This document shows positions 1-45,715 of a stretch of DNA of 45,715 nt, one piece after another (within the stretch, counting starts at the first letter, position 1; each line of letters starts with the position of its first letter). The translations under genes were made by a program, and so were the position numbers. The stretch covers positions 1 to 45,715 of the IMG/VR virus record IMGVR_UViG_3300035156_000370; one strand, given 5' to 3'. Origin of the DNA: a virus. The notes beneath the pieces are model-generated. The model did no database searches. It was not told the origin of the DNA and saw nothing but the letters and a program-made list of their open reading frames with translations.

Positions 1-72
1 CAAGCCCGTGGCCGTGGTCGCCCCCGTCGAACTCAGCAAATAATCCGTGTACAGGTCCAGTGTGCAACTCAT
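1..72 (-). CDS. IS transposase, N-terminal fragment cut by the window edge
   Basis: Reading leftward from the ATG at 72-70, 24 codons are open to the edge and begin MSCTLDLYTDYLLSSTG. I recognise this as the start of IS701-like (IS4-superfamily) transposases common in Hymenobacter and relatives. A second in-frame ATG lies directly before it (75-73). The IS end should fall between about 76 and 130, before the first phage gene, but its terminal inverted repeat cannot be fixed without the other end. The catalytic part is outside the window. Family recognition is from memory of the N-terminus only. Confidence 0.65.
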   Translation of the reverse strand, partial: MSCTLDLYTDYLLSSTGATTATGL

Positions 73-130
73 CATAAGGTTCCTAAACGAATGAACTGTC
101 TCTGCGACTGCGTAACATCAGTTATTCAGA

Positions 131-1027
131 ATGCCGAATAGAAGCCATCTACGAAAGCTTAGTACAAAACTAATGAATGCCTCCGAGAATACCAGCAATA
201 GACCCGCAAAAAATAAGGTAGAAAGCTATGATATAGCGCGTTCCGATGAAACGTTGCACCTGGCTACCGACCTCGCCAAGTTCATCAAAGAAAACAAGCT
301 CACCACTACGGTGCAGGGCAAAGAGTTTGTGAATGTGGAAGGCTGGCAGTATGCCGGCAGCCGCCTGGGCATCGTGCCGATAGTTGATCATGTGATCAAT
401 GTCTCAAACGAGCAAGAGATTAAGTATCAGGCCAAAGTGACGCTATTTGATATGCGTTCCGGCCAAACCGTCGGTGCCGGCTTTGCAGTTTGCTCCAGCA
501 AAGAGCAGGGCAAGAAGTTCTATCAGGAGTTTGCCATCATGAGCATGGCGCAAACCCGCGCTATTGGCAAAGCTTACCGCAATATCCTCGCCTGGATCAT
601 TCGCGCGGCCGGCTACGAGCCTACACCAGCTGAGGAAATGGACTACTCGGCACCGGCAGCTGCACCAGCTCAGCCGGTGGCCACCGCCGCGGAGCCCGCA
701 CCGGCACCGATGCGCGTGAGCCGGCCGGCCACCGCCGCGGAGGCGGTAGCTGCCAAGAATGCCGCTGATGCCGCGGCCGGGGTGGTGTACCTCTCCGACC
801 TGCAGAAAGCGCTGATCATGCTGCTGCTCAACAATCCGGTTGTTGCGCGGCCCGAAAAATCCAAGATGCTGCTCAACATCAACCGCATCACCCGAGAGCG
901 GGCTGATACGAGCATCACCCGGCTGATCAAAGCCATTGAGGATGCTAATGGTGATCTGCCGGCAGATCTAGCGGAGCGCCGGGCGGCTATTGCTGCTGAG
1001 TTTGAAACCAAAGACTTAGCCGCGTAG
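131..1027 (+). CDS. Phage recombination-associated protein (ERF/Sak-like candidate)
   Basis: A 298-residue protein. Residues about 35-170 form the conserved core of a phage family recognisable from NVEGWQYAGSRLGI, the GFAVCSSKE segment and MAQTRAIGKAYRNILAW...AGYEPTPAEEM. Proteins of this type sit beside replication genes and are usually suspected of single-strand annealing or ssDNA-related roles; the activity is not certain. An Ala/Pro-rich linker (about 173-225) leads to a small helical C-terminal part. The start is ambiguous: ATG 131 or ATG 173 (residue 15). The first 14 codons lie right beside a probable IS end and may be accidental, so 173 is a good alternative. It heads the early operon, 3 bp before the next gene. 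Confidence 0.6.
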   Translation: MPNRSHLRKLSTKLMNASENTSNRPAKNKVESYDIARSDETLHLATDLAKFIKENKLTTTVQGKEFVNVEGWQYAGSRLGIVPIVDHVINVSNEQEIKYQAKVTLFDMRSGQTVGAGFAVCSSKEQGKKFYQEFAIMSMAQTRAIGKAYRNILAWIIRAAGYEPTPAEEMDYSAPAAAPAQPVATAAEPAPAPMRVSRPATAAEAVAAKNAADAAAGVVYLSDLQKALIMLLLNNPVVARPEKSKMLLNINRITRERADTSITRLIKAIEDANGDLPADLAERRAAIAAEFETKDLAA

Positions 1028-1030
1028 CCG

Positions 1031-1855
1031 ATGAAAAAGGCAGCTAAACCTCAGATTGGGCTTTTCGAGCCAAAGCCCCTCCGCTGGGAAGATGTAGACT
1101 GGCAGGCAGTTGCTGAGCGGGAAGAATTTCAGATGCTCGGCCTCTGCAACCGGCATGTACAAATTGATCAGACCGGCCGGGATTGGTACGGCCTGCCATA
1201 CTTGGAAGATGAAGTAGCCGCACCATTGCAAGGCATTCCCTACGTGATGCCGTTCCGCCATTATGATGAGGTGGAGCTAAACACATGGCTGTGGGAGTTG
1301 GAGTTTCTAGGCCGCGGCCCCTACCATGCTACTACGGAGGCGGCATATGCCCGCTACGTGGCTGAGCAAAAGCCCGGCGCCCGGCTCTGGACTGTAGAGC
1401 AGTTTTTCCTACGGAAAGTCTACCTGAAAGTATGCTTGCGCATTCTGCCCACGCCCCGCATTGCCCGCCACTACATCAAACATTGGACTGAGGCCGACTA
1501 TGCCGCGGCTGAGCAGTGGGAACAGAACCACCCGCATCAGCGCAAGGCAAGCCCGTTGGAAAAATTCGCTCAGCTGGACTACATAGGCCGGGTAACCTTT
1601 GCCCTAGAGGGGCTGATAGAATCCTGCCGGCAGCGCCTCTACTTCGCCAAGTTGGAGCGGGAGCATTACACGGAGCAACTGACTCGCTTCGGTATGAAAA
1701 CTGCCACCAGTCAGGCGCATTGGGCCAAGGTAGACCACCAGCGTGAACAGGAGCGCAAGCAACGCATTAAGGCCAAGCGAGAAAACCCAACGGCTGTAGT
1801 GGCATTCTCGGTTGAACAGTTGGCCATGTTCGGAGAGGAGGTAGCTGCCGCATGA
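1031..1855 (+). CDS. Hypothetical early phage protein
   Basis: A 274-residue soluble protein with no family I recognise. It is rich in Trp, Tyr and charged residues, with a central segment (about 75-160) that reads like a compact helical domain and a basic, probably coiled-coil C-terminal third (about 195-255: many Arg, Lys and Glu, with an EREQERKQRIKAKRE stretch). There is no signal peptide or membrane segment. It starts 3 bp after the preceding gene, and the next gene starts inside its stop (ATGA overlap), so it is translated as part of the early operon between a recombination-type gene and the replication initiator. Confidence 0.6.
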   Translation: MKKAAKPQIGLFEPKPLRWEDVDWQAVAEREEFQMLGLCNRHVQIDQTGRDWYGLPYLEDEVAAPLQGIPYVMPFRHYDEVELNTWLWELEFLGRGPYHATTEAAYARYVAEQKPGARLWTVEQFFLRKVYLKVCLRILPTPRIARHYIKHWTEADYAAAEQWEQNHPHQRKASPLEKFAQLDYIGRVTFALEGLIESCRQRLYFAKLEREHYTEQLTRFGMKTATSQAHWAKVDHQREQERKQRIKAKRENPTAVVAFSVEQLAMFGEEVAAA

Positions 1856-2070
1856 GCTACCTCGGCCCCTTTCCCAAAGTCGACACAGAGGCAGTGCTCA
1901 CCGAGCTCAAGCGTGAATTACGCATGAGAGAGGGCTGCTATCCGGAGTGGGTGCGGCAGGGCAAATACAAGCTCACCCGCGAAACGGCAGCCCTCCGGAT
2001 TGCCGTGCTCCGCCATGCCATCACCTTGCTTGAGGCGCAGCAGCCTCAGCAGCAAAAACTAGAGCTATGA
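1852..2070 (+). CDS. Small hypothetical early protein
   Basis: A 72-residue, mostly helical charged protein starting in the ATGA overlap with the preceding stop; its own stop overlaps the next start (ATGA again at 2067). Those two 4-base overlaps are the main evidence that it is a real gene in a translationally coupled operon. It has a Gln-rich C-terminus and no motif I recognise. Confidence 0.55.
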   Translation: MSYLGPFPKVDTEAVLTELKRELRMREGCYPEWVRQGKYKLTRETAALRIAVLRHAITLLEAQQPQQQKLEL

Positions 2071-3062
2071 CCTCCGCGCCCGCCCTGATGGTGCCTCACC
2101 GCGGTGATGCCCATCCTACCAATCGAATGAGCTATATCGATTATCTGAACCAATTCAGCCGCTTAAACCAAGAGGAAACTTTTGATGTGTATCAGCGGGC
2201 ACTCTATACCGTGCTGCTAGCCTTTTTTAATGATCGAAAGTGGCAGCAACCTCAGCAGTTTGCTGATGTGTTCCTGGGCAATGCCACCGATATAAAATCA
2301 GTAAATACCCTCAAAAAAGCCCGCGCCGGCCTAGTGGCCCGCGGGCTGATTGAGTTTGACGGTGGCCACCAAGGCGCCGGCAAAAAAGGAGAGTACCGGC
2401 TGCTGCAGGTGGGGGAAGATCAGGCTGAAAAACCGTCACCGAAACTGTCAAGAAAACTGTCACCAGATGACAGTTTATCTACTGATGAGGAAGAAAAACT
2501 GTCAAGAAAACTGTCACCAGATGACACCAACATAAAGAGTATAGATAATAAGATTGACGTAACAGAGAGAGAGCCCTCCGCGCGCGAAAAAAATTTAGTT
2601 GGGGTTGATTTTCGCCCTAACGGCGCTGCCGCGTCGGCTTCGCACACTGGGGGGGGCGCGGCGCCTCTGCCGGAGGATTTACCGGCCCGGCCTGGCTTCA
2701 TTGATCCGCGCCTGAGTGATGATGATCCGCGCAAATGGGAAGCTTTTCCGCGGGATGTGGAAATGATCGACGACTACCTGAGAAACCACCCGAGTCCGGA
2801 GCTCAACCAACACGCCGGCAAAGGGCACCTGTATTGGGCGGAGTATGCCGGCGGGGGGTGGGTGTATGGCCGCTTCAACCGACAGATCCGCAATTGGCGG
2901 GAGCACATCAAAGGGTTCTCTTTCATCGATTTCAAGGCCCAACGGCAAGCTCAGCAAGCTGCCAGCGGCATCTCAGAGGTAGAAAAACGCAATAGTGCCG
3001 GAGACGATGCTAAAGCCATCCTCCGCGCCAAACGCCAACAAAACCAAGGATATCATGAGTGA
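2067..3062 (+). CDS. Replication initiator-like protein (lambda O / helix-turn-helix type)
   Basis: A 331-residue protein with a probable winged-helix domain in the first 115 residues: the TLKKARAGLVARGLIEFDGG...YRLLQVG pattern is the recognition helix and wing found in phage replication proteins. Residues about 118-155 are a linker with two KLSRKLSPDD units. A C-terminal domain (about 225-320) carries WAEYAGGGWVYGRFNRQIRNW. The linker DNA holds repeated AAACTGTCA words and an inverted pair (see 2442-2516), the arrangement of phage lambda, where the origin lies inside the O gene. Function is inferred from architecture. It overlaps the next gene by 8 bp. Confidence 0.6.
   Translation: MTSAPALMVPHRGDAHPTNRMSYIDYLNQFSRLNQEETFDVYQRALYTVLLAFFNDRKWQQPQQFADVFLGNATDIKSVNTLKKARAGLVARGLIEFDGGHQGAGKKGEYRLLQVGEDQAEKPSPKLSRKLSPDDSLSTDEEEKLSRKLSPDDTNIKSIDNKIDVTEREPSAREKNLVGVDFRPNGAAASASHTGGGAAPLPEDLPARPGFIDPRLSDDDPRKWEAFPRDVEMIDDYLRNHPSPELNQHAGKGHLYWAEYAGGGWVYGRFNRQIRNWREHIKGFSFIDFKAQRQAQQAASGISEVEKRNSAGDDAKAILRAKRQQNQGYHE
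2442..2516. repeat. In-gene AAACTGTCA repeats (candidate replication origin iterons)
   Basis: AAACTGTCA occurs at 2442-2450, 2454-2462, 2496-2504 and 2508-2516, and the inverse TGACAGTTT at 2468-2476. The pair 2454-2462/2468-2476 is a perfect 9-bp inverted repeat with a 5-nt spacer. The words come in two clusters 54 bp apart, each encoding KLSRKLSPDD. The same palindrome recurs outside genes at 10343-10369 and 23718-23764, so protein repetition alone does not explain it. An origin role is inference. Confidence 0.55.
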
Positions 3063-4041
3063 GATCCGCCCCATTTCGACCATCATTCAACTCCGACCAA
3101 CCGGCGCCGGTGTTGCCCGAGTGCCGGCTCAGGTGCCGGCCATAGTGCCATCTTTCACGCCGGACTTAGTGCCGGCCACCTTGCCGCCCTCAGTGCAGCA
3201 GGCCGCGCTGCTGCTCTGTGCTCCGGATAACCTGCCAGTAAGACGCATGAGCACCTATGATCTTGAAGAAGATCTAGTTGATTCGCTCAAAGTGGTGCCG
3301 TTCCTACTAGGCCATAGCCGGACGCTGCTCAAAGGAGATGATTTGGCCGTACTCTCTACGGCCGTAGCAGAGATGGTACAGCATAGTTTTCCGGCCTTCA
3401 CGTTGCCAGAAATCAGCCTGGCATTACGCCGGGGCTGCTCCGGAGAGTGGAAAAAGGAAGGCGAGATTTTGCAGTGCTCCCTGCCTCAGATCCGATCTTG
3501 GTTAAAGTCCTATCAGGATTCAAGCCGGGGGGTGGCACTGAAAGCGCTGCAACTGCGTGTTGAGCATCGGCAGCAGTTGGCCTTGCCCGCACCTGATCTG
3601 AGCGTCGGCTACCCTCGGCAGATAGCGGAGCTGGCTCAGCTGGCCTCCGACAACGCCACGCCCGAACACCCGATTGCCCGTTTTCCGGAGCCCTTGGATC
3701 AGGGCAATGTGCTCTACAATTGGCTGAAAGAGGTCGGCGCATTCAACGGCTTCAAAACGCTGGCTCAGTACGTGGACATGCGTCGGAAAGAGGCCATCCT
3801 CCGCGCTCAACGGCCGCCGGATGGCATGGAAGCCTACCGGCACGGCCGCTCCTTTTGGGAGGCCCTACGCGCCGGCAAGTGGCCGGAGAATCACCCGTTT
3901 GCTGATTCAGTGGTGAATGCTTGCCGGAAACGGCTGCTTAGGGATTGGATCAAATACCACCTGAGCATCGGCACCGACATAGAGCAGCACCTGCACCAGT
4001 TGAGGGAAAACTACCTGCACCGCCAAAGCAGCGCCGCCTGA
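3055..4041 (+). CDS. Hypothetical phage protein, possible replication partner
   Basis: I start it at ATG 3055 (MSEIRPIST), which overlaps the stop of the initiator gene and is preceded by AAGGA at 3046-3050, rather than at the upstream in-frame ATG 2995 that would overlap by 68 bp. This gives 328 residues. A conserved-looking segment (about 105-160) reads LPEISLALRRGCSGEW...LPQIRSWLKSYQDS, a pattern I associate with replication-module proteins of Bacteroidota phages whose role is not established. The N-terminal 45 residues are Pro/Val/Ala-rich and probably disordered. Position right after the initiator makes a helicase-loader role conceivable, but no AAA+ motif is visible. Confidence 0.55.
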   Translation: MSEIRPISTIIQLRPTGAGVARVPAQVPAIVPSFTPDLVPATLPPSVQQAALLLCAPDNLPVRRMSTYDLEEDLVDSLKVVPFLLGHSRTLLKGDDLAVLSTAVAEMVQHSFPAFTLPEISLALRRGCSGEWKKEGEILQCSLPQIRSWLKSYQDSSRGVALKALQLRVEHRQQLALPAPDLSVGYPRQIAELAQLASDNATPEHPIARFPEPLDQGNVLYNWLKEVGAFNGFKTLAQYVDMRRKEAILRAQRPPDGMEAYRHGRSFWEALRAGKWPENHPFADSVVNACRKRLLRDWIKYHLSIGTDIEQHLHQLRENYLHRQSSAA

Positions 4042-4199
4042 TGAGCACAATCCTGAGTCACATCCGCACTCGACTCCGCCAAGCCGATGAAACCGAATTA
4101 CGGCGCCTGCACCGCCTCTATGCCGGAGACGAGCAAACCAGAAAATTCATTGAGCAGCTGATGCGCCAAAGAGAGCAGCAACAGCAGCGAAACAGCTAA
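4041..4199 (+). CDS. Small basic hypothetical protein
   Basis: A 52-residue protein starting at ATG 4041, sharing one base with the preceding TGA (TGATG). Upstream in-frame extension to 3945 would be shadow coding inside the previous gene. It is a highly charged helical peptide (RTRLRQADETELRRLHRLYAGDEQ) ending in a Gln run. No family recognised. The reinitiation-style overlap supports a real gene. Confidence 0.45.
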   Translation: MSTILSHIRTRLRQADETELRRLHRLYAGDEQTRKFIEQLMRQREQQQQRNS

Positions 4200-4205
4200 G
4201 AATTG

Positions 4206-4847
4206 ATGAAAAACGCATCTAAAAAGCGCAAAAGCGTACCTCAAATCACCTCATCGGCCTTTCATCGGCCCGGCTTTTCGGTCACGCGCCGGCAGTATGC
4301 TCATACCTACGCCGGCATTGATGGCACCGGACCAACATTTGAAGCATTAGAGGGCATTTATCAGGCTGGTATAGGCTCTGTTTACATTACTGCGGAGCAA
4401 GATTTAAGCTATGGCAAACGCAAGCCAGAGCCGTATATGCAGCTGCTGCTCACTTACGCCGGCCGGGTGTACTCGCTCTATTTTGATGAGTGGCTAAGTG
4501 ACGTGGCCATACGCGCCCGGGCCGCCAAGTTCGTCCGGCAGGTGGAACTGATGGCCACGGCCGGCGTGAAGCGCTCCGAGTACGGGGCTCAGGTGCTGCC
4601 GGTGGCTGAGCTCATGCCGGTAAGCTGGAAACCGGCTGATCCTACTCTATTCGATGAGCCTCAGATCAGCCGCCGGCAGCACTTGGATGAGATTGATGCC
4701 ATCCTGAAAATGCTGCAGGAAGCTGCCGACAAAGGAGAGAAGAACCTCTTTCATGCCCTGGCTTACGCCAAACGGGCAAATCTGGACTTACGCCGGCACT
4801 ACGGCCTTCTAGCTGAACCTGTCACCGAAACGGCCGCCGGATTATGA
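4206..4847 (+). CDS. Hypothetical early phage protein
   Basis: A 213-residue protein from ATG 4206; a TTG codon immediately upstream is also in frame but less likely. It has a basic N-terminus, then a mixed alpha/beta region (residues 20-115) with YMQLLLTYAGRVYSLYFDEWLSD, and a helical C-terminus with LDEIDAILKMLQEAADKGEKNLFHALAYAKRANLDL. No family recognised, no membrane segments. It overlaps the next gene by 4 bp (ATGA). Confidence 0.55.
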   Translation: MKNASKKRKSVPQITSSAFHRPGFSVTRRQYAHTYAGIDGTGPTFEALEGIYQAGIGSVYITAEQDLSYGKRKPEPYMQLLLTYAGRVYSLYFDEWLSDVAIRARAAKFVRQVELMATAGVKRSEYGAQVLPVAELMPVSWKPADPTLFDEPQISRRQHLDEIDAILKMLQEAADKGEKNLFHALAYAKRANLDLRRHYGLLAEPVTETAAGL

Positions 4848-5308
4848 GCAGTGTTTTCTACTCGCAGGAGGATAAGGAGAGAGAGCAGCGCTACCGGGTG
4901 CAGGGGGATGTAGATCGGGAGCACCGCCGGCAGCAGTCCCTCGCCTTACGCCGGCAGCATGAGCAGGCCAATGAGAGCCTGAGGCGCCGGCTGCCGTTTC
5001 AATGGCAGGGTGGCATCCGAAAGGCGAAGTATCAGGGTGAGGTGTTTTGGGAGCAAAGCCTGCCGGCGGTACACATCATGCTACTCGAACCCTACGAGGC
5101 CGGCGCCGGCCGCAACCTATTCAGCCGGCAGGCCGGGGAGTGGCTATGCCGCTCCGCTATCGACTACGAAACCGGGGAGCTCCGCTATGAGGGGGAAAAA
5201 GCACCTCAGTATGCGGATGGCACCGGCAGGCCGGGGGCTCACTATGAGCAACAAATCACCTGCAAAAACTGCCTGCAGCGGGCTATGCTGCTTCATCACC
5301 ATGGCTAA
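4844..5308 (+). CDS. Hypothetical protein with a C-terminal CxxC
   Basis: A 154-residue protein with a very charged N-terminal helix (residues 8-50, alternating Arg, Glu and Gln), a middle part with Trp and Tyr residues, and ITCKNCLQRAM near the end, a lone CxxC that could be half of a metal site or a vestige. Start by ATGA overlap with the upstream gene; its stop overlaps the nuclease gene by 8 bp. No family recognised. Confidence 0.5.
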   Translation: MSSVFYSQEDKEREQRYRVQGDVDREHRRQQSLALRRQHEQANESLRRRLPFQWQGGIRKAKYQGEVFWEQSLPAVHIMLLEPYEAGAGRNLFSRQAGEWLCRSAIDYETGELRYEGEKAPQYADGTGRPGAHYEQQITCKNCLQRAMLLHHHG

Positions 5309-5783
5309 GGTCCGAACCGCCGCCCGTACCGATGGCAACCATGGTAAGATAAAAAGCGCCTGCCGAGCCATCGGGGCCACCGTCCTCGATACGTTTCAGA
5401 TTCCTAACTGCTTCGATATGCTAGTGGGCTACCGGGGTCGGGATTTCATTTTTGAGATCAAAGATCCGGCGCAGCCCAAATCCGGCCGGCAGCTCACTCC
5501 CGGCGAAAAGCTATTTAAAGACACATGGCGGGGCTCCGAGTATCACATCATCGAAACCCCTGAGCAGGCTATCAAAGTGCTCACTACCCCTCCAAAAACT
5601 CCGAAAAACTTCCCCCTTTATGAAGTCACCACTACGCGCCCTCTCTCTGATTCAGCCCTATGCTACACTGATTGCCCTCGGCTACAAGTGCAACGAAACC
5701 CGCTCATTCTCAACGAAACACCGGGGGCCGTTGCTGATTCATGCCAGCATCGGCAAGCCTCGCGAGTTCCGGCAGATCTGTGA
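5301..5783 (+). CDS. Small PD-(D/E)XK (VRR-NUC-like) nuclease with abnormal C-terminus
   Basis: A 160-residue reading frame from ATG 5301. Residues 1-100 look like the small phage nucleases of the VRR-NUC/Holliday-junction-resolvase type: D39 in CFDMLVGY and the E-x-K of FIFEIKDP are the expected metal and catalytic residues, followed by LTPGEKLFKDTWRGSEYHII and EQAIKVL, the usual end of the domain. The last 54 residues are Cys/Pro-rich, look like no protein domain and are read in a second frame across the start of the ASCH gene (164-bp overlap), so the original stop may have been lost. Confidence 0.65.
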   Translation: MAKVRTAARTDGNHGKIKSACRAIGATVLDTFQIPNCFDMLVGYRGRDFIFEIKDPAQPKSGRQLTPGEKLFKDTWRGSEYHIIETPEQAIKVLTTPPKTPKNFPLYEVTTTRPLSDSALCYTDCPRLQVQRNPLILNETPGAVADSCQHRQASRVPADL

Positions 5784-6093
5784 GGAAGATCCGATTATCC
5801 GGAGCATCCTGGCAAAGCATGAGCTCACGTTTGACACCTTGCCCCGGGGCGTGATCCTCTGCAGCTGTGAGCTCTTAGAGGTGAGCCTGATTGAGCACGA
5901 TGGCAATGATCTGCCTTTCCCCTTCCGCACCCTAGATCCGGACTCTCTGAGCGACACTGAGAGAGCCTGTGGCAACTATGAGCCGGGCCGCTTTGCTTGG
6001 CGCCTGGGTGATGTGCAGGTGCTGCCGGAGACACTGCCGGCTAAAGGCTCCTTAGGCCTTTGGAATCCGGCCAATCAAATACCGGGGCTATGA
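5620..6093 (+). CDS. ASCH-domain protein
   Basis: A 157-residue protein from ATG 5620. The opening ALSLIQPYATLIALGYKCNETRSF...HRGPLLIHAS is the signature of the ASCH (PUA-like beta-barrel) superfamily, small RNA- or nucleotide-binding proteins; some members have cytidine-derivative amidohydrolase or RNase activity. Its job here is unknown. The final third (NYEPGRFAWRLGDVQVL...KGSLGLWN) also fits phage ASCH proteins. The start lies deep inside the nuclease reading frame, and the end overlaps the next gene by 4 bp (ATGA). Confidence 0.75.
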   Translation: MKSPLRALSLIQPYATLIALGYKCNETRSFSTKHRGPLLIHASIGKPREFRQICEEDPIIRSILAKHELTFDTLPRGVILCSCELLEVSLIEHDGNDLPFPFRTLDPDSLSDTERACGNYEPGRFAWRLGDVQVLPETLPAKGSLGLWNPANQIPGL

Positions 6094-6410
6094 AGAAAGC
6101 CACCGAATTGCCTCCGGTAGTCGATAAGCCAGAATACAAAGCCGTACTGCTGCTGCACGGCTTTGCTCCGGACACGATGCGTCGGATTGCTCATGAGCGC
6201 TGGGAATGTGACAAAGGAGATTTCCGGCGCTATGAGTGCCACCTCTCGGCAGGTGCCGGTGATGTTCACATCCGGCTTTATCTGCTGCACCGCGGCCGGG
6301 TTCAGGATGATTGGAGTCGTGATGCACTAGCCAGCCTCACCCTCGAAAGCCCGGCGGAGTTTGAAATACTACTCTATCAGGCTAGATGGATTAAAAAGCC
6401 CGCGGCCTGA
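6090..6410 (+). CDS. Hypothetical early protein
   Basis: A 106-residue protein starting in the ATGA overlap with the ASCH gene. Mixed alpha/beta composition, no membrane segment, no motif recognised. The ATGA junction and continuous operon structure are the evidence for coding. Confidence 0.5.
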   Translation: MKKATELPPVVDKPEYKAVLLLHGFAPDTMRRIAHERWECDKGDFRRYECHLSAGAGDVHIRLYLLHRGRVQDDWSRDALASLTLESPAEFEILLYQARWIKKPAA

Positions 6411-6447
6411 TCACCATACCACCCCACTCAAAAAAACACTGACAACT

Positions 6448-6672
6448 ATGCTACAAACATTCTGCCCTCTCTCTGCTCTGCTGCCGATGCTCTTGACTCG
6501 GCAGGAGCCTCAGCAGCGCCGTGATTACACGATGCTAGATTATCAGTACATGAAAGAGCACTATCACACCGACAGCTTAGCCAGCTGTGCCGCGGCCCTG
6601 GGGCGCACCGTTGGCAGTCTCAAATCATTCCTGCAGGATCATCCGGAGCTCAAGAAACGCCCGCGGGCATAA
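6448..6672 (+). CDS. Small Myb/SANT-like helix-turn-helix protein
   Basis: A 74-residue protein. Residues about 27-70 (YTMLDYQYMKEHY...SCAAALGRTVGSLKSFLQDHPELKK) form a three-helix Myb-like DNA-binding domain with the RTVGSLKSF recognition helix. A diverged paralogue lies at 23783-23959 on the minus strand. The start could be ATG 6448 or a later ATG; the domain does not need the first 25 residues. It is the last gene of the early operon and is followed directly by a strong terminator. Probable transcriptional regulator; target unknown. Confidence 0.6.
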   Translation: MLQTFCPLSALLPMLLTRQEPQQRRDYTMLDYQYMKEHYHTDSLASCAAALGRTVGSLKSFLQDHPELKKRPRA

Positions 6673-6673
6673 A

Positions 6674-6700
6674 AAAGGCCCCTCGTACTGAGGGGCCTTT
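6674..6700. terminator. Bidirectional terminator between convergent genes
   Basis: A perfect 11-bp stem, AAAGGCCCCTC / GAGGGGCCTTT, with a 5-nt loop, sits between the stops of the plus-strand HTH gene (6672) and the minus-strand DUF2158 gene (6719). A/T runs on both sides fit use in both directions. Confidence 0.85.
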
Positions 6701-6718
6701 CAAGTTTAATCAATTTGG

Positions 6719-6910
6719 CTAGGCAACTTTCTTCAATACAGCGGCCTTGAACTTGAGAGAATTAATGTGCCCGTGCAGCTTGCCTTCAGCATCAAAGTAT
6801 AAAACCGTTACTTCCTGCTTAGCATCTGTACCAGCATAGTTAACTGTCATGATGGGACCACCGGATTTAAGTTGTACGGTGTCTCCAATTTCAAATGTTG
6901 TTGTAGTCAT
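6719..6910 (-). CDS. DUF2158 (YodC-like) small protein, copy 1
   Basis: A 63-residue protein with the DUF2158 signature FEIGDTVQLKSGGPIMTVNY followed by VTVLYFDAEGKLH, a small SH3-like beta-barrel of unknown biochemical function often found in phage and stress-related loci. It is the second of two tandem paralogues and has almost the same 20-bp leader in front of its start as the first copy. Transcribed leftward and convergent with the early operon. Confidence 0.75.
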   Translation of the reverse strand: MTTTTFEIGDTVQLKSGGPIMTVNYAGTDAKQEVTVLYFDAEGKLHGHINSLKFKAAVLKKVA

Positions 6911-6923
6911 AGGGCGAGTATGA

Positions 6924-6943
6924 TTAAGTGAGCCCGAAGCTAC
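6924..6943 (-). promoter_or_regulatory. Conserved leader in front of DUF2158 copy 1
   Basis: The segment TTAAGTGAGCCCGAAGCTAC (plus-strand reading) matches 7180-7199 at 18 of 20 positions and lies 13 bp upstream of the start codon, the same place as in copy 2 (14 bp). Between and around the copies the sequence is not conserved, so the segment is either a shared promoter/leader or the remains of a tandem duplication. Confidence 0.45.
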
Positions 6944-6961
6944 GCATTAGAGGCCTTTTTA

Positions 6962-7165
6962 TTATCCCCACGTCATACCTCCGCTTTTCTCTTTCGGAGG
7001 ATCTTTCTTTACCAACATCGTGTGTTTAAAGGTGCCTTTTTGGAGGTCACCATTGATATTAAACCAAAAGCATCGTGCCGAACTGGGTTGATCTTCAGGC
7101 AGCTCAACTGTCATAAGTGGTCCTCCCGAAATCAGTTGCACAACATTTCCTTCTTGCAATTCCAT
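6962..7165 (-). CDS. DUF2158 (YodC-like) small protein, copy 2
   Basis: A 67-residue paralogue of the neighbouring gene: GNVVQLISGGPLMTVEL, then ARCFWFNINGDLQKGTF and a Lys/Pro-rich tail. The family is a small beta-barrel with no assigned reaction. The 51-bp gap to copy 1 and the repeated leaders point to separate translation and possibly separate transcription of each copy. Confidence 0.75.
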   Translation of the reverse strand: MELQEGNVVQLISGGPLMTVELPEDQPSSARCFWFNINGDLQKGTFKHTMLVKKDPPKEKSGGMTWG

Positions 7166-7179
7166 AACCTTGTCAGTGT

Positions 7180-7199
7180 TTAGGTGAGCCCCAAGCTAC
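7180..7199 (-). promoter_or_regulatory. Conserved leader in front of DUF2158 copy 2
   Basis: TTAGGTGAGCCCCAAGCTAC (plus-strand reading) is the partner of 6924-6943, with two differences, at the same distance from its start codon. See that entry. Confidence 0.45.
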
Positions 7200-7228
7200 T
7201 CACTTGCTTGTTCACTTTCACTACTGCC

Positions 7229-7264
7229 AAAGCGCCTCTGTTACTCCGGTAGCAGAGGCGCTTT
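7229..7264. terminator. Strong hairpin between divergent genes
   Basis: AAAGCGCCTCTG and CAGAGGCGCTTT form a perfect 12-bp stem, extended inside by TAC/GTA around a short loop. It lies between the divergent starts at 7165 and 7453, where a terminator has no obvious transcript to end. It may insulate the two promoters or form part of the leftward leader. Neither side has a long U run. Confidence 0.5.
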
Positions 7265-7326
7265 GCGTTCTGCCATTTCTCAGATTAACTATCTTTCTAT
7301 TGCTCAATCTGTAATGCAAAGGCAGA

Positions 7327-7357
7327 TTTGTACTACTAGAGTACAAAAATAAATCTG
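7327..7357 (+). promoter_or_regulatory. Bacteroidota-type promoter with overlapping operator
   Basis: TTTG at 7327-7330 is followed, after exactly 19 nt, by TAAATCTG (7350-7357), one mismatch from the Bacteroidota -7 box TAnnTTTG. Within it, TTTGTACT (7327-7334) and AGTACAAA (7340-7347) form a perfect 8-bp inverted repeat with a 5-nt spacer, covering the -33 box. This looks like a repressor site over the promoter of the 7453-8901 genes. The repressor is not identified. Confidence 0.6.
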
Positions 7358-7452
7358 TCCAAATGATAGCCGGCATTATCCTATTGATTCAGCATCTGCA
7401 GCGTCGCCGCGGCTAGTGCTCCTTGCCCTATTTCTATTGCCCTATACCCACT

Positions 7453-7689
7453 ATGAGCCGCAAAGAGCGCATCAACAAAAAGCACGAACGCATTCGGATG
7501 CTCTTTGAGAAACGCTACACCAAACAGCCCCGCATCAACGGCTGCCGAAAGTTCACCTCCGAGTACATCATTGCCGGGTTGGCGGATGAGTTCTACCTCT
7601 CCATGCGGCAAATCGAAAATATAGTTTACACTAAACCAGCAGCAGCCGTAGCCACCGCGCCGGCTGCTGCTACTCCCTTTGTCGCGTGA
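7453..7689 (+). CDS. Small HTH-like phage protein
   Basis: I start it at ATG 7453 (MSRKERINKKHERIR), giving 78 residues. EYIIAGLADEFYLSMRQIENIVYT has the spacing of a helix-turn-helix in a family of small Bacteroidota phage proteins that begin with a basic RIxKRHERIR-like helix. Ala-rich tail. It is the first gene after the 7327-7357 promoter and is coupled to the next gene by a GTGA overlap. Regulator role inferred. Confidence 0.55.
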   Translation: MSRKERINKKHERIRMLFEKRYTKQPRINGCRKFTSEYIIAGLADEFYLSMRQIENIVYTKPAAAVATAPAAATPFVA

Positions 7690-8216
7690 AAAAATCACTC
7701 AACAACGAAATCAGAGCCAACCTGCAGGCTTTCGCTGATCGGATTACGCCACCTGATGCAAAGCCCGGCTCAGTTCCTGGCAAAGCCCTCACCGCCGAAG
7801 AATTGCGGGAAAAAGATGGCCTCACCACCGATAGGCAGGGCAACCCGCTCAAGCCTGGGCAGTTGTACCTGGCTAAAGATATGCCAGCCGTGAACCACTT
7901 CCGGCGGCTCTGCAAGGCGTACGAGTCCGGCGGCTGGGATAAGGTTGAGTTGTATCTGCAGCCCTACAAGACGCCGGCGGCTATTGCTCGGGATATCGTG
8001 GCCAGAGCGGAACCCACGCCGGCGCCGGTGGTGCAGCTGGCTACTGAGGGAGTGCCGGGCTATGAGCAGGCACTTGCTGAGCCGCAGCCGGTGAGAGAGT
8101 TCACACGGCTTACTGAGCGTTGGGAAAAGGAGGCCGATGAAGCAGAGGCCGCCCGGGTTTGTGGTGCAGAGGCTGGTGCTGTAGTCTGTCCCTGCATCGG
8201 TGCCTGCAATGGATAA
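7686..8216 (+). CDS. Hypothetical protein
   Basis: A 176-residue protein whose GTG start overlaps the stop of the upstream gene (GTGA). The central part (LTTDRQGNPLKPGQLYLAKDMPAVNHFRRLCKAYESGGWDKVELYL) reads like a folded domain. The C-terminus carries four Cys (RVCGAEAGAVVCPCIGACNG) that could bind a metal or be unstructured. No family recognised. Confidence 0.5.
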   Translation: MKKSLNNEIRANLQAFADRITPPDAKPGSVPGKALTAEELREKDGLTTDRQGNPLKPGQLYLAKDMPAVNHFRRLCKAYESGGWDKVELYLQPYKTPAAIARDIVARAEPTPAPVVQLATEGVPGYEQALAEPQPVREFTRLTERWEKEADEAEAARVCGAEAGAVVCPCIGACNG

Positions 8217-8274
8217 GGATCTGCAGTGGCTTTTCTTTTGGGGTGTGCTGCTGTTTCTATCCGAGAAAGGCAGC

Positions 8275-8529
8275 ATGCAGCGTCGGCTCAGCATTATAGC
8301 GCTGCTCATCTGTCTGCTGAGCAGCTGCACTCCTAAAGCCTATTCCTATAAGGAGGCTAATAGTGTAGCACGGCACCACGCGCATCGGGTGAATGTTAAG
8401 GCCCGGCAGCGCAGACGCACCCGGCGGGCCATTTTCAATCAGTACCTGAAAGAGCAGCAGGCAGAGTTTCGGCTGCAGCACCTGAGGCAAAAGCAGCTGC
8501 AGCAGCTAGATGCAGCGGCTCATCAATAA
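8275..8529 (+). CDS. Small lipoprotein
   Basis: From ATG 8275 (AGAAAGG just upstream) the protein is 84 residues with a lipoprotein signal: MQRRLS, a hydrophobic stretch and lipobox LLSSC with Cys at 18. The mature part is short, strongly basic and Gln-rich, probably helical. An in-frame ATG at 8209 would add a second hydrophobic stretch and is less likely. It could be an exclusion lipoprotein or an Rz1-like protein, but the lysis cassette is elsewhere (30.2-31.8 kb), so exclusion or surface modification is more plausible. Inference only. Confidence 0.5.
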   Translation: MQRRLSIIALLICLLSSCTPKAYSYKEANSVARHHAHRVNVKARQRRRTRRAIFNQYLKEQQAEFRLQHLRQKQLQQLDAAAHQ

Positions 8530-8547
8530 CCTTTTATAAGTGTTTCC

Positions 8548-8712
8548 ATGGCTCACGTAATTATCAGAATTGTAGACGTAAACGGCGACAAAGCCACCAT
8601 AAAGCTCGATGAGCCCGATCTGCAGGCCATCAAAGAAGCAAACCGGGTAGATACTACGGTGCAGCCGGTGAGTGACACAAAGGCCATCGTGGTGCTTGTA
8701 GCTATCGACTAA
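8548..8712 (+). CDS. Small hypothetical protein (54 residues)
   Basis: ATG 8548 to TAA 8712 encodes MAHVIIRIVDVNGDKATIKL...KAIVVLVAID, an alternating hydrophobic pattern at both ends that looks like a small beta/alpha fold. The next gene begins at the base after its stop. No family recognised; the reading frame, clean start and tight junction support coding. Confidence 0.5.
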   Translation: MAHVIIRIVDVNGDKATIKLDEPDLQAIKEANRVDTTVQPVSDTKAIVVLVAID

Positions 8713-8901
8713 ATGAGAAAGCCTAAACGCCTATACTTTAAGCGAGTAAGCCGCCCAGTTAAAGTTTGGATTCATATCGATATCCGGCCATTTCTCAAAT
8801 CAATGGAGGCCATCCGGCAGGCCTGCCTGCAGGTAGCTCAGGCCATGGCCACGCTTGCCCGGGGGCTCACCTTTCCGCCCGCTCCGGAGCTCACAATCTA
8901 A
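8713..8901 (+). CDS. Small hypothetical protein
   Basis: A 62-residue protein starting directly after the preceding stop. Basic N-terminus (MRKPKRLYFKRVSRP) followed by a probable amphipathic helix. No family recognised. A strong terminator follows 9 bp after the stop. Confidence 0.45.
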   Translation: MRKPKRLYFKRVSRPVKVWIHIDIRPFLKSMEAIRQACLQVAQAMATLARGLTFPPAPELTI

Positions 8902-8910
8902 CTATCTTCT

Positions 8911-8939
8911 AAGCCCTGTTCAGGACCTGAACGGGGCTT
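8911..8939 (+). terminator. Rho-independent terminator
   Basis: AAGCCCTGTTCAGG and CCTGAACGGGGCTT pair over 14 bp with one G-U, followed by TTTG. It ends the 7453-8901 gene run. Confidence 0.85.
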
Positions 8940-8988
8940 TTGCTTGTTACCTTTCGATGATTTTCTAGCAAAATAATTACTCTATTCC

Positions 8989-9312
8989 ATGCTAAATGCT
9001 CTCTGCCGGCAACGCTTCACGTATGATCTGCGCTTGATCATACCAGCCGCCCAGGTGGAGTCGGTGCTAGATGCTGTTGATTATTGTGAAGTGGCTACCG
9101 GCTTACCCTATGATGATATTGCCCGGCCTTACTACCGGATTCTGCTCACTGGCAAAGAGCTCAAAGGAGAGCAGCTGCTGCTGCTACTCGATAGCGCCCG
9201 CCGGCTTTGCCTGACCTTCGCCGTTTTCGTTGATGAGCTCTTGCTGCCCTGGGTGCTCACCGATCACCCGCCCCTAGTTGACCAGTTCACTCAAATGTTT
9301 GCCGCGGCATGA
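8989..9312 (+). CDS. Hypothetical protein
   Basis: A 107-residue, Leu-rich, acidic soluble protein with no recognised motif. First gene of a four-gene run (8989-10147) after the terminator; its stop overlaps the start of the next gene (9309). Confidence 0.45.
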   Translation: MLNALCRQRFTYDLRLIIPAAQVESVLDAVDYCEVATGLPYDDIARPYYRILLTGKELKGEQLLLLLDSARRLCLTFAVFVDELLLPWVLTDHPPLVDQFTQMFAAA

Positions 9313-9575
9313 TGGCAGCGCTGATCAGTCTCGCAGTGGCCACCGTTTGCTTTGGCACGGCCGCGGCCTTTTGGTTTTGGTGTTCCCGCCAATTCCTACG
9401 GCAGCGTAACAGCCTGCAAGTGCAGAATGATCTGCACCTGCAAACCATTTTCAGCCTGCAGCAGCAGCTGCAACAGATGCCGCGCTGCACCCACTGCGGC
9501 ATTAAGCGAGTGCCCTGGGCCTCCACTCTAATTTGTGACACCTGTAAAGCCGCCCGGCCACATGAGCAGCACTAA
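9309..9575 (+). CDS. Membrane-anchored zinc-ribbon protein
   Basis: An 88-residue protein: an N-terminal membrane helix (residues about 3-25, ISLAVATVCFGTAAAFWFWC), a Gln/Leu coiled coil (30-56), then CTHCGIKRVPWASTLICDTC, a four-Cys zinc ribbon. The order suggests an inner-membrane protein with a cytoplasmic metal-binding knuckle. No specific family recognised. Overlaps the next gene by 14 bp. Confidence 0.5.
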   Translation: MMAALISLAVATVCFGTAAAFWFWCSRQFLRQRNSLQVQNDLHLQTIFSLQQQLQQMPRCTHCGIKRVPWASTLICDTCKAARPHEQH

Positions 9576-9876
9576 CTACATCCCAACACCCGAAAAGCTC
9601 ATTAACCTGGGCTATCATCCCGATCCGGTGCACACGCTCACCGAATGGGAGCTACTTGGCTTTAGCTGGCAGTGGCCAGCGCCCTACCATCCCTACTATG
9701 TCACCCTAGCAGTGCAGGTTCGGACTAGTGATGGTCAGATTTTCCTGCATCGCTATGCTCAGCAGGCTAAGGAGGTATGGTGCTATAAAGTGCCGACTGA
9801 GCAATTTTTTGAGCAGTTGCTGAGTGCTATCGGGTGGCCTCAGGACGCGGCCGGAATCATGTACCTTGATGCATAA
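9562..9876 (+). CDS. Hypothetical protein
   Basis: A 104-residue protein from ATG 9562 (MSSTNYIPTPEKLINLGY). Rich in aromatic residues (many Trp and Tyr, several next to Pro), with a beta-rich middle part (VTLAVQVRTSDGQIFLHRYAQ). Soluble, no motif recognised. It lies in the overlapping run of small accessory genes. Confidence 0.45.
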   Translation: MSSTNYIPTPEKLINLGYHPDPVHTLTEWELLGFSWQWPAPYHPYYVTLAVQVRTSDGQIFLHRYAQQAKEVWCYKVPTEQFFEQLLSAIGWPQDAAGIMYLDA

Positions 9877-9889
9877 AATTCACTACATC

Positions 9890-10147
9890 ATGAATTTAAA
9901 TCAACACGCCGCCCGGCATTTAGATCCGGCTAATCCTAACCAGTTGCCGGCAGCGGCTCGGCAGCTAATCAGCGAGCACTCGCAGTACATGCTGCAGCAC
10001 CGCGGCTTTTTGTATCCTTTTGAGCAGGTAATGCTTATGCGAGTACAGAGGGAAATGGCCGGGCCGGATGAGCAGGAGCTTAAAAAAGAAAAACGGCGGG
10101 AATATCAGCGGCGTTGGCAGCAAAAACGCCACTCGGCGAATGCCTAG
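9890..10147 (+). CDS. Small basic hypothetical protein
   Basis: An 85-residue protein from ATG 9890; ATG 9869, which overlaps the previous stop, is the alternative. It ends in a strongly basic helix (LKKEKRREYQRRWQQKRH) suited to nucleic-acid binding. It is the last plus-strand gene before the non-coding region at 10148-10485. Confidence 0.45.
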   Translation: MNLNQHAARHLDPANPNQLPAAARQLISEHSQYMLQHRGFLYPFEQVMLMRVQREMAGPDEQELKKEKRREYQRRWQQKRHSANA

Positions 10148-10149
10148 TT

Positions 10150-10300
10150 GATAGGAGAAAGTAAGCCCACTTCTATCTTTGGCCCTGCAGGTGGTTTTAC
10201 GTCAGTGTTTACCCACCTGAGTCGGCCCCGGGGTCGGCAGGCCTATGCGTTGGGAATTGGCATAGGGAAAAGCCTCATCTGGGTTCAGGTGGGGCTTTTC
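10150..10300 (+). ncRNA. Putative structured RNA ending in a terminator
   Basis: Five consecutive helices: GATAG/CTATC with AAGT/ACTT inside (10150-10177); CAGGTGG/CCACCTG (10188-10194/10213-10219); CGGCC/GGTCG (10223-10236); CCTATGC/GCATAGG (10242-10248/10260-10266); and a 14-bp terminator stem AAAAGCCTCATCTG/CAGGTGGGGCTTTT (10268-10299). CCCACCTGA at 10212-10220 could instead pair perfectly over 9 bp with TCAGGTGGG at 10285-10293 in the terminator. No open frame of note. Strand is chosen from the terminator orientation and the upstream genes. It may be a free RNA or the 3' end of the 8989-10147 transcript. Confidence 0.45.
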
Positions 10301-10342
10301 GATTATCACCACTAAAAAGCACTATCGAGTATAGAGCAGCAT

Positions 10343-10369
10343 ATAAACTGTCATGCCGTGACAGTTTAT
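10343..10369. promoter_or_regulatory. ATAAACTGTCA palindrome, intergenic copy 1
   Basis: ATAAACTGTCA (10343-10353), 5-nt spacer, TGACAGTTTAT (10359-10369): a perfect 11-bp inverted repeat. Its 9-bp core and spacer length are the same as those inside the replication gene (2454-2476) and at 23730-23752. It is not followed by a U run, so a protein-binding site is more likely than a terminator. Confidence 0.55.
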
Positions 10370-10411
10370 TACTATCATGTGCTACTTTATATCAGCAGAG
10401 TGATAAAGCAA

Positions 10412-10440
10412 GAAAGCCGGCCGATTATCGACCGGCTTTC
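10412..10440. terminator. Terminator of the minus-strand head operon
   Basis: GAAAGCCGG and CCGGCTTTC form a 9-bp stem, with CGAT/ATCG inside. It lies 46 bp past the stop of the minus-strand gene at 10486; on the minus strand it is followed by a T-rich TTGCTTTATC. Probably bidirectional. Confidence 0.75.
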
Positions 10441-10485
10441 CCATAAGACACCTAATGCAATACCAATTGTGAGTGATTGGTGAGC

Positions 10486-11034
10486 TTACAATACTGGTAA
10501 CTCAACCACAATGTTCCCGCGGCTCTCCATCTCCAAGTTTTCCACCTCACCGCCGCCGGCATCATGGCCAGCCGCATCGAATAGCCGACACTTGTAGCCT
10601 TGGCTGTACACCCACAGGCCCGGCTGAGTCAGCGGCTCCTTACGCGAGTAGGTACGCACTAAAGCACCGAACCCATCCCCCTCGAAATGCTGCAGTGCCT
10701 GGTGAATGGCGCCAATGGTTTGCAGCTTGGCCATGGCCGCGGACCGTTGGCTGCTGTGCTGATAGCTATCCTGCACTACCTGCACCGCATACGTGAAACG
10801 GATCACAGCCTCTCCGCGCTGGACTCCCTGCAGCAGATCCTGCCACTCTACCTCATCGAATGAAATAAAGAGGCACCCCGCATCATAGGGCAATGGATAA
10901 TCCTGAGCATCCTGCTCAATCTGATCCATATCTAAATCAATCCAGCCAATACCCGGCAGCTGCTCAGCTAGTCGGTCGGCTAGCTGAGGATACACTAGGC
11001 TGAAACTATTCGTGCTTTCTGTTTCGGTGCTCAT
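10486..11034 (-). CDS. Phage head/tail-completion-type protein (tentative)
   Basis: A 182-residue acidic protein, last gene of the minus-strand packaging/head operon, after the gpG-like gene. LVYPQLADRLAEQLPGIGWIDLDMDQIEQ and a later beta-rich part (VIRFTYAVQVVQ, IVVELPVL) resemble the alpha/beta layout of tail-terminator or head-tail completion proteins, which normally stand at this place in Mu-like head operons. I cannot name a family with certainty; the call rests mainly on position. Confidence 0.45.
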   Translation of the reverse strand: MSTETESTNSFSLVYPQLADRLAEQLPGIGWIDLDMDQIEQDAQDYPLPYDAGCLFISFDEVEWQDLLQGVQRGEAVIRFTYAVQVVQDSYQHSSQRSAAMAKLQTIGAIHQALQHFEGDGFGALVRTYSRKEPLTQPGLWVYSQGYKCRLFDAAGHDAGGGEVENLEMESRGNIVVELPVL

Positions 11035-11129
11035 AGTAGAAATGATGTAGAATTGCAGCAGCTAAAAATGGGCTTGTGGGCATAGTGAGGGGCTTTTGAA
11101 CAAAAAAAATGCACGGTTGCATCACCATT

Positions 11130-11492
11130 TTAAAGCTTTAGTTCTGTATAGCGGTAGCCCTGAAAGCCCTGATGAGGAATCGGCTCTATCGGATGCCAGT
11201 TGGCGAGAATCAGGCTTTGAGTGCTCCGCTCTTTGCCTATACCATGCCTTTCCCGCCAATTTTCAGTGAGGTCAGTATCAACGATATCGAAATACCCTCG
11301 AATCAGCTCATCATAAATCATGAAGCATTGAGCCCCAGTGCCGCTATGGGTCGGCAGTCGCAAGCAATTCACCAACCAAAACCACTCCCCATCACCCCAA
11401 TCTGTCGTGCCATCACAACGCCGGCAAACTCGCTCAGCGGTTGGCCAATCCGAATATTTGCTTTTGGGGATGGTCGTTAGAATGTTTTTCAT
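11130..11492 (-). CDS. Hypothetical protein in head operon
   Basis: I start it at ATG 11492 (MKNILTTIPKSKYSDW), just after the gpG-like gene ends at 11497; a longer reading to 11552 would overlap that gene. It has 120 residues, is rich in Trp and Cys, has a CRRCDGTTDWGDGEW segment and no membrane helix. It does not look like a virion assembly family and may be an inserted accessory gene. Confidence 0.5.
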   Translation of the reverse strand: MKNILTTIPKSKYSDWPTAERVCRRCDGTTDWGDGEWFWLVNCLRLPTHSGTGAQCFMIYDELIRGYFDIVDTDLTENWRERHGIGKERSTQSLILANWHPIEPIPHQGFQGYRYTELKL

Positions 11493-11496
11493 GAGG

Positions 11497-11955
11497 CTAT
11501 CTGCTGAGAAGTTTGGTGATATCAGCCGCCGTTTTGCGGAGGATCTTTTCACGCAGGGTTTTAGATGCAGTCAGGAACGGCCGCGGGGCCATATGCTGAG
11601 TGCCTTCCTGCAGCGGCTGAGCATAGGGCACATCCGTGCCGATGGTCACGCTCTGAGTTGTACTGGCTACGATCCGCGGGCTCCTTTTTAGCCTGGCAGT
11701 CTGCACCAATAGCGCCCGGCCTTTCGGCACTTTGTAGCGCCGATCACGCTGGCCATCGTTACGCTTGCGGCCGTGCTCCTTTTCGTTTTTGCGCGGAGCC
11801 CATGGTACAAAGGCACCGTTTTCATTCTCGGAGCCCTGCCGGCGGAAGTTATCAGAGGCCTCCACTAGTGCCATCTTACCCATCATTTTCGGCAGGCCTC
11901 CGATGAGCTTAATAGCGTCTTTTTTGAAGCTCTTAAAATCGTTGCGAGTAGCCAT
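11497..11955 (-). CDS. Phage virion morphogenesis protein (Mu gpG-like)
   Basis: A 152-residue protein starting in the TGATG overlap with the portal-MuF stop. A basic helical N-terminus, then GRALLVQTARLKRSPRI...IGTDVPYAQPLQEGTQHMAPRPFL. The pattern (L-x-x-T-G/A-x-L-x-x-S, then Y-A-x-x-x-x-x-G and P-x-R-P-F) is that of the gpG/HK97-gp10 family, which helps complete the head-tail joint or tail. Its place directly after the MuF-type gene is the same as in phage Mu (F then G). Confidence 0.75.
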   Translation of the reverse strand: MATRNDFKSFKKDAIKLIGGLPKMMGKMALVEASDNFRRQGSENENGAFVPWAPRKNEKEHGRKRNDGQRDRRYKVPKGRALLVQTARLKRSPRIVASTTQSVTIGTDVPYAQPLQEGTQHMAPRPFLTASKTLREKILRKTAADITKLLSR

Positions 11956-14327
11956 CAAAAGGATAGTTGTAGTTGCTGCTCTATCTTTTTAGCTACCTTT
12001 TTCGGCACCTCGGCAAAATAGGGATGCTCATCACCGAACAGCTTGCCAGTGGCGCCGACGTTATGCGCGAACAACTGAGGCACCTGAGGCAGACCCTCCA
12101 ACTGAGCAGCCGTGCTCAGCGGCACCTCATCCTCAACGAGCTCAACGGCATCACACCGGCAGTTCCACGAGTTGGGAGGCAGGTGCTTTAACCAAAAACT
12201 ATGCTCTTTAGGCAAGGTGATACCATCATAGCGCCGGTGCTCTGGCCGTACTAAATCATCACCTACCGTCCTATACTGCAGCAGGCTGCTGGGCTCAAAC
12301 TCGCTCCACTTAGAGGCCATCTGAGCGCCGGCCACCGCATGCTCATACTCTGTTTTGAGATGGTGCACGTTGTAGAGCTGATTCAGCTGCAGGGCATCCG
12401 CTTTGAAGTCTGCAAACGGCCGGATTTCACCGGCCGCATCATAGAGCTTGCGCGTGAGCTCCTGGCAAACCCGGTAGGATTTGAAGCCAGAAAACCGCTG
12501 CACATTCTTGTACAGGAAGGCTTTCAGCTTCTCATCAGGAGCTTTCCACGCAATCTCAATAGCCGCCCCTAGCTGCTCACTGATGTACTCATAAAGGGGC
12601 AAATCCACTAGCAGCGCCTCCGGATCACCGGCGCCGGCATAGAGCACGCTGATCAGCCGCTCCATCAGATCTTGCAGCTTTTTCTCATCGGCAGCAGAGG
12701 CCTGCACCGCGGCCGCGCTATGACCAGTGCTGCAGCAGCTGCCGGCATACAGAGCCGACACATCAGCAGCGGGGCTCACCGGCAAGCCGCCGGCCGGTGA
12801 GCCCTTAGGCTTTCCCGGCAGATCCGGCCCGGGGCCGGCTGCATCAGGATCCGGCTCATCGTCTCCCTCAGGGCGCTGCTCTGGGCTCACCTTGGGCAAG
12901 GTGATGCCGGCTAGCGCTAAGGCTTCAGCGAGTGGCACACCGGCCGCGGTGGCTGCCTGCAGCACGCTCAGCTGCGCTTTGAGCTTGCGCTGAGCTATGG
13001 CCTCATCTTCATTCTCTTCCGGCAGGTTCAGCTGAGCCCGCGCCTCATTGCGGTTCACCACGCCGGCCTCAATGTGATAGCCTAGTATTGGGCGGGCCTC
13101 CGCAGTTGCATCGGCGGCCGTGCCCTGGGTGCCGCCGGCCGCGGCCACGGCCGCAGCATCCGGCTCTAATTCGATGCCAAAGGTGCTCTCTAGCCAAGTG
13201 CGTTTAACCTGGTAGCCAGAATTCTGCATAACCCCCTGCACCATCTCAAAGAGCTCCTTTTTGGTTAGCGTCTCGGAATCATCCCAGGCCACCTCACAGC
13301 CTTTGAGCGGATAGCCGTGCCGGATCAGGAAAGGCAGCAGCGTATCATTGAGCAGGCTAAGCAGAAAATCAGAATCCGCCCGGGTGTAGCTGGCCGCCAC
13401 GCGCTCATGCACCTCACTCTGGGAGAGGCTGCTGCCGCTATCGGTGGTCATGGTTTGCCCTAGAATCAGCTTGCTGAGCTCCGAGTTGGCCCGATCAATG
13501 AACGTATCATATAGCCGCTCATTGGCCGTAGCTGCCGATATCCACTCAATTTTCACATCATCCGGGAACACGCCGTAGGAGGCCTGCCCCATGTTGGCAA
13601 TGATTTCCTCGATACGTTCCAGTTCCTCCCCTTCCGCCTCAGTGGTAACAGCCCGGTAGGGCATACCAAATATCTCGGTGAAGTCAGCCCACGCGCTTAC
13701 CACGTTCTTTTTGTAGAGAGCCATGGGGGCGGCTTTGTTCAGCAGCCCTAAGTCCGTAGGATCACCGACCTCAATCAGCCACGGAGCAAACGCCGGATCC
13801 GTCCGAAACTCAGTACCAGTAATCATGCCGGGCATGGTGCGTACAATGCCGAGCTCCGGAGAGACGTACTGCCGGGGAATCAGATCAACATCCTTGAATT
13901 CTCCCGCTATCGGCAGCGGAAACTCTATGAGGCTGTGGCCATAGTAGATTTTCTCTAGAGCCAGCGTGCAAAACTTCCGGAACCACGGCTTTTTGAGCAG
14001 CTTGGTGAGCTCTGGCTTTTCTACGCCGGCCACGGTCTGCACTTTGAAAGCCCGACTGAGCACATTGATCAACCGGGTTTCCATCACGCTGCTTAGGTGC
14101 AGATCTAGCACCAAGTCAGCGTAGATGTTGAGCAGTTCGGTGCGGTTCGGATAGAAAACTGATTCAGCGCTACTTAAAGCACTCCGCCACTTTCCAACGT
14201 CCTGTCGCAAGCGGTGTACTTGTACCGGATACATCCGATTGCGAATACTTTCTTTACCGGGCTTCTGTGCGCCAAATAGTTTGAATGGATTAAGTTCCGC
14301 TAGCTTCTGAGGAATATTGAAGGCCAT
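11955..14327 (-). CDS. Portal protein fused to MuF-type minor head protein (DUF935 + gpF)
   Basis: A 790-residue protein. Residues about 1-440 are the DUF935 portal family (Mu gp29): the LNIYADLVLDLHLSSVMETR, YYGHSLIEFPL, ILGQTMTTDSGSSLSQSEVHERV and DNDTLLPFLI-like segments are typical; portals form the dodecameric DNA gate at the head vertex. A Pro/Gly-rich linker (about 475-520) leads to a C-terminal gpF/SPP1-gp7 head morphogenesis domain (LLQYRTVGDDLVRPEHRRYDG, HFWL-like, NSWNCRCDAVEL). The first 60 or so codons are a diverged copy of the stub at 23961-24179, and the gene is separated from its terminase genes by the inserted block. Portal and minor head protein are separate genes in Mu. 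Confidence 0.85.
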   Translation of the reverse strand: MAFNIPQKLAELNPFKLFGAQKPGKESIRNRMYPVQVHRLRQDVGKWRSALSSAESVFYPNRTELLNIYADLVLDLHLSSVMETRLINVLSRAFKVQTVAGVEKPELTKLLKKPWFRKFCTLALEKIYYGHSLIEFPLPIAGEFKDVDLIPRQYVSPELGIVRTMPGMITGTEFRTDPAFAPWLIEVGDPTDLGLLNKAAPMALYKKNVVSAWADFTEIFGMPYRAVTTEAEGEELERIEEIIANMGQASYGVFPDDVKIEWISAATANERLYDTFIDRANSELSKLILGQTMTTDSGSSLSQSEVHERVAASYTRADSDFLLSLLNDTLLPFLIRHGYPLKGCEVAWDDSETLTKKELFEMVQGVMQNSGYQVKRTWLESTFGIELEPDAAAVAAAGGTQGTAADATAEARPILGYHIEAGVVNRNEARAQLNLPEENEDEAIAQRKLKAQLSVLQAATAAGVPLAEALALAGITLPKVSPEQRPEGDDEPDPDAAGPGPDLPGKPKGSPAGGLPVSPAADVSALYAGSCCSTGHSAAAVQASAADEKKLQDLMERLISVLYAGAGDPEALLVDLPLYEYISEQLGAAIEIAWKAPDEKLKAFLYKNVQRFSGFKSYRVCQELTRKLYDAAGEIRPFADFKADALQLNQLYNVHHLKTEYEHAVAGAQMASKWSEFEPSSLLQYRTVGDDLVRPEHRRYDGITLPKEHSFWLKHLPPNSWNCRCDAVELVEDEVPLSTAAQLEGLPQVPQLFAHNVGATGKLFGDEHPYFAEVPKKVAKKIEQQLQLSF
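14131..14147. repeat. Candidate attachment core, portal-proximal copy
   Basis: AGCAGTTCGGTGCGGTT encodes (minus strand) the NRTELL segment of the intact portal. It matches 23983-23999 at 16 of 17 positions. Upstream portal codons continue to match the stub at a lower level; past the core, toward the portal 3' end, similarity stops. Confidence 0.45.
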
Positions 14328-14435
14328 AGTAGTAGGAAGTGCGCAGTGTATACCTCTTTTAATTGGCTACTGCACAATTCAGTGCAATTTCTTCATGCCA
14401 TCCGCATCCTACTATAAAAAAGATAGATAATCTGT

Positions 14436-14476
14436 AAACAAGAGACGCCTGCTCTTGAAGCAGGCGTCTCTTGTTT
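14436..14476 (-). terminator. Very strong terminator between homing endonuclease and portal genes
   Basis: A perfect 17-bp stem (AAACAAGAGACGCCTGC with its complement) and 7-nt loop overlap the stop codon of the GIY-YIG gene. It should stop leftward transcription from the recombinase operon, so the intact portal needs its own promoter within 14328-14435. Confidence 0.85.
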
Positions 14477-15308
14477 ATGGCAAATATCGAAAAGTGAAAC
14501 CGGCAGTTTTTCTTCTCTTTCCATGTAATACCCTGTATACGGCGGTTTTGTGAAGACCAAGACTACGGCATATACTATTTACGCTAGGAAAAATATCTAT
14601 TAATCTACCATCTAAAGTTAGTCTTTCTACTTTTTTTGTTGGTTTTCTTTCTTTGTTTAAGGGCAGACATTTAGGCTTCTTCTCTTTCCCGTTTTTATCA
14701 TACTCAGCACGCTTTAGCATGAAGTTTTGATGTGATCTTCTTCCGCGTCTACTGTTTAGTACTGCATCAACTGAAGCTCTGTTCCAGTCAAGTTGCCGAC
14801 ACATTGCACTGGCACTCGGAAATGAGTCTATAAATTTTCCATTCTCATCAAATCGATTGATCTTTTTTCCCGGAGCCACCCATCCATTTCGCACCCGCTC
14901 TCTTGCTAGCGCTGATATGAGAGCTTTCATCTCTGGCGTTCTTTTCTTGCCAGTATTGCTTGCTACTCTTTTCGCAATAGCTTCTGCTGATTGTTTGATC
15001 CCTAGCACCCCCTCGCCTCCATCGGTGGTATTTGTCAGCTCGCTTAGCTGCCTATACTCTTGGATATAAAACCTTTCACGTTCCTGCCATTCTGCTTCGG
15101 TTGTGCGCTCTAGGATTTCCAAAATTGGTTTTTTTCCAAGTGCCAGTAGGCTGCTTAACCAGTGGTTTTTATGAGTGTGGGACCGGCGTTGGCTTGGAAT
15201 TAAGTGAAGCTGCAAGCGTTTCTGCGGATTTTTTGCTTTCCCTATATACCGTACTTGTAAGGTGTCCGGGCATTTCAAGGCATAGATGAATACAGTTGTG
15301 TTTTCCAT
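14475..15308 (-). CDS. GIY-YIG homing endonuclease with NUMOD-type repeats
   Basis: A 277-residue protein. The N-terminal GIY-YIG nuclease is clear: FIY at 7-9, YIG at 21-23, conserved Arg 31 and His 35, the EWQERERFYIQEY helix and NTTDGGEG. It is followed by an NUMOD3-like basic linker and two C-terminal DNA-binding modules of about 50 residues (INRFDENGKFIDSFPSASAMCRQL... and VERLTLDGRLIDIFPSVNSICRSL...), each with an HTH-like helix pair. Such enzymes cut a target lacking the element and spread by repair. It starts 3 bp after the recombinase stop and is probably co-transcribed with it. Confidence 0.9.
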   Translation of the reverse strand: MENTTVFIYALKCPDTLQVRYIGKAKNPQKRLQLHLIPSQRRSHTHKNHWLSSLLALGKKPILEILERTTEAEWQERERFYIQEYRQLSELTNTTDGGEGVLGIKQSAEAIAKRVASNTGKKRTPEMKALISALARERVRNGWVAPGKKINRFDENGKFIDSFPSASAMCRQLDWNRASVDAVLNSRRGRRSHQNFMLKRAEYDKNGKEKKPKCLPLNKERKPTKKVERLTLDGRLIDIFPSVNSICRSLGLHKTAVYRVLHGKRRKTAGFTFRYLP

Positions 15309-15311
15309 CTC

Positions 15312-16631
15312 CTAAGTACCAAAGTGAAACTGAATCACGCGGCCGGCTTCAGGCTCCGGCGTAAAGCCCGGCGCGGCCGGGGGCGGCGTGGGCTTCCCCC
15401 CAAACACGCGGTCAAACTCACTGACTACCGTCTTATTGAGAATAAAGGCGTAGGTGGTTTCCGTCATCTTCACGCTGCTATGGCCTAAGAACTTGCTCAC
15501 CACTTCCATGCGGATACCTTGGTTGAGCAACTGCACCGCCGCCGTTTTGCGCCCGACGTGGCTCGTCATTTTCTCGCTACTAATATCACAGAGTAAGCCC
15601 ACTTCTTTGAGCCGGTAGTTGTAGAGCTGGTTGACCGGCACCCGCAGCCGGTCCCCGTACTTGGCTAAGATGCGCTCCGCCTCTGGTAGCAGGGGAATCA
15701 CGCACTCATAGCCCTTGCGCAAGGTGCTCTTTTGCCGCACCACGCGCAGCACCCGCCGCCCGGTTTCGGCATCTAGTTCCACGCAAGCGGCCACATCCAG
15801 CGCCCGCAAATCCGCGTAGGCTAAGCCCGTCCAACACTGAAACAGAAAGTTATCCCGCGCCCGCTCTAATGCCTTAATGCGGAACTCGGTAGCGGCTAGC
15901 CGCGCTATTTCTTCACTGGTGAGATAGATAATCTCTTTCGGGGCGTTCATGCGGTACTCATAGAGAGCCATCGGATTGCTGCTCAGGTGTTCCCGCCGCA
16001 CGGCCCACTTGAGCACCTGTGAGACGTATTTGAGGTGCTTGAGGGCCGTGTTGCGCTCGGATTGCTCGGCAATCAGCAGCCAATGCAGATACTTGTCCCC
16101 CATACTGTGCCCGAACTCTTCGGGCCGCAGGTCTGGCAAGCCGTGCGCCTCCAAAAAGGCCATTAGCTTACTCAAGCGGGCCTGTCCGCTTTTCAGGGTG
16201 GCAGCACTGATTTCAATGCCCACCAGGGCTTGCCGTTCGGCTAGGTAGGCCGTGTAGAGTTCGGGCAAGCTCAGCAGGCTGCCGGCCGATTTATACAGGC
16301 GGGCCAAGGCTTGCGCACTCACCGGCCGGCCCTGCCGCTCTAGGTCGGCGTGTAGGTCGTGTAGATCATCCAGCATCTTGACCAAGGCACGGTTGTAGCG
16401 CTTGACCCGCTCACTACTGCCCTGCACTCGTTGGGCTTCCGCGCTCCACTCCGCATAGGGCAGGCGGATATAGGTGCTCAGCGTCGTGCGCTTGCCGCGC
16501 ACGGTCAGCCGCAGGACGAGGGTACCGACGGTATCAGGGGGTATCACGGGCTTTTTAGAGGGGGGAACCAGGATAAGGACGCAGTCTTTGGGCTTGCGAA
16601 ACACGAACGTGAAGGAAACGGGCGTTTTCAT
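15312..16631 (-). CDS. Tyrosine recombinase of the inserted element
   Basis: A 439-residue Bacteroidota-type integrase: N-terminal arm-binding domain (1-110), core-binding SAM-like domain (about 120-225) and catalytic domain. The catalytic residues look complete: R276 (TGLAYADLRAL), H358 and R361 (TSHVGRKT), H384 (FLGHSS) and nucleophile Y394. The arm domain is clearly related to that of the broken integrase at the right edge (shared FVFRKPKDC and PPSKKPVIPP). Its start overlaps the stop of the 96-residue gene upstream by 4 bp. A Pro-rich tail is unusual. It probably integrates and excises the 14131-23999 block. Confidence 0.9.
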   Translation of the reverse strand: MKTPVSFTFVFRKPKDCVLILVPPSKKPVIPPDTVGTLVLRLTVRGKRTTLSTYIRLPYAEWSAEAQRVQGSSERVKRYNRALVKMLDDLHDLHADLERQGRPVSAQALARLYKSAGSLLSLPELYTAYLAERQALVGIEISAATLKSGQARLSKLMAFLEAHGLPDLRPEEFGHSMGDKYLHWLLIAEQSERNTALKHLKYVSQVLKWAVRREHLSSNPMALYEYRMNAPKEIIYLTSEEIARLAATEFRIKALERARDNFLFQCWTGLAYADLRALDVAACVELDAETGRRVLRVVRQKSTLRKGYECVIPLLPEAERILAKYGDRLRVPVNQLYNYRLKEVGLLCDISSEKMTSHVGRKTAAVQLLNQGIRMEVVSKFLGHSSVKMTETTYAFILNKTVVSEFDRVFGGKPTPPPAAPGFTPEPEAGRVIQFHFGT

Positions 16632-16918
16632 TGCGCGGTCCCTCCTTTCTCGGCGCTGAGCGCTTGCCGGCTTTCAAGCACGGCCGCTTTCTCTTCCGAC
16701 AGGCGCAACTGCTCTAGGGTATAGTCGAGCAGCAACTTGGAAATCTGAATGCCGACTTCATGACTCACCGGAATTTCGCGCTGCTGTTCAGGCGCCGGGC
16801 CACAGCGTAAGGTGATGCCCATCATCTCACCGGCCTGAATGGCCTGTTCATAGAGCGTGGGCACACTCGTCAAGGCACTGCTCTGAGCAGTGCCTGACAC
16901 AAGTATCTGCATCGCCAC
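16628..16918 (-). CDS. Small protein upstream of the recombinase
   Basis: A 96-residue protein without a recognised family. The C-terminal half is a Leu/Glu-rich helix (LDYTLEQLRLSEEKAAVLESRQAL). Its stop overlaps the recombinase start (ATGA), and it follows the 111-residue gene by 3 bp, so all three are read together. A directionality-factor or recombinase-helper role is possible from position only. Confidence 0.5.
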   Translation of the reverse strand: MAMQILVSGTAQSSALTSVPTLYEQAIQAGEMMGITLRCGPAPEQQREIPVSHEVGIQISKLLLDYTLEQLRLSEEKAAVLESRQALSAEKGGTAQ

Positions 16919-16921
16919 GGG

Positions 16922-17257
16922 TTAGGCGGCGTGGGCAGTGGTGATAGCGAATTCGGCCGGCAGCCAGGCTTCGCGGCGCTTGGCTTCGCGGTAGACGTTG
17001 CAAAACCAGCGCTGTAGCTGTACGATACACGCGCACTGATACACGCTGTCGTTGGCTACCAGACGCTCGGTTTCGGTGAAGACGGTAGCATCCTCCATCA
17101 AGGCCGTGATGTTGTAGCGCATGGCCGTAAGCGTAGCTTGCGCAGCGGCTTGCTTTACTTCTGCTTGCTTTTGCAGGAAGCGGGCAAGTGGCCCGGTGTA
17201 GGTGGGGAGGTGGCCAGCAACTGTTAGCGCAGTTGCGGCGGTGGTTGCAGTTTGCAT
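16922..17257 (-). CDS. Small protein, first gene of the recombinase operon
   Basis: A 111-residue, Ala/Thr-rich helical protein; no HTH or other motif I can name. It begins the leftward operon 16922-16628-15312-14475, about 120 bp from the palindrome cluster at 17376-17454 that could control both directions. Confidence 0.5.
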   Translation of the reverse strand: MQTATTAATALTVAGHLPTYTGPLARFLQKQAEVKQAAAQATLTAMRYNITALMEDATVFTETERLVANDSVYQCACIVQLQRWFCNVYREAKRREAWLPAEFAITTAHAA

Positions 17258-17375
17258 ACCTTTGTAAATAAGTAGGTGAAAGAATCGGGGTTAGCGCCCC
17301 GGCTCTGAATCGGGAGGTCACTTGTTAGCGCAGGTGGCCTCTTTCTCTTTCAGAACATGACAAAGATACATAATA

Positions 17376-17454
17376 TTCTTACGTAAGAAAATTAATACAT
17401 AAATAAATTCTTGTTTGTTTTCTTACGTAAGAATGTAGAAATATATTTCTACAT
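17376..17454. promoter_or_regulatory. Operator cluster: three palindromes and a -7 box
   Basis: TTCTTACGTAAGAA occurs as a perfect 14-bp palindrome at 17376-17389 and again at 17420-17433, 44 bp apart (about four helical turns). Directly next to the second is TGTAGAAATATATTTCTACA (17434-17453), a perfect 20-bp palindrome. A TACATTTG box (17450-17457), a perfect match to TAnnTTTG, overlaps its right edge, only 8 bp before the ATG at 17465. This is a classic divergent control region between the recombinase operon and the small regulator. Confidence 0.7.
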
Positions 17455-17464
17455 TTGGTTCACC

Positions 17465-17650
17465 ATGCAAGAGGAACCAAAAAAGGCAGGCCGGCCAACT
17501 AAGGATAAAACCCGCCACAAAAAAGGACGCACCTTATCTTTTACTGATGCTGAATATGCCGAGCTAACCGCTCAAGCGGTGGCGGCTAAATTGGGTGTAA
17601 GCGAGTATGTAATTGAGAAGCTAGGATTGCGTAAGCCTCCAACACTCTAA
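17465..17650 (+). CDS. Small ribbon-helix-helix/MobC-like DNA-binding protein
   Basis: I start it at ATG 17465, giving 61 residues: GRPTKDKTRHKKGRTLSFTDAEYAELTAQAVAAKLGVSEYVIEKLGL. A basic arm, a short beta strand (RTLSFTDAEY) and two helices are the layout of ribbon-helix-helix proteins, including MobC-type relaxosome accessory proteins and plasmid or phage regulators. The start is 8 bp after a TAnnTTTG box, so the mRNA may be nearly leaderless. The neighbouring palindromes are its likely operators (inference). Confidence 0.6.
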   Translation: MQEEPKKAGRPTKDKTRHKKGRTLSFTDAEYAELTAQAVAAKLGVSEYVIEKLGLRKPPTL

Positions 17651-17841
17651 AAGCCTTTTTCGGAGCGTCAGGCTTGCCGGCGAGGCAGCTACCTCGCGCT
17701 AAATTGAGCGCACTTGGCACCGTTGCGAATCGGGGTCAGCGAGTTTACCATTGCAACGCTTGAACTGGACGAACCCTAGGCATAGCACCATAATTTCTTT
17801 GCTAATTATTAACCTTTGGTGTTAATATTTCGTACATTTGT

Positions 17842-18183
17842 ATGCATATAAGTTTTGCCACTCGCAAGCTCCAGAAGTCACTTAGTGATACCGCCGAACG
17901 AGCAAAAAACTATGGGGCAGTATGTGGCAAAATCATAGGCAGGCGCTTGGACACTATGGCGGCTGCTACCACTTTAGAGGATTTGCGTCATGTTCCTGGT
18001 AAATTTCACGCTCTCTCATATGATCGTAAAGGCGAGCTTTCTTGCCATTTAGAAGAGCCACTTAGACTGATCTTTCGAGTCAACCATGATCCTTTACCCC
18101 TCGATGAAAATGACGAATTAATCTGGTCTCAGGTAACTCAAGTCGAAGTACTTGAGGTTATCGACTACCATCGTAAGAAATAA
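17842..18183 (+). CDS. HigB/RelE-like toxin of a type II toxin-antitoxin pair
   Basis: A 113-residue protein matching the RelE/ParE-superfamily killer proteins: ISFATRKLQKSL at the start, KIIGRRLDTMAAATTLEDLRHVPGKFHALSYDRKGELSCHLEEPLRLIF in the middle and VEVLEVIDYHRK at the end. Family members cut mRNA on the ribosome or act similarly. Toxin-first order with an HTH antitoxin behind it is that of higBA. A TACATTTG box ends one base before the ATG. The gap 17651-17841 holds a small GCGAGG/CCTCGC hairpin and nothing else evident. Confidence 0.8.
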   Translation: MHISFATRKLQKSLSDTAERAKNYGAVCGKIIGRRLDTMAAATTLEDLRHVPGKFHALSYDRKGELSCHLEEPLRLIFRVNHDPLPLDENDELIWSQVTQVEVLEVIDYHRKK

Positions 18184-18207
18184 CACACTTTCAACGACCG
18201 TACTACT

Positions 18208-19323
18208 ATGTATCTATATCAGCCTGACAGCGTTAGTCACCCCGGAGAAATGCTTGCCGAAGCATTAGAGGAAAATGATAACATGTCGCAGAAAGAACTT
18301 GCTGCACGCACAGGCCGACCCCTTAAAACCATCAACGAAATCATTCAAGGTAAAGCCTCTATCAAGTCAGAGACGGCTGTACAACTAGAGAAAGTCCTGC
18401 ATATTCCGGCTAAACTTTGGCTGCAATACCAAGCCAATTATGATGAGTCTGTTGCGCGCCAAGCTGAGATTGCCCGGTTCGAGGTGGATGCTCAATGGAT
18501 GGCTCGTTTCCCTGTAGGTGATATGACCAAATGCGGTTGGTTGCCAGCTACTAAAGACAAGCGTCAAGTGCTGGCAAGCATGCTTGAATTTTTCTCTGTG
18601 GCTAGCCCAAAAGGCTGGAACGACATGTGGTTAGCACCAAGCGCCCGCTTTCGTATCTCCTTGGCTCACACTTCGTCCCCGGAATCTGTATCAGCCTGGC
18701 TTCGTCATGGTGAAATCTGTGCTAGTCAAATGGACTTGCCAGCCTTCAATGCTAAGCGATTTGAAGAAGGCTTGTCACGGTTGCGCACGTTCATAAAAGA
18801 AGACAACTTAGAAGTTGTACAGCAAGCTATGCGCGAAGAGTGTAAAGCTGCTGGCGTATCCTTGGTATTTACGCAGTGTTTGAAACATGCCCCAATTAGT
18901 GGAGCCGTTCGATGGATCAATGATCGTCCAGTCATGCAGATTTCAGGACGTTTCAAATACGATGACCATATCTGGTTTACTTTTTTCCATGAAGCAGCAC
19001 ACATTTTACTACATGGAAAACAGCAAGTTTTTTTAGAAGGTACTACTGAAACTAACGAGCAGCATCAAGAAGCAGAAGCAGAGGCTAATCAATATGCCGC
19101 TGATTTCTTAATCCCTTCCAAAGAGCGAGAGGAATTTATTGAGGCTGCGAACTTCACTAAAGCAGCCATTTTAGCTTTTGCAAAAAAGCTGAAAGTTGCT
19201 CCGGGCATTATAGTGGGACAACTGCAAAAATATCAAGTGGTTCCTTATGGCACGCGGCTTAATTATTTAAAACGACAATTTGATTTATCAATGGATGAGC
19301 TGCCGCTAAATAACGCAGCTTAA
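18208..19323 (+). CDS. Antitoxin: XRE HTH fused to ImmA/IrrE metallopeptidase domain
   Basis: A 371-residue protein. Residues about 10-75 are a HigA-type XRE helix-turn-helix (HPGEMLAEALEENDNMSQKELAARTGRPLKTINEII...LEKVLHIPAKLWLQ). The C-terminal part has the zinc-protease motif of the ImmA/IrrE family, FFHEAAHILLH, with H261, E262 and H265, and further acidic residues in EAEAEANQYAADFLIP. It is much longer than plain HigA (about 100 residues). The HTH should repress the pair and neutralise the toxin; the peptidase could link release to a signal such as DNA damage, as for ImmA. Confidence 0.85.
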   Translation: MYLYQPDSVSHPGEMLAEALEENDNMSQKELAARTGRPLKTINEIIQGKASIKSETAVQLEKVLHIPAKLWLQYQANYDESVARQAEIARFEVDAQWMARFPVGDMTKCGWLPATKDKRQVLASMLEFFSVASPKGWNDMWLAPSARFRISLAHTSSPESVSAWLRHGEICASQMDLPAFNAKRFEEGLSRLRTFIKEDNLEVVQQAMREECKAAGVSLVFTQCLKHAPISGAVRWINDRPVMQISGRFKYDDHIWFTFFHEAAHILLHGKQQVFLEGTTETNEQHQEAEAEANQYAADFLIPSKEREEFIEAANFTKAAILAFAKKLKVAPGIIVGQLQKYQVVPYGTRLNYLKRQFDLSMDELPLNNAA

Positions 19324-19374
19324 GCGTTGATCACATAGCAAGTATTTTCTATTTAATTCAATAAATAAAAAATA

Positions 19375-19773
19375 ATGTCGACTATTATTCGTGAAGGCAG
19401 TTCAATACTGGGAACAGCTCTGTTCAACTGGGATGGAAAGAATTTGCGTCGAGGCAGCTCAGCATTTGGGACCATTGTGGCAAATTGGGATGGTAAAAAC
19501 ATCCGTGAAGGCAGCTCAATGTTTGGTTCTATTCTCTTCAATTGGGATGGGAAAAACTTACGCAAAGGTAGCTCAGCATTAGGTTCTACTCTCTTTAATT
19601 GGGATGGAAAGAATATCCATCAAGGTAGCTCCATATTAGGTTCCACTGTTTTTAATTGGGATGGCAAGAATGTCCGTAAAGGCAGTTCAATATTGGGAAC
19701 TATCTCAATGAATATAGCTGGCCCTATTCCTGAGGCCATATTAATTGCCGTAGCAACTAATAGCATTTCATAA
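19375..19773 (+). CDS. WDGK tandem-repeat protein
   Basis: A 132-residue protein built almost wholly from a 19-residue (57-bp) unit with consensus R-x-G-S-S-x-x-G-x-x-x-x-N-W-D-G-K-N-(L/I/V): five full copies and one partial copy, then a hydrophobic tail (GPIPEAILIAVATNS). The alternating G-S-S and W-D-G-K turns imply a small all-beta repeat fold, similar in style to beta-flower/YD-like repeats, but I cannot assign a family. No signal peptide. Moderately AT-rich DNA. It lies between the toxin-antitoxin pair and membrane or surface genes, so it is likely cargo. Confidence 0.65.
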   Translation: MSTIIREGSSILGTALFNWDGKNLRRGSSAFGTIVANWDGKNIREGSSMFGSILFNWDGKNLRKGSSALGSTLFNWDGKNIHQGSSILGSTVFNWDGKNVRKGSSILGTISMNIAGPIPEAILIAVATNSIS

Positions 19774-19790
19774 AACTAAATAATAAGCCG

Positions 19791-19808
19791 TGGGGTGCTA
19801 GCACTCCA
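19791..19808. terminator. Small hairpin after the repeat gene
   Basis: TGGGGTGCTAGCACTCCA is an 18-bp palindrome with one G-U pair, 17 bp after the repeat-protein stop and 15 bp before the next start. No U run, so termination would be weak. Confidence 0.35.
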
Positions 19809-19823
19809 AAGACAGTCTATTAT

Positions 19824-20450
19824 ATGAAGGTTGGAGTAGCGACTGTGATAGCGGCTGTTTTCGCTACAGGTAGCGGTATAGGAGTTGCCTATTACAATGC
19901 AAAAGAGCAGCGGGAACTGGAACGAGAGCAATTTCAATCTAATCTTATCCAGCAATCCATTGATTTCAAGGATTATAAGCAGAGCAGAGCTAATCTTAAA
20001 TTCTTGATAGATGTGGGTCTTATTGCCGAGAACAACAAGAAGATAAATTCTTTTATTCGGGATACTAGCGTGCATTTGCAGCGCCCAGTTGACCGCTTGC
20101 CAATTGCTGAACCTGCCGTCAGCAAGCCCTATAAAATTGGGCAATTCAGTGAATCTTACCTAAATGGAACAGTTGTTGACGCCTTAACAAAGCGCCCGAT
20201 TGTTGGCGCTATAGTTATCATAGAGACTTATCAACCGAGATACTATGGGCGTCCAGAACCACCGGCCCCTGAAGCAGAGAAAATGGTAACTAGACGCGAT
20301 GGGAAATACCAAGTACACAAACCGTGGGGCGACTACTTTCTCTACATTCAGCGCCCAGGGTATGAAAGCCTTAAACTATCCACGCTAGGGTTTAGTGATT
20401 TGCCAGATGAGCAAACAGTTGAGCTTGAGCGGAAAGAGAGCGATAATTAG
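19824..20450 (+). CDS. Membrane-anchored protein with a carboxypeptidase-regulatory-like domain
   Basis: A 208-residue protein. An N-terminal membrane helix (VGVATVIAAVFATGSGIGVAYY, residues 2-24) is followed by a charged helical region (25-75) and a C-terminal Ig-like beta domain: LNGTVVDALTKRPIVGAIVIIE...TRRDGKYQVHKPWGDYFLYIQRPGYESLKL is the pattern of CarboxypepD_reg/CNA-B-like domains, often surface-exposed. No enzyme motif is visible. Function unknown; probably cargo of the inserted element acting at the envelope. Confidence 0.6.
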   Translation: MKVGVATVIAAVFATGSGIGVAYYNAKEQRELEREQFQSNLIQQSIDFKDYKQSRANLKFLIDVGLIAENNKKINSFIRDTSVHLQRPVDRLPIAEPAVSKPYKIGQFSESYLNGTVVDALTKRPIVGAIVIIETYQPRYYGRPEPPAPEAEKMVTRRDGKYQVHKPWGDYFLYIQRPGYESLKLSTLGFSDLPDEQTVELERKESDN

Positions 20451-20498
20451 AATTTTTTATAAAAGAATGTTTAAAATAACTGTTAAAGTTTCAATTAA

Positions 20499-21164
20499 AT
20501 GATAAAAATCAATCACAAACAACTAGCTGGTGCAATAATTATTTTATTTGTTGTTATAATATATTCTATATATGAGCCTAACATGGCATCTTTTTTTATA
20601 TGTTTTATAATCTATTTATTCGCATGGATAACTGCTTATTTTTTCAGAAAAACAACGATAGGAAAATACCTGCATTTTATTCTTAGTATTCCTGCTGCGT
20701 TTATACTATATGCAGGGGATTATGCAATTGCGCTTGGTGCAGTTTTATTTACAAGTGCAGTAGTTCTTATGTTATCAGTATATGCATTTGGTATTATTCC
20801 TAATAAAATATTAGGAATTTCAATTAACGATGCTACGACTTTGTATCTATCATTAACTTTCTCATCTATCATAATGACGAGTTTTGGCGATACCTTAGTT
20901 AACTTCTGGCATTATATACAAAGTCCTGATGAACGCAGTAAATTAAGTAATCTATCTACAAGAATATTAGATCAGCGTAAGATTAGATATGTATTATTTT
21001 TTTGCTACTTCATAGTATTATTATTTCTAAATTATTGTGTATTAAATCAAATAGAAATATTTTTAACTCCCAAGATGGATACAGCAATCCTCCAAGCTTT
21101 TGCTACTTATGTAGCATACGACAGACTAGCTTCAAATTGGAATGCTATAATGAATACTAAGTAA
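20499..21164 (+). CDS. Multi-pass membrane protein
   Basis: A 221-residue, very hydrophobic protein with about six membrane helices (roughly residues 9-27, 28-48, 60-80, 80-103, 113-132 and 162-185). The gene is strikingly AT-rich with AT-ending codons compared with the GC-rich phage genes, a sign of recent transfer. No family recognised. It converges with the lipoprotein gene (3-bp gap). A membrane effector of an exclusion or abortive-infection system is one possibility, without direct evidence. Confidence 0.6.
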   Translation: MIKINHKQLAGAIIILFVVIIYSIYEPNMASFFICFIIYLFAWITAYFFRKTTIGKYLHFILSIPAAFILYAGDYAIALGAVLFTSAVVLMLSVYAFGIIPNKILGISINDATTLYLSLTFSSIIMTSFGDTLVNFWHYIQSPDERSKLSNLSTRILDQRKIRYVLFFCYFIVLLFLNYCVLNQIEIFLTPKMDTAILQAFATYVAYDRLASNWNAIMNTK

Positions 21165-21167
21165 TAA

Positions 21168-21581
21168 TTATTTCGATTCTATATACTTGCCAGAATCAAA
21201 CGGATCAGGAGTGAACACATATAGATCAATCGAATTATTTACTAACACTTGAGCTATTACCTTACGCTGCAACGCTTCTGCCTTATCATACATGCCATCC
21301 TTACCAGGAGTGAAATCATCGGCATCAATAAAGGCGATTACCGTCGCTTCGCCCGTGGTCTTAGCCTCTTGTGCGGCTGTCTCGCGTAACAACTGCCAAC
21401 ACGCGCTACTTTTCGGATTGAAGTTGGGGACTGTGTGATACATCCTGATCTGCTTTCCAGCTACTGCCATTATAGGCTCCGAAACTTGTGGGCAAGATAT
21501 TGTAGCAGATGCAGCCTGCTGAGTAGAGGGGTCTGCTGAGCAAGAGGCTAGCAAAAGGAGAAAAGTAAAGTAGCGTTTCAT
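21168..21581 (-). CDS. Lipoprotein
   Basis: A 137-residue protein with a clear lipoprotein signal, MKRYFTFLLLLASC (lipobox Cys 14). The mature part contains Cys residues at about 30 and 61 and a domain ending IDLYVFTPDPFDSGKYIESK. No family recognised. It is the only leftward gene between 17.4 and 23.8 kb, so it is probably transcribed on its own. Confidence 0.6.
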   Translation of the reverse strand: MKRYFTFLLLLASCSADPSTQQAASATISCPQVSEPIMAVAGKQIRMYHTVPNFNPKSSACWQLLRETAAQEAKTTGEATVIAFIDADDFTPGKDGMYDKAEALQRKVIAQVLVNNSIDLYVFTPDPFDSGKYIESK

Positions 21582-21619
21582 TGATTATAAGTTGATTAGT
21601 CGGCAAAGATAATTTTACT

Positions 21620-21667
21620 CGTTAAAGGGTGAAATTATCACTCTTTAACGGGGAATATTTCCCCGTT
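21620..21667. promoter_or_regulatory. Two adjacent hairpins/palindromes upstream of tape measure copy 1
   Basis: CGTTAAAGGGTGA/TCACTCTTTAACG (21620-21632/21638-21650) is immediately followed by and overlaps AACGGGGAA/TTCCCCGTT (21647-21655/21659-21667). They sit between divergent genes (lipoprotein leftward, tape measure rightward). A related CCCCTTTAAAGGGG palindrome precedes the late operon at 27287-27300. Terminator or binding site. Confidence 0.45.
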
Positions 21668-21700
21668 TAAATAATTCACTTCTTTTTATGTTACTATAAC

Positions 21701-21735
21701 AGGAGAGCTTGCGGCATCATTCATGCTGCTCTCCT
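21701..21735 (+). promoter_or_regulatory. Inverted repeat ending at the start codon of tape measure copy 1
   Basis: AGGAGAGC (21701-21708) and GCTCTCCT (21728-21735) form a perfect 8-bp inverted repeat with a 19-nt spacer; the second arm ends at the base before ATG 21736. In RNA it would close a hairpin against the start codon and bury the purine-rich AGGAG. It is absent in front of copy 2. Confidence 0.4.
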
Positions 21736-23385
21736 ATGCCTTCGCTTCTTAATTTCAAGCTTACTCTAGAGGATTATCTAGGGCCCAAACTCGCTCAATT
21801 ATCCGCTAAAGTAGAAGCGTTTGGCAGCAAAGTAGAAAAGCCGCATAAGGTCAAAGTAGATACGCAGCAAGCTTCCGGAGGACTCAGCAAGCTGGCCTCG
21901 CTGGCATCGGGTGCCTTCGCTGCTCTTGGCGTCTTTGAGGCTGCGAAAAGCCTCGTGAAAATGGGCAGTGAATTAGAGCAGACGCGCATCCAATTCGAGA
22001 CCTTCGCCGGCTCAGCAGAGAAAGGAAATGCCGTACTAGCTGACTTGCAGAAATTCGCGCAAGTCACGCCGTTTGAGGACGGGCAAGTAATCAGCGCCGG
22101 CCGGCAGTTGATGGCCTTCGGAGAGAAAGCCGAAAATCTAAACCCAATCTTGACGAAGTTGGGTAACATCAGTTCAGCCACTGGTAAGGACTTTAACGAG
22201 TTGGTGTCTTTGTGGGGCAAAAACAAGCTCAGCGGCATCATCCAAGGGGAAGACTTGAATCAGCTAGTTGACTCCGGCATTCCGGTAATGGATAGCCTAG
22301 CTCGGCAGTTAGGCGTGACCACGGCAGAGGTCCGCAAAATGGGGGCTGATGGAAAAATCAGCTTTGGCATGCTGGACAAAGCTTTTGATGAGCTCGGCGG
22401 CGCTGGTGGCAAGTGGGGCAACTTGATGGAAAAGCAGAGCAAAACCTTTGCCGGCCGGCTTTCTTCGTTGGTAGGTTTCGCTCAGAACATCGGTGGCAAG
22501 CTTGGGGAGGCCCTCACGCCTGGCTTGGGCAAGATTGTTGATGCCGGAAGCCGCTTGCTCACTTTCGTAAGCGAAAACACACAGAACATCAAAGCTATGT
22601 TCGCGCCTTTGCTGCTAGCTGTGCAACCTCTTGTTGATGCCTTCGATCAGGTGATGGTGCAGTTTGGCATGACCGGGGACGGGGCCGGCTATCTAACGGG
22701 CCTCTTTAACGGAATGGCGACGGTGATAACCTACCTGAGTCCGGTAATCAAAGTGGCCGCTACGGCATTGGGGGCTATGTATGTGAAGGTGTATAGCCTG
22801 ATCGGAGCCCTGGCTAAGTTTGTCGAGACGAGCCCGCGCCTACAGAAGTTTTTCGCCGGTTTACTCGGCGGGGCTACTGCTGCCTTTAAGGGTGTCGCAG
22901 AGGCAGCTACCAGCCTGTTTGGGGGGCTTGCTGATATTATTGAGGGAGTGTTTACGCTCAACTTTGGTAAGCTTAAAACGGGCCTCAAGGATACGCTCAT
23001 GAGCTTAGCATCCGGGGGCACCATTGCCGAAAAGGCCGGGCGGGGTTTTGCGGATGGCTATCAGAAAGGATTCAAAAAATCTACGCTGTTCGACAAAGCC
23101 AAGGAGCCGGCCGCTGACTCTGCTGCCGCTGCTTTCATGGCCTCAGGGGCCAAGCCCGGTGCCGCGCCAGCTTCGCTCGCGCCAAGTCTGAAAGAAAAGG
23201 CCGGCACTGCTGGGGCCGCCGGTAGCTCGAAGGTGACCAACATCACGCTTAACATCCGGGAGCTGATTCATGAACTCAAAGTGGAGGCGGCTACCGTGAC
23301 GGAGGGCGCCGATCAGATTGCCAGCATCGTGTTGCAGAAACTGATGGCTAGCCTCAATGATGTGAATACAATAGCTTCTACCTAA
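21736..23385 (+). CDS. Tape measure protein, copy 1 (in inserted element)
   Basis: A 549-residue protein, clearly homologous over its whole length to the copy at 34070-35716 and of practically the same length. The N-terminal tape-measure domain (GSELEQTRIQFETFAGSAEKGNAVLADLQKFAQVTPFEDGQVI) is the phage tape measure core. The middle carries hydrophobic helices, and the C-terminus ends in ATVTEGADQIASIVLQKLMASLNDVNTIAST, nearly identical in both. Tape measure length sets tail length. Codon use differs from copy 2, so the duplication is old or came from a related phage. No chaperone genes precede it. Confidence 0.85.
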   Translation: MPSLLNFKLTLEDYLGPKLAQLSAKVEAFGSKVEKPHKVKVDTQQASGGLSKLASLASGAFAALGVFEAAKSLVKMGSELEQTRIQFETFAGSAEKGNAVLADLQKFAQVTPFEDGQVISAGRQLMAFGEKAENLNPILTKLGNISSATGKDFNELVSLWGKNKLSGIIQGEDLNQLVDSGIPVMDSLARQLGVTTAEVRKMGADGKISFGMLDKAFDELGGAGGKWGNLMEKQSKTFAGRLSSLVGFAQNIGGKLGEALTPGLGKIVDAGSRLLTFVSENTQNIKAMFAPLLLAVQPLVDAFDQVMVQFGMTGDGAGYLTGLFNGMATVITYLSPVIKVAATALGAMYVKVYSLIGALAKFVETSPRLQKFFAGLLGGATAAFKGVAEAATSLFGGLADIIEGVFTLNFGKLKTGLKDTLMSLASGGTIAEKAGRGFADGYQKGFKKSTLFDKAKEPAADSAAAAFMASGAKPGAAPASLAPSLKEKAGTAGAAGSSKVTNITLNIRELIHELKVEAATVTEGADQIASIVLQKLMASLNDVNTIAST

Positions 23386-23395
23386 AACAAAGCAG

Positions 23396-23689
23396 ATGAC
23401 AGTGCAACAACATGATCTAGAGCGGTTAGCGGCTAGTCCGTTGCCGGATGGAAGCTTATTTAAGAAAGCAAAGGTAGTCCCCGCTGAGTGGAAGCGTTTG
23501 CAGCCGGGGCAAAAGATAATTGTGCGGCTGAAGGGTAGCAGTGACTTGCTAGGCATTGAAGTAGTAACGAATCAGCTAGCACACCCGGCCGCGCCGTGCT
23601 TGGTTGGCCGGCAACTTAAAGGAGAGGAAACGGCCACGTTTAAACGGCGTGACATTCGGGATATTCAGCTTTTTGAGGTGCGGCGTTAA
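23396..23689 (+). CDS. Hypothetical protein behind tape measure copy 1
   Basis: A 97-residue basic protein starting 10 bp after the tape measure stop. Beta-rich pattern (QKIIVRLKGSSDLLGIEVVTNQL). No relation to the DUF6046-like gene that follows copy 2, so the duplicated segment ends at the tape measure gene. No family recognised. Confidence 0.5.
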   Translation: MTVQQHDLERLAASPLPDGSLFKKAKVVPAEWKRLQPGQKIIVRLKGSSDLLGIEVVTNQLAHPAAPCLVGRQLKGEETATFKRRDIRDIQLFEVRR

Positions 23690-23717
23690 GGGCACCTAAG
23701 AACTATTCGGCGTAATA

Positions 23718-23764
23718 ATGCTACCCCATAAACTGTCACCGTATGACAGTTTATGGGGTAGCAT
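23718..23764. terminator. Long palindrome containing the ATAAACTGTCA motif (terminator-like)
   Basis: A perfect inverted repeat with 21-bp arms (23718-23738 and 23744-23764) and a 5-nt loop, followed by TGTTTTTT. The inner part, AAACTGTCA-N5-TGACAGTTT, is the same as at 2454-2476 and 10345-10367. It separates convergent genes (23689 plus, 23783 minus), so termination is likely, but the shared core suggests an added sequence-specific role. Confidence 0.7.
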
Positions 23765-23782
23765 TGTTTTTTCAATCTAATA

Positions 23783-23959
23783 CTACTGCACCAATGATTT
23801 CCGTAATTCCGGCTGCCGTTGAATAAAGTTTTTGAGGCTGCCAACCGTGCGTTCTAATTTATAAGCTAGTTCAGCCGCCGTAAAATCAGCATAGTGTGCC
23901 TGTATAAAGCGAGTGTCTGCCGTAGTATACGAACGGCGGCCTGTACCTCTAGCAGCCAT
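23783..23959 (-). CDS. Small Myb/SANT-like helix-turn-helix protein, second copy
   Basis: A 58-residue protein read leftward from ATG 23959: YTTADTRFIQAHYADFTAAELAYKLERTVGSLKNFIQRQPELRK. It is a clear paralogue of the HTH protein at 6448-6672 (shared TVGSLK and PEL). It starts 1 bp beyond the stop of the portal stub, so it is read from the TerS-TerL-gp36 transcript. It is the outermost gene of the inserted element on this side and could regulate it. Confidence 0.6.
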   Translation of the reverse strand: MAARGTGRRSYTTADTRFIQAHYADFTAAELAYKLERTVGSLKNFIQRQPELRKSLVQ

Positions 23960-23960
23960 A

Positions 23961-24179
23961 TCAGATAGGTAGTTTTAAGGCCAGCAGTTCCGTGCGGTTA
24001 GGGAAATACACCCCTTCCGCCTGATCTAAGGCGGAGCGCCACTTGCCTACATCCTGCCGCAAGCGGTGCACCTGCACCTGATAAGTGCGGTTCCGGATGC
24101 TTTCTTTGCCGTTTTTCTGGCTACCAGAGCGCCTAAAAGGGTTGAGCTCGGCTAGTTTCTGAGGGATATTGAAGGCCAT
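23961..24179 (-). pseudogene. Portal gene 5' stub
   Basis: A 72-codon frame starting MAFNIPQKLAELNPF, closely similar to the start of the intact portal at 14327 (shared GKESIRNR, VQVHRLRQDVGKWRSAL and PNRTELL). After ELL it runs into seven unrelated residues and a stop. It stands exactly where the portal gene should follow the gp36-like gene (2-bp gap). It is best read as the original portal 5' end left after insertion of the 14131-23999 element. A short peptide may still be made. Confidence 0.8.
23983..23999. repeat. Candidate attachment core, stub-side copy
   Basis: AGCAGTTCCGTGCGGTT matches 14131-14147 at 16 of 17 positions and is the last common sequence of the two portal 5' regions on the element side; beyond it (toward 23960) similarity ends abruptly. 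Confidence 0.45.
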
Positions 24180-24180
24180 G

Positions 24181-24858
24181 TTAGTAGCTGTTTTGCAGTT
24201 TCTTCGCGCCGGAACCACCGCGGGGCCGGATACTTTGAGTGTTGGGGGTGCCATCGGTGGCCACGTCCGGCAGCGGTGGCAGGCCGGGGCTGATCTTGCC
24301 GGCTCGGCACAGGTTCAGCCACGCAATAGCGGCATCATACCGATCCTGCCGGATTTGCGGCACCGCCCGCGGATTCTGCCGGCAATGCATCAGGTACAGG
24401 CTGCAATCAATCAGGTAGGTTTTGATCAGCGGGTGTCTTGGATCACTAAGCTTCCATGCCGGCAGCACCCCCTCTCCTTCAAAGGAGGGGGTACCCCCTT
24501 CCAAGGGAGAGGGGGCCTCCAGCTGAGTTGATGCTGGTGTACTCTCCGACTCAGATGCTTCGACAACTGGCACGGCCGCGCCTGGCAACTCATTAAGACT
24601 CGCGCGAGTGGCCACGTACAACCGGGCCGGGGTGCCATGGTGCACCACGGCGCCGGCGTTGAATTGCGTCGCCTCAGCCCACGGCTGCACTTCGACAAAA
24701 ATGCGGCTCAAATCATAGCGGCCGCGGAGGTAGCTCTCAATTTCGGCCTGGGCGCTGAGCTCGGCATCCGTGCGGATAGCATCGTTGGAATCTAGCACGG
24801 CATTGAGCAGATCCGCTTTGATCTGGGTGCCGTAATCGGATTTAAGTAGGAAGCTCAC
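24181..24858 (-). CDS. Head completion protein, Mu gp36-like (DUF1320)
   Basis: A 225-residue protein with the DUF1320 pattern: AELSAQAEIESYLRGRYDLS near the start and LIKTYLIDCSLYLMHC...RYDAAIAWLNLCRAGKISPGLP further on, as in Mu gp36, which closes the head or joins it to the tail. It is longer than the usual 130-150 residues because of an insert at about 85-130 that includes a translated REP-like hairpin (24468-24515). Follows TerL by 2 bp. Confidence 0.75.
   Translation of the reverse strand: MSFLLKSDYGTQIKADLLNAVLDSNDAIRTDAELSAQAEIESYLRGRYDLSRIFVEVQPWAEATQFNAGAVVHHGTPARLYVATRASLNELPGAAVPVVEASESESTPASTQLEAPSPLEGGTPSFEGEGVLPAWKLSDPRHPLIKTYLIDCSLYLMHCRQNPRAVPQIRQDRYDAAIAWLNLCRAGKISPGLPPLPDVATDGTPNTQSIRPRGGSGAKKLQNSY
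24468..24515. repeat. REP-like GC-rich palindrome translated within the gp36-like gene
   Basis: CCCCCTCT (24468-24475) pairs with AGAGGGGG (24508-24515); the centre is the perfect 12-bp palindrome GGGGGTACCCCC, with CCTT/AAGG-type arms between. It encodes PSPLEGGTPSFEGEG, the peptide typical of the widespread CCCTCTCC-type chromosomal hairpins when these fall inside genes. Its length keeps the frame. Confidence 0.6.
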
Positions 24859-24860
24859 AG

Positions 24861-26438
24861 TTAAAAGCGGTTTTTAGGGGAACGGGCCGGCCGCGGTACG
24901 CGTGGTGCAGCAGCTGGTGGGGTGTGCGGATTTTCGCCGGTGGCCTCTTTGTTTTTGCCACTGCCGGGCCGGCGCTTACGGTTCTTGTATAGCTTGTACT
25001 GGGTGGCAAAGGCCTTGCAGTAGAAGTAATCGTTGGCATCAGAGGTGTGGCCGTAGGGCTCGTAGCTGATGCCGGTATTCGGATCCTTTACCCGGCGCTT
25101 TTCCTTGGTACCATCGGCACCCTTTTTCACCTTCTGATAGTCCTGCAAAGTGTTCCGGCAAGCTTTATCATAGAGAAACTTCAGGCCGGGCACCTTGCCG
25201 GCGTGCACCTCACTGATCCAGTTGCAACGCATGTTTACCGATGGGGCGGACGTGCCGACCCGCTTGGTAACGTGCGGCATCACGTCCAACTCATTGAGCA
25301 CAATAGTGAAATCATTGTGCCCTTTCTCCGAGCGGGTATCTTCCTTTTTACCGCTTGGATCACCATACACGAATACCTCCGCCTCATGATCCCCGAATTC
25401 CTGCAGGAATAATTGACAGGTGGCCTTGGTGTTGTTGTTCGGGGAGCCCGGGCAAAACTCGGCTAGCTGCACCGCCTCAAAACCCTCATCCGTCTGGTAG
25501 ATCTGATGCACATTCAGCGTCATGTAGGGCGCTGTGTTGAAGTCCAGCGTAATGTGCAGCGCTAGCTCCGGATCATACCGCTCCGCGTAGGCACCGGAGT
25601 GCGTTTCGGTGCTAAACTTGCTGTACATCTCACCACCGGTTTTTTCCACGGCGTTCCAATCCCCCTCTAAGAGTCGGGCCCGGTCATAGTCACTCAGGGC
25701 CTCAAGGTTTTCCTTGTACTGCTTAACGAAATCCGCCTTCGGGTTATCCGTCACGAGGGCCCTGATAACCTGCTGATGCGGCTTGAGCTGCACCGGGTTA
25801 TCATCCTCATCATAGAAATAGGTATCCCGTACCCAATGATAGCCCGGGTTGCAGGTGAGCAGCAGCTTGGGAATGAGGCCGAACTCCGGCAGCTTCCACC
25901 GGATACGGCTGGCAGCAATCTGAGCGGCTTTCTGGGGCAAACCGTCTCCGGCTTCCTCAATCCAGATATCGGTGTACTCGGAGCTGCCGAGCCGCTGATA
26001 ATCCGGATCTGCCGGCTGCCAGCCCAATGCTTTGAACACTTCCCGGCTGCCGTTGGCAAACTGGATATAATGATCGGTACCATGGTAGGCGTAATGCTTG
26101 CCGGCTTCCATGCCCCAGCTGCTCAGCACCTCGAAATAGGTGATGAGAGTCGACTCCTTGATATCGTTGAAAACTGTGCGCGCCGTCATGCCGCGGCTGC
26201 CGGGGTAACGCAGGCGCCGGTAGATTTTCCAGGTAGCTCCTAACCAGCTTTTGCCCCCGCCGGCCGCGCCGCCGTAGACGAGCTCCTTGGTGGTACCATC
26301 CTCAAGCGCTTGCCAGGCTAAATGTTGTTTCCAACTCGGAGCAAAGCGGAGCCGCTTATAATTGGCCGGCACCTTGGGGGCAACGAATTTTACGGCCTTG
26401 GGCTTTTCAGCCGACCCCTTTTTTGTAGCCTTACTCAT
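24861..26438 (-). CDS. terL: Terminase large subunit
   Basis: A 525-residue packaging motor. Walker A GGAAGGGKS (56-64), Walker B DIWIEE (157-162) and coupling motif LLLTCNPG (about 192-199) define the ATPase; the RNase H-like nuclease follows with acidic residues D299 (ITLDFN) and D360 (FVYGDPSG). It pulls DNA into the prohead through the portal and cuts it. The tail is basic and Pro-rich. It starts in an 8-bp overlap with the small subunit gene. Terminase_3/6-type; packaging strategy cannot be told from sequence alone. Confidence 0.93.
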   Translation of the reverse strand: MSKATKKGSAEKPKAVKFVAPKVPANYKRLRFAPSWKQHLAWQALEDGTTKELVYGGAAGGGKSWLGATWKIYRRLRYPGSRGMTARTVFNDIKESTLITYFEVLSSWGMEAGKHYAYHGTDHYIQFANGSREVFKALGWQPADPDYQRLGSSEYTDIWIEEAGDGLPQKAAQIAASRIRWKLPEFGLIPKLLLTCNPGYHWVRDTYFYDEDDNPVQLKPHQQVIRALVTDNPKADFVKQYKENLEALSDYDRARLLEGDWNAVEKTGGEMYSKFSTETHSGAYAERYDPELALHITLDFNTAPYMTLNVHQIYQTDEGFEAVQLAEFCPGSPNNNTKATCQLFLQEFGDHEAEVFVYGDPSGKKEDTRSEKGHNDFTIVLNELDVMPHVTKRVGTSAPSVNMRCNWISEVHAGKVPGLKFLYDKACRNTLQDYQKVKKGADGTKEKRRVKDPNTGISYEPYGHTSDANDYFYCKAFATQYKLYKNRKRRPGSGKNKEATGENPHTPPAAAPRVPRPARSPKNRF

Positions 26439-27147
26439 TGCTAGGGGGCGCTGGGGCTACATACTCGAAATGGAAACCGCCGCCCCCGTTGATCTCACCG
26501 GAATGCTTGGTATCGGTTTTTTCGCTCATGCCCTCAATAGCTTTCAGCCACAGGTTGGCGGCCGCCATATCCGGATGCACGACCATGGTGATATCATGCC
26601 GCTCTACATTGCTGCCAAATCCGGCGCCCTGAGAGACAGTGAGCAGCTTTTCCGCGGTGTAGGTAAAACCGCGGGCTTTCTTATAGATGGCCATCACCAC
26701 ATCATGCGTCAGCTGCTGATAGATGTTGGCTGAGCCATCCCCGAGCTTGATGTGCTTTTTGTGTGCCTTGACCGTTTTATCGGAGAGGCCGGTGGCCTCG
26801 CAAATTTCTTGTACCGATGGGCTCCGGTGCTCATTCTTAATGAAATCAACCATCACCTGCCGGACCTGAGCCCGGTTGCGGCTGGCATCTTCCCGGCCGG
26901 CATACTTGCCCCGAGTAGCCTTCTTTTCCTCGAAGCCTAGCAGGCTCATTACCTCGCCTAAACGGGCCGCGCCCTCCTTTATCTCCGCTTGCCGATTCGC
27001 TTCCGCCTGCAGCTGCTCATCAACCGGAGCACCCTCAGCTGAGGCCTCCGATCCGGTGAGGTACGACTCCGCCGGCGCCGCTGCCGGCGCTGGCTTTTTG
27101 CGGCCTCTTTTCTGAGGCTGCTTATCATCTGGGGGAGGTGTGGCCAT
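26431..27147 (-). CDS. terS: Terminase small subunit
   Basis: A 238-residue protein directly upstream of TerL. A disordered charged N-terminus is followed by RNRAQVRQVMVDFIKNEHRSPSVQEICEATGLSDKTVKAHKKHI, a helix-turn-helix of the kind that recognises the packaging site, and by DVVMAIYKKARGFTYTAEK and HDITMVVHPDMAAANLWLK, which match small terminases of Bacteroidota phages. First gene of the leftward packaging operon, divergent from the late operon. Confidence 0.85.
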   Translation of the reverse strand: MATPPPDDKQPQKRGRKKPAPAAAPAESYLTGSEASAEGAPVDEQLQAEANRQAEIKEGAARLGEVMSLLGFEEKKATRGKYAGREDASRNRAQVRQVMVDFIKNEHRSPSVQEICEATGLSDKTVKAHKKHIKLGDGSANIYQQLTHDVVMAIYKKARGFTYTAEKLLTVSQGAGFGSNVERHDITMVVHPDMAAANLWLKAIEGMSEKTDTKHSGEINGGGGFHFEYVAPAPPSNE

Positions 27148-27286
27148 AATGCAAAAAGCGGCCCTAGTAAGGCCCGGCCGGCGTTTTCTGGTGCCAGCCG
27201 GGCATGGTTAGGAGCTTATGAGGATAGAAAGCTACACACACACCCTCTGAGGGCAGATTTTCAGAAAATTGAAAGGAGAAATCTTC

Positions 27287-27359
27287 CCCCTTTAAAGGGG
27301 AAAACAGCCCCTTTTAGCTAACTCAGAAAAATGCAATAATTACCACGGCTGTAGGTTTG
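27287..27359 (+). promoter_or_regulatory. Palindrome and -7 box in front of the late operon
   Basis: CCCCTTTAAAGGGG (27287-27300) is a perfect 14-bp palindrome; TAGGTTTG (27352-27359) is a perfect TAnnTTTG -7 box 31 bp before the ATG at 27391. No TTTG stands 19-21 bp upstream, so an activator may be needed. The 243-bp gap 27148-27390 between the divergent packaging and late operons holds nothing else I can name. Confidence 0.5.
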
Positions 27360-27390
27360 GGCTGCTCTTTACGCGCAACCTGCTCACTTC

Positions 27391-28527
27391 ATGGCCATTC
27401 CACTCATTCAGATTTACTCGCTCATTGGCATCCCCACAGAGGCCAATAAGTTCGTTGGCTACTCGCAGGAGCGGTTTTCTAGTGATCTGGCAATGGCCGT
27501 AGGCTCCGGCGAAAGCACGGCGCAGGTGCGCATCAATTCAGTTGGCGGCAATTGGGTGGAAGCCCAGGGCATCTACGGCATGATCAAAGCCAGTGCCCTG
27601 AAAATCGACACTTACAACGATGGCATAGCAGCAAGCTCTGCCTCTCTGATTTTCATGGCCGGGCGGAAGCGGCTGATGAGTGCCCACGCCCGGCTCATGA
27701 TCCACAACTGTAGCGGCCCAGCACAGGGCGGCATTACAGAATTAGAGCTAGCCATTGAAGGCCAGCGGGCCATCAACGAGAGCATGGCCACGGTGTATAG
27801 CAGCGCCACCGGACTGCCGATTGAGCAGATCCGGGAAATGATGCGCGTAACCACCTGGCTCAATGCGGAGGAAGCCCTGAGCATGGGTTTCGCCACCGGC
27901 ATCATCAACAACGACAAAAAAATTCTAACGCCGGCCGCGGACCTCACCGCCTCCGGTGCTGACCTCATGCAGCTGCAGGCCTTCTACGCTGAGCACTTGC
28001 CCTCAAACCCCTTGAAAATGAAGCATTTGTTATTGCCGATCCTGCAGGCTGCTGCAGTGGCATCTATCACCGCGGAGGCTACTGATGAGCAGTGCACCGC
28101 TGCCGTAACCGCCGCTTTCGATGAGCTGGCTACCCTGCGCAAAACCTCGAAAGAGCAAGGCGAAGCCCTAACCACGGCCACCGCCTCGCTCACGGAGTTG
28201 CAGGCAGCCAAATCCGAGACCGATGCCAAGCTCAAAACGCTCGAGGAGAAAGTGGCCGCTGACGAAGCCGCCGCGGCCACTGCTAAAGTCACCAATCTAG
28301 TTGCCTCTGCCGTGCAGGAAGGCCGCATTCTGGCTACGCAAGTGGAATCCTTCACCGCCCTGGCTACGGTTGATTTCGCGGCTACTACGGCCGTGCTCAG
28401 CGCTCTGCCGGCCCGCAAGTCCCTCACAGAGCAAATCATTGCTCAGGGTCAAGAAAATGGCTTTACCCCCCCGCTTTCCGCAGCTGGTGCCATGGCTGAA
28501 ATCTCAGCCAAAACGGCCGGTAAATAA
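27391..28527 (+). CDS. ClpP-like prohead protease with C-terminal scaffold
   Basis: A 378-residue protein. Residues 1-190 are an S14 (ClpP-fold) protease: VRINSVGGNWVEAQGIY, nucleophile region DGIAASSASLIFMAG (S82) and H105 in RLMIHN. Residues 210-378 form an Ala/Glu-rich helical scaffold with a coiled coil (about 245-300). An in-frame ATG at 28018 (MKHLLLPILQ) sits right at the domain border and may start a separate scaffold, as Mu Z nests in I and lambda Nu3 in C. First gene of the late operon; needed for prohead assembly. Confidence 0.85.
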   Translation: MAIPLIQIYSLIGIPTEANKFVGYSQERFSSDLAMAVGSGESTAQVRINSVGGNWVEAQGIYGMIKASALKIDTYNDGIAASSASLIFMAGRKRLMSAHARLMIHNCSGPAQGGITELELAIEGQRAINESMATVYSSATGLPIEQIREMMRVTTWLNAEEALSMGFATGIINNDKKILTPAADLTASGADLMQLQAFYAEHLPSNPLKMKHLLLPILQAAAVASITAEATDEQCTAAVTAAFDELATLRKTSKEQGEALTTATASLTELQAAKSETDAKLKTLEEKVAADEAAAATAKVTNLVASAVQEGRILATQVESFTALATVDFAATTAVLSALPARKSLTEQIIAQGQENGFTPPLSAAGAMAEISAKTAGK

Positions 28528-28583
28528 GCCGCCCGCTCCCTAAACCCACGATTCTCCAACCATTTTTTTATTAAGCCTGAGCC

Positions 28584-29507
28584 ATGTCTCTGACTATTTC
28601 TGATGTTTCCTATGCCGGTGAGGCCGCTTCTAATTTTATCGTTAAGTCGGTAGTTGGAAACGAGATTGTAAGTGGTGGCCATGCCTATGTAAAGGATGGC
28701 ATCAAAAAGGAATTCACCATTCCCCGCTTTCAGGTGGGTGATGTGATTCAGGATCGGCAGGCCACGCCGACCTCTCCCAAAGGTGCTGCTACGGTTGACG
28801 GCCGTAAGCTGGTACCAGCGGATTACATGCTCTACGACGAATTCAATCCCCGCGATTTTGAGGACCACTGGTTTGCCTCCCAGCTCAACCCTACGCTGAT
28901 TGATCGTCGCCTGCCGGTTACGGTAGAGAGCGTTATCATTCAGGAGTACCTGAAGCAGCATAACAAGTGGCTTGGTGGCGCCATCCTCCGCGGTGACACG
29001 AGCCGCACGGACAGCCTCAAGTATTTCAATGGCATCGTTACCCGGGCCATTGCGGATGCTGATGTGCCAAAGGTGGCCTCCCCGGTGGTGCTCACTGTGA
29101 GCAACATTGCCCAGGCATTCCGCTCTACCCTCAACCGCGTGAGTGCTGATGTGCTCTATGAGCCCGGTCTGAAATTCTTCGTGAGCTACAAAACGGCTCA
29201 GCTATGGGAAGAAGCGCAGCAGAATCCGGCCGCTTTGAAGGGCGTTGATATGACGCTTGCCGGCATCAACCGCTTTTCGGGCCGCACCATCGTGCCGCTG
29301 TTCGGCATGCCCGACAACACCATTTTGCTCGGCAAAGGCTCGGCAGATATGGGCTCTAACATCTGGGTAGGCATGAACTCGAAAGATGATGCGACAGTGC
29401 AGTTCCAAAAGTTGCAGGCCAACTCGGAGCTCTACTTCATCAAAATGCTGATGAAAGTGGACACCAACTACGGCTACGGTCAGGAGCTCGCCCTCTACAC
29501 GCTGTAA
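28584..29507 (+). CDS. Major capsid protein
   Basis: A 307-residue protein following the protease/scaffold gene, the usual place for the capsid subunit. ADVLYEPGLKFFVSYKTAQLWEEAQQNP, FSGRTIVPLFGMPDNTILLG and SELYFIKMLMKVDTNYGYGQELALY are typical of HK97-fold capsid proteins of Bacteroidota phages (spine helix, P-domain strands, final strand). No N-terminal delta domain is present, which fits a separate scaffold. Confidence 0.85.
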   Translation: MSLTISDVSYAGEAASNFIVKSVVGNEIVSGGHAYVKDGIKKEFTIPRFQVGDVIQDRQATPTSPKGAATVDGRKLVPADYMLYDEFNPRDFEDHWFASQLNPTLIDRRLPVTVESVIIQEYLKQHNKWLGGAILRGDTSRTDSLKYFNGIVTRAIADADVPKVASPVVLTVSNIAQAFRSTLNRVSADVLYEPGLKFFVSYKTAQLWEEAQQNPAALKGVDMTLAGINRFSGRTIVPLFGMPDNTILLGKGSADMGSNIWVGMNSKDDATVQFQKLQANSELYFIKMLMKVDTNYGYGQELALYTL

Positions 29508-29534
29508 GAATTGGCTCCCCTTCTCGGAGGAGCG

Positions 29535-30164
29535 GTGAAGGTAGTAACGCCGATTGTGACCACTACGACCACAATCGGCGTCACTCCCACCCCACCGCCC
29601 GCGCCGGCACCCACCCCAACGCCGGCACCCGCGCCGCAACCAGTGCCGACACCGGCACCCGCGCCGGTAGCGGTGACAGAATCCGCGCCGGCCTTGGCAG
29701 CGGAGCCAACGGTTGCAGCGGCCGTAGTGGCGCCGCTGCCGATTACGGCAACGCTGGCCCCAGCGCCCGAGCCGGCACCGACTGCTGAGCCAACGCCAAC
29801 GCCCGAGCCGGCACGGACACCGGAGCCAACCCCCACTCCAACACCACCGGGCACCGCATCGGAGGGCAACTGCCCTCATTGCAACCGGCCTTATCTCATC
29901 GCTTCATCTACTTCCTCAGTCCTCATGAAAATCAACGATATCAAAGGCATCAACGAAACTTTTGAGCAGGTGCCTAGCCTCGAAAAAGTACATATTCTGG
30001 AAGATGGCCGGCATTTCTTCAACGAAGAGCACGCCAAATCCGCCAACGGCTCCGAGACTTCCAAGGGCAAGGATGGCAAGCTGGTGAGCAAGCTCAAAGC
30101 CGTGAAGTACAAAACCTTGGAAAAAGGCGCTAAGGAGCTCACCGAAACCCCCGCCGCCGCTTAA
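29535..30164 (+). CDS. Proline-rich protein with CxxC, behind the capsid gene
   Basis: The frame is open from 29511. I choose GTG 29535 because GGAGGAG lies just upstream, giving 209 residues; TTG 29511 and ATG 29926 are alternatives. Residues about 15-110 are PxPxPA repeats with Thr/Glu, clearly disordered or a stiff rod; then NCPHCNRPYLI and a folded charged domain (MKINDIKGINETFEQVPSLEKVHILEDGRHFFNEEHA). The last part alone resembles small proteins found after Bacteroidota phage capsid genes; it may decorate the head. Confidence 0.55.
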   Translation: MKVVTPIVTTTTTIGVTPTPPPAPAPTPTPAPAPQPVPTPAPAPVAVTESAPALAAEPTVAAAVVAPLPITATLAPAPEPAPTAEPTPTPEPARTPEPTPTPTPPGTASEGNCPHCNRPYLIASSTSSVLMKINDIKGINETFEQVPSLEKVHILEDGRHFFNEEHAKSANGSETSKGKDGKLVSKLKAVKYKTLEKGAKELTETPAAA

Positions 30165-30188
30165 TCAGCGGCTCATCAGCAGGTAATC

Positions 30189-30647
30189 ATGAAAATGACT
30201 CCGGAGGGCATAGCCTTTTTAGTTCGTGAGGAAGGTTTTATGCCGAAAAAGTATCTGTGCTCTGCCGGAGTGCCGACTATTGGAATCGGGCATGTGATCC
30301 TGCCGAATGAACAGCACTACCACACGGCCACGCTCACGCGCCTGCAAGCCATGAATCTGCTGCAGGAAGATATCAGCCTCCGCTTTGGCCCAGCGGTACT
30401 CAAAAGCCTCACCAAGCCGACTACACCAAATCAGTTAGTCGCCATGATCAGCCTCTGCTTTAACATCGGCAGCGCTGGTTTTGCCCGCTCGACAGTGGCC
30501 CGGCTGCACAACGCCGGCAACGTGGATAAAGCGGCTATGACTGCAGCGTTTGCAGCCTGGAATAAAATCACCAAAAACGGCAAAAAGGTGGTGAGCCCGG
30601 GCTTAACGGCCCGCCGCGCCCGGGAAGCCGCCTTTTACTTCTCCTGA
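30189..30647 (+). CDS. Endolysin, GH24 muramidase (T4-type lysozyme)
   Basis: A 152-residue enzyme that cleaves peptidoglycan. E15-G16, C24 and T30 follow the E-x8-(D/C)-x5-T catalytic spacing of the family, with TIGIGH directly after; the usual Asp (D20 of T4 lysozyme) is Cys. QLVAMISLCFNIGSAGFARSTVARLHN and the final GLTARRAREAAFY also fit. No signal peptide, so it needs a holin. First of four lysis-type genes (30189-31838). Confidence 0.9.
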   Translation: MKMTPEGIAFLVREEGFMPKKYLCSAGVPTIGIGHVILPNEQHYHTATLTRLQAMNLLQEDISLRFGPAVLKSLTKPTTPNQLVAMISLCFNIGSAGFARSTVARLHNAGNVDKAAMTAAFAAWNKITKNGKKVVSPGLTARRAREAAFYFS

Positions 30648-30649
30648 GT

Positions 30650-30970
30650 ATGAGCCCGGCCACTGCAGTAAAACAGGTGAGCGGAGCGGAGTGGGTGAAG
30701 TGGGCTGTAGGTATTCTGATTGCGGTGCTAACGGCCTGCAATGGGTGGGCATTTGCCTATACCATCGGCATAGAGCACCGGGTTACGAAAGTGGAAACTG
30801 ATCAGGCTAGCCACCTGATCAGTGCCGCAAACGACAAAACGGCCATCAATGCCCGCTTAGATCGGACGGATGCCGCGCAGGCGCAGGTGCTTACCACCAT
30901 CAACGCGGTAGCGGTAGACGTGGCCCGGATTCGAGGCTACATGGAACGCCAAAAAGACACCAGCAAATGA
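30650..30970 (+). CDS. Membrane protein with coiled coil, lysis cassette
   Basis: A 106-residue protein with one membrane helix (WVKWAVGILIAVLTACNGWAFAYTI, about 14-38) and a following helical coiled coil (IEHRVTKVETDQASHLI...ARLDRTDAAQAQVLTTINAVAVDVARIRGYME), the layout of XhlA-type or accessory holin proteins. It starts 2 bp after the endolysin stop and overlaps the u-spanin gene by 4 bp. Accessory holin is the most likely role; unproven. Confidence 0.6.
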   Translation: MSPATAVKQVSGAEWVKWAVGILIAVLTACNGWAFAYTIGIEHRVTKVETDQASHLISAANDKTAINARLDRTDAAQAQVLTTINAVAVDVARIRGYMERQKDTSK

Positions 30971-31611
30971 GAAATCTGATTTTCGGCCTGATGGCCATGC
31001 TGCTGCTGCTCAGCTGCAACCCGCTCCGAGAGCTCGGCAAAACGCCCGCCCAAAAGGTAGCCGGCTTTATTGCGGATCATCCGGAACTCGTGCGGCCGGA
31101 GACGGTGCAGGTAAAGGTGCCGTTCATCGTGCCTCAGGTTCGCTTTGAGCGATCCTTTCCGGTGATTGTTCACGATACAATTTGTCGGCAAAAAGAGGCC
31201 TCTCAGCTGGACTCCCTGATCAATCACCTCAGCATCTCGCTCGATACGGCGCAAAAGGCAGCCACCAAAGCCAAGCTGCATCAGCTGCTAGACAACCGGC
31301 CGGTATTGCGTGACACACTCTGCTTTGATACGCTCGGAGTGCAGGGCCGGCTCTGGCTAAAGGATAGAGTTTATAAGCTACTAATCATTCGTGCTGCTAT
31401 CAAGGACACGGCTAGGGGGGCCGCGGTGGTGGGCAAGCTCGCTCCTTGCCCACCACCCACGGCGCCCGGGCCACCGGCATTTGAATGGCTGCAGCCGGCC
31501 ACCTGGGCAGTGCCCTGGTGGGTATGGCTCCTACTCGGCATCTGCTTAGGAGTCTGCCTGCTGCAAGGGGCTGTGATGCTGGCTTACCGCTTTTTCACCC
31601 GCCCGCTATGA
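30967..31611 (+). CDS. Unimolecular spanin (u-spanin) candidate
   Basis: A 214-residue protein with an N-terminal lipoprotein signal (MRNLIFGLMAMLLLLSC, lipobox Cys 17) and a C-terminal membrane helix (about 183-206: WVWLLLGICLGVCLLQGAVMLAY) ending in a short basic tail. Outer-membrane lipid anchor plus inner-membrane helix in one chain is the definition of u-spanins such as T1 gp11, which fuse the two membranes in the last step of lysis. The periplasmic part (20-180) is mixed beta/helix with a Pro-rich stretch. It lies in the lysis cassette. Confidence 0.7.
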   Translation: MRNLIFGLMAMLLLLSCNPLRELGKTPAQKVAGFIADHPELVRPETVQVKVPFIVPQVRFERSFPVIVHDTICRQKEASQLDSLINHLSISLDTAQKAATKAKLHQLLDNRPVLRDTLCFDTLGVQGRLWLKDRVYKLLIIRAAIKDTARGAAVVGKLAPCPPPTAPGPPAFEWLQPATWAVPWWVWLLLGICLGVCLLQGAVMLAYRFFTRPL

Positions 31612-31838
31612 AAACGCTCCTTGCCCGCCTCAAAGCACCCACGCCGGCATTTTGGCGAAAGGTGCAGGTACGCGGGGCCATCGTTGGCACCTCCCTAGCC
31701 GGCACGGCCGCGCTGCCGGGCCTGCCGCCGCTGCTGAGCACCGCCTGCACTTACGCCGCTTTTGCCTGTGGTATTGCGGTGGCAGTGGCTCAAGCCACAT
31801 GTGACACTCCTCCAACTGACTCAGAAACCCCTGTTTAG
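31608..31838 (+). CDS. Holin candidate
   Basis: A 76-residue protein from ATG 31608 (overlap of 4 bp with the u-spanin). A basic N-terminus (KTLLARLKAPTPAFWRKVQ) precedes two closely spaced hydrophobic stretches (about 23-42 and 48-66) and a short acidic tail. Size, charge pattern and place match the two-helix holins of Bacteroidota phages that release the endolysin. Confidence 0.65.
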   Translation: MKTLLARLKAPTPAFWRKVQVRGAIVGTSLAGTAALPGLPPLLSTACTYAAFACGIAVAVAQATCDTPPTDSETPV

Positions 31839-31841
31839 CTC

Positions 31842-33032
31842 ATGCTGCCAGATATCACAATCACCAAATTAAACGGGGGCTTAGGCCGCCAAAAGCCTAC
31901 TGATGATGGAATTTCGGCCCTCATCACGCAAGGCGCCGCTATTGCCGGCAAGCTAGTGCTAGGGCAGATCTATGAGCTCCGGAGCCTGCAGGCTGCTGAG
32001 CAGCTGGGCATCACGGCCACGGCCGTCGGCTACGCGAAGGTGCACCGGCAGATCAGCGAGTTCTACCGACTCGCACCCGGGGCACTGCTCATGCTGATGG
32101 TAGTGGCCACGGATATCAGCCTCACCGAAATAGCTGATCGTACGCTGCCCTACGCTAAGAAGCTGCTCACCGCCCAAAATGGCAAAGTGAAGCAAATCGG
32201 GCTCTATCAGAATCAGCCCGCCGGCTACGCGCCCGTTATCACCACCGGCTTAGATGCCGATGTGCTTGGCGCGGTGCAGAAAGCGCAGGCACTCGCAGCG
32301 GAAGAATTTACGCAGCACCGCCCGGTATTCTTTGCCATCGGTGGCCACGGCCTGCAGGCAGACCTGAGCACGGCCGCGGATCTGCGCACCCTGCTCTCTG
32401 ACAGTGTTTCGGTGGTAGTGGCTGCTGATCATCTGAACCTGCCTGCTGAGCCCGCCCTGGGTGCCTTGCTCGGCACCATCAGCGCCGCTCAGGTGCACTT
32501 GTGCATTGGCTGGGTAGGTGGCTTTCAGCTGCAGGGTGATGGCTATTTTCTGCAAGCCGGCCTCTGCAACGGCAAGGCCAATGAGGATCTGCTGCCGGGT
32601 GATTTAGGAGCTCTAGATGGCAAAGGCTACATCGTGGCCACGCAGCACCCGGGTACGGACGGATTCTTTTTTGCCGACTCGCCAACGTGTGCCGCGGCTG
32701 ATTCCGATTTCGCCAACATCGAAAGCACTCGCACCATCAACAAAGGCGCCCGCTTGATCCGCACGGCCCTGCTGCCCTTCCTCAAAGGCCCGCTGCAGGT
32801 AACTGGTGAGGGCACCCTGCAGCCGCAGGTGCTCACTGAATTAGAGCAGAAAGGCCGCACTGCCTTAGAGGTAAACATGGGCCGCGCCGGTGAGATCAGC
32901 GCCCTTGATGTGTACATCGATCCAGAGCAGAAAGTGCTGAGCGGATCAACGCTGAAAGTTAAGTTTTCTGTGGTGCCTGTAGGGGTGGCCCGTCACATTG
33001 AGGCCACTATTGGCCTCGCAGCTTCTATCTAA
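31842..33032 (+). CDS. Tail sheath protein (DUF2586 type)
   Basis: A 396-residue protein. ALITQGAAIAGKLVLGQIYELRSLQAAEQLGI, the later VGGFQLQGDGYFLQAGLCNGK, and TRTINKGARLIRTALLPFLKGPLQV fit the DUF2586 contractile-sheath family (Bacteroidota myoviruses). The C-terminal domain (GEISALDVYIDPEQKVLSGSTLKVKFSVVPVGVARHIEATIGL) is the conserved sheath inner domain that contacts the tube. This gene makes the phage a myovirus. Followed by the tube gene after 3 bp. Confidence 0.85.
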   Translation: MLPDITITKLNGGLGRQKPTDDGISALITQGAAIAGKLVLGQIYELRSLQAAEQLGITATAVGYAKVHRQISEFYRLAPGALLMLMVVATDISLTEIADRTLPYAKKLLTAQNGKVKQIGLYQNQPAGYAPVITTGLDADVLGAVQKAQALAAEEFTQHRPVFFAIGGHGLQADLSTAADLRTLLSDSVSVVVAADHLNLPAEPALGALLGTISAAQVHLCIGWVGGFQLQGDGYFLQAGLCNGKANEDLLPGDLGALDGKGYIVATQHPGTDGFFFADSPTCAAADSDFANIESTRTINKGARLIRTALLPFLKGPLQVTGEGTLQPQVLTELEQKGRTALEVNMGRAGEISALDVYIDPEQKVLSGSTLKVKFSVVPVGVARHIEATIGLAASI

Positions 33033-33035
33033 ATC

Positions 33036-33458
33036 ATGGTTGATAAACCGTTACTGAATGGCCGTGCCTATGATTGGGCGTCTATCAGAGTGCAGCTGCT
33101 AGGGCTCACCATGGTAGGCATTACGGCAGTCTCCTATGAGGACTCTCAGGAGAAAGTAGACAATCACGGCGCCGGCATCTATGCCTCTAGCCGCGGCCTG
33201 GGCAAGTACGAGGCTAAGGCTAGCATCACCCTCGAAATGAAAGAGGTAGAGCGGATTCAGGCCGCGCTGCCGCCCGGCCAACGGATCACGGATATCCCGC
33301 CTTTCAACATCGTGGTAGCCTTTGTAAACGCTAGCAATCGGATGGTAACGCACACTATCCACAACTGCGAGTTCCTGGGCAACAAACGCGAGATGAAAAC
33401 CGGTGATACCACTATTGAGGTGCAGCTGGATTTGATCACCTCTCATATCAGCTGGTAA
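33036..33458 (+). CDS. Tail tube protein
   Basis: A 140-residue, beta-rich protein right after the sheath. GRAYDWASIRVQLLGLTMVGITAVSYEDSQEKVDNHGAG...GLGKYEAKASITLEMKEVERI and NCEFLGNKREMKTGDTTIEVQLDLITSHISW match tube proteins of Bacteroidota contractile phages. They form the inner tube for DNA passage. Its stop overlaps the next start (TAATG). Confidence 0.8.
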   Translation: MVDKPLLNGRAYDWASIRVQLLGLTMVGITAVSYEDSQEKVDNHGAGIYASSRGLGKYEAKASITLEMKEVERIQAALPPGQRITDIPPFNIVVAFVNASNRMVTHTIHNCEFLGNKREMKTGDTTIEVQLDLITSHISW

Positions 33459-33874
33459 TGCAGGACGCTACCCAACAAACTACACCGGCGGCCGTGGCCA
33501 TCGGTGCTCTGCAGCCGAACTCCTACGCACCGGCGCCGGCCGCGCCCGCGGTTGATCCGCTGCAGCAGCAGATAGAGAAGTGGAAACGGCAGCACCGGGA
33601 AGTACATGAGGTGTCGGTGGTGATAGCAGAGGGTGATGTGGCCGTGTGCTATATCCACAATCCAGACCGGAATGTGCTAGCCTACGCCATCAGCCGCACG
33701 CTAAAGGCTCAGGTGATTGAGGCCGGTGAGTTTATCCTCTCCAACTGCTGGCTAGGGGGTGATGAGCGGTGCAATCCGAATAGCTCCCAGTGCTTTGATC
33801 CGGCGGTGATTGCCGCCGCTATGGACGTGGCCCAGAGCATTGAACTGCTAGCCCATAGCTCAAAAAAGCTATAG
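33458..33874 (+). CDS. Tail assembly chaperone, zero-frame product (G-like)
   Basis: A 138-residue protein. After an Ala/Pro-rich start it carries EKWKRQHREVHEVSVVIAEGDVAVCYIHNPDRNVLAYA and ISNCWLGGDE-type sequence, which matches the tail-assembly chaperone family placed between tube and tape measure genes in these phages. Such proteins hold the tape measure before tube assembly. The frame ends in TCA AAA AAG CTA TAG, with a slippery heptamer at 33862-33868 that opens a -1 extension. Confidence 0.75.
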   Translation: MQDATQQTTPAAVAIGALQPNSYAPAPAAPAVDPLQQQIEKWKRQHREVHEVSVVIAEGDVAVCYIHNPDRNVLAYAISRTLKAQVIEAGEFILSNCWLGGDERCNPNSSQCFDPAVIAAAMDVAQSIELLAHSSKKL

Positions 33875-34065
33875 CCTCGGCTCAGGTTATCTCTGATAAG
33901 GAGGGTGATGATGAGATCCAAAAAATGGCTGCAGTGATCAGCCATTTTTTGCACATACCGAATCCTGAGAGCCTATCAGATGAAGATTTCGGGGCAAAGT
34001 TTCAGATGGCTGATTGGCTTCGCAGAAACCCACAATTACGGCCCATAAAGGCTAAAATATTCTAG
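33862..34065 (+). CDS. -1 frameshift extension of the tail chaperone (GT-like)
   Basis: A_AAA_AAG (33862-33868) is the dnaX-type -1 slippery sequence, read in the correct phase in the last codons of the chaperone gene. After a -1 slip the ribosome reads A-I-A-S-A-Q-V-I-S-D... for 65 codons to TAG 34063-34065, 4 bp before the tape measure ATG; the fusion would have about 202 residues. The extension is charged and helical (GDDEIQKMAAVISHFLHIP, FGAKFQMADWLRRNPQLRPIK) and has no good start of its own near the junction. This matches the G/GT arrangement of lambda and P2-like phages. Frameshifting itself is inferred. Confidence 0.75.
   Translation, partial: KKAIASAQVISDKEGDDEIQKMAAVISHFLHIPNPESLSDEDFGAKFQMADWLRRNPQLRPIKAKIF
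33920..33950 (+). promoter_or_regulatory. Terminator-like hairpin inside the frameshift extension
   Basis: AAAAAATGGCTG and CAGCCATTTTTT form a perfect 12-bp stem with a 7-nt loop ending in six U, 51 nt past the slippery site. It looks like an intrinsic terminator within coding sequence and could attenuate the transcript before the tape measure gene or influence the paused ribosome. The 5-bp TTATC/GATAA hairpin at 33886-33898 is nearer the slip site but weak. Confidence 0.5.
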
Positions 34066-34069
34066 TTAA

Positions 34070-35716
34070 ATGGCATCTCTGCTCAATTTTAAGCTAACAC
34101 TTGAGGATCTGCTAGGACCAAAATTGGCGTCCCTAGCGGCCAAAGTTGAGAGCTTCGGGCGGGACGTAGAAAAGCCGCACAAAGTCCGGGTAGATACTGA
34201 GCAGGCCAAAGGGGGGCTGAGCTCGCTGGCTAGCATGGCCGGCTCCGCATTTGCGGCCATCGGCATTTTCGAGGCGGCGAAAGGCATCGTGAAGATGGGG
34301 AGCGACTTAGAGCAGACGCGCATCCAATTCGAGACGTTTGCCGGATCCGCCGAAAAGGGCAACGCCGTACTAGCCGACCTGCAGAAATTCGCCCAGGTCA
34401 CGCCGTTTGAGGATGATCAGGTGATTGGCGCCGGCAGGCAATTGATGGCCTTCGGGGAGAAAGCCGAAAACCTTAACCCCATCCTCACCAAGCTCGGCAA
34501 CATCAGCAGCGCCACCGGCAAGGATTTCAATGAGCTGGTTTCGATGTGGGGCAAAAACAAGTTGTCCGGCGTCATTCAGGGAGAGGATCTGAACCAGCTG
34601 GTAGATTCTGGTATTCCGGTGATGGACTCGCTAGCGAAGCAGTTGGGGGTAACTACCTCGGAAGTCCGGAAAATGGGTGCCGATGGGAAGATTTCTTTCG
34701 GCATGCTGGATAAGGCCTTTGACGAGCTCGGAGGCGCCGGCGGCAAGTGGGGCAACCTGATGGAAAAGCAATCTAAGACGTTCGCCGGCCGGCTGAGCAG
34801 CTTAGTAGGCTTTGCCCAAAACCTCGGAGGCAAGTTAGGAGAGGCCATCACGCCCGGGCTCGGCAAGATCGTAGATGCAGGTGCTGCACTTATGACGTTT
34901 ATCAGCACCAACACCTCGAAAATAGTCGAGATGTTTCGGCCGCTGCAGGAAGCGGTGCAGCCGCTCCTAGATTCCTTTGATCAGATCTATCAGCAGCTAG
35001 GTATTGTAGGTGATGGCAGTGGCTTTCTAACCTCTGTTTTCAATGGCATGGCCACGGCCATCAACTACCTGAGCCCGGTGATCAAGATTGCCGCCTCAGC
35101 GCTGGGTGCTATCTATACCAAGTTTGCCGGCCTATTGGGTGCTATTGGTCGTTTCATCGAAACGAGCCCGCGGCTACAGAAATTCTTTGTAGGGCTTTGG
35201 ACTGGTGCCGTTGCCGCCTTTGAAGGCATTGTAAAAGCGGCTGTGAGGCTGTTCGGTGGCCTCTCCGATATCATTGAGGGGGTGTTTACCCTGAATTGGG
35301 GTAAGCTCAAAACCGGCCTCAAAGAGAGTCTGCTCTCTATTGCCGATGGTGGTGGCATCGCAGAGAAAGCCGGCGCCGGCTTCGCAGATGGCTACAAAAA
35401 AGGGTTCAAGAAATCCACTCTCTTCGATAAGGCCAAAGAAACGAGCGACGGCTCAGCGGCCTCGGCTTTCATGGCCGGCGGCAAACCGGCCGCAGCTCCG
35501 GCCTCACTTGCTCCGAGTCTGAAAGAAAAGGCCGGCACTGCCGGCGCCGCCGGCGGCTCAAAGCTGACCAACATCACCATCAACATTAAGGAGATGATTC
35601 ACGAGCTCACGGTGCAGGCTGCTACGGTAACGGAGGGCGCGGATCAGATTGCCACCATCGTGCTGCAGAAACTGATGGCTAGCCTCAATGATGTGAACAC
35701 TATAGCCTCAACCTGA
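34070..35716 (+). CDS. Tape measure protein, copy 2 (native tail operon)
   Basis: A 548-residue protein beginning MASLLNFKLTLEDLLGPKLASL. The tape-measure core (MGSDLEQTRIQFETFAGSAEKGNAVLADLQKFAQVTPFEDDQVI...AGRQLMAFGEKAENLNPILTKLGNIS) is unmistakable; hydrophobic helices around 270-400 are usual. The C-terminus is almost identical to copy 1 (21736-23385). It stands in the classic place after the frameshifted chaperone and before baseplate genes, so it is the native copy. Confidence 0.92.
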   Translation: MASLLNFKLTLEDLLGPKLASLAAKVESFGRDVEKPHKVRVDTEQAKGGLSSLASMAGSAFAAIGIFEAAKGIVKMGSDLEQTRIQFETFAGSAEKGNAVLADLQKFAQVTPFEDDQVIGAGRQLMAFGEKAENLNPILTKLGNISSATGKDFNELVSMWGKNKLSGVIQGEDLNQLVDSGIPVMDSLAKQLGVTTSEVRKMGADGKISFGMLDKAFDELGGAGGKWGNLMEKQSKTFAGRLSSLVGFAQNLGGKLGEAITPGLGKIVDAGAALMTFISTNTSKIVEMFRPLQEAVQPLLDSFDQIYQQLGIVGDGSGFLTSVFNGMATAINYLSPVIKIAASALGAIYTKFAGLLGAIGRFIETSPRLQKFFVGLWTGAVAAFEGIVKAAVRLFGGLSDIIEGVFTLNWGKLKTGLKESLLSIADGGGIAEKAGAGFADGYKKGFKKSTLFDKAKETSDGSAASAFMAGGKPAAAPASLAPSLKEKAGTAGAAGGSKLTNITINIKEMIHELTVQAATVTEGADQIATIVLQKLMASLNDVNTIAST

Positions 35717-36318
35717 TGCGCCAACTCGATTTAAAAGCACTTACCGCGGAGGCGTTTGGCTATGGTGCTAGTCAGGAGCTGCAGCGCTATCAGCGGCCGC
35801 AGCCCCTGGGCCCTAAAGATCAGCCGCGCGCGCAGCCGCCGGCGCCGGAGCTCCATGGCGCCGGCGGCCGCGGCCTGTTAGGGCTGCCAGTGTTTTGCAA
35901 AGTGAGCTTTCAGCCGATCCGCACCAATGCCGGCTTATTCGAAGGTATCGACTTGCTAGATCCGCTGGTGACAGTGACGCAGCCGCAAAACATTGTGCAG
36001 ACTACTATCACCGGCCGAAAGGGAACGGTGAAAGAGTACATCAATGAGGGAGATTATGCGGTAGTGATCCGCGGCATCCTGGCTACGGATCCTTTCGCCG
36101 CCAACCGCTTTGAGTACCCGCTGCAGCAGGTGCAGCAAATGCGCGAAATGGTAGCGCTCGGCGTAGCGCTGCCGGTGGCCGGGTGGTTACTCGACACCTA
36201 CAACATCAAAAATCTAGTGATCACGAACGCCACTTATGACGCGCTGCCGGGCTACACCAACCTGCAGGGCTATGAGCTCCAGTGCCTCAGTGATGAACCG
36301 ATAGAACTCAGCTTGTAG
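35716..36318 (+). CDS. Baseplate/tail protein, DUF6046-like
   Basis: A 200-residue protein starting 1 bp inside the tape measure stop (TGATG). TTITGRKGTVKEYINEGDYAVVIRGILATDP...YPLQQVQQMREM...YNIKNLVITNATYDALPGYTNLQGYELQCLSDEPIEL is the pattern of the DUF6046 family of Bacteroidota phage tail proteins, which stand between the tape measure and the hub gene and probably play the part of a baseplate adaptor. The first 60 residues are Pro/Gly-rich. Confidence 0.7.
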   Translation: MRQLDLKALTAEAFGYGASQELQRYQRPQPLGPKDQPRAQPPAPELHGAGGRGLLGLPVFCKVSFQPIRTNAGLFEGIDLLDPLVTVTQPQNIVQTTITGRKGTVKEYINEGDYAVVIRGILATDPFAANRFEYPLQQVQQMREMVALGVALPVAGWLLDTYNIKNLVITNATYDALPGYTNLQGYELQCLSDEPIELSL

Positions 36319-36320
36319 CC

Positions 36321-37361
36321 ATGCTCAGCCTTAAAGATTCCCTGAAAATAGAGCTTGGTGCCCTGCAGCCGATTGATTTCGTGCACGAAGTGAAAATCAA
36401 CTCTACCTGGCAGAAATTCACCGACACCTGCACCATCACGCTGCCGCGCAAAATCCGCGTGCTGCAGGCCGGCGCCGTAAAGGATCTGCCGGATTTGCTG
36501 CAGGTTGGTGATCCGGTGTCGGTGGCCTATGGCTATGATGGCGTGATTCGGCCGGAGTTCAGTGGCTTTATCAGCGCCATAAAGCCCGGCGCCCCGTTTC
36601 AGATTGAGTGTGAGGATGCCATGTGGCTGCTCAAGCGCAAGCAGCTGAGCAAGGCCTGGCGCTCTGTCACGCTCCGGCAGCTGCTGCAGTTCGTGCTAGA
36701 CGAAAACGGCCTCAACTATCCGATTTCGGAGCTCGGAGAGCTCAGCCTCGGCAAGTACACCATCACCAAGGCCACCGGCGCTCAGGTGTTCGACTCGCTC
36801 AAAAGTCAGTTCGGCATTCGGTGCTTTTTCCGCGCTGGTGTTTTGGTAGCAGGTGATCCGTATCAGGCTGCCAGCAAAGCCGCGGAGCACCGATATGGTT
36901 TCACCCAGAACATCATCAACTCGGATTTAGCCTACACCCTTGCCGATGATGTAGCTATTCGCTTTCACGGTGTTTCACACCTGAAGGGGGGCAAGAAAAT
37001 CGAGGTAGACGAAGGCGGCAGCACCAAAACCGGCAAAACGAAAGGCGAAACCGGGCAAGTAGTCAACGCTTTCAGCAAAGGGGTGCCGGCTGGCGAATTG
37101 CGCACCATCAACGCCGTAGGGCTCAATGAAGCGCAGCTGAGGGCCTTCGTGCAAAGTGAGGCCAAGCGCCTCCGCTTTGATGGCTACCGGGGCGGGTTTA
37201 CTTCGTTCGGCAATCCGCCGGCGGAGCACGGGGATATAGCCGTGCTCTCGGATCCGGACTATCCGGAGCGGGCCGGGCGCTACTTCATTGATGAAGTGGT
37301 GAAAACGTTCGGGGTGGGTGGCAGTCGTCGACAAATCAAGCTAGGACCAAAAGCCGCCTAA
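36321..37361 (+). CDS. Baseplate hub protein (late control gpD-like)
   Basis: A 346-residue protein resembling P2 gpD/Mu gp44-type hubs: an N-terminal beta domain (FTDTCTITLPRK...LLQVGDPVSVAYGYDG...EFSGFISAIKPGAPFQIECEDAMWLLKR) followed by a second barrel and a Gly/Lys-rich loop (about 218-245). These trimeric proteins cap the tube and hold the spike. The spike gene follows after 4 bp. Family recognition rests on the pattern and gene order. Confidence 0.75.
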   Translation: MLSLKDSLKIELGALQPIDFVHEVKINSTWQKFTDTCTITLPRKIRVLQAGAVKDLPDLLQVGDPVSVAYGYDGVIRPEFSGFISAIKPGAPFQIECEDAMWLLKRKQLSKAWRSVTLRQLLQFVLDENGLNYPISELGELSLGKYTITKATGAQVFDSLKSQFGIRCFFRAGVLVAGDPYQAASKAAEHRYGFTQNIINSDLAYTLADDVAIRFHGVSHLKGGKKIEVDEGGSTKTGKTKGETGQVVNAFSKGVPAGELRTINAVGLNEAQLRAFVQSEAKRLRFDGYRGGFTSFGNPPAEHGDIAVLSDPDYPERAGRYFIDEVVKTFGVGGSRRQIKLGPKAA

Positions 37362-37365
37362 TACC

Positions 37366-37821
37366 ATGGATTTCCGCGAAATGATAACCAAGATCATCAT
37401 GGAAAAACTACCGGTGCAGGTGTTTCCGGCCACTGTTGACGCCGTGAACCGGGCGGAGGCCACCATAGATGTGCAGCCACTCGATAAGGACGCGCCGGAA
37501 GTGTTTGATGTGCGGCTTAGGGCTGTTGATGATGATACGGCCACCGGCCTAATTCAATGGCCAACAGTGGGCTCAGTGGTACTCATCGGCTTAATCGGCA
37601 ACGATGTGAACACGGCGTTCATGGTGGCCGCGAGTGAGGTGAAAACCTTCACTATCAGCACCACGCAGGAGAGTTTGCTGCCCTGGCTACAGGATCTGGT
37701 GCAAGCAGTGCAGCAGCTGGTACTGCTCACCAACTCCGGCGCCACTACCGGCATCCTGCCCTCTTCTCAGCAGCAGCTCACCAGCCTGCTGAACCGACTC
37801 CCTCACCTTCTATCCGAGTAG
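37366..37821 (+). CDS. Baseplate spike protein (gpV/gp45-like OB fold)
   Basis: A 151-residue protein with the OB-fold start of baseplate assembly protein V (VFPATVDAVNRAEATIDVQPLDKDAPEVFDVRLRAV...WPTVGSVVLIGLIGNDVNTAFMVAASEV). The C-terminal half is helical rather than a long beta-spike, so the tip may be very short or supplied by another protein. Placed directly after the hub. Confidence 0.7.
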   Translation: MDFREMITKIIMEKLPVQVFPATVDAVNRAEATIDVQPLDKDAPEVFDVRLRAVDDDTATGLIQWPTVGSVVLIGLIGNDVNTAFMVAASEVKTFTISTTQESLLPWLQDLVQAVQQLVLLTNSGATTGILPSSQQQLTSLLNRLPHLLSE

Positions 37822-37822
37822 C

Positions 37823-38014
37823 ATGCCCCTCAACAACTTAAAGCTACAAGCTGATATAGTGCAGATCCTCGCCACGCTGAGCACAGAGCAAGATCCGGCC
37901 GCGGCCCGGGAAGCCTACGCACGTGAGCTCACCGCCGCTATTCATGCTTTCGTGCTGAGCGGTGATGTAACCACTGCTGGCACGGCCACGGCTCAACGGG
38001 GAAAACTTACATAA
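37823..38014 (+). CDS. Small hypothetical tail-region protein
   Basis: A 63-residue helical protein (LQADIVQILATLSTEQDPAAAREAYARELTAAIHAFVLSGDV), 1 bp after the spike gene. No family recognised by me. Similar small helical proteins often sit between spike and wedge genes in Bacteroidota phages. Confidence 0.5.
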   Translation: MPLNNLKLQADIVQILATLSTEQDPAAAREAYARELTAAIHAFVLSGDVTTAGTATAQRGKLT

Positions 38015-38057
38015 ATCCGGCCTTTTCACACCTGGTAATCACCTATAAAATCCAATC

Positions 38058-38363
38058 ATGAAAGCCACCGATTTCCTTTTAGATGCCGGCTATGATGTGG
38101 CCATAGAGGGCGGTGATTTTGCCGCTGCTCACTCTGATGAGCAGCATCAGGAACTTCTACTACTCACCGCCCAAGGCGAGTGGCGACAGAGCCCACTTAC
38201 CGGCATCAACCTACTGCGCTACCAATCTGGGCCAATGGATAACACCCGCCGGGCGCAGCTGCAGCGAGAGGGCACTATCCAATTAGAGCGAGACGGCTAC
38301 CGGGTGTATTCCTTCCTGATTTCTACGGAGGCAAAACTCACCCTTAACGCGGACCGCTCATGA
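38058..38363 (+). CDS. Baseplate wedge protein (Mu gp46/T4 gp25-like)
   Basis: A 101-residue protein: ATDFLLDAGYDVAIEGGDFAAAHSDEQHQELLLLTAQGEWRQSPLTGINLLRYQ, the pattern of Mu gp46-like and gp25-like wedge proteins (D-(I/L)-x-L-D-x-x-x-D-(L/V) followed by L-x-L-x-T-x-x-G-E-x-x-x-x-P-x-x-G). Overlaps the next gene by 4 bp. Confidence 0.7.
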   Translation: MKATDFLLDAGYDVAIEGGDFAAAHSDEQHQELLLLTAQGEWRQSPLTGINLLRYQSGPMDNTRRAQLQREGTIQLERDGYRVYSFLISTEAKLTLNADRS

Positions 38364-38677
38364 TCAGCACCACCATTAGCGCCGGCCAATCCCTGCTAGA
38401 TGTATGCCTGCAGGAGCTCGGCACCCTAGACGCCTTATTTGATTTAGCCGATGCCAACGGCCTGAGCATTACCGCTCCGCTCCGGCCCGGGCAAGTGCTG
38501 CAGGTGCCGGCCTCCGCGCTCAGTCAGCCGCAGGTAGCAGCCTATTTCAGCAGCCGGCAGCAGCGGATCAATGTAGGGGCTGTGGTCGGCACAACCCACT
38601 GGGAGCCGCCCACTGATCAGCCACTGTTGCGCGCCTATTTCCATCCTGATTTTTTCAATACCTCTTATTTCAACTAA
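38360..38677 (+). CDS. LysM-like baseplate protein
   Basis: A 105-residue protein. SAGQSLLDVCLQELGTLDALFDLADANGLSITAPLRPGQVLQVP is a LysM-type motif, as in P2 gpX and gp53-like baseplate proteins. The C-terminus contains WEPPTDQPLLRAYFHPDFF. The stop is directly followed by the fibre gene start. Confidence 0.65.
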   Translation: MISTTISAGQSLLDVCLQELGTLDALFDLADANGLSITAPLRPGQVLQVPASALSQPQVAAYFSSRQQRINVGAVVGTTHWEPPTDQPLLRAYFHPDFFNTSYFN

Positions 38678-41596
38678 ATGGGACAGCTTGCCGACCAAAT
38701 AGAGGCTACCACCACCACCTTAGTACCGAGTTCACCGGTGGCCACGGCTGAGCAACTGCTCACCGGCCCGGGCTTAATTCAAATCATGGGCACGGTGGCC
38801 GCGGCCATCCGAGTGCTCGAAAATATTGCCGCGGGGGCGGCGTTTCATCTCGAAACCCGCGCGCCGCTGCCGGCAGATGGTTCAGAGGGAGATGCCTGGT
38901 TAAATGGGAGCACCGGGGATTTATTCAAGTTGGTAGCCGGCCAATGGGAAAGCCGTGGCAACCTAAAGAGCACGGTTCCCGGGCCGCGGGGCAAGGAGGG
39001 GCCGGCCGGTGCAGATAGCACGGTGGCCGGGCCGCGGGGCTATAGCAATTATGACTTATGGCTACAGGCCGGTTTCGTTGGCACTCGGGAGCAGTATCTG
39101 GCCTCCCTGCAAGGCCGCAATGGGACGGATGGCGACAATGGCGACAACGGCAAGGATGGGAGCCGGATCTTTGACAAAAACTTTGCGCCTTCCCCCGCTC
39201 ATAACCTATTGGTAGAGAACTATGTGCCGCAGCCAAATGACCAATGGTTTCACACCATAGGCCTGAAGGCGTATGATCGGTATGCGCATTTGGACGGGGA
39301 ATGGCGGCTGGTTTTTCGGAAAGCTGAGAGTGCGGTGCTGCCACCTCAGCCAACAAATGCAGCACCTGGTATCACGTTTAACGCGCCCGCCTCCGGTGCC
39401 ACCGTTACGGCCGGCACGCCTATCACCCTCACCGCCACGGCCACCGATGATGTTGCGGTGAGCGCGGTGGAATTTCTGAACGGCAACACCGGGGCAAGCC
39501 TGGGCATGGGCAACAAAAACGGCACCACCTACACCCTGCCCTATACTCCCCAAACGGCCGGCAGCCTTGCCTTAGTGGCACGCGCTACCGACAACGGCAC
39601 CCCCGCGCTAACCTCGCAGGCCACCGTAACTATCACGGTGCAGGCGGTGGTAGTAGTGCCGGTAGAAAACACCACCCCGGCCGCGCCAACTTACGCGTTT
39701 GATCCGGTTTCTCGGATGCTTTCCGCCGCGCATGGCACGCTGAGCAGTGACACCTTAGAGCAGCGCCAAAACGGCGGAGCCTATGCGCCCTATGCCGCCG
39801 TGCTGGTAGATAACGCCGCGCACCCGGCCGCGGAATGGCAGGTACGGGTGAAAGCCGCGGCCGGCCGCAACGTAAGCAATCCGGCGGATAGCCCGGCCAT
39901 AGCCGCCAAAGTGGTAGCCGATCCGGAGCCGGATCCGGAAAGCGGCACGGTGCTCATCACCACCGCTCAGCTATCCCAAAACGGCATCAATTACTCGGAT
40001 GCTGCGGGGCCGCTCCGCTCTAGTTACGCCGTGATGCGTCGGAAGGTGGCCGGGGCCAACACCATCAAAGTACGGCAGCGCGTAGATGTAAACGATGGCG
40101 GGCTTAGTGGCCTCGAATATTACTTGGATGGCGTGTATGCCGGTTGGCTGCCGCAGCCGGCCCTGGGTAGTGGGGAGGTAACGATCAACCTGCCGGATAC
40201 CAATGAGCATATTTTAGCTATTGTAGAAGCCGCCAACAGCCGCCCCAACGATCAAGGGCAACTGTTAAGCTACGCCACCATTGAGGCGCTAATCACCCAG
40301 GGGGCCGGCACTACCACCCTCATCCGGCCCGTTAAAACGCAGAATCTGGCCTATGTGGTAGGGGATAGCATCAGCGTCGGAGCCGGGGCCACGGATGCCA
40401 CCCGGGCTTGGCTGATTCGTTTGCGCCGCCTGCTAGGCTATGATGTTATCTCGGATGGTTGGGGCTACCGCAGTCTGAGCCGCAGCCTGAGCACCGCGCC
40501 CGAACGGGCGCAGGTACTGGCCAACTTTCAGGCCGCGGCCGCGGGTCGCACCGGCAAGCTGAGCTTCATCATTGACTTAGGAACGAATGATTATGCGTTT
40601 AGTGCCGCCGCTTCAGAGCAGGCCGCGGCCTATGCGCAGCAGATGCTGCAATTAGTGCGTGCCTGGAATCCCGCGGTAGAATGCTGGATTAAAACCCCGG
40701 TGACGCGCGTAGCCACGGGGCCAAATGGACAGGGGGAACCTTTCCGGCTGTATCAAACGTCCCTGCTAGCCCTTAAAGATTCGTTGCCTTGGCTGAAGCT
40801 GATGGATGCCACGGATTGGCTGGGCCTTGCCGACTTAACGGCGGACGGAGTACACCCCAACAACGGCGGCCACGCGCTGATAGCCAACCGCTATTTTTCG
40901 GCCCTGAGCGGGGCGGCCTATGTGGAGCCCGTTGGTGATATTCCTTTCGAGATCAATACCGGGGAGTTTACGGTGAATGAAGCCACCTACGCCCTGGTGC
41001 GGGACTCCAAAGATTTCGACGTAAATACCTCGGCTACTTGGATGGCCCGGTTTAAGCTATCCGATCCGCGGAGCTATCAGCAGATTTTTGCGAAGGCGTT
41101 CACCGATGGGAGCACGGGCAAAGGCTTTGCCATGTATACCGAAAACGGCAAGGTGATATCGTACGACTACCCCGGCACCGATTTCGCCGCGGGGGTATGG
41201 TGCGAGGTGCTGATGAGCTACGGCCAAAACACCGCGGCTATGTACGGGCGGATCAACGGCGGCCCGATTCAGAAAGTGGAATCTGCCGGCATGGGGGGCT
41301 TTGATGCCCAAACGCAAGACGGTTTCACCATCGGAGCAAACCGGCGAATTAACCCCGTAGGCTTGGCTACGCCGGCCTCTGGCATTATTGAAAATGTCGC
41401 CTTTTGGAATATTGAATTAGATGATGCCACCTGCCGGGCATTGATTCAATCTAATCTGGTGCACAATCCCTCCCAGTACAACAGCCCCAACTGCCTGATT
41501 TATGGGCCGCTGAAACGGTTCGCCGCGGGTTCCGCAACGATGCCCAACTTAGCGGATCCGGCCCGGCCTTTTGATATCATCAACTTATCGGCATAA
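38678..41596 (+). CDS. Tail fibre/spike with collagen-like, Ig-like, SGNH esterase and lectin-like domains
   Basis: A 972-residue modular protein. Residues 1-105 are a baseplate-attachment region; about 106-165 contains GPRGKEGPAG and GRNGTDGDNGDNGKDG collagen-like Gly-x-y runs; about 225-330 is an Ig-like domain (GITFNAPASGATVTAGTPITLTATATDDVAV). Residues about 555-745 form an SGNH/GDSL hydrolase: G562-D563-S564, G635-T-N637-D, and D723-G-V-H726. About 765-972 is a LamG/concanavalin-like beta-sandwich. It likely binds a surface glycan and removes acyl groups from it. Confidence 0.85.
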   Translation: MGQLADQIEATTTTLVPSSPVATAEQLLTGPGLIQIMGTVAAAIRVLENIAAGAAFHLETRAPLPADGSEGDAWLNGSTGDLFKLVAGQWESRGNLKSTVPGPRGKEGPAGADSTVAGPRGYSNYDLWLQAGFVGTREQYLASLQGRNGTDGDNGDNGKDGSRIFDKNFAPSPAHNLLVENYVPQPNDQWFHTIGLKAYDRYAHLDGEWRLVFRKAESAVLPPQPTNAAPGITFNAPASGATVTAGTPITLTATATDDVAVSAVEFLNGNTGASLGMGNKNGTTYTLPYTPQTAGSLALVARATDNGTPALTSQATVTITVQAVVVVPVENTTPAAPTYAFDPVSRMLSAAHGTLSSDTLEQRQNGGAYAPYAAVLVDNAAHPAAEWQVRVKAAAGRNVSNPADSPAIAAKVVADPEPDPESGTVLITTAQLSQNGINYSDAAGPLRSSYAVMRRKVAGANTIKVRQRVDVNDGGLSGLEYYLDGVYAGWLPQPALGSGEVTINLPDTNEHILAIVEAANSRPNDQGQLLSYATIEALITQGAGTTTLIRPVKTQNLAYVVGDSISVGAGATDATRAWLIRLRRLLGYDVISDGWGYRSLSRSLSTAPERAQVLANFQAAAAGRTGKLSFIIDLGTNDYAFSAAASEQAAAYAQQMLQLVRAWNPAVECWIKTPVTRVATGPNGQGEPFRLYQTSLLALKDSLPWLKLMDATDWLGLADLTADGVHPNNGGHALIANRYFSALSGAAYVEPVGDIPFEINTGEFTVNEATYALVRDSKDFDVNTSATWMARFKLSDPRSYQQIFAKAFTDGSTGKGFAMYTENGKVISYDYPGTDFAAGVWCEVLMSYGQNTAAMYGRINGGPIQKVESAGMGGFDAQTQDGFTIGANRRINPVGLATPASGIIENVAFWNIELDDATCRALIQSNLVHNPSQYNSPNCLIYGPLKRFAAGSATMPNLADPARPFDIINLSA

Positions 41597-41608
41597 CCTC
41601 CTTTTGTG

Positions 41609-42430
41609 ATGGCGAGAACTACCCAGGAACTATTCAACTCTATTCAGGCTGCGGTGCAGGCGGATCCGCTGCTTTCGCAGCAGCTCACCTCCCCCTCTGC
41701 CACCGCGCTACATCGGCTCTGGTCTTACGTTACGGCAGTAGTGCTGAGCGTGCACGAAACCATTTTCGACCGACATAAAACGGATGTGGAAACGGCGCTT
41801 AGCCGCGCCAAACCCGGAACCGCGGCATGGTACGCAGATCAGGCGCTCCTTTTCCAAGCGGGTGATGTGTTGGTGGCCGATGATAACGGCATTCATTACG
41901 CCGCCGGCAGCACCGGCCCGAAAATCATCACCCGGGCCGCGGCCATAGAAAACGACCTCACCGGCAAGCTCTTTATTAAGGTGGCCAAAGATGGCCCAAC
42001 ACCCGGCATGCTGGCAGCGCTTTCGGTTGCGGAGTTGGTGCAAGTGAGAGGCTATTTTGACCGGAAAGGATTCGCCGGGGTGCGGAAGGAAATCGTAAGC
42101 CGGGCCGCGGATAAGTTGCGGGTTACGGCCCAGGTGTACTATGATCCGCTGATAGATGTGCCAGCGGTGCAGCTGCTGGTGCAGGCCTCTATCCGGGCTT
42201 ATCTGGCAAGCCTGGAATTTAACGGCCTGATTTACGTCGCTAAAATTGAGGATGCTATCCAAGCCGTTCCCGGAGTGAAGGATGTGAAGCTGAGCAGCAT
42301 CACCGCCCGGGCCGGAGCCGGAGCGCTGGTGCCGATAGAGCGGGTGTATGAGACGCAGGCCGGCTATATAGTGCTAGATGATGCCGCCGGCAGCACCCTG
42401 GCAGATACGCTCACTTTCCTTCCTTACTAG
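41609..42430 (+). CDS. Baseplate J-like wedge protein
   Basis: A 273-residue protein from ATG 41609 (a GTG directly before it is the alternative). LHRLWSYVTAVVLSVHETIFDRHKTDVETAL near the start and RVTAQVYYDPLIDVPAVQLLVQASIRAYLASLEFNGLIYVAKIEDAIQAVPGVKDVKLSSI near the end match baseplate J/Mu gp47 family proteins as found in Bacteroidota phages. They form the baseplate periphery with the next protein. Confidence 0.75.
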   Translation: MARTTQELFNSIQAAVQADPLLSQQLTSPSATALHRLWSYVTAVVLSVHETIFDRHKTDVETALSRAKPGTAAWYADQALLFQAGDVLVADDNGIHYAAGSTGPKIITRAAAIENDLTGKLFIKVAKDGPTPGMLAALSVAELVQVRGYFDRKGFAGVRKEIVSRAADKLRVTAQVYYDPLIDVPAVQLLVQASIRAYLASLEFNGLIYVAKIEDAIQAVPGVKDVKLSSITARAGAGALVPIERVYETQAGYIVLDDAAGSTLADTLTFLPY

Positions 42431-42431
42431 C

Positions 42432-42950
42432 ATGCCGCTCTTACCTTTTGCGGAGCAGCTGCCGGCCCGGTATCGGGTGCAGCCGGCCGTGCTCATCACC
42501 TCCCTGCTTCCCGCCCTGCTGAGGAAGCCGAAAATGCTGGCATGGCTTACTGCCCTGCACCAGCCGCTGCAAGCTACCTACCTGGCATTTTCGGAGCACG
42601 TTGCTCGGAGTGCCACGGAGCTCAGCTACAACGGGCAAACGATGCTGTTAGAAAAAGCCTTAAATGATCGGTTTGATCTGGCTTTTCGGCGGATCCGGAT
42701 CATCAATTCCGATACGGAGCTGAGCCCGATATACCTGAATTACGTGAGTGAGTTGCAGGATATGCCGGTCACGTTTTACACCTCGGAGGATATGCCGCTG
42801 CTGAGGGTAAACAACTGGATAGAGTACGTTTCTCAGGTGGGTTTCGTGGTACAGGTGCCGCGCTCCCTCCGCCCTGCTGAGCCGGCCCTGCAAGCCCGGA
42901 TTAAGCAGCTAAAGCTTTCCATGATTCGCCATACCATAGCCTACATTTAA
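42432..42950 (+). CDS. Tail protein I/Mu gp48-like baseplate protein
   Basis: I start it at ATG 42432, 1 bp after the J-like gene, giving 172 residues. MPLLPFAEQLPARYRVQPAVLITSLLPALLRKPKMLAWLTALHQPLQATYLAFSEH and KALNDRFDLAFRRIRI are in line with the small baseplate protein that follows J in Mu- and P2-like phages and links fibres to the baseplate. The assignment is by position and general pattern. Confidence 0.6.
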   Translation: MPLLPFAEQLPARYRVQPAVLITSLLPALLRKPKMLAWLTALHQPLQATYLAFSEHVARSATELSYNGQTMLLEKALNDRFDLAFRRIRIINSDTELSPIYLNYVSELQDMPVTFYTSEDMPLLRVNNWIEYVSQVGFVVQVPRSLRPAEPALQARIKQLKLSMIRHTIAYI

Positions 42951-42951
42951 G

Positions 42952-43851
42952 ATGAAATTATTAGTATTTGAAACCGGCGGCCGCCCGTTAGCGCTCGATG
43001 ATTTGGAGACGCTGCAAACAGAGCTTTATAATGCCACCTATGCCACCCTCCGCAACGCGCCGGATATGGTGCTGAGCGGGTGCGCAGTGAGCGAAAACAG
43101 CAGCGGAGGCGGCTCGATTGCGGCCGGGTGGCTATGGTTGGGGGGCTCTATCCGGCTGTTTGACGGGGCAACTATCGACGCTTTTCCCGTTGATCTGGTG
43201 CAGGGGGAAAACGAGTTTTCCGACTACCGGGCTTACCAGACCGGCGGCAGCAAGGCCTGCATCCGAGAGCGGCAGATCCTGGTGCAGCCCTCCGGCACGG
43301 CCGCCGCCGGCACCCCAAAGCTGAAGTTTAACCCGGTGCCTTCGCGCACCTACGCCAAATGGATAGAGAGTCTAAGCCGCACCGTTGGGGAGGTGCAGTG
43401 GTTGGCTAATGTCGATGTAAGCCAATACGACGGCACCGGCCGCGGATGGGAAAACCGGGCTACGGCCGGCTGGGCATTATGCAACGGGCAAAACGGCACG
43501 GCCGATCTTCGTGCCCGGTTTGTGGTTGGCCACTTTCCGCAGCATGCGGACTATGCGGCCGTTGGGCAAAAAGGCGGCTCGGAGCGGGTGGAGCTGGCAA
43601 TAGCTCACCTGCCGGCTCACTCGCACGGCATGGAGCAGGCCGGGGAGCACACCCACGGCCTGAAAAGCCGCGGCTCCGATGGCAGCAGCCCACTAGCAAG
43701 CCGGGGCAATAACCCGACAAGTGACGGAACCCTGCAAACCGAAACCGCCGGCAGACACACGCACACCATCAACGAAACCGGCGGCAACTTGGAGCACGAA
43801 AACCGGCCACCATTTTACGTGCTAGCAGTTCGGCAGTGGGTTGGATTGTAG
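42952..43851 (+). CDS. Receptor-binding tail protein with tail-collar domain and HxH tip
   Basis: A 299-residue protein. After an N-terminal baseplate-binding half comes GWALCNGQNGTADLRARFVVG, the phage tail-collar domain, and then a tip with HSHG, HTHG and HTHT, the HxH motifs that bind iron in T4 gp12/gp37-type needles. HENRPPFYVLAVRQWVGL is the usual end of such domains. The protein ends the late operon. Start: 1 bp after the previous stop. Confidence 0.8.
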   Translation: MKLLVFETGGRPLALDDLETLQTELYNATYATLRNAPDMVLSGCAVSENSSGGGSIAAGWLWLGGSIRLFDGATIDAFPVDLVQGENEFSDYRAYQTGGSKACIRERQILVQPSGTAAAGTPKLKFNPVPSRTYAKWIESLSRTVGEVQWLANVDVSQYDGTGRGWENRATAGWALCNGQNGTADLRARFVVGHFPQHADYAAVGQKGGSERVELAIAHLPAHSHGMEQAGEHTHGLKSRGSDGSSPLASRGNNPTSDGTLQTETAGRHTHTINETGGNLEHENRPPFYVLAVRQWVGL

Positions 43852-43899
43852 GCGCACTTTTCCGTAAGTTGCACCAAACACTGACAAACTAATTAAAAA

Positions 43900-44106
43900 A
43901 TGCTTTTAGCTATTATTTTTCCGGGATTATCTATGATCCTCAACGGCCACCTGCTGAAAGGCATCGTGTGCATTATTCTACAGTGCACCGGCCTGGGCTG
44001 GATACCCGCTGCTTTCTGGGCTGTTGCTTCGCGCAGTCAGGATCTAGCCGAAAAACGTCATAAAGAGATGATGGCTGCCGTAAAAGCGGGGCAAGTGCCT
44101 GCTTAA
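43900..44106 (+). CDS. Small membrane protein, Pmp3/YqaE-like
   Basis: A 68-residue protein with two membrane helices (about 2-22 and 24-45); LLAIIFPGLSMILNGHLLKGIVCIILQCTGLGWIPAAFWAV resembles the UPF0057/Pmp3 layout (P-x-x-x-(x)-hydrophobic ... LGWIPG/A-x-x-x-A). It has a charged C-terminal tail. It follows the tail genes after 48 bp and may be an accessory (moron) gene. Confidence 0.55.
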   Translation: MLLAIIFPGLSMILNGHLLKGIVCIILQCTGLGWIPAAFWAVASRSQDLAEKRHKEMMAAVKAGQVPA

Positions 44107-44125
44107 AATTTTACGCTGCTACACG

Positions 44126-44155
44126 AAAAAGCCCGGCTCAATGGCCGGGCTTTTT
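44126..44155. terminator. Strong bidirectional terminator at the end of the late operon
   Basis: AAAAAGCCCGGC and GCCGGGCTTTTT form a perfect 12-bp stem with a 6-nt loop, followed by ATTTTC. It lies between convergent genes ending at 44106 and 44160. Confidence 0.9.
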
Positions 44156-44159
44156 ATTT

Positions 44160-44468
44160 TCATCTTACACGCTCGAGCAGTTGCCTTAGTTGGCGGGTGC
44201 TCATCCAATACGGTTTGTTCTCTTTTCGAAAGGTGAAACCGCCGTACCCATTTTTGATGATTTTTCGGATCAGCTGCCACCCACGGCGCCGGCCATGGGT
44301 GGTAGCGTAGGGACGATGCCAGAGGTGGCGCCGGCAGCATATGCAATACTGTGGCCACCCTTCAATCTCCCATTTGATCTGAGCCGGCTCCGGTGGGGCA
44401 ACCTTGCGCTTAGGCAGGCTCCGCAGTTTGATGTAACGGCCGCGGGAAATATCGAAAACAAGGTACAT
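44160..44468 (-). CDS. Hypothetical basic protein next to the integrase
   Basis: A 102-residue, Arg/Trp-rich protein with WPQYCICCRRHLWHRP, a Cys/His cluster that could bind a metal, and a basic C-terminal helix (STRQLRQLLERVR). It begins 17 bp after the integrase stop and is probably co-transcribed. No family recognised; small DNA-binding accessory protein is a guess. Confidence 0.5.
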   Translation of the reverse strand: MYLVFDISRGRYIKLRSLPKRKVAPPEPAQIKWEIEGWPQYCICCRRHLWHRPYATTHGRRRGWQLIRKIIKNGYGGFTFRKENKPYWMSTRQLRQLLERVR

Positions 44469-44485
44469 AGGCGTTTTTCACTACG

Positions 44486-45715
44486 TTACAGCAGGCCGGC
44501 ATCTCGCATTTCGCGACCAATACGGCCCTCCTTTACTTTGGCGTATAGCTCCTGAGTGATCCGGATAGAAGCATGCCCCAACATGGCACTCACGCTCTCC
44601 AAACTAACGCCAGCGTCTAATGCCAGCATGCCGAAAGTTCGGCGCCCTACGTGGCAAGTAAGCCGGAGCGGCAGGTGTAGCAAGGCCGCAATTTCCCTCA
44701 GTCGCTCATTCATCTTTTGATTGCTGGGTATGGGTACCCGGCCCTCAGCTTTATACTTGTCGAGTAGCACCTGGGCCGCTGGCAGCAGCGGTATGATGGC
44801 CTCCACTTCCGTTTTAGTTCGGGGTCGGCGCAGCCACTGCTGCCCTTTCATATCGGTAGTTAGGTGCAGGCCCGGATCAAAGGCCCGGGCATCTACCCAA
44901 GCCATGCCCGTATAACACATCAATAAAAAGGCGTCCCTCGTTCGCCGCAGGCCGGAGTTCGGTAGCTCCGCTCGGATGATCTGCTGCAGCTGCTCAGTGG
45001 TGAGATACACGAGTTGGCTCTTCTTGACTTTGGGTAATTTCAGTTTAGTGAACGGGTGCACCGCTAAGGCGGAGCGCTCCACGGCGCAGCTGATACACTC
45101 GCTCAGCAGCCGGGCGCACTTGTTGGCGTGCGCTCCGCTTTTAACGTGGCCATAGTCGGTGAGCAGCCACCGGCGAAAGTCCCGCGCTAGGGGAGCCGTC
45201 ATTTCCCGGCTCAACAGATCCGGCTGATTGATGGATTTCAACCATGCTTCGACGAGTGGCCGGCGCCGCTCCGGCACCCGGGCCGTAGCCGGCAGAATTT
45301 CGCCGGCCGCAGCCCTGAGCAGCTGCCGCTCATGCCACTTATCCCACGATTACAGCAGGGTTTCATCGGCCTGGCTTTCTTCGCCAGCAATCAATTTTCG
45401 GAGCCGGTTTGGTGTAACCGGCAGCTTTGCCCGCTCTAAGTCGAAATAGTGCCGGTTGGCATCGGCTAGCAGGTCGGTGAGCCGGGCGGTGTAGGCTCTT
45501 ACCAGATCAGATTTACCCCGAATTTTCTGGCCTTTGGCGTCCCAGTCAGCATAGGCTACTTGTATACCGGTGCTTTTGGTGGCCCGCTTCCCGTTGACGG
45601 TAAGTCGGAGAACTATGGTACCAATAGTGCTCGGTGGAATCACTGGCTTTTTAGAGGGTGGGATGATGAGTAGTGTACAGTCTTTCGGTTTGCGAAAAAC
45701 AAAGGTTGGCTGCAT
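44486..45715 (-). pseudogene. int: Phage integrase (tyrosine recombinase) interrupted by an in-frame stop
   Basis: The reading frame from ATG 45715 to 44486 (410 codons) is one tyrosine recombinase broken only by TAA at 45352-45350. Upstream: arm-binding domain (FVFRKPKDCTLLIIPPSKKP). Downstream, in the same frame: SWDKWHERQLLRAAAG, core-binding domain, then catalytic TGMAWVDAR, CHVGRRTF, MLGHASIRITQELY. All catalytic residues remain in the 263-residue C-terminal part, which has its own ATG at 45277. The gene starts exactly at the window edge, so the true start may lie further out. Either a nonsense mutation or a sequence error. Confidence 0.8.

Follow-up and report, generated by a model that had tools for sequence, protein, structure and literature searches.

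The window analysed here, i.e., the whole stretch of 45,715 bp, is one complete phage record of IMG/VR (IMGVR_UViG_3300035156_000370). It contains a replication initiator gene (2067..3062, + strand; 331 amino acids), which was assigned by PHROG, an AlphaFold model and a fold match, an array of short repeats within this gene, two further copies of a palindrome of this array outside the gene, and a mobile element in the portal gene.

The initiator gene and its internal iteron array

The initiator comprises a winged helix at residues about 21-118, followed by a disordered linker, which is encoded by the iterons, and a C-terminal part. The N-terminal part is predicted to be a winged-helix DNA-binding domain (codons 21-118; 2127..2420, + strand) from predicted secondary structure and fold matches, with a predicted recognition helix at about residues 79-91, and the AlphaFold model, which is poor as a whole, reaches pLDDT values of 58-88 over residues 21-120. 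In PHROG, the window initiator matches replication-initiation and DnaD-like families and the initiators of the relatives match 'replication initiation O-like'. In the fold comparison, initiators of RepA_N plasmids and the RepA of the PLE satellite (4pql, 4pt7, 5kbj, 4ro3) are among the top matches of the winged helix, with a Z of 7-9, a value that barely exceeds the Z of unrelated winged helices. Pfam gave no family for the window initiator at E 0.01, RepA_N (PF06970) included, and for this reason we describe it as working like a RepA_N protein without classing it as a member; a sequence search against solved structures returned nothing useful for the initiator. The gene directly 3' of it (2995..4041, + strand) is kept in several relatives, and its product is possibly a helicase loader, a guess from its position only.

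The half-site AAACTGTCA is present in nine copies in the window (2442+, 2454+, 2468-, 2496+, 2508+, 10345+, 10359-, 23730+, 23744-), a number that dinucleotide shuffles, with an expectation of 0.16, never reached. Three AAACTGTCA-N5-TGACAGTTT dyads with 0 mismatches are formed at 2454-2476, 10345-10367 and 23730-23752 (expected 0.01), and no others were found in the whole window when up to 3 mismatches were allowed. Both counts are far above chance, and a recount agreed exactly with a preliminary description of this DNA, which had listed the three dyads and three further half-sites in the gene. The spacers are CCAGA, TGCCG and CCGTA in the order of these sites, and the perfect arms of the two outside dyads extend to 11 bp (10343-10369) and 22 bp (23717-23765). 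The suggestion that the dyads bind a protein is supported by arms that are constant and spacers and flanks that are variable, also between phages.

The array within the initiator gene (2430..2530, + strand), which is the proposed origin, is composed of half-sites at 2430 (1 mismatch), 2442, 2454, 2468 (- strand), 2496 and 2508 and a partial inverted site at 2522; it contains a 54-bp direct duplication, and the half-sites are phased by 12 bp, i.e., four codons. In the dyad AAACTGTCA-CCAGA-TGACAGTTT (2454..2476, unstranded) translation of the inverted half-site at 2468 runs in a different frame and gives DDSL instead of KLS, so that a repeat at the protein level cannot account for the dyad. The serine of every KLS unit is encoded by TCA, which the phage uses less than any other serine codon (7%). 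When the gene was recoded synonymously, with the protein held constant and codons sampled from the phage's own usage (n=20,000), at most three copies were obtained (once in 20,000) against the five observed, and the dyad arose in 2 of the 20,000 recodings. The in-gene repeats are a DNA-level feature under selection and no by-product of the protein. The iterons adjoin an A+T-rich stretch (2531..2600, + strand; 61% A+T compared to 45.5% in the whole window), which is a possible unwinding element; G+C skew gave no origin signal in the window.

Comparable arrays are found in the relatives of the initiator, which are few and distant (viral_contigs, phages, plasmids and 395 genomes of one phylum) and, as far as found, are phages of Bacteroidota. 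The iteron sequence mostly differs from relative to relative and the location in the linker is constant: TGTCTAGGTT is present eight times in G007, AACTATAGACAA in G008, CCGGAATTATTCCGG in G004, AAGGGAATTTTTCCCTCC in G005, CTTAAGTAAA in Bacteroides phage BS-TP3 (L150 has an array like it), TGATACRGTTTC in Riemerella phage PT03, and palindromes of ACGCCGGAA in L157. A clustered repeat beats nearly all codon permutations in eight of nine initiator genes (0-8 of 300 permutations reach it), PT03 being the exception with 37 of 300, and is shown by none of four control genes; this clustered statistic was chosen second, after a first whole-gene repeat statistic had proved underpowered. With such clustering in eight of nine initiators, in-gene arrays are usual for this phage group. 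A direct-repeat pattern scan of viral_contigs gave 56 matches, with only that of G001 inside an initiator, and in G409 no clear array was found beside the orthologue of the downstream gene. The expectation that homologous initiators would contain a dyad held for the closest ones (G001 with two mismatches, G408 with a half-site of its own) and failed for the more distant ones, which have iterons only.

The lambda O gene contains internal iterons followed by an A+T-rich stretch, and the window gene has the same arrangement, unlike lambda O in the sequence and spacing of its half-sites; we know of no second, distant O-binding dyad in lambda. The lambda-like in-gene origin proposed before fits the order of winged helix and iteron-encoded linker as well as the homologues' own arrays at the same place, and an in-gene replication origin of the phage is well supported by these sequence features. 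The Rep protein of plasmid pSK41 binds to Rep boxes within its own gene, where the origin encodes a dispensable linker (PMC5703833). The window initiator resembles such RepA_N replicons in its winged-helix N-terminal domain of about 120 residues, the origin boxes within the gene and the origin-encoded linker, but differs by combining direct and inverted half-sites and by an additional distant dyad. By analogy to lambda O and RepA_N proteins, we infer that the linker arrays of the group are origins. No replication study of this phage group was found.

Co-variation of the in-gene array with a distant dyad

The distant intergenic dyad (10343..10369, unstranded) has 11-bp arms and no T-run and lies between convergent gene ends. 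It is adjoined by a separate terminator-like hairpin of the late operon (10412..10440, - strand), the last gene of this leftward operon being 10486..11034 (- strand); its orthologues identify the corresponding gap in the relatives G001 and G408. The local A+T content at the distant site is 62% in the window and 53% in G001. As had been described, both outside sites are located at transcription-unit ends, i.e., at the 3' ends of convergent units, one of them within the mobile element.

The initiator of the sister phage G001 is 45-50% identical to that of the window, and its linker contains seven half-sites with the same 12-bp phasing and a dyad with two mismatches compared to the window dyad. 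G001 also has an exact window-type dyad outside the gene (23629-23651), which is located in the same gap, downstream of the 10486-11034 orthologue, and differs in spacer and flanks. The second phage, G408 (IMGVR_UViG_3300034008_000092; 38,544 bp), was obtained in the last library scan. Its initiator linker is arranged similarly to that of the window, including an N5 dyad, with AAACCATCA as half-site, and the whole G408 record contains exactly two AAACCATCA-N5-TGATGGTTT dyads, one in the gene (24419) and the other at 11258-11280, i.e., 42 bp past the stop of the 10486-11034 orthologue and before the convergent early operon. No window-type dyad was found in G408 and no G408-type dyad in the window or in G001. 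Both half-site differences (TG against CA) are therefore present in the in-gene array of G408 and 13 kb away from it, and this identical change at both sites points to one protein that reads both: the simplest explanation is that a single protein recognises the in-gene array and the distant dyad, a reading that is well supported by the sequence comparison, in a small sample of three phages whose records are all metagenome assemblies. The candidate for this reader is the initiator, since the predicted recognition helix is nearly identical in the window (SVNTLKKARA) and G001 (SVNSLKKARA), which share the half-site, and different in G408 (AEGTVRKGLA); the shared reader of both sites is very probably the initiator.

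A different protein, such as a phage regulator or a host factor, might use the dyads as operators and also bind within the initiator gene. The same 23-bp dyad is indeed present in unrelated bacteria: in genome_contigs (about 85,000 species genomes) it occurs exactly in 55 places, one per genome with a single exception, and 24 of the 55 adjoin genes for AbiEi-like winged-helix proteins of about 212 amino acids, mostly just upstream (loci L009-L061; Chlamydiae, Spirochaetes, Legionellales and others). The remaining ones are long-stem terminators and scattered others, and there are no relatives of the phage among the 55 places. The dyad is probably a conserved operator of this AbiEi-like family, as for the antitoxin operators of type IV toxin-antitoxin systems, and other proteins can thus probably read the same sequence; its rarity together with the AbiEi association suggests that it is a good target of winged helices and not common chromosomal DNA. 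However, an AbiEi-like gene is absent from the window (marginal matches only, to one ORF of the structural region), the likeness looks like convergence on the same palindrome, and the outside dyads of the phage are found at gene ends rather than at promoters. Moreover, the other phages of the group have different iterons, yet in the same initiator linker, and the changed half-site of G408 accompanies a change in the initiator's recognition helix, so that we regard an operator of a different protein as improbable.

The position of every outside copy at convergent gene ends also fits RNA hairpins, i.e., terminators or 3'-end stabilisers of convergent operons, in which case the sharing with the initiator gene would be incidental. 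The distant dyad of G408 is embedded centrally in an inverted repeat whose 28-bp arms match perfectly and which may act as a hairpin or cruciform; the copy at 23717-23765 combines a stem of 22 bp with a T-run. A G+C-rich hairpin with a T-run, as in intrinsic terminators, is found at the latter site and not at 10345, the T-run being absent from the distant sites of the window, G001 and G408, which are adjoined by separate terminator-like hairpins. Furthermore, the sequence of a stem is free, yet in each of the three phages its central 9 bp coincide with the in-gene iterons of that phage, and we judge a pure RNA function to be quite improbable.

In the other relatives, i.e., G004, G005, G007, G008 and BS-TP3, the search for a distant dyad built from their own motif found none; their arrays have one direction only in G007, G008 and BS-TP3 and other palindromes in G004 and G005. 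A distant dyad is hence not required by initiators with in-gene iterons. The contig L063, whose terminase is 66% identical, has palindromes in the same gap and contains no initiator.

Possible roles of the distant dyad

In the mechanism that we propose, the initiator (2067-3062) would recognise the 9-bp AAACTGTCA through its N-terminal winged helix, the half-site array in the linker-coding DNA beside the A+T-rich stretch would be the replication origin of the phage, and the dyad at 10345 would be a second, distant binding site of the same initiator, 7.9 kb off. We assign a probability of roughly 0.7 to this reading of one initiator with an in-gene origin and a distant site, in which binding by the initiator, the start of replication within the gene and the function of the distant dyad are what we infer. 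The distant dyad sits between the convergent early and late operons, and because of this location transcription should stay off the site, little of it being expected across.

A pair of initiator sites is known from the Bacillus phage SPP1, in which gp38 binds oriL inside gene 38 and the intergenic oriR about 12-13 kb away, and forks are proposed to stall at the initiator on oriR, which would trigger concatemer synthesis (PMC6316719, PMC3485210). The window phage likewise contains a second site of the same sequence, intergenic and outside the initiator gene. In SPP1, oriR is made up of direct repeats with an unwinding region (PMC6316719, PMC3485210), unlike the single palindromic dyad at the distant site of the window. 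The likeness is one of site layout; SPP1 is a Bacillus phage, and the relatives identified here belong to Bacteroidota phages. By this analogy, the initiator bound at the distant dyad might stall or redirect forks coming from the in-gene origin and thereby switch replication from theta to concatemer synthesis; alternatively, the distant dyad might be a second origin. An oriR-like role is the likeliest single role of the distant dyad, and it is put forward tentatively, as somewhat short of an even chance.

The same sites and the same initiator could also serve looping or copy control by the distant site, for which P1 incA handcuffing and P4 crr are parallels. A lone dyad is more in keeping with binding by a dimer or with bridging than with an origin, and the distance between origin and distant site, which is 7.9 kb in the window, 12.4 kb in G001 and 13.2 kb in G408, varies as looping would tolerate, but looping would not need the conserved position between convergent operons. 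The data do not separate looping from an SPP1-type role, and we consider looping or copy control a serious possibility that nevertheless falls well below an even chance.

Origins within initiator genes are already known; in the phages studied here, natural co-variation picks out a partner site 8-13 kb away. This suggests that the pair of initiator sites of the SPP1 type is more widespread, or has arisen again. The window and G001 on the one side and G408 on the other provide matched pairs for testing the specificity of the initiator and the role of the second site.

The mobile element in the portal gene and its dyad

The third dyad sits in the middle of an inverted repeat with perfect 22-bp arms (23717..23765, unstranded), with TTGTTTTTT next to it on the + strand, and is located between convergent gene ends near the right end of a mobile element of about 9.85 kb (14131..23983, unstranded). 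This element is low in G+C and inserted near codon 66 of the portal gene. It is absent from G001 and G408, and as gp36 and the portal gene are adjacent there, the region of about 14131-23983 represents an insertion into the portal gene. A repeat of 205 bp (14131-14335 and 23983-24187; 71% DNA identity) flanks the insertion, by which the element supplies a diverged replacement of the portal 5' end; in this way the portal reading frame stays whole, and a 5' fragment of the portal gene is left beside gp36 (23961-24254). The element encodes a tyrosine integrase (15312..16631, - strand; Pfam PF00589, PF13102, PF17293), for which no relatives were found in viral_contigs, a second, full-length tape-measure gene (21709..23385, + strand; 72% DNA identity to 34070-35716 of the phage), a GIY-YIG endonuclease, a toxin-like protein and an HTH-peptidase regulator.

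That an exact 18-bp match should occur by chance within 10 kb is very unlikely. The dyad at 23730 might be a captured or a convergent copy of the distant site, and its hairpin and T-run indicate that this copy may have a double role. If the element had picked up its copy from the phage's distant site and were also acted on by the phage initiator, the initiator could replicate excised element DNA or steer forks across the element. This proposal is speculative and in our view unlikely; if true, the element would be a phage parasite that replicates by the origin-binding protein of its own host phage, and the site copy in a portal-gene element raises the question of whether phage parasites use the phage initiator. 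Palindromes with arms of about 11 bp, one of them near the right end of the element, are also reminiscent of core sites of integrases, by which the dyads would be recombination sites that imported the element. Yet the element ends in the portal gene at about 14131 and 23983, away from the dyads, and the 10345 dyad has counterparts in phages without the element, which makes a recombination site hardly credible.

A few further observations concern mobile DNA in these phages. In G008 (IMGVR_UViG_2895847146_000003), a 23-kb insertion (about 17600-40860) splits the terminase large subunit gene; the 5' end of terL is found on either side of it, and the junction contains a small HTH-like ORF that resembles 23783-23959 (- strand) of the window. 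This insertion appears to be another instance of the lifestyle of the window element; no dyad of G008's own iteron was found in it. The window element contains four copies of the 57-bp tandem repeat AATTGGGATG (19375-19773) in its gene for a 6-fold beta flower protein. A perfect hairpin with 19-bp arms is located at its left end, downstream of the GIY-YIG gene (14435-14477), so that long hairpins are present at both ends of the element (14435-14477 and 23717). Finally, the phage's own integrase is apparently split at the contig end into 44486-45277 and 45350-45715, which correspond to the catalytic and arm-binding parts.

Follow-up and report, generated by a model that had tools for sequence, protein, structure and literature searches.

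A candidate small RNA gene between the converging operons of a Hymenobacter-type transposable phage

Background

Small RNAs (sRNAs) encoded by phages are mostly known from phages of enterobacteria. OOP RNA of lambda and sar RNA of P22 are short RNAs that arise from inside the phage genome and pair with phage mRNA, cII and ant respectively (PMC12197685). The Pas sRNAs, found in prophages of enteropathogenic E. coli and described as base-pairing, are carried by phages, diverge fast, are confined to a narrow group of genomes and have other structured RNAs adjoining them (PMC13192938). Among the Bacteroidota, GibS of Bacteroides exemplifies the intergenic sRNA with an intrinsic terminator, a type of host gene with dRNA-seq and Northern support (PMC7366714). 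Promoters of this phylum carry a recognizable box: TAnnTTTG is the -7 consensus of Bacteroidota sigma-A (PMC7366714), and in Flavobacterium the box is located at -12 to -5 (PMC9723704). A brief literature search found no description of a Bacteroidota phage sRNA.

Here we present a candidate sRNA gene in a 45.7-kb virus record (IMG/VR IMGVR_UViG_3300035156_000370), the whole of which is referred to as the window. Like the Pas sRNAs (PMC13192938), the predicted RNA is phage-carried, diverges quickly, has a narrow range of carrier genomes and is accompanied in relatives by another RNA-like unit; unlike them, it has a Bacteroidota promoter box and is a prediction from sequence. Its relation to Pas was compared through Rfam. 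It resembles OOP and sar in being a short RNA from inside a phage genome, but both of its neighbours converge on it and, as far as its terminator, it does not run antisense to any coding region (PMC12197685). No tested sequence feature is common to it and OOP, sar or Pas. With GibS it has in common an intergenic position and an intrinsic terminator, whereas the RNA described here is a prediction, and Rfam revealed no relation between the two (PMC7366714).

Results

The convergent junction of the phage

The window encodes a Mu-type portal (PF06074), a Mu F domain, a tail sheath and a terminase. It is most closely related to Hymenobacter prophages and to uncultured viral contigs, the closest phage found being L066, whose portal is 69 % identical. 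Relatives of the genes flanking the junction were recovered by profile scans, close-protein scans with these genes giving none. At the junction, plus-strand early genes converge on the minus-strand DUF1834/phrog_6911, Neck1 and portal genes, as in the Bacteroides transposable phages of the hankyphage group, which have the order DUF1834, Neck1 and Mu F-like around theirs. The hankyphage junction genes, however, nearly touch (10444/10454 in PV107408), leaving no room for an RNA unit, whereas in the window 338 nt separate the last plus-strand ORF (9824..10147, without a family match) from the first converging late gene, a minus-strand phrog_6911 gene (10486..11034) at the position of DUF1834 in related phages. 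A second terminator-like hairpin (10412..10440, minus strand) faces the late genes.

Several other features of the window were recorded. A 27-nt palindrome, TAAACTGTCA...TGACAGTTTA, occurs at three sites (10343-10369, 23728-23754 and 2454-2484), and a similar one lies near 9519-9541 in L066; it could be an operator or a terminator. An insert of about 9.7 kb (14131-24187) seems to break the start of the portal gene, at a position where L066 and a second related phage, L005, are uninterrupted. Repeat copies that are 71 % identical flank it (14131-14335 and 23983-24187), and it contains a tyrosine integrase, a homing-endonuclease-like gene, a phage regulator, a HigB-like ORF and a second tape-measure gene (21709-23385, 71 % to 34567-35714). 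ARAGORN reported a tRNA-like fold with an incomplete anticodon at 9412-9496 (minus strand), inside ORF 9309-9575, which is probably spurious.

Parts of the candidate gene

The candidate gene, which we call unit A, occupies positions 10174-10300 of the plus strand and begins 27 nt past the stop codon of the upstream ORF. It opens with a perfect match to TAnnTTTG (TATCTTTG, 10174..10181). These genomes have about 0.14 such boxes per kb and strand, so that about 0.02 would be expected in the 120-nt gap. With the box at -12 to -5, transcription is predicted to start at 10186. No -33 consensus (TTTG) was found at the right spacing upstream; the weak candidate GTTG (10147..10150) leaves a 23-nt spacer, and its counterpart in L066 is ATTG with a 21-nt spacer.

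Two bases past the predicted start comes hairpin H1 (CAGGTGG/CCACCTG, 10188..10219), with the conserved GTCAGTG in its loop (10201-10207). Hairpin H2 (7 bp, 10221..10238) is without counterpart in L066 and L005, and hairpin H3 (CCTATGC/GCATAGG, 10242..10266) holds the conserved GTTGGGAA in its loop (10249-10256). The predicted terminator, a 15-bp hairpin followed by the short U tract CTTTTC (10267..10300), likely works in both directions; a simple terminator scan did not flag it, the U tract being short. Hairpins related to it occur in Hymenobacter genomes.

The initial annotation had described the interval 10150-10300 as free of genes, and it contains no ORF of at least 60 aa. Indel lengths between the L066 unit and that of the window are not divisible by three, a point against a peptide, and ARAGORN found no tRNA or tmRNA there. 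As read from the sequence, unit A would thus have a promoter of its own in the conserved TAnnTTTG box, an intrinsic terminator at the 3' end of the RNA and no coding capacity.

Homologous units in related phages

Sequence comparison indicates that the window unit has homologues at the same convergent junction in L066 and L005. In L066 the unit has the same orientation and reads CTATCTTTG-CCCCCGGCCGGTGGTTAGTCAGTGGCCACCGGCAG...CATCAGTTGGG... up to a terminator at its end. It is enclosed by two terminators, one of which parts it from the upstream gene, so that it would need its own promoter if transcribed. Local alignment of the window and L066 junctions extends over the entire unit (score 41 against 19.5 +/- 2.4 for shuffles, 0 of 500 reaching it), and the body, with box and terminator removed, was matched by none of 1000 shuffles. 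L005 has a shorter unit, TAGATTTG-CACCCGGCCGCGCTGTCAGTGGCC...TGTGTTGGGAAATTCAGCA followed by a terminator, whose body aligns with that of L066 (0/1000 shuffles); window and L005 taken alone align weakly (40/1000). A further phage, L006, has in common with the window a 13-nt block, CTATCTTTGGCCC, that contains the -7 box, and little else (junction alignment 1/500 shuffles). The TAnnTTTG box is therefore kept in four phages, with three clear members of unit A.

Among 0.97 Mb of retrieved loci, the combinations TAnnTTTG...GTCAGTG and GTCAGTG...GTTGGG were limited to the junctions of these three members. Over all IMG/VR, a joint pattern derived from the window, L066 and L005 sequences returned the L005 and L066 contigs only; being built on these sequences, their recovery proves nothing, but the lack of further matches indicates that the motif combination is rare. 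A covariance model made from the window alone gave the L066 unit as its best non-self match (22.6 bits, E 0.0023 in 347 kb) and the next match at E 0.38, such E-values being rough.

Other searches gave no additional member. No Rfam 15 family reached the gathering threshold in the window, L066, L005 or L006, and a loose threshold produced chance-level minus-strand matches only. Searching phage and plasmid records at the DNA level gave no match to unit A. In Hymenobacter genomes the window unit matched through its terminator hairpin only, and for the L066 junction almost every match was to its terminators. The unit pattern had two matches in 204 Hymenobacteraceae genomes, both inside long open frames and put down to chance. 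The block CTATCTTTGGCCC plus TGC had 17 matches over IMG/VR, of which that in L006 alone is relevant, and TATCTTTGGCCC is not a common form of Hymenobacter promoter (4 matches in seven genomes, similar to controls).

Conserved loop motifs on changing stems

Between the window and L066, six of the seven pairs of H1 are identical and one has undergone a double change from A-U to C-G; the arms were compared by hand in a script, and MAFFT misaligned these short arms. Compensatory changes in homologues had been named as a check on a structured RNA, and this double change is of that kind, yet covariation remains thin because there are three sequences and one such event. In each of the three phages, the motifs GTCAG and GTTGGG each have a hairpin of at least 5 bp around them (P 0.78-0.99), on stems that differ; in L066, part of GTTGGG is itself paired. 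When the flanks were shuffled around a fixed motif, 1-7 % of sequences matched that hairpin placement. The pattern is consistent with an RNA that holds loop motifs on variable stems.

Folding and the proposed switch

The initial annotation had seen in 10150-10300 a chain of five helices, and the minimum free energy fold of the plus strand does consist of four stem-loops and a terminator. Its first helix (10150..10177), however, lies across the promoter box and upstream of the predicted start; because the box at 10174-10181 predicts a start near 10186, this helix is probably promoter DNA and not part of the RNA, and H1 corresponds to the second helix. We also weighed and rejected a three-way junction with GGCCCTG/CAGGCC as its closing helix, since its 5' side lies mostly upstream of the predicted start. 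Against shuffles, the folding z-score was -2.6 to -2.9 with the terminator included and -0.7 without it, when 64 of 300 shuffles were at least as stable; 20 % of GC-matched 117-nt windows were equally stable. The significance of the fold thus stems from the terminator, and outside it the fold is no better than that of shuffled sequence.

A choice between terminator and antiterminator had also been proposed, in which the 3' arm of H1 (CCCACCTGA, 10212-10220) would pair instead with the 3' arm of the terminator (TCAGGTGGG, 10285-10293). The two segments are indeed perfect complements over 9 bases, found in 3 of 1000 shuffles with Watson-Crick pairs (74 of 1000 if G-U pairs count towards the best stretch). 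The forced alternative, however, lies about 10 kcal/mol above the ground state, with an ensemble probability of about 4e-8; H1 has formed in the growing chain by about position 10218, when the terminator is not yet made; and in L066 and L005 the longest complement of the H1 3' arm within the terminator is 3 nt. Nor does a plus-strand gene follow that could be switched. Energy cost, early folding of H1 and lack of conservation led us to set the switch aside as very improbable. The view that a classic riboswitch is unlikely agrees with these results, since the genes that follow lie on the minus strand and no switch is conserved, and the preference for a phage small RNA over a riboswitch is supported by the conserved promoter box, the homologous units, the terminator and the absence of a same-strand gene downstream.

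A second unit and a cargo site

When the L066 and L005 junctions are aligned, the best match falls not in unit A but in an adjoining, different RNA-like unit, unit B (score 58 against 21 +/- 2.6, 0/500 shuffles; body alone 1/1000), located on the minus strand at 9870-10004 in L066 and at about 9770-9905 in L005. It follows the pattern GCTGCTGAG..CCCTC..GGGC..GCCGGGCTGAA..GTCCGAAA and ends in a terminator, and it is preceded by a TAnnTTTG-like box, TAAATTTG in L066 and CATCTTTG, one base off, in L005. The order of units A and B is reversed between L066 and L005. No clear copy of unit B is present in the window, and the unit B pattern had no match in 120 Hymenobacter genomes.

The gene content of the convergent junction differs in other Hymenobacter prophages. 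In the Hymenobacter prophage L012 the junction holds a tRNA-Ala(CGC) gene (7186-7260, minus strand), preceded by a TACCTTTG box and followed by a terminator. The differing genes and this boxed, terminated tRNA mark the junction as a cargo site that can hold units made of promoter, RNA and terminator.

Discussion

We consider it probable, from the sequence signals and their conservation, that 10174-10300 is an independent sRNA gene. As a whole, the reading that it encodes a promoted and terminated base-pairing sRNA of about 115 nt in a Hymenobacter-type phage receives a probability of about 0.6. The carrier would be a Hymenobacter-type transposable phage of the Mu/hankyphage-like kind, in which the host RNA polymerase with its housekeeping sigma factor would start at the TAnnTTTG box. 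To judge from sequence signals and conservation, the resulting RNA of about 115 nt would run from 10186 to the intrinsic terminator between the converging operons, displaying GUCAGUG on H1 and GUUGGGAA on H3, hairpins whose stems change freely. By analogy with other phage-encoded sRNAs, the RNA would most likely act through base-pairing of its exposed motifs with phage or host mRNA. Given an sRNA gene, a trans-acting base-pairing regulator has somewhat better than an even chance; pairing of the loops with 30 orthologous start regions in the three phages gave nothing above chance (best P 0.24).

Three other readings were weighed. The interval could simply be where the upstream operon ends, its 3' UTR plus terminator, and might yield a processed 3'-UTR fragment; the hairpins ahead of the terminator would then be chance folds, and there would be no separate promoter. 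The short distance to the upstream stop codon (27 nt), the terminators that nearly all relatives have at this junction and a body no more stable than shuffles fit such an origin. It leaves unexplained, however, why four phages keep the TAnnTTTG box when the junction stretches of other Hymenobacter prophages examined have no such box, why the L066 unit stands past a terminator and why the body is conserved between junctions that otherwise cannot be aligned; we regard it as unlikely. A shade less likely is that the convergent junction of this phage clade forms an island of sRNA genes, in which the mutually unrelated units A and B would belong to undescribed families that act on host machinery and not on phage mRNAs, such as a decoy or an antisense RNA against host defence or regulation.

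The conservation could also reflect a cis element in the DNA, a protein-binding or recombination site at the cargo spot that is retained by common descent and does not act as RNA. The variability of the junction, where relatives carry different genes and one a tRNA-Ala, would suit such a site, and three sequences separate selection on DNA from selection on RNA poorly. Conservation is nevertheless restricted to the box and the hairpin motifs while the stems change, these motifs are not palindromic, and they hold the same order and orientation with respect to a promoter and a terminator, so that we judge a DNA element improbable, the least favoured of these three.

Read as an sRNA gene, unit A would represent a new family within a known class of RNA, the phage-encoded sRNA. 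A conserved RNA gene in a fixed place, with two invariant loop motifs and a second unit nearby, would offer a concrete and cheap experimental target. More generally, chains of hairpins with poor folding z-scores can be real RNA genes once relatives are compared.
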